DNA from: Prochlorothrix hollandica PCC 9006 = CALU 1027
GTDB taxonomy: Bacteria; Cyanobacteriota; Cyanobacteriia; Prochlorotrichales; Prochlorotrichaceae
Assembly (NCBI RefSeq): GCF_000332315.1
Contig: NZ_KB235941.1
Location: 1,096,106-1,131,934 of the forward strand
Reading direction: 5' to 3'
DNA: 35,829 nucleotides
Part shown: piece after piece, positions 1 through 35,829 of the stretch
How positions within the stretch are numbered: the first letter of the stretch is position 1
Layout: every line of letters begins with the position of its first letter
The notes under the pieces: generated by a model
What the model was told of the DNA's origin: nothing
The model's database searches: none
What the model saw: only the letters and a program-made list of their open reading frames with translations
Made by a program: the position numbers and the translations under genes

Positions 1-315
1 TACTGGATAAAACCCTCTCCCTTTACCCTCATGACCTTTCTGGCCCCCACGCTGACGCTCACTCTTGGCACGGCTCTCTTTCTTTTTCCCCCGAAATCCA
101 TCTGGGGACGGGGGCTTGGACGAATTCTCTGAGGTCTGAGACGACTGCTCTTCGAGACGGGCTAGACGCTCCTCTAGTCCCTTCAGGTGCTTTTTGGCTT
201 GCTCCAACTCTGCCAACAGCAGACTGACCGATGCTTTGACACAGGCCGGGGTCTGCTCCCAGGCTTCGATGGGCACAGGTATGGGGGGACAGATGGCTGG
301 CTCGGATTGACTCAT
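1..315 (-). CDS. IS66 family transposase, N-terminal part (runs off the left edge)
   Basis: Reading the minus strand from the ATG at 315 gives an open frame to the window edge, about 105 codons, beginning MSQSEPAICPPIPVPIEAWE. A glutamine/glutamate-rich helix with leucine spacing (LLLAELEQAKKHLKGLEERL) looks like the N-terminal coiled coil of IS66 TnpC. It is followed by SSQTSENSSKPPSPDGF, the serine-lysine-proline signature at this place in IS66 transposases. A basic stretch (SERQRGGQKGHEGKGRG) follows, as in family members with GGQ-GH motifs. The catalytic DDE domain would lie further left, outside the window. In the family the protein catalyses copy-in transposition of its element. The upstream flank carries the IS terminal sequence. 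Confidence 0.8.
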   Translation of the reverse strand, partial: MSQSEPAICPPIPVPIEAWEQTPACVKASVSLLLAELEQAKKHLKGLEERLARLEEQSSQTSENSSKPPSPDGFRGKKKESRAKSERQRGGQKGHEGKGRGFYPV

Positions 316-383
316 GCTTATGACTCTACACCCTACGGACTCCCCTTAAACCCCCTTTCTTCCGTCAACCCCTGAATAGTTAC
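1..383 (-). mobile_element. IS66-type insertion sequence, one end only (cut by the window edge)
   Basis: The left edge holds the 5' part of an IS66-like transposase on the minus strand, followed by about 70 bp that end in CCCCTGAATAGTTAC (369-383). Directly after this the reading frame of a methyltransferase resumes, so base 383 is the likely outer boundary. The same terminal motif recurs at 11082-11096. The other end of the element and the target-site duplication lie outside the window. Confidence 0.7.
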
Positions 384-1977
384 GATCCAACGTTGTGTTT
401 TGATGACGACAGATCCAGGCGATCTCGTTCTTGATCCCACCTGCGGTTCTGGCACCACAGCCTACGTCGCCGAACAATGGGGTCGCCGCTGGATTACGAT
501 CGACACCTCCCGCGTTGCCCTAGCCCTAGCCCGTGCCCGCATCATGGGTGCCCGCTACCCCTACTACCTGCTCAAAGACTCCCAGCCAGGGCAGCAAAAA
601 GAAGCAGAACTCACCCGCAAACCCGCCGCCGATGCGCCCACCTACGGCAACATTCGCCAGGGCTTTGTCTACGATCGCGTTCCCCATATCACCCTCAAGG
701 CGATCGCCAACAACACCGAAATCGACGTAATTTGGCAGCAATATCAGCCCCAGGTCGAGCAAGCCCTCGCAGAACTCAACACCGCCCTGGCTGGGCACAA
801 CCAACCCTACCCCGTCACCACCGGCGGCAGAGACGGCAAAAAGATCGACTTCACCGCCAGCGGCACCGTCACCCTGCCCTCCGGCGAAACTGCCCCCGCC
901 AACGCTTTGCTGGAATGGGAAGTGCCCCGCGAAGCGCCCAACCATTGGCCCGACAGCACCCAGGCTCCCTTAGCGGAATTTTGGCAAGGCCGCATCGCCC
1001 GACAGAAGGAGATCGATGCCTCGATCGCCGCCAAAGCCGACCAAGAATTTCTCTACGACAAACCCTACGAAGACAAAGGTATTGTCCGGGTCGCGGGTCC
1101 CTTCACTGTCGAAAGCCTCTCGCCCCACCGCGTCCTAGCCGTCGATCAAGACGACGAACTGATCGACCCCAACATCACCAACCCCGATCGCAGCAGCGAA
1201 GAAGCCGACTTCGCCAGCATCATCCTCGAAACCCTCAAAATCGCCGGAGTGCAGCAGGCCGACAAAAGCGATAAAATCACCTTTACCACCCTCACCGGCT
1301 GGCCCGGTAACTACATCTGCGCCGAAGGCCGCTACCTCGAAGGCGACAGCCAAACCGAAAAACGCGCCGGTATCTTCATCGGTCCCGAATTTGGCACCGT
1401 CTCCCGCCTCGATCTGGTCAATGCCGCCAAAGAAGCCGGAGATGCCGGGTTTGATGTGGTCATTGCCTGCGCCTTCAACTACGATGCCCATTCGTCAGAA
1501 TTCAAAAAGCTGGGCCGCATCCAAATCCTCAAAGCCCGCATGAATGCAGACCTGCACATGGCCGACACCCTCAAAAACACCGGAGCAGGCAACCTTTTCG
1601 TCATCTTCGGCGAACCCGACATCGACATTGACCCCGTAGACAACGGCCAGATTCAGGTCACCATCCACGGAGTCGATGTGTTCCACCCCCAGTCCGGCGA
1701 AGTGCGAGCCAGTGATACGGACGCGATCGCCTGCTGGTTCATCGACACCGACTACAATGAAGAGAGCTTCTTCGTCCGCCATGCCTACTTCCTCGGAGCC
1801 AATGACCCCTACAAATCCCTCAAAACCACCCTCAAAGCCGAAATCGACGAGGAAGCCTGGGCCACTCTCCACAGTGACCTATCCCGCCCCTTCGATAAGC
1901 CCACCTCAGGCCGGATTGCCGTCAAGGTGATCAACCACTTGGGGGATGAGGTCATGAAAGTTTTTAGTGTTTCCTAG
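384..1977 (+). pseudogene. Type III Mod-like adenine DNA methyltransferase, 5' part lost to an IS insertion
   Basis: The frame is open from the IS boundary to the TAG at 1975-1977, about 530 codons. It begins (V/T)IQRCVLMTTDPGD and runs straight into DPTCGSGTTAYVAEQW, the AdoMet-binding motif I (FxGxG type) of beta-class N6-adenine or N4-cytosine methylases. In that class the catalytic DPPY motif and much of the target-recognition region precede motif I, and both are missing here. The TTG at 400 and the ATG at 403 give apparent starts, but they lie inside the conserved stretch just before motif I, so they are internal codons and not real starts. The remaining C-terminal domain resembles that of Mod proteins found beside helicase-type restriction subunits. 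Without the catalytic motif it should be inactive. No restriction partner follows; the next gene, 63 bp on, is an AT-rich STAND NTPase. Confidence 0.8.
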
Positions 1978-2040
1978 AATAGGGATTGATTAACTTCTAG
2001 TATGTCTTTTAAAGTCTTTTACACTTAACAAGGAATAGCC

Positions 2041-5000
2041 ATGACAAAACCATTTAATGTTGAGTCAAGTGATATTAAGTCGCTGAATGATATACAACTG
2101 ACTCAACTCCTTAAGATTTTGCTACATGCAGAAGCACATGCTTTTGGGATTCCCCAAAACTCTGTAGAAGTTGCACTGAATATTATTACGGGAGATGGTG
2201 GAGAAGATGGTCGAATTTCTTGGAAAAATAGTAAAGAATCTACAGACTTCATTCCAAGTCGCAATACACTATTTCAAAACAAGGCGACAAATATGGGACC
2301 TAGCGAATATGGTAAAGAGTTAGTTACTAAACAAGGTGATATCAAAGAGCAAGTTGATAATGTTTTAAGTGCTGGTGGTAGCTATATTGTATTCACAACA
2401 CAAGAGCTAAATGGAAGTCAGAAATTAAAGCGTATTACGGCAATGCGCACTGTTTTCCAAAATAAAAATAAAGACTATGCATCAAGTTGTATTCTGAAAA
2501 TATACGATGCAAGTCAGATTTCCAGTTGGGTCAATTGTTATACTACAGCGATTGTCTCAGTTCTTCATTGGCTTGGCAAACCACTTGAAAGAGGCTTAAA
2601 AAGCTATAATCTCTGGAAAGAGGATCCAGCCTTAGAATTATTACCATTCTCTCATGTAAAAAGTCGTGAGAATTTTATAGATTCTTTGAGAGATAAATTA
2701 TTAAAACCTCAGTCATGTTGTAGGGTAGTAGGTTTGTCGGGACTAGGTAAAACACGACTTGCATTTGAGATATTTCGTGCAAATGACACTATCAAAAGCT
2801 TATTAGTATATGTTGATGCCAACCATATTCCTAAAATTGATGCACTAGTAGCTGACTGGATTAGTCTAGGCTATAGATCAATATTAGTTGTTGATAACTG
2901 TGATTATCAATTACATAACAGTCTAGTTCAAGAAGTTAGCAGAAATACTAGTAAAATCAGTTTGCTAAGTTTAGATTATGACTTTCAAGAAGTATTACGA
3001 CAAACTTTTATGATAAAACTAAATCCAATGACCGATGATGAAATAACTGATTTACTTAAGCCTAAGTATGCATCTAATTTACCTGACTTAGATCGAATAA
3101 CTTCTTTTGCTCAAGGTTTTCCACAAATAGCTGTATTACTAGCACAATCAAGACTAGACCAAGATCCAAGAACTGGAGAACTGACAGAAGACGATTTAGC
3201 TAATAAATTATTATGGAGTCGTAATCAACCAGAAAATACAGACTTTTTAAAGATTCTACAAGTATCTTCATTGTTTGATTCCTTTGGCGTGGAAGCTGAG
3301 GCTGAAGATCAACTGACTTATATTGCTCAAGTTTCTGGATTTGATTCTGATAAAGTTTATGAGTGTATTCAGATATTTGCAGAGCGTGGAATTATAGATA
3401 GACGTGGCCGACTTGCTCAGGTTGTTCCCAAGCCTCTGGCTATAAGATTAGCTGGTCAATGGTGGAGATCTACTAGACAGCAGAAACAGAAAGATCTGAT
3501 ATCTGAAATGCCACCGAGTATGGTTGAAAGCTTCTGTCGTCAAGTTGAAAAGATGAATTTTCATAGTGATGTTAAGTCCTTAACTCAGGAGCTTTGTGGG
3601 TACCAATCCCCTTTTGGCCAAGCGGAAGTGATTCTATCGAAGCAGGGTTCACGTCTCTTCCGCTCTTTCATAGTTGTAAACCCTGAATCCACTTCTGCTA
3701 CCTTGTCTAGAATACTTGAAGAGATGAATCTTGATCAGTTATTACAAATAGATCCTGATGTTAGAAGAAATTTAGTTTGGGGACTTGAAAGACTTTGTTT
3801 TCATGCTGAATTTTTCACCCCATCGGCATGGTGCTTACTCAAGCTAGCTGCTGCCGAAAACGAAGTTTGGACTAATAATGCGACAGGAATATTTATTCAA
3901 CTGTTTCGCGTCTTTCTGTCTGGGACTGAAGCAACTCCAGATACTCGCATTCAATTGTTAAAACAAGCACTAAACCTAAATCAAAAAGAAGTTGACTTGG
4001 TTATTATAAAAGCCTTGCATAATGCAATTAGTACAGAGGGATCTACTCGAACATGTGGATCTGAATATCAAGGAATAGGTGCTCCTCTTCAGGAGTGGAA
4101 ACCTCAAATTTGGCAGGATGTCTTTGATTACTGGCAAACCTGTTTTGATTTACTTATTAGCATGTTCCATCGAGAAAATGATCTCAAGTTAGAAATACTT
4201 GATTGTATTGGAGACTCTATTCGTGGACTTGTAAAGATCGGACGCATTGATACGCTTGATAGTGTAATAAAACAAGTTGTTGAACTCAATGGATATTATT
4301 GGCCTTCTGCACGTAATAATATCAAATCAACCCTGAGATATGATGCTGACAGTCTACCAGAAGAATCTATCCAAGCCCTATATAAATGGCTAGATATACT
4401 TAGCCTAAAAGATGTAGAATTAGAAGATAAGCTCAGGGCTATAGTTTCCAACCCCTATTGGGAATCTATTCAAGATGATCAAAATAACTATATTAATGTG
4501 GCTGCAAATAATGCTCAACAATTAGCATCTGAACTTACATCTAATCTAGAGTCTTTACTTCCTCTTTTACATTTGTTACTACACGGACAACAAAATCAAG
4601 CCTATACCTTTGGAAGACAGATTATTCTAGAGCTAGAAAATGAGAGTATCGGTCTTTTTACCATGACGGCTCTTCAGTCTTTTACTCAAATTGAGAATGC
4701 AAACTCAAGTCTAATTTTAGGAATATATCGAGGATTATATGAAAAATCTACAGATATTTGGCAAGAGTATCTGAATATTTTAATTGAAACAGAAGACTTA
4801 GTTGCCTTATATCCTCAATGTCTTTGTCAAGGTAGTATAAATAAAAATAATTTAGATCAATTAATTGACCTGATTCACAACAATAGTTTACCACTAGAGA
4901 GTCTAAACATACTAGGCTATGGAAGTGTTGTAAAGAATATCAATGCTGAAGTTTTTCAAGAATTTTGCTTGCAATTATTTGAAATAAATACTCAAGCATC

Positions 5001-5793
5001 CTGGCTCATCTTAAAGTTAATGTTCGCATATTGTTATCAAGATGATCTAGCACTCAAATCAATGTATGAGTCTGTCAAGATGATTGTTACAAGCGTCCCA
5101 CTACATGATCAACAAATACGAAATCTTCTTGATTTTCATGAATGGGACTATTTAACTAAGGAATTACTAAAAACATCTGATCAGGAACTAGTTGATAGGA
5201 TAGCCGATCAACTGATTGATGCTTGTAAGTATGGAATGAATTATTCTTATCTATGGGATTACTTTAAGCCCTTGCTTTTAATGCTAATGCGAGACTATGG
5301 CAGCATTTTATGGCCAAAATTTAATCTTGAGATTGCCAAGAGAGAAGGAAGTCAGGCTTATTGGTTACAAGATTTGTTTAAAAGAGAGATGGGTCTTGCG
5401 ACTCAAATGCCAAGTATATTATCTGCACTACCTGTTGAAGATGTCATTTCTTGGTGTCATCAACATCCTGACTTAGCCCCTTATTTTACTGCTAACTGTA
5501 TAGATGTTTATGAAAATAAAGATGGGAGTGTAGAAGCTTCAGATCTATGTGTTGCTCTCTTAAAAGATTTTGGAAAAGATGACAAAGTTTTAGCTGCATT
5601 AAGCTCTAATATGATATCTAGAGGGTGGGTTGGATCATTGGTGCCTTACCTCGAAACTGATAAAAAATTCCTCACGCCTCTCCTCAATCATGACATCAGT
5701 AATGTAAGACGATGGGCTAAGGATCAAATCTCTTATATCGAAGATCAGATTAAAAGAGAGTCTAATTTAGATGAAGAGCAAAGCCTCAGATAG
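2041..5793 (+). CDS. STAND-type NTPase with a PD-(D/E)XK-like N-terminus (Avs-like antiphage candidate)
   Basis: This is a 1250-residue protein in a clearly AT-rich gene, unlike its GC-rich neighbours. Residues 1-180 look like a restriction-endonuclease fold: a helix with E31, then GDGGEDGRI (51-59, candidate D52, E55 and D56) and LFQNKA (77-82, QxK). This spacing fits Mrr- or Cap4-like nucleases. A P-loop GLSGLGKT (231-238) and a Walker B ILVVDNCD (281-288) follow, with a winged-helix-like stretch near residues 400-480. The rest is a long helical region typical of repeat sensors. The layout of nuclease, STAND ATPase and repeat sensor is that of Avs-type defence proteins, which bind a phage protein, oligomerise and cut DNA. 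The start ATG has AAGGA eight bases upstream. Function is inferred from layout and motifs; I cannot assign it to a named Avs family. Confidence 0.7.
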   Translation: MTKPFNVESSDIKSLNDIQLTQLLKILLHAEAHAFGIPQNSVEVALNIITGDGGEDGRISWKNSKESTDFIPSRNTLFQNKATNMGPSEYGKELVTKQGDIKEQVDNVLSAGGSYIVFTTQELNGSQKLKRITAMRTVFQNKNKDYASSCILKIYDASQISSWVNCYTTAIVSVLHWLGKPLERGLKSYNLWKEDPALELLPFSHVKSRENFIDSLRDKLLKPQSCCRVVGLSGLGKTRLAFEIFRANDTIKSLLVYVDANHIPKIDALVADWISLGYRSILVVDNCDYQLHNSLVQEVSRNTSKISLLSLDYDFQEVLRQTFMIKLNPMTDDEITDLLKPKYASNLPDLDRITSFAQGFPQIAVLLAQSRLDQDPRTGELTEDDLANKLLWSRNQPENTDFLKILQVSSLFDSFGVEAEAEDQLTYIAQVSGFDSDKVYECIQIFAERGIIDRRGRLAQVVPKPLAIRLAGQWWRSTRQQKQKDLISEMPPSMVESFCRQVEKMNFHSDVKSLTQELCGYQSPFGQAEVILSKQGSRLFRSFIVVNPESTSATLSRILEEMNLDQLLQIDPDVRRNLVWGLERLCFHAEFFTPSAWCLLKLAAAENEVWTNNATGIFIQLFRVFLSGTEATPDTRIQLLKQALNLNQKEVDLVIIKALHNAISTEGSTRTCGSEYQGIGAPLQEWKPQIWQDVFDYWQTCFDLLISMFHRENDLKLEILDCIGDSIRGLVKIGRIDTLDSVIKQVVELNGYYWPSARNNIKSTLRYDADSLPEESIQALYKWLDILSLKDVELEDKLRAIVSNPYWESIQDDQNNYINVAANNAQQLASELTSNLESLLPLLHLLLHGQQNQAYTFGRQIILELENESIGLFTMTALQSFTQIENANSSLILGIYRGLYEKSTDIWQEYLNILIETEDLVALYPQCLCQGSINKNNLDQLIDLIHNNSLPLESLNILGYGSVVKNINAEVFQEFCLQLFEINTQASWLILKLMFAYCYQDDLALKSMYESVKMIVTSVPLHDQQIRNLLDFHEWDYLTKELLKTSDQELVDRIADQLIDACKYGMNYSYLWDYFKPLLLMLMRDYGSILWPKFNLEIAKREGSQAYWLQDLFKREMGLATQMPSILSALPVEDVISWCHQHPDLAPYFTANCIDVYENKDGSVEASDLCVALLKDFGKDDKVLAALSSNMISRGWVGSLVPYLETDKKFLTPLLNHDISNVRRWAKDQISYIEDQIKRESNLDEEQSLR

Positions 5794-5846
5794 TTACGAC
5801 ATGACTCACACATAATTCTGACTAGTTCTCTAAACGAAAATAATGT

Positions 5847-7955
5847 ATGCAGTTTCGTATTGCCGACACATTCACTAGCAGCCTCGCTAACCTCACTGCC
5901 CAGGAACAGAAAGCTGTTAAAACCACCGCTTTTGATCTCCAGGTGGATGGTACAAGGCCAGGGCTGCGGTTTCACAAGCTGGAGAAGTATAAGGATCCTA
6001 ACTTCTGCTCCGTGAGCGTCAACATGGATCTGAGGCTGATCGTCCACAAAACCGACAACAGCCTTCTCCTTTGCTACGTTGGCCACCATGAACCCGCCTA
6101 TGCTTGGGCAGAGCGCCGCAAAATTGCCACCCACCCCACCACCGGAGCGGCCCAACTGGTAGAGGTGAGGGAAACCGTGGAAGAGGTTGTGGTTCAGCAG
6201 ACAGTGACCCGTAATCCGCTGCTGTTCGATCGAATGCCAGAGGCTGACTTGCTCAGCTATGGGGTCCCCCTGGAATGGGTGCCCGATGTTTTCCAAGCCA
6301 CTGAAGATACCCTACTGGATATCGCTGAACACCTACCCCAGGAAGCAGCCGAAGCCCTCTTAGCATTGGCCACCGGGGGCAAACCTCCGATCGCCCTCAT
6401 CCTGGAACCCAGCCTAGATCCCTTCAAACACCCCGACGCACAGCGGCGATTTCGCACCATGGGCAGTCGTACTGACCTCCAAATTGCCCTGGACTACCCC
6501 TGGGAAAAGTGGACTGTTTTCCTGCACCCCACCCAACGGGATTTTGTGGAGCGCCCATACAGCGGACCCGCCCGCATCTCTGGCTCAGCGGGCACCGGCA
6601 AAACGATCGTGGCACTCCACCGGGCCGTTCACTTAGCCCGCCTCCATCCCCAAGCCCAAATCCTGATCACCACCTTTTCCCCCGCCCTGGCTAATGCCCT
6701 GAAGGTGAAGCTAAGCCGGTTGTTAGGCATTCCCCTACCCGAACAGATCAGTAATCCAGACAATCCCCTACTCCCGCAATTGGGTGAATTTATCACAGAG
6801 AACGATCCCCCCCTGGCTGGACGGATTAAGGTCTATGCTATCCAGGACTTAGCCCGCCAAATCTATGCCCAATCCCATGGAGAGCCAACCCTAGCCACAG
6901 ATCAGCAACTGCGATCGCTCCTGATCAACACCCTGGAATCCAGCCAGTTCAAACCAGAGTTCTTGTGGTCAGAGTGGAAGGAAGTTGTGGATCCTTGGTT
7001 CTTGCGAACCTGGGAGGACTATCGAGACGTGAAGCGCTTGGGCCGTAAAACCCGGCTCTCAGCAAGCAAACGGGAAATACTCTGGTCTATCTTTCAACAG
7101 GTTTGGCAGAAGCTGGGAGAGCAGGGTCTAACGACAGAATCCCAACTATTCCACGACGCGATCGCCAGCATCCAGAATAATTCGCCCTTCGATTACGCGA
7201 TCGCCGATGAAGCCCAGGACTTAGACGTTCCCCAACTCAGGTTTTTAGCGGCTTTGGGCCGCCAACACAAAGACGGTCTATTTTTCACCGGAGACTTAGG
7301 CCAGCGCATCTTTCAGCAACCCTTTTCTTGGAAATCTGTGGGGGTCAGCATTCAAGGCCGATCGCACACCCTGAACATCAACTACCGCACCTCTCACCAG
7401 ATCCGACAGAAAGCCGATATCTTACTCCCCGGCTATCTGAGTGATGTAGACGGGAACCAAGAAGACCGACGCAACACCATCTCCCTGTTCACTGGTCCCA
7501 TGCCCACCATCAAGGTGCTGGAAGATGCCGAAGAAGAGCAGGAAATGGTAGCCCGTTGGCTCCAACAGCAGCTACAGGGGGGAGTGAACCCGGAAGAGAT
7601 TGGAGTTTTTGTGCGGTCTACTGCGGAACTGCCTAGGGCGGCTCGGGCCGTCAAAGCAGCGGGGTCCACTCCCTCAATCTTGGATCAGCGGATGATGCCT
7701 GAACCAGACGCGATCTCTGTCTCTACCATGCACCTGGCCAAGGGGCTGGAGTTTCGGTCTGTAGCTGTGATGGCTTGCGATTATGAGGTGATCCCTTTGG
7801 CATCTCGCATGGAGGCGATCGCTGACGAATCCGACCTAGAAGAGGTCTACAACACAGAACGCCACCTGCTTTATGTGGCCTGCACCAGGGCACGGGATGA
7901 ACTGTTGATCACGGGAGTGGATCCCATTTCTGAGTTTGTGGAGGATTTATTGTGA
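5847..7955 (+). CDS. RelE/ParE-like domain fused to a UvrD/Rep-type superfamily 1 helicase
   Basis: The protein has 702 residues. Residues 1-95 resemble a RelE/ParE toxin fold: a helical start with LTAQEQKAV, then RPGLRFHKLEKYKDPNFCSV, DLRLIVHK and LLLCYVGHHEPAYAWAERR. A linker of about 140 residues leads to an SF1A helicase. It has GSAGTGKTIVALHRA (motif I, 246-253 for the P-loop), DYAIADEAQD (motif II, 449-458), a GDLGQRIFQQPFSW motif III region, NINYRTSHQIR (motif IV), VSTMHLAKGLEF (motif V) and HLLYVACTRARDEL (motif VI). All helicase motifs look intact. No UvrD-type 2B insertion of normal size is evident, so the enzyme is compact. No antitoxin-sized gene adjoins it, so the RelE-like part may serve as an RNA- or ribosome-binding module or be restrained within the protein. 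It lies 53 bp after the STAND gene but is GC-rich, so it is probably of different origin. Confidence 0.8.
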   Translation: MQFRIADTFTSSLANLTAQEQKAVKTTAFDLQVDGTRPGLRFHKLEKYKDPNFCSVSVNMDLRLIVHKTDNSLLLCYVGHHEPAYAWAERRKIATHPTTGAAQLVEVRETVEEVVVQQTVTRNPLLFDRMPEADLLSYGVPLEWVPDVFQATEDTLLDIAEHLPQEAAEALLALATGGKPPIALILEPSLDPFKHPDAQRRFRTMGSRTDLQIALDYPWEKWTVFLHPTQRDFVERPYSGPARISGSAGTGKTIVALHRAVHLARLHPQAQILITTFSPALANALKVKLSRLLGIPLPEQISNPDNPLLPQLGEFITENDPPLAGRIKVYAIQDLARQIYAQSHGEPTLATDQQLRSLLINTLESSQFKPEFLWSEWKEVVDPWFLRTWEDYRDVKRLGRKTRLSASKREILWSIFQQVWQKLGEQGLTTESQLFHDAIASIQNNSPFDYAIADEAQDLDVPQLRFLAALGRQHKDGLFFTGDLGQRIFQQPFSWKSVGVSIQGRSHTLNINYRTSHQIRQKADILLPGYLSDVDGNQEDRRNTISLFTGPMPTIKVLEDAEEEQEMVARWLQQQLQGGVNPEEIGVFVRSTAELPRAARAVKAAGSTPSILDQRMMPEPDAISVSTMHLAKGLEFRSVAVMACDYEVIPLASRMEAIADESDLEEVYNTERHLLYVACTRARDELLITGVDPISEFVEDLL

Positions 7956-7976
7956 TCACTGGACTTGTGATGCTGA

Positions 7977-8216
7977 CTGACTGACACAAGTGCTAGAAAC
8001 CTAGTCACCATTCGGGATCAAAACGCCATCCTCAAATCAGCTTCCGGCTTTCTCAAAATCCTCTATCCCCATTTAAGCCTGACCCCCGACGACTACGATC
8101 GCGACTGCCTCCAACCGGCTCGACAACTGCGCCAATTCATCCGCAACTCCCTCTATCACCTGGATGAAGAGTTTCGCCAATATGGTCTCTCGATCGGGGT
8201 GGAAGCCAAGCCATGA
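7977..8216 (+). pseudogene. 3' remnant of a BrxL-like (Lon-related) BREX protease gene
   Basis: An open frame without a start codon runs from just after an in-frame TGA (7974-7976) to TGA 8214-8216. It encodes RNLVTIRDQNAILKSASGF, then LKILYPHLSLTPDDYDRD, then LQPARQLRQFIRNSLYHLDE. This resembles the far C-terminal helical segment of BrxL proteins, where I recall an RDxxAxxKTxSGLxKLLYPxG motif followed by a region ending in RRRVKEQL. Only about 75 codons of a protein of several hundred remain, so the AAA+ and Lon domains are gone. The stop overlaps the ATG of the cysteine desulfurase gene (ATGA), as in a coupled operon. The family assignment rests on recalled motif similarity and needs a profile search. 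Confidence 0.5.
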
Positions 8217-9364
8217 TTTATTTGGATTACAACGCCAGCACCCCCGTCGATCGCCGCGTTGCCGATGTTATGTACCACAGCCTCACCACCACCGTTGGCA
8301 ACCCCAGCAGCGTTGATCACGCATGGGGCGATCGGGCTACCGCCACCATCGACAGCGCCCGCCACCACCTAGCCCAGCTCCTCAACACCGACCCCCGCAC
8401 CCTTGTCTTCACCTCCGGAGCCACCGAAAGCCTCAACCTGGCCATCCATGGCACCGTTCAACACCTCACCCGCCAGGGAATCCGCCCCCGCCTCGCCGTC
8501 ACTGCCCTGGAACATAAGGCAGTATTGGAACCCTGCCAGACCTTGGCCCAAGCTGACCTCGTAGATCTGGAGATATTGCCAGTTAATGGCCAAGGCCAAT
8601 TGGATTTAAGTCAACTAGAGCAGTGCTGTCACCAAGGGCCACACCTCCTCTGCACCATGGCCGCCAACAACGAAATTGGCACCCTCAACCCCATGGCTGA
8701 GATTGCCGCGATCGCCCGCCGTTACCAAATCCCCCTGCTGTGCGATGCCACCCAAGCCCTAGGCAAAATCCCCCTCGATCTCGCCGCCTGGGGCGGTACG
8801 GTGCTCCTAGCCTGCTCTGCCCACAAACTCTATGGACCCCAGGGCTGTGGTGCCCTCGTTGTGCCCCGCACCTATGCCTTAGGCTCCCTCTTCCAAGGGG
8901 GTAACCAACAGCGGGGATTACGCCCTGGTACGCTGAATTTGCCCGGTATCGTCGGATTTGGCGAAGCCTGCCGCCTCCGTAGCCTGGAAATGGCCACCGA
9001 TGAAGCCCGCATTGCAACCCTGCGGGACCGTCTGACAGCCCAGCTCCAGGCCCAGATTCCCGATCTCGTCATCCACGGCGATCGCACCCCCCGCCTCGCC
9101 GGAACCCTCAGCCTCTCCATTCCCGGCATCCCCTCCACGGCCCTCCTGGCCCGCCTCCGCCACCAGTTAGCCTGCTCCACCGGCTCTGCCTGCACTTCCG
9201 GTAGTCCAGCCCCGTCCCATGTCCTCCGTGCCCTGGGCCTCTCCGCTGTCCACCTCAACAGCGCCCTCCGCCTCAGCCTGGGCAAGTTCACCACCATCCC
9301 AGAACTAGATCACGCCGCAACCCTACTAATCCAAACCATTACGCACATTAAAGCCCTGAATTAA
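8213..9364 (+). CDS. Cysteine desulfurase (IscS/NifS/DndA-like)
   Basis: This is a complete 383-residue, class V aminotransferase-fold, PLP-dependent enzyme that removes sulfur from L-cysteine as a protein-bound persulfide. The N-terminus IYLDYNASTPVD, FTSGATESLN, NNEIGT, LLCDATQALGK and the PLP lysine in SAHKLYGPQG (K205) are all present. The active-site cysteine is C327 in STGSACTSG, in the long-loop arrangement of IscS/NifS group I. The C-terminus is of normal length. The gene lies between a BrxL-like remnant, with which its start overlaps by 4 bp, and a DUF1156 methylase remnant. That setting suggests a defence-linked desulfurase such as DndA, which supplies sulfur for DNA phosphorothioation, but no dndBCDE or ssp genes are in the window. 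General Fe-S or tRNA thiolation supply is equally possible. Confidence 0.9.
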   Translation: MIYLDYNASTPVDRRVADVMYHSLTTTVGNPSSVDHAWGDRATATIDSARHHLAQLLNTDPRTLVFTSGATESLNLAIHGTVQHLTRQGIRPRLAVTALEHKAVLEPCQTLAQADLVDLEILPVNGQGQLDLSQLEQCCHQGPHLLCTMAANNEIGTLNPMAEIAAIARRYQIPLLCDATQALGKIPLDLAAWGGTVLLACSAHKLYGPQGCGALVVPRTYALGSLFQGGNQQRGLRPGTLNLPGIVGFGEACRLRSLEMATDEARIATLRDRLTAQLQAQIPDLVIHGDRTPRLAGTLSLSIPGIPSTALLARLRHQLACSTGSACTSGSPAPSHVLRALGLSAVHLNSALRLSLGKFTTIPELDHAATLLIQTITHIKALN

Positions 9365-9375
9365 ACAGCAGTAAA

Positions 9376-9762
9376 GCCAAAAACACTAGCGTTTCAGGTA
9401 TGGTAGAAGCAGGCATCCTCCAAGCCCAAAGTGGCAAAGTTCGCCTCTTGAAGCGCAACGAGCTGCAAACAGACTGGGATCCGGGCCACGATACCCGAAT
9501 GCCCGACTGGGAAATTGCGCAGTATTTAATTCGATCGTTGGATCAAGACGGCGAAGTTGGAGCTGCCGAGCTGCTGGCCAAAGTTGGCGATCGGGGGGAG
9601 AATGCCCGTGATTTAGCGTATCGGTTGTATAGTTTATGCGATCGTAAAGGTTGGACCCAGGAGGCGATCGTCTACAATAGTCTCGTCATCTCCTGGCCCG
9701 AAATCAACCGCCTCGCCAGCGAAATCCAACCCAGCGCCCCCCACCAAACCAGCTTCCTCTAA
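9376..9762 (+). pseudogene. C-terminal remnant of a DUF1156-type adenine DNA methylase
   Basis: The frame ends at TAA 9760-9762. The longest start-to-stop reading (ATG 9400) gives 120 residues, but family-like sequence (KNTSVSGMVEAGILQAQSGK) already begins before that ATG, so the start is not genuine. The stretch contains KVRLLKRNEL, then TDWDP, DWEIAQYLIRSL and ARDLAYRLYSLCDRKGW, then EAIVYNSLVISWPEI. This matches my recollection of the extreme C-terminus of DUF1156 (COG1743-like) methylases, large proteins of antiphage gene sets that also encode a DUF499 ATPase. The methylase domain itself is absent. It lies only about 12 bp after the desulfurase stop. Confidence 0.6.
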
Positions 9763-9796
9763 CCCCTCCGTGATAAAGCTAAACTGCCCCAAGCCT

Positions 9797-10369
9797 ATGG
9801 TTACTTTGACCTTGCCTCCTGCCCTACGGTTGAGCGATCGAACCTTCGAGGAACTGTGCCACCATAACCCCACCCTACGCCTTGAACGCACCGCCCAAGG
9901 AGACCTGATCGCCATGACCCCTGCCGGAAGCGAAACCGGATCCCGCAATGCCGATCTTCTGGGTCAATTGTGGTACTGGAACCACCAAACTAAACGCGGC
10001 ATCGTTTTCGACTCCTCCGCCGGATTCACCCTGCCTAACGGAGCCATTCGCTCCCCCGACGCAGCCTGGATCGAAAAAAGCCGCTGGGCAGCTATCCCCC
10101 TCGAACAACGCCAGAAATTTGCCCCCATTTGCCCCGATTTTGTCCTAGAACTCAAATCCCCTAGCGACGATCTGCCCCCCCTCCAAGGCAAACTCGAAGA
10201 ATATATCGCCAACGGGGCACAACTGGGCTGGCTTATTGACCCTAGTCTCAAAACCGTTCACTGCTACCGCCCAAAGCATCCCCCCGACCTCCTCCAAAAC
10301 TCCAAAAGCCTCTCCGGCAGTCCCCTCCTCCCAAACTTCACCCTCGACCTTGCCCTCATCTGGCCCTAG
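9797..10369 (+). CDS. Uma2 family endonuclease-like protein (DUF820)
   Basis: The protein has 190 residues from ATG 9797. A GTG at 9770 would add nine residues, but Uma2 proteins commonly begin close to the hydrophobic TLTLPPALRLSD stretch, so the ATG is preferred. Typical Uma2 features are present: FEELCHHNPTLRLERTAQGDLI, AMTPAGSETGSRN, an IRSPDAAWI motif with the metal-binding Asp, and CPDFVLELKSPSD with the E-x-K of a PD-(D/E)XK core, then KLEEYIANGAQLGWLIDP. Uma2 proteins are numerous in cyanobacteria and are predicted nucleases of unknown role, often linked to mobile DNA. The length is normal and the core residues are intact. Confidence 0.88.
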   Translation: MVTLTLPPALRLSDRTFEELCHHNPTLRLERTAQGDLIAMTPAGSETGSRNADLLGQLWYWNHQTKRGIVFDSSAGFTLPNGAIRSPDAAWIEKSRWAAIPLEQRQKFAPICPDFVLELKSPSDDLPPLQGKLEEYIANGAQLGWLIDPSLKTVHCYRPKHPPDLLQNSKSLSGSPLLPNFTLDLALIWP

Positions 10370-11148
10370 TCTCTCTGTGGTGAAGATAAAAACCACTGAG
10401 ACACAGAGAACACAGAGACAACCCCTCCCCCATGGCTATCACCAACCACGAACGAGTCGGACTATCTTCGTGGAAATTATTTTTTGTGCTCAGAGACCTG
10501 CTGAATGTGGGTTAAAACCTATGGTGGGGCACTCAGTGGTCCCACTGTAAACTCAGGGGAAGCACATTTATTGATCGAGTCCGTTGGTTGCGGCGATCGC
10601 GGTCGCATCCATCAGTCTCGTGTCGGTGTCTCAGGCCCAAACCGGTGAACGACGCGAGTTTGATCACCGTTAACCCAGGGGCAGGGGGGGATGGCTCCTA
10701 TGCCGACTATCTTGTTAATTAGGGATGGCTGGAGGGCGATCGGTGAAGATGGGGTGGTGACGAGGTGGAGGGAAATTCCGAGGCTGTCGGCGATCGCGGT
10801 GGGTTGGCCGGTGGTAATTATTCAGGGGGTCACGGGAGAATGAGGGTTTCAGGCTTCAGAAAACAGACCTGAGGCGATTGGAGAGGGTCTATTTCACCTT
10901 GGCAGATTCCCCGATTTTGGTAGGGGCAATCCCCCCGTGGTTGCCCCGGCTGTGGGTCACCAAGAGGGTCGGCACGGGGGCGAGAACCCTACCCGAGGTC
11001 GAGGGTTTCCCAGTAAACTGAACCCCTTTGAGACGGTCCTGACCCTCGAACTGATGGCTGAAACCCTACTAACTTCGTCCCCCCCTGAATAGTTACCCTA
11101 GCAACTCTAGTCCTCCTGGCAAAACTGAACTCAATACCTCCCTTAATC
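10370..11148. other. Gene-free stretch with relics (about 780 bp)
   Basis: No convincing gene is present. An ACACAGAG-rich patch occurs at about 10395-10425. At 10578-10673 one frame reads LVAAIAVASISLVSVSQAQT, which looks like a secretion signal, but it lacks a start codon and stops after 31 codons. The adjacent frame then reads NPGAGGDGSYADYLVN before a stop, suggesting a frameshifted relic of an exported protein. The right end carries an IS66-like terminal motif (11082-11096). A short GC-rich hairpin (GAACCCTACC paired with the following GAGGGTTTC) lies near 10980-11010. Confidence 0.4.
11072..11096. repeat. Second copy of the IS66-like terminal sequence
   Basis: CTTCGTC followed by a C run and CCTGAATAGTTAC closely matches TTCCGTCAACCCCTGAATAGTTAC at the left IS boundary (ending at 383). 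The core CCCCTGAATAGTTAC is identical and in the same orientation. No transposase gene adjoins it, so it is an isolated end or part of a small non-autonomous derivative. A weakly similar GTAAACTCAGGGGA at 10547-10560 could be the partner end in inverted orientation. Confidence 0.45.
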
Positions 11149-11466
11149 TTAAGCAGTCAACGCAGGGATCTTTAGTGGAACCAGAACTTTATGCAGAACA
11201 CTAGGCTTTGCACTTAAGTAAACCTCGCGGCAAGTACTCTCATTATATCCGACCACAACCGCACCTACAGTTGTACCAATATCTGGATACATCGCTTCAC
11301 TCATGTCTCCCTCATCCAAAAAGTCAGGGATCTTTATCAATCCTTTGACTACGGATTCGTCTATTTTGAGAAAAACGCCAAAAGGCGCATGAAACTCGAC
11401 TTTCCCTTGCACAAACTGACCTAGCTTGTACTGAGTTTTGAGTTGTTCCCAACTTGTATTATTCAT
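11149..11466 (-). CDS. Small S1-domain RNA-binding protein
   Basis: The protein has 105 residues from the ATG at 11466, which is preceded by GGTGA at a good distance; an in-frame GTG three codons upstream is the alternative. A single S1/OB fold is visible: LGQFVQGKVEFHAPFGVFLKID (strands 1-2 with the G-x-V and FGVFL signatures), VKGLIKIPDF, then GTTVGAVVVGYN and REVYLSAKP. Single-domain S1 proteins of this size bind RNA or modulate translation; the exact role is unknown. Base composition is lower in GC than the following genes. It is separated by about 80 bp from the 3' end of the transglutaminase gene on the same strand. Confidence 0.75.
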   Translation of the reverse strand: MNNTSWEQLKTQYKLGQFVQGKVEFHAPFGVFLKIDESVVKGLIKIPDFLDEGDMSEAMYPDIGTTVGAVVVGYNESTCREVYLSAKPSVLHKVLVPLKIPALTA

Positions 11467-11548
11467 TCTGTTCACCGTAGCTTAAGGACTCGTGGAAATT
11501 GATTGAGGGTGGGGAACAAGCTCTGAGAATCGGATCTTGCCATACCCG

Positions 11549-13687
11549 TCAAACGGGGGTGCCTTGGTGCCAGCGTTGGAGCCAGGTGGTGCTGAGGTGC
11601 CGTAGGCGCTGGCGATCGGCGGTGTTCAGACCCTGGGGATCAAAACGGTAGCGGTTATGCAAATCCAAAATCGGTTGCAGGGATTGGAGGTGGGGACTGG
11701 CATCGGGGAGAGACTGGAGGCGATCGATCCAGTGGCCCAACGTCTCCGAGGGTTTGCGGGCCAAATCAGCCTGGGCCAAAACCTGCTCAATGGTATATAG
11801 CTCCGAATCCAAACCGGGCCAGTCATCGGGGGGCGGGGCGATCGTTGCCTTCGGGTTCACCGCTAGCCGTTGCACCTGTTTTTGGAAATCCAACTGCCGC
11901 AACAGAATCACCACCAAGGGAATCATCAACACCCACCAATAGTCACGCACATTAATCTGTTTCAGTTGTCCCCACAGCAGCCCCCAGCGAAAGCCCGCAA
12001 ACGACAGCCAGTCCCCCACAAAGGCCCAGGGGGGAGCCACTCGGTTTTCCGCCTCGATCCACTCCCCCGGTGTGGTGTCCAAGGTTTGCCAAGCCCCATT
12101 GATATAGGCCAAACTCCAGGCATGGGCGTGGCGAGTGCGCACTAAAAACTGTTGCTCCAGGGGGCTGAATTCATGGACCGAAAAGCCAATGGCATAGCGG
12201 GAAGGAATGCCCGCCGCCCGCAACAGCAACGTCGTGGCAGTGGCGAAGTATTCACAATGACCACTGCGGGTTTCTAACAAAAAGCTAGAGAGGGGGGTGA
12301 GATTGCCTTGAGTTGCTTTCAAATCTAGGGAATACTGAAAATTTTGCTGGAAATACTGGGTTAGGAGATCGGGAACATCCTGGGACTGTTGCTCAGTGAG
12401 GTGCAACTGGGCCACCACCGCCTCTAACACATCCCGCTCCCCAGGGGGTAACCCTAAGTCTGCCTCGCTGGGGGCTGCGTCATCATTGCGGCGGGGGTCA
12501 AACACCACACCATAGACCAGGGATCCCCCTGACCCCTCCACCCGCACCGTGCCATAGGGGTTGCGCTCCACGGTCTTGACCTGCAACGGATCCAACAGCA
12601 CCGGGCCGGGGGGTAACTTCAGTAAGCCTTTGCCCTCCCGCAGGTTGCCCGCAATGGTCAGACGGTTGGGGCTTTGGGCCAGGGTGACCGGATCGACGCT
12701 GGGATCCAGCAGCCATTGGCCGGAACCGGTGGACTCCGGGGGGTTGCTGGAAATCTCGCTGCTGGAAATCTTGCTGCTGGATATATCGCTGCCGGGATCG
12801 CCGCTACTGGTATTTCCAGGCTGCACTGTGGCAAAATCTGCCTCCGTGGCCACCCAGAGGGGGGATTGGTACCGGTTATAGGTAGCTTCTCGCAGGAGCT
12901 TGGGCACCCGTGCCCGATCGGCGGCGCTGACCCGAAAAGCAATGGCGTTGGACTGCTTCAGGTTCCCCAGTTCCCCAATGGCCGTATCCCGCTGGTAGGG
13001 ATCGGCATCTTGGCGGTAGTAGTCACTGATCCAGTTAATGACCTGCTGTTCAAATGCCCTGTGGATGCGGTTCACCGCCAAGGATCCCCCAAAGCCCAAG
13101 GTGGCGGCCAGCACCATCAACAGGAGCCAATAGCCACCACCCCTGCGCCGCGATCGCCCCGGCCACAACATGCCCATGACCAAGGCCACCATACCCAGAT
13201 AAAACCCATAACCTGGGGTATTGGCGGCACTGGCGGCGATCAGGCAGAGACCAAAGTAGCCATAGCGTAAATCCAGGGCTAGGTCTGCTTCCGCCGAGGT
13301 GCTGAGGTTGCCCGTGCTGGGGAACGGAACCCCCACCGCAGCGGGCTGTTCCCCCGACAGGAAGGGGAAAAAGACGAGAATGGAGATGCGATCGCGGTTG
13401 GAATAGAGTTGGGTGGTCAGTAATAATAGAAAGAAAATCGGTTGCAGTCGGATGAAAAGATAACCGGTTTCCAAATTGCGGGAGGTAATGAAAAAGTACA
13501 CCCCCACAATCAGAAAGAGCATGATGCAAAAGTTAAAAATATTCTTAAAATCGTCGTCTCCAAAATCCCAGCGGGAGGGCCACCAGGGGGCTGCTTCCAC
13601 CACTAGGGCAAAGGGAATGGCGAAGATCCACAGTCCCGTTTGCCATCCCCAAAATAAAAGGGTTAAACCTAAAATAAATCGCGGCAT
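11549..13687 (-). CDS. Membrane transglutaminase-like protein (TgpA family, DUF3488/DUF4129 type)
   Basis: The protein has 712 residues. The N-terminus has several membrane segments (LGLTLLFWGWQTGLWIFAIP, NFCIMLFLIVGVYFFI, a stretch near LFLLLLTT, and two more before residue 200). A periplasmic region follows, then a transglutaminase core: Cys in SGHCEYFATATTLLLRAAG (about residue 478), His in RHAHAWSLAY (about 520) and Asp in LDTTPGEW (about 536). A last membrane helix (YWWVLMIPLVVILL) precedes a cytoplasmic DUF4129-like tail. All three catalytic residues are present. The gene lies 121 bp downstream of a DUF58 gene on the same strand, the usual partner in MoxR-DUF58-TgpA operons; no MoxR ATPase is in the window. 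A 15-bp tandem repeat inside the gene encodes a serine-rich SSSxIS run. Confidence 0.88.
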   Translation of the reverse strand: MPRFILGLTLLFWGWQTGLWIFAIPFALVVEAAPWWPSRWDFGDDDFKNIFNFCIMLFLIVGVYFFITSRNLETGYLFIRLQPIFFLLLLTTQLYSNRDRISILVFFPFLSGEQPAAVGVPFPSTGNLSTSAEADLALDLRYGYFGLCLIAASAANTPGYGFYLGMVALVMGMLWPGRSRRRGGGYWLLLMVLAATLGFGGSLAVNRIHRAFEQQVINWISDYYRQDADPYQRDTAIGELGNLKQSNAIAFRVSAADRARVPKLLREATYNRYQSPLWVATEADFATVQPGNTSSGDPGSDISSSKISSSEISSNPPESTGSGQWLLDPSVDPVTLAQSPNRLTIAGNLREGKGLLKLPPGPVLLDPLQVKTVERNPYGTVRVEGSGGSLVYGVVFDPRRNDDAAPSEADLGLPPGERDVLEAVVAQLHLTEQQSQDVPDLLTQYFQQNFQYSLDLKATQGNLTPLSSFLLETRSGHCEYFATATTLLLRAAGIPSRYAIGFSVHEFSPLEQQFLVRTRHAHAWSLAYINGAWQTLDTTPGEWIEAENRVAPPWAFVGDWLSFAGFRWGLLWGQLKQINVRDYWWVLMIPLVVILLRQLDFQKQVQRLAVNPKATIAPPPDDWPGLDSELYTIEQVLAQADLARKPSETLGHWIDRLQSLPDASPHLQSLQPILDLHNRYRFDPQGLNTADRQRLRHLSTTWLQRWHQGTPV

Positions 13688-13808
13688 TGGCTTGATCCCA
13701 GGCTAGCAACGGAGGGCAACAGAGGTTTGCTCTGGATTGGGCGGGGAGACCCGGCCCCTACCAGGTTGGGGCAGAGGTAACAGAACCACTCACTGAAACC
13801 GCCCTGGA

Positions 13809-15161
13809 CTAGAGGGCCAGGAGGGTGGGGGCAATGTTATCCAAGGGTACCACCTGGAATCGGGTGGTGGGTGCTGTGATCACCCTGGTGTCGAAGTCCG
13901 CCGCCGTTTGTCCCGCCGCCGCCACCACCAGGACTAAGGTGGGGATCCGCAACGCCCCCAACTGCTGGACTAAGCCCTGGCGATCGTCGTCCCACTGGAG
14001 AAAAATGCAAATGCAACCACTGAGCAGATCCGATCGCTCCACCACCGAGGGCACCAGGGAACTAAAGGGTTTATCGCCACAGGCCACCACCGAGGCCAAA
14101 ATTTCCAGCATCTGATCCGTATGGCCCAGCCCCCGGCCAGCGGTGAAGCAGTAGGCTTCCAATCCCACAAACATTAAATCCAATAGGGATTCCTGGGTTT
14201 GGAAACTACAGGCAAAGGAGGCGGCGAGGGCGATCGCTTCCTCCAGGGTTTGACTGTAGGCTTCGGCCTGAAAGGTATCGAGAATCAGGGCATGGCGCAC
14301 AAAAAATTCATCTTGATCTTCCCGCACCACCGGTTTATCCAGTTTGGCCCAACTTTTCCAGTGAATCTTGCGCAGGGGATCACCGGGGCGGTAGTCCCGC
14401 AGGGCCATAAATTCGTCGGATTCCCCCACGGAGGACGCTAAGGCTACCCCCCCCGACTGGTAGCGCCGTCCCCCCGCCAGTTGCACCAGGGGCAAGGGGT
14501 AACGGTGGGGCAAAATCCAGAGGGATTGGGCCAGGGGCAGGTGTTGGCAGCCATTGAACAGGCCAAAGAGATCGGGGCGCATCAGGGTTGCTCCCGTTAA
14601 ATGCACTGCTCCCCGGCTGTAGGGACGCAGGGTCAGCATCACCTCCACCTGGCTGCGGGGGGGGATGGGGGGCACGGCAACCCGTTGGGTGGTGGCCCGT
14701 TGATTGCGGCGAATCAGCCACAGCCAGCGGTAGTAGCCGAGGGATCGATCGAAGCGGTTGCGCTGTTCTTCCCCTGGTTCTGGGGTATTCCGCAGTTCCC
14801 GGTAACTGGGGCGGGGGTCGGCGAAGGTTTCCCGCAACCAGAGACCCCGCTGCCAGTGGGCGGTGTGGTTGGTGAGGGTGACTCGGTAACTGAGGGGGAC
14901 CCCAGCGGTGCCGAAGCGGGGCAGGCTGCGGCTGAGGCTGAGGCGATCGCGGAACCGTATCCCCTGGGCTACGGCCAGAATCAGCATCGAACCCAGGAAG
15001 GTGAAAATTTGGTAAGTCAGGGATTGAGTGCTATCTAACCCCAACCCTCCCACCAGGGCAAAGCCCGCCACCACTGCGACTCCCCCAGGGGTCACCCGGC
15101 GAGACCGCCATTGGTCGGCGCTATAGATCAGGCGAAAGGCTTTGTAACGCAGGGGGTTCAT
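13809..15161 (-). CDS. DUF58 domain protein
   Basis: The protein has 450 residues from ATG 15161. Two hydrophobic helices near the start (VAVVAGFALVGGLGLDS and IFTFLGSMLILAVAQGI) anchor it. The DUF58 signature is present near residue 255: FMALRDYRPGDPLRKIHWKS, followed by VVREDQDEFFVRHALILDTF, which begins a von Willebrand A-like fold. The C-terminal part matches that fold (LDLMFVGLEAYCF, IPTLVLVVAAAGQ). DUF58 proteins are usually encoded with a MoxR AAA+ ATPase and a TgpA-type transglutaminase and are thought to act in assembly or maturation at the membrane. Here the TgpA-like gene follows on the same strand, so the two probably form an operon. Confidence 0.88.
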   Translation of the reverse strand: MNPLRYKAFRLIYSADQWRSRRVTPGGVAVVAGFALVGGLGLDSTQSLTYQIFTFLGSMLILAVAQGIRFRDRLSLSRSLPRFGTAGVPLSYRVTLTNHTAHWQRGLWLRETFADPRPSYRELRNTPEPGEEQRNRFDRSLGYYRWLWLIRRNQRATTQRVAVPPIPPRSQVEVMLTLRPYSRGAVHLTGATLMRPDLFGLFNGCQHLPLAQSLWILPHRYPLPLVQLAGGRRYQSGGVALASSVGESDEFMALRDYRPGDPLRKIHWKSWAKLDKPVVREDQDEFFVRHALILDTFQAEAYSQTLEEAIALAASFACSFQTQESLLDLMFVGLEAYCFTAGRGLGHTDQMLEILASVVACGDKPFSSLVPSVVERSDLLSGCICIFLQWDDDRQGLVQQLGALRIPTLVLVVAAAGQTAADFDTRVITAPTTRFQVVPLDNIAPTLLAL

Positions 15162-15246
15162 GGCAAGGGGCGATCGAGGACTAGAGCGAAGGAGACCGGG
15201 TTCAATAAACTGGGGTAAAAACGGCTGATACCCTGCTGGAGCTTGA

Positions 15247-15600
15247 GATCCCCGGTTTCTTTTGGGGGAAAGCCAGGGTTTAGCGAGAAAAGGGACAGAA
15301 ACCGGGAATCTGTGTTCCTGAGATCGATCGGCGGGGGGGCCAAGATTCCCGGTTTCTCTGGCAGGATTTGTGAGATAATTGGCTTCGGTTGAGAAGAAAC
15401 CGGGAATCTAGGGAGAAATCGAGGATCCCCGGTTTCTTTTGGGGGGAAAGCCAGGGTTTAGCGGGAAAAAGGACAGAAACCGGGGATCTGTGTTCCTGGA
15501 ACCGATCGGCGAGGGGCCGAGATTCCCGGTTTCTCTGGCAGGATTTGTGAGATAATTGGCTTCGGTTGAGAAGAAACCGGGAATCTGGGGAGAAAACCGG
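15247..15600. repeat. Two tandem copies of a 177-bp repeat built on AGAAACCGGGGATC
   Basis: Copies begin at 15247 and 15424 with GATCCCCGGTTTCTTTTGGG and agree almost throughout, including GGACAGAAACCGGG(A/G)ATCTG, GATTCCCGGTTTCTCTGGCA and GGATTTGTGAGATAATTGGC. Within each copy the GGTTTCT and AGAAACC blocks face each other, giving several possible hairpins. Short frames across it encode repeated peptides but are shadows. A related cluster lies at 28153-28500. The repeat fills the space between the DUF58 and kinase genes. Confidence 0.85.
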
Positions 15601-15615
15601 GGGTGGGGGGTGATT

Positions 15616-15643
15616 TTTCAAAAAATTTTTCGCGCTTCGCGCG
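15616..15643 (-). terminator. Possible terminator or hairpin after the kinase-FGE gene
   Basis: On the minus strand, about 80 bases after the stop of the kinase gene, CGCGC-GAA-GCGCG forms a 5-bp GC stem (15631-15643), followed by AAAAATTTTTT. The short stem and interposed A run make it a modest terminator. It could equally be the structured element found downstream of DGR variable regions. The bases between it and the stop codon are AT-rich and show nothing else. Confidence 0.35.
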
Positions 15644-15722
15644 GGGAGAAGAGAGTAAAGATATATGAGTATATAGTGATAAAGAGAAAGAGTGTAAAGG
15701 GATATGAAGTCCTGGGGGAAAA

Positions 15723-15833
15723 CTACTCCAGAACCACACGAAAACCGTTGAAGTAGTTCCGGTTAACGCGCAGATGCCTGTCCCGGTCTGCCGAGCGAGT
15801 GTTCCTAGCGTTGAAGCTCCAGGAGCCACCCCG
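15723..15833 (-). other. Candidate DGR variable region at the 3' end of the kinase-FGE gene
   Basis: The last 36 codons encode RGGSWSFNARNTRSADRDRH followed by LRVNRNYFNGFRVVLE. The positions that vary in known FGE-type DGR targets are here agc, ttc, aac, aac, gac, gac, aac, aac, tac, ttc and aac. Each can be derived from an AAC codon by changes at adenines only, as expected from adenine-specific mutagenic retrohoming. The gene ends just after the conserved GFRVV block, as in many DGR targets. No reverse transcriptase, Avd gene or template repeat is in the window, so this would be a distant target. The pattern may also arise in an ordinary FGE domain with C-ending codons. Confidence 0.4.
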
Positions 15834-17897
15834 CAGCACACGATTAGTACCCTCACGATCGTCGGGTAGTACATTTGTTTTAGATTGTGTCCACTCAATA
15901 CTCCCATCCTGTTTCAGGGCTTCCGGCTTGGCTCCATAGCTCGCGTGCCACTCGTCCAAGCACCATTCCCGCACATTGCCGTGCATATCGTACAAACCCC
16001 AGGAATTAGCCGGAAATTGACCTACAGGGGTTGTCTGTTGCCGATGTTCCCCCTCAGGAGCGTTGCCATAGGGGTAATTGCCGTTATAGTTCACTAAATC
16101 TGGGGTGATGGTTTCCCCGAAGGAGAAGGGGGTTTGGGTTCCAGCGCGGCAGGCGTATTCCCATTCGGCTTCCGTGGGCAGGCGGTAATTGCGCCCGGTA
16201 CGATCGCTTAGCCGCTGGCAAAATTCCACTGCATCATCCCAACTCACGTCAATCACCGGTTTATTGGGATCCACAAATTTACTCTCGGAGTTTGTGGCGG
16301 GGTTGGTTCCCATCATGGCTTGATACTGGGCTTGGGTGATTTCATACTGTCCCATCCAAAACTCACGGGGGAAGTTCACCCGGTGCTGGGGGCCTTCATC
16401 AGAATCGCGCTGAACCTCATCATCCGGCGAACCCATCAGAAAATCCCCCGCCGGAATTTGCACCAAAGGCAGCAACACCCCGCCCCCCAAATCCTCCAGC
16501 CACCGGGTCACCGTTACAGACTCCCGCCGTCCCCCGTTGCCCAAAGAATCCAGCCCCGTCACCACATCCACCGCCACCACTTCCGACCTCAAACCCGCCA
16601 CAGCCCCCTCCGGAGACGGTTCCGGGAACGGTTCCGCTGGCGGGGGTGGCTCTGGGGCTGGGATATCCTCTGGAATCGCTTCTGGGGAAGGAGACCCATC
16701 CCCTGGTGCGGGATCTTCAGTCACCGTCCCCGGATTATCAAATAACCGCGACAGCAACACCCCCCCCAAAGTCACAACCCCCAACCCAACAAAAGTGCGT
16801 CGGTTCAGCAACTTAATCTGAGCAGAAGACTTGGGGCGCGGCGGCGCTACGGGAGGCCGGGGGTTCCTGGGGGCTGGAGGCTGGGGAGGACGAGGAGAAG
16901 GTGAGGCGGGGACTGTCCTGGGGGTAGGAGTTGGTGGAGGACTCGGCACCGTGGGAATTGGGGTTGGAGGTCTGGGAGGACGAACCGGCGGCGGCGCAAC
17001 AGACGACCCACCGGGCAAAACCCTTAACCAATCCTCCATGTGCTGGGGGCGCTGGTGGGTTTCCACCTGCAAACCCCACAGGATTGCATCACACAGGGAC
17101 GAACTCAGCCCCCCGTTATACTGCTGCGGCGGCTCCAGCAAATCGCGCCCATGCTTCAATATCGACAACTCCCGATTGCTCCCCTCCGGTGGCACCCGCC
17201 CCGTCACCATGCAATACAAAGTCGCCGCTAGGGCATAAATATCCGTATAGGCTCCCCGCTTGGCCTGGAGATCGTACTGCTCCGGGGGCGCAAATCCCGG
17301 CGTATAAAATTGGGTATGGGTTTGGATCACATCCTGGCGAAACTCCCGCGCAATGCCAAAATCAATCAGCACCGCCTCCTGCTGCCCTGAAACCCCATTG
17401 CGCCGCAGCAAAATATTATCGGGCTTAATATCCCGATGGACCAACCCTTTGCCATGGGCTACGGTTAAGGCTTCCCCCACCTGCCGGATATAAATCAGGG
17501 CTTCCTGCTCGGAAAGGCGCTGTTGGGGCTGTTTTTCCAAATAAACAGCCAAATCTTCCCCCTCCACATAATCCAGGGGCATACATTGCAAACTCAGGGT
17601 TTGCCCCCGTTGCTGGGGATGGGGCACAGTTTCCTGGAACAGTTCCCCCACCTTGACCACATGGGGATGGGTACATTTAGCAAGCTTGATCGCCTCATTA
17701 ATAAAGTCCTGCTGGAACTCCCCAAAGTCCCCCCGCTTTTGAATCTCATCCCGCAGGGTTTTGATCACGATTTTTTCGTCTTGGCGATCGCCCTGGCAAA
17801 TTTCCGCCAGGTAGGTAATGCCGAAGCCCCCTTCCCCCAAGACCCTCAAAATCTTGTACTTGCCCTTATTAACCCGTTGCCCCGCTGCCCAAGCCAT
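15723..17897 (-). CDS. Ser/Thr protein kinase fused to a formylglycine-generating-enzyme-like (FGE-sulfatase) domain
   Basis: The protein has 724 residues. Residues 12-285 are a Hanks-type kinase: GEGGFG (21-26), lysine in VIKTL (K46), HRDIKPDN (154-161, catalytic D156) and DFG (179-181), with APPEQY in the activation segment. A proline-rich linker (about 290-355) leads to one membrane helix (RRTFVGLGVVTLGGVLLSRL, about 365-388). A second acidic, proline-rich spacer precedes an FGE-sulfatase domain of C-type-lectin fold (about 475-724): IPAGDFLMGSP, YEITQAQYQAMMGTNP, PVIDVSWDDAVEFC, YRLPTEAEWEYACRAG, MHGNVREWCLDEW, LRGGSW and a terminal GFRVVLE. The kinase is probably cytoplasmic with the lectin-like domain outside. 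The ending matches cyanobacterial kinase-FGE fusions, some of which are targets of diversity-generating retroelements. Confidence 0.92.
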   Translation of the reverse strand: MAWAAGQRVNKGKYKILRVLGEGGFGITYLAEICQGDRQDEKIVIKTLRDEIQKRGDFGEFQQDFINEAIKLAKCTHPHVVKVGELFQETVPHPQQRGQTLSLQCMPLDYVEGEDLAVYLEKQPQQRLSEQEALIYIRQVGEALTVAHGKGLVHRDIKPDNILLRRNGVSGQQEAVLIDFGIAREFRQDVIQTHTQFYTPGFAPPEQYDLQAKRGAYTDIYALAATLYCMVTGRVPPEGSNRELSILKHGRDLLEPPQQYNGGLSSSLCDAILWGLQVETHQRPQHMEDWLRVLPGGSSVAPPPVRPPRPPTPIPTVPSPPPTPTPRTVPASPSPRPPQPPAPRNPRPPVAPPRPKSSAQIKLLNRRTFVGLGVVTLGGVLLSRLFDNPGTVTEDPAPGDGSPSPEAIPEDIPAPEPPPPAEPFPEPSPEGAVAGLRSEVVAVDVVTGLDSLGNGGRRESVTVTRWLEDLGGGVLLPLVQIPAGDFLMGSPDDEVQRDSDEGPQHRVNFPREFWMGQYEITQAQYQAMMGTNPATNSESKFVDPNKPVIDVSWDDAVEFCQRLSDRTGRNYRLPTEAEWEYACRAGTQTPFSFGETITPDLVNYNGNYPYGNAPEGEHRQQTTPVGQFPANSWGLYDMHGNVREWCLDEWHASYGAKPEALKQDGSIEWTQSKTNVLPDDREGTNRVLRGGSWSFNARNTRSADRDRHLRVNRNYFNGFRVVLE

Positions 17898-17957
17898 GGT
17901 GCCCGTCCCCTGCTAAGCGCCAAAACATTAGCCCTAGCATAGCACCAATCCCCAAAC

Positions 17958-18003
17958 GCCCGATCGGACACAAAAACCGCACCCCTACGGTTCACGATCG
18001 GGC
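17958..18003. other. Inverted repeat in the kinase/mfd divergent intergenic region
   Basis: GCCCGATCG (17958-17966) is repeated in inverted orientation as CGATCGGGC (17995-18003), with a second inner pair AACCG/CGGTT. It sits midway between two divergent genes, where both promoters must lie, so it may be an operator or simply a HIP1-rich palindrome. A GATAAACT stretch at about 18074 could be a -10 region for mfd, but no clear -35 accompanies it. Confidence 0.35.
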
Positions 18004-18116
18004 AAAAACCTTGGGTGAGCAGACGGACTGAGTTGCAGTTTAGGCGATCGGTGATGGTTGGGGAAAGCGAACAAGATAAACTGTGATTATCTTAATGTTC
18101 TGACTCCCTGCTGCCC

Positions 18117-21100
18117 ATGGCCTTTTCCTCCATTATTCGGACCATTGCCCAAGCTCCCCTCACCCTGGACCTCCAGCAGCGGCTGGCCACCCATGGTCAT
18201 TTGCGGCTGACCGGAGCAAGTCGCCTACCCAAAGGCATCGTGATTAGCGGGTTAGCCCAGGCGGAACAGCGGCCCCTCTGTGTTGTGACAGCAACCCTAG
18301 AGGAGGCGGGACGCTGGGCGACCCAGTTGGAAACCATGGGCTGGAGTACGGTGCATTTTTACCCCACATCGGAATCCTCACCCTACGAACCTTTTGATCC
18401 AGAGTCGGAAATGGTGTGGGGACAGTTGCAGGTGCTGGCGGATTTGGTCAGCTTCCAGGGGTCAGAAAAGCTGGCGATCGTGACCACAGAACGCGCCCTC
18501 CAGCCCCATTTACCGCCACGGGCTGTTTTTGAAACCCAGTGCTTGACCCTGGAAAAAGGGATGGAAGTGGATTTGAAGGGCTTAAGCGATCGCATTGCGG
18601 AATTGGGCTATGAACGGGTTTCAGTGGTGGAAACCGAGGGTCGGTGGAGTCGGCGGGGGGATATTGTTGATATTTTCCCGGTGGCCTCGGAATTACCCGT
18701 GCGTTTGGAGTGGTTTGGGGATGAGTTGACACGGCTGCGGGAATTGGATCCCAGTAGTCAGCGATCCCTTGAAGCCATCGCCCAACTGACCTTGACCCCC
18801 ACCAGCTACAGTCCCCTGATCCGCCAGGAACTGCTGAACCAGCAGTCCACCGGTTTAGACCTGGGGATCTACTTAGATCCCGAAGACCAGGAAAAACTGC
18901 GGGAGAATCAGCCCGTGGACGGATTGCGGCGATTTTTGGGCCTAGCCTTTGCCCAGCCCGCTTCCCTGGTGGACTATCTGCCCGCCAACACCTTAGTGGT
19001 GCTGGATGAGGTGGATCAGTGCCAGGGCCACAGCGATCGCTGGGGGGAACATGTGGGGGACCAATGGCGGGGGTTGGCCCTCAGTTTGCCCCCATTGCAC
19101 CGCAGCTTTGGGGAGTGCCTAGCCCACCTGGAGTCGTTTGCCACCGTGCAACTGTCCCAACTCCAGGAGGATGTGGTTCCGGTCAACTCCACCTTGGCCC
19201 AATTGGTGGCTAACCCCCAACCCAGCCCCCAGCCCAGCCTCCACCGTCCCTATCACCTCAACCTGGCCAGTCGTCCCTTCCCCGCCATCCCCCATCAGTT
19301 TGCCCGCATGGCGGAGACTATTCGGGAGGAGCGCGATCGCCCCTTTGCCGTGTGGTTGTTTTCCGCTCAGCCATCCCGCACCGTGTCCCTGCTGCAAGAA
19401 CATGACTGCCATGCCCAATTTGTGCCCAATCCTCGCGATTACCCGGCCATTGACAAGCTAAAGGTGCAACATGTGCCCATTGCCCTTAAATACTCTGGTC
19501 AGGCAGAATTAGAAGGGTTTATCTTACCCACCTTCCGGTTAGTGGTGGTGACCGATCGGGAGTTTTTCGGTCAGCATAGCCTCGCCAGTCCTAGCTATGT
19601 GCGCAAACGCCGCCGCGCCGCCTCGAAACAGGTGGATCTCAACACGTTACAACCGGGGGACTATGTAGCCCACCGTAACCATGGGGTGGGGCGGTTTATG
19701 CAACTGGAAAGCCTGACCCTCCATGGGGAAACCCGAGACTATCTAGTGGTGCAATATGCTGATGGTTTACTACGGGTTGCAGCGGATCAAGTGGGAGCCT
19801 TGTCCCGGTTCCGAGGCAGCGGTGGCCAAGCGCCCCAGTTAAATAAACTAACCGGCAAAGCCTGGGAAAAAACCAAAGCAAAAGCCAAAAAAGCCATTCA
19901 AAAAGTGGCGGTGGATCTGTTGAAACTCTATGCCCAGCGCAGTCAGCAACAGGGGTTTGCCTACCCTGCTGATCAACCCTGGCAGCAGGAATTAGAAGAC
20001 TCTTTTCCCTACCAGGCCACCTCTGACCAACTGAAGGCGGTGCAGGATGTGAAGCTGGATATGGAGAGCGATCGCCCCATGGATCGCTTGGTCTGTGGGG
20101 ATGTGGGCTTTGGCAAAACCGAAGTGGCCATTCGCGCTATTTTCAAGGCCGTTGTCGCCGGGAAACAGTGCGCCCTCCTGGCCCCCACCACCATTTTGAC
20201 CCAACAGCATTACCACACCCTCAAGGAACGCTTTGCCCCCTATCCCATCCAGGTGGGGTTACTGAATCGCTTTCGATCGGCCTCGGAACGGCGCACGATT
20301 TTGCAACGGCTGGAAACGGGGGAATTGGATGTGGTGGTGGGAACCCATCAACTGTTGGGCAAAGCCGTCAACTTCAAAGCCTTGGGAATGCTGGTGGTGG
20401 ACGAAGAACAGCGCTTTGGGGTGAACCAAAAGGAGAAAATCAAAACCCTCAAAACCCAGGTGGATGTGTTAACCCTCAGTGCCACTCCCATCCCCCGCAC
20501 CCTTTATATGACCTTGTCGGGGGTGCGGGAAATGAGCCTAATCACCACGCCGCCGCCGTCCCGCCGCCCGATCCAAACCCATCTGGCTCCCCATGACTTG
20601 GAAACGGTGCGATCGGCGGTGTCCCAGGAACTGGATCGGGGGGGGCAGGTGTTTTATGTGGTGCCCCGGGTGGAGGGCATCGAAACCGTGGCCGCACGGG
20701 TGCAGGAGATGGTGCCCAGTGCCCGCATGGCGATCGCCCATGGCCAAATGGATGAGTCGGAGCTGGAGGCCACTATGCTAGCCTTCAGCAGTGGGGAGGC
20801 GGATGTGATGGTCTGTACGACTATCATTGAGTCAGGGCTAGATATTCCCAGGGTTAACACGATTTTGATTGAAGATGCCCAGTATTTTGGGCTATCCCAG
20901 CTTTACCAACTGCGGGGCCGGGTGGGACGGGCCGGGATCCAGGCCCATGCATGGCTCTTCTACCCCAGCCGGGACAAACTAACGGACAAGGCCCGGAAGC
21001 GGCTGCGGGCGATCCAGGAGTTCGCGACCCTGGGTTCCGGCTATCAGTTGGCCATGCGGGACATGGAGATTCGGGGGGTGGGGAATTTGCTGGGGGTGGA

Positions 21101-21653
21101 GCAGTCGGGGCAAATGGAGACCATTGGCTTTGATCTCTACATGGAAATGCTGGAGGAGGCGGTGCAGGAAATCCGGGGCCAGAAGATTCCTACGGTGACG
21201 GAAACCCAAATTGATCTCAACCTGACGGCCTTTATCCCTGGGGATTACATTCCCGATGCCGATGAGAAAATGAGTGCTTACCGATCGGTGGCAACGGCCA
21301 AGACCAAGCAGGAATTGGTGCGCATTGCGGCAGATTGGGCCGATCGCTATGGGGCTATTCCTGGCCCAGCCCAGCAAATGTTTAAGATTATGGAACTGAA
21401 ACAGTTGGCTAAAACCGTAGGTTTTGCCCGTATTAAGCCGGAGGGTCAGCATGTGGTGCTGGAAACCCCCATGGAGGAACCCGCCTGGACCCTCTTGAAG
21501 GAAACCCTGGATGGGAAACTCCATCAGCGTTTTGTCTACACCACTGGCAAGGTAACAGTGCGGGGGTTGGGGGTGTTTAAGGTGCAACAGCAGGTGGAGT
21601 CCCTGATTGAGTGGCTGGGGACGATGCAGAAAGCAGTCGCCAGGGATGATTGA
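18117..21653 (+). CDS. mfd: Transcription-repair coupling factor Mfd
   Basis: The protein has 1178 residues, normal for Mfd. It removes RNA polymerase stalled at DNA lesions and recruits UvrA to start nucleotide excision repair. The N-terminal UvrB-like region (about 1-400) includes [18 protein letters not shown] and [20 protein letters not shown]. The RNA-polymerase-interacting CarD-like domain follows ([20 protein letters not shown]). The RecG-like translocase has [14 protein letters not shown] (P-loop 661-668), DEEQRFGV (762-765 for DEEQ), [13 protein letters not shown] and [12 protein letters not shown]-type motifs (here [14 protein letters not shown]), with [10 protein letters not shown] as motif VI. 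The C-terminal autoinhibitory domain is intact ([20 protein letters not shown]). The gene has its own upstream region, divergent from the kinase-FGE gene. Confidence 0.98.
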
Positions 21654-21700
21654 ACCTAAAATACCTACACTTACCCATAAAACCTGGACTCGTTCGTAGT

Positions 21701-21716
21701 AACGACTTCAGTCGTT
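21701..21716. repeat. Short palindrome AACGACT-TC-AGTCGTT
   Basis: A 7-bp perfect stem with a 2-base loop, preceded by CGTAGT. It belongs to the widespread cyanobacterial GTAGTAGCGACTTNAGTCGC type of short palindrome. A second member lies at 22201-22216 in the opposite orientation, on the other side of the 135-bp tandem repeats. Confidence 0.6.
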
Positions 21717-21776
21717 GCCCCCCAGAGAGCTATGAGATCATCCTAGGGGTTTACTGGGCATAACCATCGCCGATCT

Positions 21777-22172
21777 AAAGGTTGCTCGTTGGGTTTCGTT
21801 CCTCTACCCAACCTACGATCGGAAAAGCCCAAAAGGGTAGGTTGGGTTGAGCTTGCAACTAGTTTAGGCTCATGTTCCCAATCTACCAGGCGAAACCCAA
21901 CACAGAGAGTCAAAGGTTGCTTGTTGGGTTTCGTTCCTCTACCCAACCTACGATCGGAAAAGCCCAAAAGGGTAGGTTGGGTTGAGCTTGCAACTAGTTT
22001 AGGCTCATGTTCCCAATCTACCGGGCGAAACCCAACACAGAGAGCCAAAGGTTGCTTGTTGGGTTTCGTTCCTCTACCCAACCTACGATCGGAAAAGCCC
22101 AAAAGGGTAGGTTGGGTTGAGCTTGCAACTAGTTTAGGCTCATGTTCCCAATCTACCGGGCGAAACCCAACG
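21777..22172. repeat. Three tandem copies of a 135-bp repeat
   Basis: Units begin at 21781, 21916 and 22051 with GTTGCT(C/T)GTTGGGTTTCG and are almost identical. Each contains CTACCCAACCTACGATCGG, AAGGGTAGGTTGGGTTGAGC and GGCGAAACCCAAC. The CCCAACCTAC and GTAGGTTGGG blocks face each other and can form a strong hairpin, and the outer GTTGGGTTTCG pairs with CGAAACCCAAC. The period is a multiple of three, so both strands stay open as 45-residue peptide repeats. These are not taken as genes. A degenerate partial copy is visible near 35420-35482. Confidence 0.95.
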
Positions 22173-22200
22173 GAGTGCTTTGTAAGTGTCTACAAACCAA

Positions 22201-22216
22201 AGCGACTAAAGTCGCT
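22201..22216. repeat. Short palindrome AGCGACT-AA-AGTCGCT
   Basis: A 7-bp perfect stem followed by ACTACAAACC. It is the inverted partner of the palindrome at 21701-21716. The stop codon of the Rpn nuclease gene (complement of 22218-22220) lies directly against its end. Confidence 0.6.
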
Positions 22217-22217
22217 A

Positions 22218-23240
22218 CTACAAACCATTGACTGTTGAGGGGGCTAGGGCAGCGGCCACGATCGCCCCTTTCAACCGCCCTAAGGGATCCGACGTACCGA
22301 AAGCAGCAGAGCTAGCTAACTCCGAGGGCACCGTCCCAAACCCCAATTGCAGCACCAGGGTCACCGCCTCTGGCAACTCATCAGGGCGGGCGGGTAATAA
22401 TGCCACCAAGTCTCCCCAGCGATCGCTATCCCACTGCACCAACGGATCTAGGGCCGCCTCCAACTCCCCATCCACTGCCCCAAACTGTTTCTGCAACAGC
22501 CGTGCCAAGGTGCGCCGTCGTTCCACCTCCAACCCCCGTGCCAACCCTTGCTCCAAACCCTGTTCCAAACCCTGTTCCAAACCCTCGTTTAAGGCTTCTT
22601 GATAAACCTTGGTGCGCTTTAGTTCAGCAAGTCCTAACATGGCTTCAATCTCCTGGCGGCTGAGGTTCTCGAACTTATAGACCATGATAGTCTCGATCAA
22701 ATCAATAATTTCAGGGGTGGGAACTTGGCCCAGGGACTCCTGGGGGGCACGGCGCAGAAGATCTTGGGCTTGGGCGATGGCCCGGTTCCCCTCCGCCACG
22801 ATCAGGTGCAGCAGACCCAGCCCCAAGGGTAGGTGGGCTGGATCCCCCAGGTGATCCAGATAGATACGGTTGCCCCGATCGCTGACCAGCAGATCGCGAT
22901 GGAGCCGAGGATCGGGGGGTTCCAGGGCGATCGAGGGATAGAGGACGATAGCCCGCCAATCGGGGGTTTGGGGATATTGCTTGAGGTAGAGGAAGAGTTC
23001 CGCAAAAAGACGGTGATAGAGGTGAGGATCAGGCTGAAATTGAACTTCAATAAAGTAAAGGGGTTCCGCACTCTGGGGATCGAGGGGAGTCAGGATGCCA
23101 TCCAGACGGAAAGCGGTTTGTTTGAGTTCAACAGACCGAAAACAGTAGTTTTGGGCAGCATCAGGCGATCGCCCCAGGAGTTGAAATAAAATTTCTGGGG
23201 CAGTGTGGAAGAGGCGATAAAAGAGACTATCGGTTTTCAT
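22218..23240 (-). CDS. Rpn family (DUF2887) PD-(D/E)XK nuclease-like protein
   Basis: The protein has 340 residues. The opening MKTDSLFYRLFHTAPEILFQ is typical of cyanobacterial DUF2887 proteins of the Rpn/YhgA-like transposase-nuclease group. The core has VELKQTAFRLDGIL (Asp) and LYFIEVQFQPDPHLYHRLF (E-x-Q), the PD-(D/E)XK-type metal site with Gln in the lysine place. QEIEAMLGLAELKRTKVYQEALNEG leads into a tandem GLEQGLEQGLEQG run, which is common in the family and prone to slippage. Rpn proteins are DNA nucleases that raise recombination. The tail after LPARPDELP (about 50 residues) looks like an extension that ends inside repeat DNA. Confidence 0.9.
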   Translation of the reverse strand: MKTDSLFYRLFHTAPEILFQLLGRSPDAAQNYCFRSVELKQTAFRLDGILTPLDPQSAEPLYFIEVQFQPDPHLYHRLFAELFLYLKQYPQTPDWRAIVLYPSIALEPPDPRLHRDLLVSDRGNRIYLDHLGDPAHLPLGLGLLHLIVAEGNRAIAQAQDLLRRAPQESLGQVPTPEIIDLIETIMVYKFENLSRQEIEAMLGLAELKRTKVYQEALNEGLEQGLEQGLEQGLARGLEVERRRTLARLLQKQFGAVDGELEAALDPLVQWDSDRWGDLVALLPARPDELPEAVTLVLQLGFGTVPSELASSAAFGTSDPLGRLKGAIVAAALAPSTVNGL

Positions 23241-23363
23241 GGGGAGAACGACGGGGGGAGAGCCAGGATAGCGACAGAGGAGCCAGGAAATTGGCTAGGA
23301 CAGCGGCGGCACGGGGAAACAAGGGAGATGGCGATCCCAAAACCCCTTAGGACCGGGGGCGGT

Positions 23364-23780
23364 TTAGGAGGGGCGGCGGTGACTGGCTTCCACCACCATG
23401 TGGACATTGCCACGGGGATTAAAGTCCCCTGTGACGGTCATATCGAGGGGATCGCAGGCTGCCACCAAGTCATCCAGCACCTGGTTCACGGCTTCTTCGT
23501 GGGAAATATAGCGATCGCGGTATTGATTAATGTAAAGCTTAAGGGCTTTCAGTTCCAGGGTTTTTTCGTGGGGGCGGTAGGTGATATGGAGGGTGGCAAA
23601 GTCGGGATAGCCGGAAAAGGGGCATTTACAGGTGAATTCCGGCAGGGTGATCTGGACGCTGTAGGATCGACCGGGGCGGGGGTTGGGGAAGGTGATCAGT
23701 TGACCGTCTTCAATGAGGCGCTCCCCATATTTAACGGTGGGGGTTGCGGAGAGATGGGTACTGTTGCTGGGGCTGCTCAA
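23364..23780 (-). CDS. queF: NADPH-dependent 7-cyano-7-deazaguanine reductase QueF
   Basis: The protein has 138 residues, the usual size of the short (unimodular, FolE-like) QueF. It reduces preQ0 to preQ1 in queuosine synthesis. The active-site cysteine lies in EFTCKCPFSGYPDFATLHI, the substrate-binding Glu in LELKALKLYINQYRDRYISHE, and the tail has GDFNPRGNVHMVVEA. The start is a TTG at 23780: no ATG is suitably placed, and TAGGAG lies at a good distance upstream of the TTG on the minus strand. The neighbours are unrelated. Confidence 0.97.
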   Translation of the reverse strand: MSSPSNSTHLSATPTVKYGERLIEDGQLITFPNPRPGRSYSVQITLPEFTCKCPFSGYPDFATLHITYRPHEKTLELKALKLYINQYRDRYISHEEAVNQVLDDLVAACDPLDMTVTGDFNPRGNVHMVVEASHRRPS

Positions 23781-23882
23781 GGCACTAGACTCCTACGAAT
23801 CAAAGGGGGCAGCCTTAGATTATATCAAGGGCACGGGGACTTGATGGCCAGGGAGTTTTCTGTTTTCCTACCGATTGCCCCC

Positions 23883-26800
23883 TTAGCCGTTGTCATCTTC
23901 CACCACGGCGTTACGATCGAGGAGCAGGAGATCCCGTAGCTGGTTGGTATCCAGATTACTGAGCCAATTTTCCCCCTCACCGATGACCTGTTCGGCTAAC
24001 TCTTTTTTGCTTTCCATCAAATCGTGGATACGCTCTTCCAGGGTGCCACTACAGACAAACTTATGGACTTGGACATTGCGGGTTTGGCCAATGCGAAAGG
24101 CCCGATCGGTGGCCTGATTTTCCACGGCGGGATTCCACCAGCGATCGAAATGGAAGACATGGTTAGCACGGGTCAGATTTAAGCCCACCCCCCCCGCCTT
24201 CAGGGACAAAATCATAATGCGAGGGGCTTGGGGATCCTGTTGAAAACGATCGACCATGGTTTCCCGATCCCCTTTGCGAGTAGAACCATAGAGGAAGAAA
24301 ACTTCTTGTTGCCACTGCTGTTGCAAATAGCTCTGGAGTAATTTGCCCCACTCCGCAAACTGGGTGAAAATTAGGGCGCGATCGCCCTCGGCCTGCACCT
24401 CCTCCAGCAGTTGATCCAGTCGCTGTAGTTTGGCCGATCGCTGGCAAAAAGTGGCGGCGGCAGTGGGGCTATTCCCCGGATTATGGTCCGTTTTCAGGAA
24501 CAGTTGGGGATGGTTGCACACCTGTTTCAGTTTCGTCAGCAGCCCCAACACTAGGCCATGGCGTTGAATACCCTGGGCTTCGGCAATGGCGGCGAGGGTT
24601 TGATCCACCACCGTTTGGTATAACTGGGCTTGTTCCTCTGAAAGACCACAGAATACGGCCATTTCCTGTTTTTCCGGCAAATCCTGAATAATGGTTTTGT
24701 CGGTTTTGAGGCGGCGCAAAATAAAGGGCTGCACCAGCGATCGCAGGGTCGCCAAGGAAGCCGTGTCCCCATAGCGCTCAATGGGCACCGTAAAGCGGCG
24801 TTGGAAAAAGTTACGGGGTCCCAGGTAACCGGGATTGAGGAAGTCCATAATGGCCCACAGTTCCCCCAGACGGTTTTCCACCGGTGTCCCCGTCAGGGCA
24901 ATGCGGAAGCGGGGGGTAGCATCCGGTTCATTAGGATCAACTTGAGCTAATTGGCGGACGGCTTGGGACTGCTTGGTCTCGGCGTTTTTAATGTTTTGCG
25001 CTTCATCGAGGACAATTCCCTGCCAGTTGACCCCCTGAAGATCTGTTTGATCGCGACAGACCAAGGCATAACTGGTAACAATTAAGTTCTGATCTTGAGC
25101 CATAGTGCGCAATGCTTTGCCCTTGGGACGACTCTCCCCATGGTGTACGCTAACCCGCAGTTGGGGGGCAAACTTTTTGGCTTCCCGCTGCCAGTTGCCC
25201 AAAACAGAGGTGGGACAGACCAGCAACACCGGCTGGGTTAAGAGTCCCTCGGTTTTGAGGTGCAATAAAAAGGCAATGAGTTCAATGGTTTTCCCCAGCC
25301 CCATGTCATCGGCGAGGCAAGCCCCCAGGTTCCAGCGTTGCAAAAAGGTGAGCCACCCCACCCCCCGTTCCTGGTAAGGGCGCAGGGTGCCCCGGAATCC
25401 CGCCGGAGCCGCCAGGGGTTCCAGGGTTTGGTTACCGGAGAGGGTGGTCACCAGTTCCTGCAAGGAACCCGCCGCCTCAAAGTCCACCACCGGCAATTTG
25501 CTGAGGGTCTGGGTTTCGCCACTGCTAATGCGGAGGGCATCTTCTAGGGATAAATTGGGTTGATCCTTACGACTGCTGAAGAATTCCCGCGCCGCCTTAA
25601 TGTCTTGGGGTCGCAGTTCCAGCCATTCCCCATTGACCTGCACCAAGGGGGAATCTTGGGCCACCAGTGCCTCAAAGTCTTTCTGGGAAAAGGTTTGTCC
25701 CCCCAGGGATAGCTCCCACTGGAACTGCAACAGGCTCTGTAAGCCTAACCCCGGTTTGGCGGTGGCTAGGGCTGCTTTGACACTTAACCCCAGGCGATTG
25801 GCAATGGTTTCCCCCTGGAGGCTGGGGGGCAAGAGGACGCTGAGACCTTGATCCTGTAAGCGCCATGCCACGGTTTTAATGAAGTTATAGGCTTCCCCCG
25901 CGTCTAAGGCACAGGTGCAGGGGGTGGGGGTGTCCAGGCTGGGTTCCAGGCGGGGATAGAGGTGGGCGGCTCGTCCTAGGCCCAGCAGTAGGGTTTCCTG
26001 GGGTTGGGGCACGGTGCGGTCTCCCTGTACCCAGTGTTCCACGGGATGTTGCCAAATGTCCTCGGCCCAGATCTGAAAGGTGGGGTCATCATCGGCTTGG
26101 AGACTGTAGCGCAGTTGCCAGGGATCCGTGGGTTGGGCCGGGGTGGGGGGTTCCAGCACCAGACAGGTGCGGTATTGGTGTTGGTGATGACTGAGGGGGG
26201 TGGCCCACCGTTCCAGGTTGGCGGCGAGGCGGCTCAGTTGTTCGGGATCCGCCGATCGCGGTGTCGTGCTCCCCAGCCCCTGGAGCCAGGTGTAGAGGGT
26301 GGGATCCAACTCTGTGGCCTTGGGTTGGGGTAGGGTGGCCCGCACCTGGGCATCGATCAGGGCATTGAGGAAATGGCGCAGGAGTTGGCGGGGAGGTGTG
26401 GGCAGGGGGTTGGCGATCGCCTCTGGACAGTGGGGGCTGGTGACGGTACAGACCTGGGGCATATCCCGCAGCGATCGCTCAAACATGTGGCGATCCTGCC
26501 GCCCATCCAACACCCCCTGCCAACCGGCTTGAAAGACGGTTTGATAGGCGGACTGGGGCACTGCCTGCAAAAGGGGTAGAAACTTGCCGCGACACAGCAG
26601 ATCCAAGACCCAGCGGGCACAGTGTAGCCAAAACCGCAAATCCCCGGCCAAGGGAGACTGCTCACTGACGCTGAGGCTAAGGGGAAGGGTGGTCAGCCAG
26701 GTCAAGGCTTGGTGGGGGCTGAGGACCAGGCCAGTCACCTGCCAGGGAAAGAGGGGATCGGGTGCCTGGTGGTCGTCGGGGAGGGGAGTGGCGGGGAGGG

Positions 26801-27125
26801 GAGTGGCGGAGTGGTGAGGGCTGAGGGCTACGGCGTGGGCTGGGGGCGGGGGGGGGTTGGGGTTGGTTTTGGTTTTGCGGGGCGATCGCACGTCACTCTG
26901 GGCGGTGGGCAGGGTTAGGCTCCAGGTTTCAGGGCTAAACTCAGCGTTATCAGGTTGGGCTGGCAACGATCGCACGAACGCCCGCAGTTCTGCCAAATCC
27001 AGGGCTAAGCCATGGGGTAAGCTGCCTGCCCCCAGTTCGAGGGTTTGGGGGGTTAGTTTTCGCCAAGTCTCGCCCCAAATCAGGAATTGACCCGTTGAAC
27101 TCCACGTCCCATGTAGAATTGCCAT
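23883..27125 (-). CDS. SNF2-family DEAD/DEAH-box helicase
   Basis: The protein has 1080 residues. The first 480 or so form the variable N-terminal region usual for bacterial SNF2 proteins, including a proline-rich low-complexity stretch near residue 90. The ATPase follows: GVGWLTFLQRWNLGACLADD leading to MGLGKTIELIAFLL (motif I, about residue 605), VLLVCPTSVLGNWQREAKKF (Ia), IVLDEAQNIKN (II, about 705), ALTGTPVENRLGELWAIMDF (III), RALIFTQFAEWGKLL (IV), ILSLKAGGVGLNLTRANHVF (V) and DRAFRIGQTRNVQVHKF (VI). All motifs are intact. Such proteins remodel protein-nucleic-acid complexes; in cyanobacteria they are common but poorly studied. It has no obvious operon partner. Several defence systems contain SNF2 helicases, but nothing here links this one to defence. 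Confidence 0.92.
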   Translation of the reverse strand: MAILHGTWSSTGQFLIWGETWRKLTPQTLELGAGSLPHGLALDLAELRAFVRSLPAQPDNAEFSPETWSLTLPTAQSDVRSPRKTKTNPNPPPPPAHAVALSPHHSATPLPATPLPDDHQAPDPLFPWQVTGLVLSPHQALTWLTTLPLSLSVSEQSPLAGDLRFWLHCARWVLDLLCRGKFLPLLQAVPQSAYQTVFQAGWQGVLDGRQDRHMFERSLRDMPQVCTVTSPHCPEAIANPLPTPPRQLLRHFLNALIDAQVRATLPQPKATELDPTLYTWLQGLGSTTPRSADPEQLSRLAANLERWATPLSHHQHQYRTCLVLEPPTPAQPTDPWQLRYSLQADDDPTFQIWAEDIWQHPVEHWVQGDRTVPQPQETLLLGLGRAAHLYPRLEPSLDTPTPCTCALDAGEAYNFIKTVAWRLQDQGLSVLLPPSLQGETIANRLGLSVKAALATAKPGLGLQSLLQFQWELSLGGQTFSQKDFEALVAQDSPLVQVNGEWLELRPQDIKAAREFFSSRKDQPNLSLEDALRISSGETQTLSKLPVVDFEAAGSLQELVTTLSGNQTLEPLAAPAGFRGTLRPYQERGVGWLTFLQRWNLGACLADDMGLGKTIELIAFLLHLKTEGLLTQPVLLVCPTSVLGNWQREAKKFAPQLRVSVHHGESRPKGKALRTMAQDQNLIVTSYALVCRDQTDLQGVNWQGIVLDEAQNIKNAETKQSQAVRQLAQVDPNEPDATPRFRIALTGTPVENRLGELWAIMDFLNPGYLGPRNFFQRRFTVPIERYGDTASLATLRSLVQPFILRRLKTDKTIIQDLPEKQEMAVFCGLSEEQAQLYQTVVDQTLAAIAEAQGIQRHGLVLGLLTKLKQVCNHPQLFLKTDHNPGNSPTAAATFCQRSAKLQRLDQLLEEVQAEGDRALIFTQFAEWGKLLQSYLQQQWQQEVFFLYGSTRKGDRETMVDRFQQDPQAPRIMILSLKAGGVGLNLTRANHVFHFDRWWNPAVENQATDRAFRIGQTRNVQVHKFVCSGTLEERIHDLMESKKELAEQVIGEGENWLSNLDTNQLRDLLLLDRNAVVEDDNG

Positions 27126-27155
27126 AGCTTAAAGTACTCCTGGGGGGTTGACTTA

Positions 27156-27193
27156 AACCTGATGAACCTGATGAGAACCTGATGAGAACCTGA
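27156..27193. repeat. Four short direct repeats AACCTGATG(AG)
   Basis: AACCTGATG is repeated four times with 9-11 bp spacing, just upstream of the SNF2 helicase gene (minus strand) and in the divergent spacer before the gene at 27360. It could be an operator with near-helical spacing or a simple slippage product. Confidence 0.55.
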
Positions 27194-27359
27194 TCTACCC
27201 TGGCAAAAACCACAGCCTAGGATGATGGTCATCCTCCTAAACCAAGACCAGGGGTACGATATCCACGGCTAAACTAGAGAATTCCCGCTAGACTCTTTCG
27301 ATTGCCCACTGAAAATCGTCCAGGGCCACCCTTCCCCGTTGTTTTGGAGAATTTGCTGT

Positions 27360-28136
27360 ATGAGTTTAACGTCCTACTATCCTTGGCCAACCCGCCTCCC
27401 CTCGTCTACGGCGATCACGGCGATCGCAGCGTTCCAGGGAGCCATGGTGGGCGTTATGGTGGGGGAACGGTGGGGACAAGCCACGACATTACCAACCTGT
27501 CACCACAATAGCGAGGAGACCGGTTTCAGTCAATTCAACCGCGATCTTTCCCCCCTAGGGCGAATTCTACCGCTCCTGCTGGATTATTACGGCGATAGAA
27601 CAGCCCAAGCTGCCGCCTTCCCTGGGTCTTGGGCGGTAGCCGCTGGGTCTGGGGCGGCTGGATCTGCCCCTGAGGGTCAGGGCTGGCAGCGGTGGCCCAG
27701 TCCCCAAGCCTTGGCTCTGGCCCTGGAGCAGGTGGCGGGGCATCCCTCTTCTCCAGTGGGGGCATTGGCGGCGATCGCCCCGGAACCCCACCCAGACCTA
27801 GCCCTGGCTCTGGCCTGCCACCGGGCCACCCCCCACAGTTGGCTGCTGACGGTGCAGCGCTGTTGGCACCAATCCGCCCCTGTTGGAGGTGCGGGGACTC
27901 CCAAAGCTGGGTCGCTGGTGGATCGATCGCGGGCGGTGCCCCTGACGGCGATGGTGGCGGGGTTTGCCTTGGGGCGATCGGCCATTCCCCTGGGGATCCA
28001 AGCCCAGTTACCCCCTGCTGTGCATCGGGCGGCGATCGAGGACGCTGGCCACTGTTTCCGCCGTTGGGCAGGCATTCAGCCCTCAACCGCTGTACCTCTG
28101 CCGACCCTTGCTCTTCATCCCCGTCTTTTGGGTTAA
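27360..28136 (+). CDS. Hypothetical protein, possibly a degenerate ADP-ribosylglycohydrolase-like fold
   Basis: The protein has 258 residues from ATG 27360, with GGAGA upstream; an in-frame TTG at 27339 is the alternative. It is alanine- and leucine-rich and helical. FQGAMVGVMVGERWGQ near the start resembles the F-x-G-x-x-x-G-x-x-x-G-D-x-x-G opening of ADP-ribosylglycohydrolases. VPLTAMVAGFALGRSAIPLG near residue 200 resembles a later glycine-rich segment of the same fold. The metal-binding aspartates of active enzymes are not evident (GERWG instead of GDxxG), so it would not be a normal hydrolase. Codon use matches its neighbours, and the opposite-strand frames over it are shadows. I do not recognise it with confidence. 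Confidence 0.6.
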   Translation: MSLTSYYPWPTRLPSSTAITAIAAFQGAMVGVMVGERWGQATTLPTCHHNSEETGFSQFNRDLSPLGRILPLLLDYYGDRTAQAAAFPGSWAVAAGSGAAGSAPEGQGWQRWPSPQALALALEQVAGHPSSPVGALAAIAPEPHPDLALALACHRATPHSWLLTVQRCWHQSAPVGGAGTPKAGSLVDRSRAVPLTAMVAGFALGRSAIPLGIQAQLPPAVHRAAIEDAGHCFRRWAGIQPSTAVPLPTLALHPRLLG

Positions 28137-28152
28137 AATTTCCTATTTTTTA

Positions 28153-28500
28153 AGTCCAAATCCCCGGTTTCTCCTAGGGCGAAGTCCACAATCTTAAAGT
28201 CCAAATCCCCGGTTTCTTCTAGGGTGAAGTCTACAATCTTGCCGTTTTGGGACAGAAACCGGGGATTTCGGCACCCAGCAGACTAGCCCCCAAAAGCCCA
28301 CATCCCTGGTTTCTGGGGTGGGGGCTGTCAGATGGCCTGCGTTGTTCTATAAGAAACCAGGGATCTTCGAGACCCCAGACCTGATCCTCGGTTTCTTCTA
28401 GGGTGAAGTCTACAATCTTGCCGTTTTGGGACAGAAACCGGGGATTTCGGCACCCAGCAGACTAGCCCCAAAAGCCCAGATCCCCGGTGAGGAGCAGCCC
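28153..28500. repeat. Cluster of AAACCGGGGAT-type repeats
   Basis: A 91-bp block (GGTTTCTTCTAGGGTGAAGT through ACCCAGCAGACTAGCCC to AAAGCCCA) occurs at 28210-28300 and again at 28389-28479 with almost no change. A shortened version, AATCCCCGGTTTCTCCTAGG, opens the cluster. Between them are TCCCTGGTTTCTGGGG and AGAAACCAGGGATC, which face each other. The GATCCCCGGTTTCT/AGAAACCGGGGATC core and a period near 179 bp link it to the tandem repeat at 15247-15600. The block separates the 3' ends of the hypothetical gene and purF. Confidence 0.85.
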
Positions 28501-28516
28501 AAGCGGAATGTACTCC

Positions 28517-30022
28517 CTAGTGGGCTAAAGTTTCCAACATTAGCTTCGATCGTTTCATCGAATCGGGCACCGGCACCGGGTAATCTCCCGTGAAACAGGC
28601 CGTGCAGAAATGTTCCGGTTCATTCAGCGTGGTATTAACCATACTCTCAACACTGAGATAGCCCAAGGAATCCACCCCAATGTGTTGACGAATGGCCTCG
28701 ATCGATCGCGTCGCCGCCACCAACTGATCCTGATTATCCGTATCAATGCCATAAAAACAGGGATGGGTCACCGGAGGGGAGGAAATCCGCATGTGAACCT
28801 CCGTCGCTCCCGCATCCCGCAGGGCTTGCACCAACTTACGGCTCGTCGTGCCCCGCACTATGGAATCATCAATCACCACCACCCGCTTACCAATCAACAC
28901 ATCTCGCAGAGGATTCAGCTTCATGCGAATCCCCACTTCCCGCATATGCTGGTTGGGTTGGATAAAGGTGCGGCCCACATAGCGGTTTTTAATCAACCCC
29001 TCCCCATAGGGAATGCCAGACACCTTAGAGAAACCAATCGCCGCCGGGATACCCGAATCAGGCACCCCCATCACCAGATCCGCTTCAGCGGGGGAGTCCT
29101 TCGCTAAAACCTGCCCCAGCCGCTGGCGGTAGCTATAGAGGCTTTCCCCTTCATAGCAACTGTCGGGACGGGAAAAGTAAATCATTTCAAAGACACACAG
29201 CTTGGGAAGCACCTGATCCGCCCACTGTAGGGAGGTGATGCCACTGTCGGTGATCCACACCAGTTCTCCCGGTTTGACCGATCGCACATAGGTGGCCCCA
29301 ATAATATCCAGGGCGCAGGTTTCTGAGGCCAACACATAGCGGGTGGGCAGGCTGTCGCTATCCCCATTGAGAACCCCAATCACTAAGGGCCGGATGCCCT
29401 GGGGATCGCGGGTACCGAGGATGCCCTGGGGGGTGCCAATGACGAGGCTAAAGGCACCTTGGCAGCGCTTAAAGGCACTAATGGCCCCTTGCACCCAGTC
29501 ACCCCCACTGTCTACCGCATCCCCCATGGCCAAGGCGATTAGTTCCGAATCCGTGGTGGTCAGCAGATTGTGATTCTTGTCGAGGAGCGCCTCCCGCAGT
29601 TCCGTGACATTGACCAGGTTACCGTTGTGGGCGAGGGCCAGGGAGCCAAGGCGAGTCTCGACAATAACGGGCTGGGCATTGCCCACATGGCTGGAGCCAG
29701 TGGTGGAGTAGCGGGTATGGCCCACGGCAATATCCCCCTGGAGATCCGCCAGGATACCTTCATTAAAGACCTGGGATACAAGACCCATGTGCTTATAAAT
29801 TTGGAGACGATCGCCCTGGAGAGTGGCAATACCAGCGGACTCCTGACCCCGGTGTTGCAGGGCAAATAGGCCAAAATAGGCGAGGTTAGCCACATCTTCT
29901 TCGGGGGCATAGACTCCAAAAACACCGCAGGCTTCCTGGGGCTTGTCCGAACCCCGATCGTCCGGGAGGGGGGGCTGGACGCTGGGATTGGCGCAGTCGT
30001 TGGAGGGTAGGTGGTTAGGCAT
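28517..30022 (-). CDS. purF: Amidophosphoribosyltransferase PurF
   Basis: The protein has 501 residues from ATG 30022; an upstream TTG at 30061 would add 13 residues and is less likely. PurF makes phosphoribosylamine from PRPP and glutamine, the first step of purine synthesis. The protein starts with a propeptide of about 31 residues; processing before C32 in EACGVFGVYAPEEDVAN would expose the N-terminal nucleophile cysteine. The glutaminase part continues with FALQHRGQESAGIA, GHTRYSTTGSS and ALAHNGNLVN. The phosphoribosyltransferase part has the PRPP loop VVVIDDSIVRGTTSRKLV. C-terminal cysteines (THPCFYG, HFCTACFTG) fit the Fe-S-containing Bacillus-type enzyme. The gene lies downstream of purL on the same strand, with a 327-bp spacer. 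Confidence 0.98.
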   Translation of the reverse strand: MPNHLPSNDCANPSVQPPLPDDRGSDKPQEACGVFGVYAPEEDVANLAYFGLFALQHRGQESAGIATLQGDRLQIYKHMGLVSQVFNEGILADLQGDIAVGHTRYSTTGSSHVGNAQPVIVETRLGSLALAHNGNLVNVTELREALLDKNHNLLTTTDSELIALAMGDAVDSGGDWVQGAISAFKRCQGAFSLVIGTPQGILGTRDPQGIRPLVIGVLNGDSDSLPTRYVLASETCALDIIGATYVRSVKPGELVWITDSGITSLQWADQVLPKLCVFEMIYFSRPDSCYEGESLYSYRQRLGQVLAKDSPAEADLVMGVPDSGIPAAIGFSKVSGIPYGEGLIKNRYVGRTFIQPNQHMREVGIRMKLNPLRDVLIGKRVVVIDDSIVRGTTSRKLVQALRDAGATEVHMRISSPPVTHPCFYGIDTDNQDQLVAATRSIEAIRQHIGVDSLGYLSVESMVNTTLNEPEHFCTACFTGDYPVPVPDSMKRSKLMLETLAH

Positions 30023-30179
30023 GGGGGGCAAAATGGGGGGGCTGGGGAGGCAAGAACCCAAGGACTAGGCCATTGACCCATATCCCTGAATCCAGAGCAG
30101 CGATCTAGAACGGATCCCGGTGGCAAAACCTGGGGGAAAAGTCAGGTCTCAGACCGTTTTCAGGAAGGTCTTAGGCAAT

Positions 30180-30213
30180 CTTAAGGTCAGCTTAAAAAGT
30201 CCTTAACCTTAAG
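30180..30213. promoter_or_regulatory. CTTAA direct repeats with 11-bp spacing (possible Pho-box-like site) upstream of purF
   Basis: In the 327-bp purL-purF spacer, CTTAAGGT-CAG-CTTAAAAA-GTC-CTTAACCT places three CTTAA octamers exactly 11 bp apart, the layout of cyanobacterial Pho boxes (octamers with 3-bp spacers). Only the third octamer fits the full consensus. The outer parts also form an inverted repeat, CTTAAGGT/ACCTTAAG. The site is about 160 bp upstream of the purF start. The rest of the spacer shows no gene. Confidence 0.35.
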
Positions 30214-30349
30214 ACTAACGCTTCTCATTGCCTCTTGCGGATTTTTGATGTCAAGGATCGGGGGGACAACGGCTGGGGATGCAACCGCCATGGGATTGGG
30301 GATCAGGCGTGAGCGCCCGATCGCCCTGGCCTAGTTCCCGTCCAGTGTC

Positions 30350-32704
30350 CTAGGTGGCGGGGGAAGCGGGGGAACCGAGGCGACGCTCGATCGCGCCACT
30401 CCACTGTTCCACCAGACGGGCCAAGTCCGCCGTCAGCACCGGGCCATGGGGCGCGGCGATCGTCAGACCTTCCCCGGCATCGACCACATGGCCTAGGGCT
30501 TGGCAGTACGGACCCAGATCCGCCTGAATATAGGTTTCCCAGATTTGTTGATGCTCTGGGTCTACCGACACCACAATCCGCGCTCCCCCTTCCCCAAACA
30601 GCAGGTGATCCCAGCGATCGCGGGCCGTTGACCCTGCTAGATCAACCCCGGCGATCGTCGCCCCCAGGTTGCCACTGATGCAGGCTTCCGCCAAGGCCAC
30701 TGCGACTCCTCCCTCGGCACAATCATGGGCCGATCGTAGCCACCCCTGCCGAATGCCATGGCGACAGGCTCCTTGCACCCGCCGTTCCAGATCAAAGTCA
30801 ACCATGGGGGGCATTCCCGCCACTTGCCCCTGCACCACCGCCAGGTATTCGCTCCCCCCCAGGGTCACCGCCGGGGAGGTGTCCCCCAGGGGTAACCCCA
30901 AGAGATAAATCAGATCCCCCACCTGATGCCAGCCTTGGCCACAGATGCGGTTTAAGTCTTCAATCAGCCCCACCATGCCCACCACTGGCGTGGGGTAAAT
31001 GGCCTGGGGAATCCCCTCGCTGTCGAGGGTTTCGTTGTAGAGGGAGACATTGCCGCCCGTGACGGGGGTGTGGAACTCTCCACAGGCTTCCGCCAAGCCT
31101 CGGCAGGCTTCCGCCAGTTGCCAGTAGCCCGTGGGCTTTTCAGGACTGCCAAAGTTCAAGTTGTCGGTCACCGCCAGGGGTTCTGCCCCCACACAGCTCA
31201 GGTTGCGGGCCGCTTCCGCTACCGCCATTTTTGCCCCTTCATAGGGGTGGAGATAGACATAGCGACCATTGCAGTCGGTGGTAGCCGCCACTCCTTTCCA
31301 GGACTGAGGGACCGCGATCGCCCCCTGGATCCGCAACCGCACCACCGCCGCATCGGCTCCACCGGGCAGCAGCACCGTATTGTTTTGCACCTGATGGTCA
31401 TACTGGCGATAGATCCAAGCCTTAGAGGCGATGGTGGGGCTATCCAACAGGGTCAACAGCACCTGACCCCAGTCCTGATCCGCCAGACCTTGGGGGCTAC
31501 AGGGGGGCAACTGCTCCACGGTCCACTGCCACGCCGCTTGGGCATAGGCGGGGGGTTCTGGGGGCAATTCCCGGTGATAGAGGGGCGTATTGTCGGCGAG
31601 GGCGCTGGCGGGAATCTCCGCTGCAATGGATCCCTGGTGACGGATGCGCACGATCGGCTCCTCAATGACCACCCCCGCCACGACGGCTTGCAGTTCCCAG
31701 CGGTGGAAAATATCAATCAATTCCTGTTCCCGGCCCTTCACCGCCACAAACAGCATCCGCTCCTGGGACTCCGACAGCAAATATTCATAGGGCACCATAC
31801 CTGGCTCCCGGGCGGGGATCAGGTCTAGATCCAAGTCAATGCCCACCCCCCCCTTAGCGGCCATTTCCGCTGTGGAACAGGTCAGCCCTGCCGCTCCCAT
31901 ATCCTGGGCCGCCACCACCGCGCCGGTCTGGAAGGCTTCGAGACAAGCTTCAATCAGGGACTTCTCTAAAAAGGGATCTCCGACTTGGACAGCGGGGCGA
32001 TCGTCCAGGGACGCATCACTCAGTTCGGCACTGGCAAAGCTGGCCCCCCCCATGCCATCCCGTCCCGTAGTCGATCCCACATACAACACCGGATTGCCCA
32101 CCCCAGCAGCCCCCGCTTTGACAATGGTGGCGGTTTCCATCAACCCCAGGGCCATGGCATTGACCAGGGGATTGCCCCTATAGGCTCCATCAAAATACAC
32201 CTCCCCCCCCACCGTGGGCACCCCAACGCAGTTGCCGTAGTGGGAAATGCCCGCCACCACCCCCTCAAAAATGCGGCGGGTGCGGGGATCCTCAAGGTTG
32301 CCAAAACGCAGGGCATTGAGGATGGCCAGGGGACGCGCTCCCATGGTGAAAATATCCCGCAAAATCCCCCCCACCCCCGTGGCAGCGCCCTGGAAAGGTT
32401 CCACCGCCGAGGGGTGGTTATGGGACTCAATCTTGAAGGCTAGGTGCAGCCCATCCCCCAGATCCACCACCCCCGCATTTTCCCCCGGACCCACCAGAAT
32501 GCGATCGCCCGTCGTCGGAAAGTTTTGGAGTAAAGGGCGGGAGTTCTTATAGCAGCAGTGTTCCGACCACATCACCCCAAACATCCCCAGTTCGGCCCGG
32601 TTGGGATGCCGCCCCAGGCGTTCCACAATTAAGGCGTATTCGTCGGGCTTAATGCCTTCGCTGGCAATCTCTGCGGCGGAAAAGGGGGCAGCGGCAAGGG
32701 GCAT
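30350..32704 (-). CDS. purL: Phosphoribosylformylglycinamidine synthase subunit PurL
   Basis: The protein has 784 residues from ATG 32704 ([18 protein letters not shown]); an upstream in-frame start would add 23 residues that do not look family-like. This is the small PurL type that works with PurQ and PurS to make FGAM in purine synthesis. Visible signatures are [81 protein letters not shown], the second-half SLYNETL and [13 protein letters not shown] region, and [17 protein letters not shown]. The two ATP-grasp-like AIR-synthase halves are both complete. purF follows on the same strand. Confidence 0.98.
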
Positions 32705-32806
32705 GGGTAGGCTCCTAGGGAATGATGGGGATGGTGTAGTTTCAGCAAACCACGATACTGGGTTTCGTGCCAAGCTTCAGCCCTCGCCCCCGGTCGGCCC
32801 TGCTCC

Positions 32807-32840
32807 GGCAGCACCGCTTCTCTGGCAGCACCGCTTCTCT
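32807..32840. repeat. Perfect 17-bp tandem duplication
   Basis: GGCAGCACCGCTTCTCT occurs twice back to back (32807-32823 and 32824-32840) upstream of purL. No function is evident. Confidence 0.8.
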
Positions 32841-32900
32841 GGCCCACCAACGCCGATCGGCGAAACCATTAAAGTCCCTTGAAAAGGCTTACCGCTGAAA

Positions 32901-32978
32901 GCGGGACAAGATTAACGGGACAATGGGGCACAGTGGGGCGCTCCGCGCCCCACTCTCCCGGCTTAAGTTGATACCCCT
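32901..32978. repeat. Palindromic repeat, copy 1 (GGGACAxTGGGGCGC family)
   Basis: The element reads GCGGGACAAGATTAACGGGA, CAATGGGGCACAGTGGGGCG, a CTCC loop, GCGCCCCACTCTCCCGGCTT and AAGTTGATACCCC. The CAGTGGGGCGC and GCGCCCCACTCTC parts form a long hairpin. It lies upstream of purL. Copies 2 and 3 are at 34461-34527 and 35711-35759. Confidence 0.8.
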
Positions 32979-32999
32979 GGAAAAGCCCCTTGAATAGTC

Positions 33000-33300
33000 A
33001 TCAAAAATTTGGGTAGAAACCCCGTGCTGAACCACGGCTTTACATGAGACCCTTGCGGGTACTGGTTTTTAATTGCCGATAAGGCCAAGAACCAGCAAAC
33101 TTGTTTAAGTCCCCTCCCACAACACAACTAAGATGTCTTTTCTCACAACGCCCTACCAATAGGGCTTAGAGGGAATCCGAACTGGGGAAGTATCCGGAGG
33201 TCTGTGCCAAGTTGTGTCTCAGTGTGGTAGTCGCTACTTGCGTTGCTTAAATTGGTTTAGGCAAGCTCCGCCCTAAAGGACGGAGTTAGTGACCAGTTTT
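33000..33300 (-). ncRNA. Multi-hairpin region, candidate stand-alone omega-RNA (HEARO-like) or IS200/IS605 relic
   Basis: No ORF covers this 300-bp stretch, yet it holds a dense series of hairpins: CTCCG-CCCTAAAGGA-CGGAG (33266-33285), GCCCT-ACCAAT-AGGGC (33150-33165), CTGGTT...AACCAG (33062-33095), ACCC-TTGC-GGGT (33049-33060), CCGTG-CTGAAC-CACGG (33022-33037) and GGGT-AGAA-ACCC (33011-33022). On the minus strand the CTCCGTCCTTTAGGGCGGAG hairpin opens the region and the series closes with CACGGGGTTTCTACCC. Such chains occur in guide RNAs of IscB/TnpB transposons, and stand-alone copies are known. No iscB or tnpB gene adjoins it. The family call is from pattern memory only. Confidence 0.35.
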
Positions 33301-33376
33301 AACCCTATGCTTAGAAAGCCCCAAGGTGTTATCCCGTCTCCATCATCCTTCGCTTTGTTGATCCTTACCCAAACCC

Positions 33377-33880
33377 ATGCCCTCAGCCCCTCACCAGAGC
33401 CACCTCCTCATCATTGAAGACGATAAAGGCCGTCGGGAATTTATTCTCGACGGGGAAGCCTACTCCGTAGGCCGCGATCCCCGCTGCGCCGTTCGTTTGG
33501 TGTCCCAGTTTGTGTCCCGCCACCATGCGACGATCGTCAAAAAAACCCACCCCTCAGGCCAGACGTACTACCACATCATGGATGGTGATGACCGGGGTAA
33601 ACCCAGTGCCAATGGCTTGCTGATTAATGGCCGTAAAACTTCAACCCATGATCTGGGCCACCAGGATGAGGTGGTGTTGGGTCCAGGGGTTAAGGTGACC
33701 TATTTCTACCTCGATCGCAGCATGATTTCCACGGTGCCCCACGATGAGTTTGACATTACCCTCATCAGTCCCAACATGATGGAAGATCTGGATGAGGACG
33801 ACGATATCCATGATGAGGATACCGGGGGGGATACGGCGATCGGACACGTCTATCGAGTTTTGGAAAGCCCTGAAAACTAG
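33377..33880 (+). CDS. FHA-domain protein
   Basis: The protein has 167 residues. A single forkhead-associated domain spans about residues 8-115: REFILDGEAYSVGRDPRCAV with the GR loop, LVSQFVSRHHATIV with the SRHHA motif, then SANGLLINGRK (the NG-x-x-x-NG-type end) and LGHQDEVVLGPGVKVTYFY. FHA domains bind phosphothreonine peptides, so it is a likely reader of Ser/Thr kinase signals; a kinase gene occurs elsewhere in the window but is not linked. The C-terminal 40 residues are very acidic (MMEDLDEDDDIHDEDTGGD), with no second domain. The start ATG follows a long gene-free region. Confidence 0.92.
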   Translation: MPSAPHQSHLLIIEDDKGRREFILDGEAYSVGRDPRCAVRLVSQFVSRHHATIVKKTHPSGQTYYHIMDGDDRGKPSANGLLINGRKTSTHDLGHQDEVVLGPGVKVTYFYLDRSMISTVPHDEFDITLISPNMMEDLDEDDDIHDEDTGGDTAIGHVYRVLESPEN

Positions 33881-33984
33881 ACCCCTGCCAGGGTAGGGGT
33901 CTGACAGCTACCGAATTACACCGCTTCCAGTTTTGGGGATGGCTCAGGATCCAAGGCGATCTAAGGCTCAACCTTGGATAAACC

Positions 33985-34332
33985 CTAACAACTAACCAGT
34001 TGCTCCACCTGCCAAATGGGGTTGTCTGCGATCGCCTGACAGAGGTTATCAAACATCTGACGGCAATGGTTATTGGCCTGGAGGGGCAATTCTTCGTTTT
34101 TGATCACCAAACTGACATGGGCCTTTTGGGATAGCCCTAATCCCTTGTCGATTAAGCCTTCCACCGTCACTAATTGGGCAAAGGACACATCACCCGGTAT
34201 CTCACGGCCCATGATGTAGTCATCAGTGTCGTAAATCAGCTCAAAGCGGCAGGATTGGAAGATATCGATTAGGGCACTGTGGATGGTCTGTTCCGACAAC
34301 ACTACAGTCAAAGAGCAAGTGTAACGAGCCAT
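33985..34332 (-). CDS. Conserved-looking small hypothetical protein
   Basis: The protein has 115 residues from ATG 34332, with no signal peptide, membrane segment or known motif that I recognise. It appears to be an alternating alpha/beta fold: MARYTCSLTVVLSEQTIHSA (strand, helix), FQSCRFELIYDTDDYIMGRE, then VTVEGLIDKGLGLSQKAHVS with a strand LVIKNEELPL, and a C-terminal helix HCRQMFDNLCQAIADNPIWQ. Codon use fits the surroundings and the reverse frames are poorer, so it is likely real. It converges with the FHA gene, about 100 bp apart, and is separated from tmk by a spacer holding repeat copy 2. Confidence 0.7.
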   Translation of the reverse strand: MARYTCSLTVVLSEQTIHSALIDIFQSCRFELIYDTDDYIMGREIPGDVSFAQLVTVEGLIDKGLGLSQKAHVSLVIKNEELPLQANNHCRQMFDNLCQAIADNPIWQVEQLVSC

Positions 34333-34460
34333 GGAAAACCTGAATAAGTTTCAGAACCGGTGAGGGTTGCAACCGTCTTCCTACCTTAATTTCTGAACTG
34401 GGTTCTTGTCCATAACCTACCCCAAAATTCCTGAATTCGATTCTTGGGTTTCCCCTTAAA

Positions 34461-34527
34461 GGGGGACAAGATTAACGGGACAGTGGGGTGATCAGCGCCC
34501 CACCGTCCCGGCTTAAGTGGATATCCC
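34461..34527. repeat. Palindromic repeat, copy 2 (GGGACAxTGGGG family)
   Basis: GGGGGACAAGATTAACGGGA, CAGTGGGGTGATCAGCGCCC, then CACCGTCCCGGCTTAAGTGG and ATATCCC. The first and last parts match copy 1; the loop differs. It lies just upstream of tmk. Confidence 0.8.
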
Positions 34528-34560
34528 GATTCCTGTCCTTATTGCGTTGCCTGGGCTGCT

Positions 34561-35325
34561 GTGTCCTCTGAAAATCCCTCCCCATCCCCATCCCCATCCC
34601 CATCCTGCACTGCTGTCACCCCTTGGTCCACGGTTGCCCTGCCCGGTCGGTTTATTGTGCTAGAGGGGGGAGATGGCTGTGGCAAAACGACCCAAATCCA
34701 GTACCTTCAGCATTGGTTACGGCAGTCGGGTTGGCTGCCGCCGGGACGATCCCTGTGGCTGACCAAGGAGCCAGGGGGCACGGAGTTGGGGAGAACCCTA
34801 CGATCGCTGCTGCTGGATCCCCAAGCCCTGGGGGAAGCCCTGGCGGATCAAGGGGAATTGTTTCTGTATGGGGCCGATCGCGCCCAACATGTGCAAACGC
34901 TGTTACGGCCTTGGTTGGAGCAGGGGGACTGGGTGCTGTGCGATCGTTACGTCGGCTCCACGGTGGCCTACCAGGGCTATGGGCGGGGGCTGGATTTGGG
35001 GCTAATCCAACAAATCAATGATTTGGCCACGGGGGGACTGGAGGCGGATTTGACCCTGTGGCTGGATGTGGAGGTGAGCCAGTGTTGGCAGCGGCTACAA
35101 GGGCGAGGACAGGCCGATCGCATGGAAGCAGCCCAGGGGGATTTTGCTCACCGGGTGCGGCGGGGGTTTCTCGATTTAGCGGCCCAATACCCCGACTCCT
35201 GGGTGCGCATTGATGGGGAGGGGAGGGAAGCCATCGTGGCCCAACGGATCCAGCAGGTCGTCCAACGGTGGCTAGAGTCCAAGGCGCGGCTTCAGAGCCA
35301 TCCAGATAACCCGGAGCCAGGATGA
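34561..35325 (+). CDS. tmk: Thymidylate kinase Tmk
   Basis: The protein has 254 residues from GTG 34561. It phosphorylates dTMP to dTDP. The family core begins at about residue 31: FIVLEGGDGCGKTTQIQYL (P-loop), then LTKEPGGTELGRTLRSLLL, LFLYGADRAQHVQTLLRPWL, VLCDRYVGSTVAYQGYGRG (DR(Y/F) motif) and a LID-like region QGRGQADRMEAA, with arginine in the LID. About 30 extra N-terminal residues precede the core, including PSPSPSPS encoded by a CCATCC hexamer array. No ATG lies nearer the core, so the start is uncertain. The C-terminal RLQSHPDNPEPG is also a short extension. Upstream lies palindromic repeat copy 2. Confidence 0.96.
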   Translation: MSSENPSPSPSPSPSCTAVTPWSTVALPGRFIVLEGGDGCGKTTQIQYLQHWLRQSGWLPPGRSLWLTKEPGGTELGRTLRSLLLDPQALGEALADQGELFLYGADRAQHVQTLLRPWLEQGDWVLCDRYVGSTVAYQGYGRGLDLGLIQQINDLATGGLEADLTLWLDVEVSQCWQRLQGRGQADRMEAAQGDFAHRVRRGFLDLAAQYPDSWVRIDGEGREAIVAQRIQQVVQRWLESKARLQSHPDNPEPG

Positions 35326-35506
35326 CAGGCTGCGGGCGGAGGGACTAACAACATTGGCCAAAACCCCACGGATAAGCTGCTGGACTGACCAAACTTCTGC
35401 AAGGCTCAGGTTTCCATGGGTTAGGTTGAGATGGGAACCATTTTAGGTTCGTTGTCACCCCATCCCAGGGCGAAACCCAACAGCCCGTTTTGTAAGATCC
35501 CTTGTT

Positions 35507-35547
35507 GACATGCTCCCCGACCTAAAGGTGCGGGGAGGGCGCATGTC
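35507..35547. repeat. IS200/IS605-type terminal hairpin relic
   Basis: TTGTTGACATGCTCCCCGAC, CTAAAGGTGCGGGGAGG, GCGCATGTC: an inner CTCCCCG-ACCTAAAGGTG-CGGGGAG hairpin lies within an outer GACATG/CATGTC pair. The TTGACATGCTCCCC...CTAAAG...CGGGGA form is common at ends of IS200/IS605-family elements. No transposase or TnpB is present nearby. Confidence 0.5.
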
Positions 35548-35571
35548 AGGGTTGGGGGGGGTGCATCGTAG

Positions 35572-35637
35572 GGGCGAAGCATGGGCGGCAAAACTTGGGG
35601 CGATCACCCAGAGAATACCTGCGCCCATGCTTCGCCC
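35572..35637. repeat. Inverted repeat GGGCGAAGCATGGGCG, 16-bp arms
   Basis: GGGCGAAGCATGGGCG (35572-35587) is followed after 34 bases by its exact complement CGCCCATGCTTCGCCC (35622-35637). The flanks are CGTAGG and CCGTACC. This is a common interspersed palindrome in cyanobacterial genomes and has no assigned function. Confidence 0.85.
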
Positions 35638-35710
35638 GTACCCAAAATGGGGGCATTGACCTCCCCTGATTTCAATCCGATCCTGCCCCCCCCAATCGAC
35701 GAGATGCGCC

Positions 35711-35759
35711 CGACAGTGGGGCGCGGAGCGCCCCACTGTCCCGGCTTAAGGTGATACCC
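35711..35759. repeat. Palindromic repeat, copy 3 (GGGACAGTGGGGCGC family)
   Basis: CGACAGTGGGGCGCGGAGCG, CCCCACTGTCCCGGCTTAAG, GTGATACCC. The ACAGTGGGGCGC/GCGCCCCACTGT arms are perfect. The conserved 3' tail CCCGGCTTAAGxTGATACCC is shared with copy 1, but the 5' GGGACAAGATTAACG part is lacking. Confidence 0.8.
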
Positions 35760-35829
35760 ATTTTTTGAACCGTCTGGAACTCCACTGTATGCTCCCACTG
35801 TCGGCAAAAGCGGTTACGTTACGGGTATT

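Follow-up and report, generated by a model that had tools for sequence, protein, structure and literature searches.

The gene at positions 2041 to 5793 of the Prochlorothrix hollandica DNA analysed here (the window, a stretch of 35,829 nucleotides) raises the question of which family its protein belongs to and whether it acts against phages. The original prediction, made from the letters alone, had described an AT-rich Avs-type candidate with a nuclease-like N-terminus, a P-loop, a Walker B motif and a long helical C-terminal region. The open reading frame is real and intact: in 200 shuffles of the segment, the longest open frame was 179 aa compared to the actual 1250 aa. Its GC content is 35.7% (GC3 24.7%) against 54-62% in 15 other measured genes of the window, so its description as the only clearly AT-rich gene was correct. 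E31, GDGGEDGRI, QNK, the P-loop and Walker B were all found at the residues first assigned to them. Promoter-like and terminator-like sites were no more frequent than in shuffled sequence, and no insertion-marking direct repeats were found to flank it.

Table 1. Features of the window discussed in the text, with window positions and the evidence for each.
Feature	Position	Strand	Evidence
IS66-like ORF fragment of the mod-splitting element	1..315	-	DUF6444, E 2e-14
Type III methyltransferase gene (mod), 3' part	400..1977	+	MTase_III PDLC03632; upstream neighbour, outside the system
PD-λ-4_A-like STAND nuclease gene	2041..5793	+	1250 aa, ATG start, intact; PDLC03991 match; homologue-like length
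Predicted PD-(D/E)XK nuclease domain, residues 1-180	2041..2580	+	AF2 model and structural matches
E31 (in HAEA, 29-32), acidic residue in helix 1	2131..2133	+	Conserved in 98% of 65 homologues
DGGEDGRI, residues 52-59 (D52, D56)	2194..2217	+	D52, G54, E55, D56, R58 invariant, 65 homologues
QNK (QxK) predicted catalytic motif, residues 79-81 (in FQNKA, 78-82)	2275..2283	+	Q79, K81 invariant, 65 homologues
STAND NTPase module, about residues 187-513	2599..3579	+	VIA-align to CED-4, Dark/Apaf-1, plant NLRs
P-loop GLSGLGKTR, residues 231-239 (K237)	2731..2757	+	G231, G234, G236, K237, R239 invariant, 12 diverse homologues
Walker B ILVVDNC, residues 281-287	2881..2901	+	D285, C287 invariant, 12 diverse homologues
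GxP-type motif GFPQIA, residues 359-364	3115..3132	+	G359, P361, A364 invariant, 7 homologues
C-terminal helical solenoid, putative sensor, residues 516-1250	3586..5790	+	AF2 model and Foldseek
RelE-like and UvrD-like helicase fusion	5847..7955	+	Pfam UvrD domains; 54 bases downstream of the STAND gene
NifS/DndA-type cysteine desulfurase	8213-9364	+	Near the island; NifS and DndA profiles score similarly, both below cut-offs
Uma2-family putative endonuclease	9770-10369	+	Close to the island
Ser/Thr kinase fused to FGE-sulfatase (formylglycine-generating-like) domain	15723-17897	-	PglW-like match
Mfd helicase	18117-21653		Identified as Mfd

Sequence searches of Pfam, NCBIfam and the PDB with the window protein returned no family: no chain of the PDB matched, and the only other hits were NB-ARC at E 0.11 and part of FxSxx_TPR around its P-loop. 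The PADLOC profile PDLC03991 (PD-Lambda-4_A) matched it from end to end, with residues 5-1247 aligned to profile positions 4-1278 of 1283 (E 1.2e-82, 276 bits), and this full-length match names the family that the original prediction had left open in stating that no named Avs family could be assigned. In E. coli EC71 (L107), protein A scores 2524 bits with the same profile and is followed directly by its partner B at 544 bits. The window protein aligns to the EC71 protein A over 818 residues with 23% identity (E 4e-46), and the DGG-x-D, QxK, P-loop and Walker B motifs are in register between the two. Judged by sequence, the window protein and PD-λ-4 protein A (Vassallo et al. 2022) are diverged homologues that share the same three modules in the same order, whereas the low identity to the E. 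coli protein, the place in a separate clade and the lack of a B gene set the window protein apart. Previously, the PD-λ systems were obtained as products of a phage-survival selection in E. coli (PMC9519451), and a review places PD-λ-4 under P-loop NTPase only and not among the PD-(D/E)XK systems (PMC10952713).

The N-terminal domain was modelled with AF2 (residues 1-200, 65 homologues) at a pLDDT of 90.5 and a pTM of 0.85. The model contains the α-β-β-β-α-β core of PD-(D/E)XK nucleases with acidic residues and a (D/E/Q)xK motif on the third strand, arranged as helix 17-34 (E31), strand 56-60 (D56), strand 75-81 (Q79/K81), strand 114-119, a helix and strand 151-155. In addition to the motif residues listed in Table 1, Y115 and W163 are invariant in the 65 homologues. 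The best rows of a VIA-align search were mostly PD-(D/E)XK nucleases, including FokI (Z 7.4), Can2, MspJI, EcoT38I, AspBHI, Nt.BspD6I and Cap4, and residues 2-175 of Avs4 matched at Z 6.1; all of these scores are below Z 8, a range where common arrangements can also score. Because each match is below this level, the nuclease assignment draws on the consistency of the list, the invariance of D52, D56, Q79 and K81 and the 98% conservation of E31. A plain Foldseek search with the domain gave nothing at E <= 0.001, and its list was full of EF-Tu chains that did not superpose. Mrr-type and Cap4 nucleases share the PD-(D/E)XK fold and the D...QxK arrangement with the window protein, but their profile similarity is weak: the DGG-x-DG-x-I and QxK motifs align to Mrr in order by hhalign at a probability of 9%, and Cap4_nuclease matched one of 65 members at E 0.026. 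Taken with the model, the fold matches and the invariance bear out the nuclease-like N-terminus and the catalytic residues chosen for it beforehand, and residues 1-180 are predicted to form a PD-(D/E)XK nuclease that would cleave DNA.

The remainder of the protein (residues 186-1250) was modelled at a pLDDT of 91.7 and a pTM of 0.80. Its NTPase module superposes on CED-4 at Z 17.4 (301 residues, rmsd 4.3) and also matches NRC4, RPP1, Dark and Apaf-1 at Z 13-17. Foldseek matches to residues 186-1250 comprise HEAT proteins and Avs3 (second match, E 1.6e-6), and for long-repeat solenoids such matches show arrangement and not function. Thus the P-loop, Walker B and long helical region proposed earlier are borne out by motifs, models and structural matches. 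All three parts of the STAND/NLR layout were found, namely an NB-ARC-like NTPase with P-loop, Walker B and GxP-type motifs, an N-terminal effector and C-terminal superstructure-forming repeats. The window protein shares the STAND NTPase fold with CED-4, Apaf-1, Dark and the NB-ARC of plant NLRs (Z 13-17 over about 260-300 residues), but carries a predicted nuclease in place of their CARD, CC or TIR effectors and a HEAT-like solenoid in place of their LRR or WD40 repeats.

The same layout of N-terminal nuclease, STAND NTPase and C-terminal helical sensor is found in Avs1-Avs4, and the structural matches follow it, with Avs4 resembling the N-terminus and Avs3 residues 186-1250. The window protein is shorter than the chains of Avs3 (about 2000 aa) and Avs4 (1534 aa). 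The PADLOC library contains Avs models, and the matches at E <= 1 included no model with an Avs name. The designation as a candidate new Avs-type protein therefore holds for the nuclease-STAND-helical architecture, and hence as a mechanism, but not for the family, which is the PD-λ-4 A superfamily.

The gene had also been placed amid the wreckage of restriction and BREX-type genes, and this holds for restriction in that a type III restriction-modification locus lies directly upstream. The res gene (ResIII) of this locus has an uninterrupted frame of 1021 aa, whereas mod is in two frames, the halves of which (13306-14715 and 15506-17083 in the numbering of L105) flank an element (window positions 1-399 and L105:14715-15506) that carries the IS66-like (DUF6444) ORF and is partly masked in the assembly. 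With the res frame uninterrupted and mod split, the locus should restrict DNA without modifying it, provided that res is active. No BREX genes were found within the window; the PglW-like match is the kinase-FGE-sulfatase fusion and was rejected as BREX, and neither this gene, nor Mfd, nor an SNF2 helicase was accepted as defence wreckage. The RelE-UvrD fusion that follows immediately was rejected as a candidate partner because homologues do not have it repeatedly beside them; a search of 291 other genomes of the phylum found no relative of the fusion at E <= 1e-100.

PD-λ-4 is defined by two genes, and the window has a full-length A without an adjacent B. The B profile (PDLC03992) found nothing in the whole window assembly or in 15 other homologue-bearing genomes or plasmids, and was present in E. 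coli EC71; one of the 15, an Enterobacter mori plasmid, carries an A gene scoring 1764 bits yet lacks B. Around about 76 homologues, 443 ORFs were compared at distances of up to 3 kb, and none recurred at more than 7 loci. The commonest flanking gene encodes a Fic protein, and the second-commonest cluster, which lies on the opposite strand and partly overlaps the gene start, is probably not a gene. Since B is absent and no flanking gene recurs, the window protein looks like a one-gene system, and from these gene contents it is classed as a one-gene variant of PD-λ-4 A; its clade is a separate one. Models and conservation also point to single-gene action for most of the PD-λ-4 A family, in bacteria as well as archaea. 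In a control E. coli genome, a PD-λ-4 B homologue was present and an A match absent, so B may also have a role independent of A.

The search for homologues returned 80 loci from bacterial and archaeal genomes, and 43 plasmid records match. At 52-59% identity, relatives are spread over at least five phyla. In the tree, the window protein falls into a group of 10 that has full support and is separate from the E. coli PD-λ-4 clade (itself at SH-aLRT 100), together with proteins from Pseudomonadota, Myxococcota, Acidobacteriota, Chlorobiota, Margulisiibacteriota and a Pseudanabaena plasmid. Within its own phylum, a match was found in only 6 of 386 genomes. This patchy presence, the mixed phyla and the AT-rich composition indicate that the gene was probably acquired horizontally. 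Phage records searched with the window protein gave no match; among viral contigs, a single-sequence scan found none and an alignment-based scan found two distant matches. In a homologue on an Enterobacter roggenkampii plasmid (L021:4059-8180), a serine-esterase (DUF676) α/β domain replaces the nuclease, which fits an effector that can be exchanged, and the annotation of a Lelliottia plasmid match (H24) likewise names an alpha/beta hydrolase. Three further homologues (L051, L059 and L081) have an MqsA-antitoxin-like helix-turn-helix fused ahead of the nuclease domain, a fusion which suggests self-regulated expression.

Several homologues adjoin restriction or Dnd genes, in line with the defence context first proposed: type III mod and res (L075), a type IV REase (L028), HsdS and HsdR (L032), and a Dnd-associated methyltransferase with DUF4007 (L005). 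The neighbours checked for five others (L023, L026, L029, L036 and L037) had no defence match; all neighbours in this check were chosen by hand, and the share with defence genes has no background rate beside it. Thus the PD-(D/E)XK fold is present in the N-terminal model and homologues do occur within defence contexts, the two points on which the original prediction had agreed to be judged.

From these data, the window protein is likely to act against phages on its own, as an NLR/Avs-like member of the PD-λ-4 A superfamily. In Avs1-4, the nuclease effectors cut the DNA of phage and host once terminase or portal has been recognised (PMC12931631). By analogy, the C-terminal helical solenoid would recognise a phage component, and ATP binding by the STAND module would drive oligomerisation. 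The oligomer would juxtapose the N-terminal PD-(D/E)XK domains (E31/D52/D56/Q79/K81) and switch on DNA cleavage, which would stop the phage and probably also the cell. Every step of this action, from the sensing of a ligand through oligomerisation to DNA cleavage and the death of the cell, is inferred from Avs1-4. Counted against this explanation are the 23% identity to E. coli A, the absence of B, the nuclease matches below Z 8 and the Mrr probability of 9%.

Another explanation is an ATP-dependent restriction-type nuclease, the solenoid of which would read modified or foreign DNA directly and clear it while the cell survives. The type I, III and IV restriction genes and Dnd genes adjoining homologues are compatible with such an enzyme, as are the modification-dependent MspJI and AspBHI among the structural matches and the plasmid location of several homologues. 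However, the NTPase belongs with the STAND modules of NLRs and Apaf and not with those of helicases or translocases, and the esterase-like domain standing for the nuclease in one homologue is a better fit to a signal-triggered effector switch; we regard this explanation as unlikely.

It is still less probable that the protein is a STAND regulatory or cell-death switch hitch-hiking in mobile islands without a role in phage defence, since the homologous E. coli PD-λ-4 came out of a phage-survival screen (PMC9519451), the distribution is patchy and crosses phyla, and the nuclease motif is retained. What speaks for such a switch is that many homologues, the five named above among them, have no recognised defence neighbour and that some stand beside metabolic genes (L006). 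The foreign base composition and the broken mod gene next door would also be expected of a decayed, non-functional remnant, but the unbroken 1250-aa frame, a length as in the homologues and the retention of every invariant residue make this reading very improbable.

The standalone anti-phage receptor of the PD-λ-4 A superfamily thus remains the preferred explanation. The wider proposal, on which we are evenly balanced, is that this superfamily represents a hitherto undescribed class of NLR-like immune receptors, encoded by one gene in bacteria and archaea, which would be independent of B, exchange their N-terminal effectors (nuclease or α/β-hydrolase) and move freely between phyla, and within which the clade of the window protein had not previously been tied to phage defence by experiment. 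Read from models and conservation as an Avs/NLR-like STAND receptor that is armed with a nuclease, PD-λ-4 A would turn from an unexplained screen hit into a protein with a testable mechanism.

Follow-up and report, generated by a model that had tools for sequence, protein, structure and literature searches.

The window, meaning the whole stretch of 35,829 nucleotides of Prochlorothrix hollandica PCC 9006 analysed here, contains a gene in which a Ser/Thr kinase is fused, through a hydrophobic segment, to an FGE/C-type-lectin domain. The codons at its 3' end resemble those of a variable region (VR) of a diversity-generating retroelement (DGR). The question raised by this locus is whether these codons were written by a DGR and, if so, from which template.

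The fusion gene (15723..17897, minus strand, as for the other features of the gene and its 3' flank) codes for 724 amino acids, as judged from its ORF, translation and Pfam matches. The kinase domain occupies residues 14-285 (17043..17858; Pfam Pkinase, 4.3e-34) and contains GEGGFG, VIK, HRDIKPDN and DFG, as a Hanks-type Ser/Thr kinase does; by these motifs it appears intact. Besides a proline-rich linker, the protein carries a hydrophobic segment found by hydropathy scan at residues 368-386 (TFVGLGVVTLGGVLLSRLF; 16740..16796), with RR just before it, and an FGE-sulfatase domain of C-type-lectin fold at residues 478-722 (15732..16466; Pfam FGE-sulfatase, 1.5e-52). The position of the hydrophobic segment between kinase and FGE domain makes a role as surface receptor plausible, with the topology deduced from this arrangement. 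Sequence relatives of the FGE domain in the PDB include PvdO (5hha, 4.9e-34) and variable protein 1 of Treponema denticola (TvpA, 2y3c, 1.2e-18); the Pfam match is read as membership in a fold family, and we make no claim of formylglycine-generating activity. An AlphaFold model of the domain, based on an alignment of 23 of the 80 homologue loci together with two paralogues and the window, reached a mean pLDDT of 62, with residues 164-239 below 50, and is too weak in the VR to be used. The seven neighbouring ORFs that were scanned (TRCF-type helicase, DUF58, transglutaminase, class V aminotransferase, SNF2 helicase, glutamine amidotransferase and DUF2887) look like housekeeping or generic genes. 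Just downstream of the fusion gene, at 15247-15595, a 177-bp unit is present in two head-to-tail copies matching at 93%.

The candidate VR (15738..15830) lies within the last 36 codons of the gene, at the 3' end of the FGE-sulfatase domain. Between GGSW and GFR there are 24 codons: AGC, TTC, AAC, GCT, AGG, AAC, ACT, CGC, TCG, GCA, GAC, CGG, followed by GAC, AGG, CAT, CTG, CGC, GTT, AAC, CGG, AAC, TAC, TTC, AAC. The gene then closes with GGT TTT CGT GTG GTT CTG GAG and the stop codon TAG (15723-15725), so that it ends two codons past GFRVV. The first-pass annotation, made from the sequence alone, had regarded this region as a DGR target on the ground that its hypervariable codons can be derived from AAC by adenine changes and that the gene ends directly after GFRVV. 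Both descriptions are accurate: AGC, TTC (twice), GAC (twice), TAC and AAC (five times) are all found, and the stop is where it was said to be. Other codons of the stretch, for example ACT, CTG, GTT and CAT, are unreachable from AAC via adenine changes alone.

How much weight such codons can bear was assessed in homologues with exactly 24 codons in the same stretch; L152 and L153, which have TR-like repeats, were left out of the non-cyanobacterial group. The window has NNY in all ten codon columns in which at least three of four cyanobacterial templates (TRs) have AAY. The same full score is reached by 20 of the 24 homologues with the downstream motif described below, the window being one of these 24, by 10 of the 16 cyanobacterial homologues with the pyrimidine tract only, by 3 of the 13 cyanobacterial homologues with neither cue and by 7 of the 18 non-cyanobacterial ones. 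FGE genes devoid of DGR cues thus show NNY as well, and the AAC/NNY pattern taken by itself is a weak discriminator; we have set aside codon statistics as proof of a DGR target.

The genome does possess a DGR. Its locus (C9:100.6-104.1 kb) consists of two FGE targets, bAvd, RT and the template TR-A, and lies on the same contig as the window gene at a distance of about 1.0 Mb. The RVT_1 match is at C9:102031-102672 and its translation contains IGNLTSQ and YVDD; bAvd is at C9:102911-103219, and the genome gave no second match to it. The reverse transcriptase with Avd that the first-pass annotation proposed to look for was therefore found, together with templates and dispersed FGE/CLec targets. 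A second RT, on contig C6, was rejected as a DGR RT, since its best PADLOC match is Drt4 (1e-116), which leaves one DGR-type RT found in the genome. This Drt4/Drt6-like defence RT (L002:667-1782, minus strand) is listed with a TTG start, its profile match begins only at about position 170, and it is perhaps incomplete at the 5' end; an ORF beside it looks transposase-like by inspection.

There are 19 matches to the FGE domain in the genome, a fragment at TR-B among them, and their 3' ends sort into classes. Measured against TR-A, the three VRs of class A are changed at 10, 13 and 11 of 25 adenine sites and at 0, 0 and 3 of 84 non-adenine sites. A second template, TR-B (L178:530-800, i.e. G000 C4:225529-225799, the same as L021/L201), has three dispersed class B targets: the VRs of L015, L016 and L017 differ from it at 15, 10 and 13 of 32 adenine sites and at none of 91 others. 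The VR of L020 is identical to that of L017; that of L018, also of class B, has 14 changes at adenines and two at other sites. TR-B is located on another contig than the DGR RT, and neither RT nor Avd was found adjoining it. Class C comprises four VRs and class D two, and blastn of the genome returned no template for either. Class E and the VR of the window, class F, are singletons.

VR-bearing proteins of this genome are of diverse build. One kinase of 922 amino acids (L182:6236-9004, plus strand) has two tandem FGE/CLec domains, each with its own VR and motif at the end. Other N-termini include a caspase (L179), a NACHT C-terminal helical domain with HEAT (L173) and TPR (L176), and one protein (L172) has no further Pfam match. 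Two class B genes on different contigs, L176 (C1:1488354) and L187 (C12:83438), encode 1060 and 164 amino acids and share an identical VR, which reflects either recent duplication or an assembly duplicate.

In our search for a template of the window VR we made use of a feature of the templates themselves. Directly downstream of cyanobacterial DGR templates lies an RNA of about 155 nt which is conserved and shows covariation. A covariance model of 155 positions was built from four TRs (L001:925-1076, minus; L178:646-800, plus; L189:1325-1486, minus; L100:5421-5580, plus). In these four sequences 96.7% of 151 cells are paired, a figure inflated by derivation of the structure from the same alignment, and 20 of 38 pairs show two-sided changes. 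None of 500 shuffles scored as high on four measures and two did on a fifth, pair types; on this covariation the module is a structured RNA. The model also detects TRs outside its training set, namely L152 (4e-7) and the incomplete TR of L099 (0.023), and may serve as a template finder. Rfam at gathering thresholds gave no match for the window or for the loci of TR-A and TR-B.

No template for the window VR was found by any of these routes in the assembly, which comprises 13 contigs, has an estimated completeness of 99.16% and contains some masked stretches. A pattern allowing adenine-only differences and up to three mismatches matched the gene itself only. With the covariance model, run up to E 10 (150 of 461 candidates scored), the only hits were TR-A and TR-B, two of the templates from which it had been built, with E-values of 3.7e-39 or lower. 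Five matches were obtained with the pattern GGNTCNTGGAAYAAY; two of them are TR-A and TR-B, and the other three were rejected as a third template, as they encode no VR-like peptide in the one frame that was read. A repeat matching the end of the gene with mismatches at template adenines, which the first-pass annotation had suggested searching for, was accordingly not found in the assembly. Direct comparison with known templates was no more successful. Over the 24 codons, the VR of the window differs from TR-A at 10 of 24 adenine and 21 of 48 non-adenine sites (44%), from TR-B at 17 of 31 and 22 of 41 (54%), from the foreign TR of G038 at 11 of 27 and 16 of 45, and from that of L099 at 13 of 28 and 16 of 44. 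Against none of these four templates are the changes enriched at adenines (Fisher p 0.46-1.0). The failure to find a template, the lack of adenine enrichment and the singleton status of class F, which leaves no second VR to show the adenine-only rule, count against a genuine VR.

The DNA behind the gene tells more than its codons. In classes A and B, VR/TR homology stops at AG[N]ACT, which reads AGGACT in the VRs, AGCACT in TR-A and AGTACT in TR-B. The switch from G in the VR to C in the TR recurs at two further cyanobacterial loci that contain both repeats, L099 and L139 (TGGACT/TGCACT). The AGGACT form is not universal, the VRs of L100 having AGGATT or AGGGTT with ATGTCT in the TR, and L106 having AGGGCT. 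We infer that AGGACT and its C or T copies form an IMH/IMH* pair. The IMH of phage BPP-1 differs from its TR copy. VR genes of this genome share a 3' layout of GG[T/C]TTTCG, AGGACT motif and CCCTTT tract, several of them having in addition a GC hairpin with an A/T run. The window possesses the same elements: CCCCAGGACTTC, the putative IMH core with the VR-type G, at 15706..15717; CAGGACTTCATATCCCTTT with a pyrimidine-rich tract, which recurs behind VR genes of classes C and D, at 15684..15714; and a GC hairpin (CGCGC-GAA-GCGCG) followed by an A/T run at 15620..15643, which may be a target-site hairpin, a terminator or both. All of them lie beyond the stop codon, and coding constraint is thus no explanation for them.

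Within 240 kb, made up of the window and stretches picked around FGE genes and hence enriched in VR loci, [CG]AGGACT[CT] occurs at most 45 nt from the stop codon in 15 distinct VR genes, the window included, and at 2 of 252 other ORF ends. GG[T/C]TTTCG picks 17 ends; of the two lacking the AGGACT motif, one belongs to an FGE gene of a different type (L174), the other to an unrelated ORF. The pattern CAGGACTYCNTANCCCTTT is matched perfectly six times in 5.65 Mb, each time behind a VR gene and once behind that of the window, with no match for a reversed-pattern control; with two mismatches allowed, four more matches appear elsewhere in the genome. The hairpin with A/T run has five matches in the 240 kb, likewise all behind VR genes and with the window among them. 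Both of these patterns were written after the window had been seen, which makes their exact-match status generous. Compared with shuffled DNA, the best hairpin behind the VR has P of 0.00-0.03 in 9 of 14 cases (0.03 in the window) and of 0.27-0.83 in the other five.

Sister genes bear on the origin of the VR as well. Over the 600 nt preceding the VR, L012 shares 75% identity with L013, a gene of class D, and 57-63% with the other genes of class C; even so, it carries a class C VR. The closest paralogue of the window gene upstream of the VR is the tandem-CLec kinase L008 (68%), whose VRs belong to class C, while that of the window is F. By these comparisons, VR classes are decoupled from gene ancestry and VR cassettes appear to move; gene ends rewritten independently of gene ancestry are the expected outcome of homing from templates. 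When the VR with its flank is compared by blastn with the genome it comes from, the best match other than itself is the flank of a class C VR (73%, 2.4e-10). A blastn of the VR against 388 genomes of the same class, with E <=1e-6, gives a single non-self match: a template, 76% identical, which adjoins an RT (RVT_1, 6.9e-18) and bAvd (2.5e-10). An FGE domain with about 50% identity also occurs in Microcystis phages of LMM01 and MaMV types (records H1-H9), where it is annotated as a kinase or as a hypothetical protein.

Several explanations have to be weighed against this evidence. The gene could be an ordinary FGE-domain kinase that was never diversified, its NNC codons arising from NNY codon use of polar and aromatic residues and its flank being a duplicated terminator block. 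Ten of the 31 homologues that are either cyanobacterial with neither cue or non-cyanobacterial have the full NNY score too, no template was found, adenines are not enriched among the changes, and the 3' flank could have been inherited through gene duplication with the VR itself never rewritten. It is harder to reconcile with a motif at which the homology of VR and TR stops in classes A and B, which has G in the VRs where the TRs have C or T, which is rare behind other ORFs and which the window has kept though it no longer codes, or with the decoupled ancestry of gene and VR in sister genes. We regard this explanation as unlikely, though it is the most serious of the rivals.

Still less probable is that the gene is an active remote target at present, with its template hidden in an assembly gap or masked stretch. 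The fragmentation, estimated completeness and masking of the assembly leave some room for this, and blastn gave no template for classes C and D either, the former of which does look as if written from one. The templates of all four VR classes from C to F would nevertheless have to lie in what the assembly lacks; the RNA model gave the two known templates and, up to E 10, no others; and the stop codon now precedes the motif. Writing of the VR in trans from TR-A or TR-B with drift added is scarcely credible. The fold and motif are common to all, and 41 of 72 nt are identical to TR-A; the non-adenine sites, however, differ as often as adenine sites for both templates, which led us to reject direct descent, while class A and B VRs differ from their own TRs at only 0-3 such sites.

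The best reading is that the window encodes a protein of kinase-TM-C-type-lectin build which serves, or once served, as a remote DGR target and whose template has been lost. We consider it probable that the 3' end of the gene is a genuine DGR-type VR, written at least once, with a template gone from the assembly. Of the original proposal of a DGR target, the part resting on a DGR in the genome and on the common 3' target-site layout stands, and the part that called for a template and for adenine bias against the four TRs finds no support. In the mechanism that we propose, template RNA with its 3' structured module would be reverse transcribed by RT-Avd with adenine errors, and the cDNA copy would home into the VR beside the IMH, altering the ligand-binding face of the CLec domain. 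The CLec face of the window protein would have been written in this manner at least once. Its template would later have been lost, probably retired rather than missing from the assembly; the stop codon now used precedes the motif and leaves the motif, pyrimidine tract and GC hairpin as non-coding, putative target-site DNA downstream. As the cognate template is absent from the assembled genome, the VR is probably frozen as a selected, putative binding site, which would be coupled via the membrane segment to the cytoplasmic Ser/Thr kinase so that the CLec domain controls the kinase. Past adenine mutagenesis, membrane topology and ligand sensing are all putative.

TR-B retains its structured module although no RT was found beside it and the genome gave one DGR-type RT in all, which points to an RT acting on it in trans or to the fairly recent loss of one nearby. 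Because this RT-less template on another contig keeps a covarying structured RNA, templates may be independent, replaceable cartridges. Tentatively, one RT-Avd pair would serve separate template modules in this way, and their turnover would have left classes C-F frozen yet re-targetable. If so, receptor kinases, caspases and other proteins of these classes, that of the window included, would be frozen binding-site memories with their landing sites kept. The genome offers a compact case in which to ask how receptor kinases, caspases and NACHT-like proteins gain, lose and share templates with a single DGR-type RT. In practice, 3' target-site DNA is a better test of a DGR target than VR-like codons and can flag retired targets without a template.

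The literature already describes DGR targets of kinase-CLec build, targets remote from the RT and leftover VRs, and the window gene is a further case. Among the closest known systems are the cyanobacterial remote variable proteins with Ser/Thr kinase and CLec domains described by Vallota-Eastman et al. (2020, PMC7517822). These share with the window an N-terminal Hanks-type kinase, a C-terminal CLec with the VR at the 3' end and paralogues dispersed far from the RT, and by the 50% identity rule of that paper the window VR, judged on its identity to TR-A, would count as a remote target. Unlike them, the window has no TR found to match at non-adenine sites, and its putative IMH lies past the stop codon. 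Autoinhibition released by ligand, or substrate selection, is proposed there for kinase-CLec proteins. In laboratory Nostoc punctiforme, according to PMC12691664, DGR targets undergo low-level adenine mutation. For phage BPP-1 of Bordetella, Guo et al. (2011, PMC3240598) describe a short element at the VR end with an inverted repeat downstream, as in the window; the spacer is 4 bp there, whereas motif and hairpin are about 60 nt apart here, and the function of the window element is putative. Remote CLec targets matched by a distant template, some DGRs acting in trans and some VRs for which the genome holds no perfectly matching template are also reported for Thiohalocapsa PB-PSB1 (Dore et al. 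2024, PMC10907252), where, in contrast to the window, diversification was observed in natural populations, and where antigen sensing in conflict systems is proposed for such proteins. Treponema denticola SP32 (PMC4891356) has a leftover remote target of another DGR type; as in the window's genome, the target gene has been kept although the TR present there is of a different type. It differs from the window gene, for which no matching TR was found, in that the matching type of TR occurs in another isolate, with 19 of 21 changes at TR adenines.
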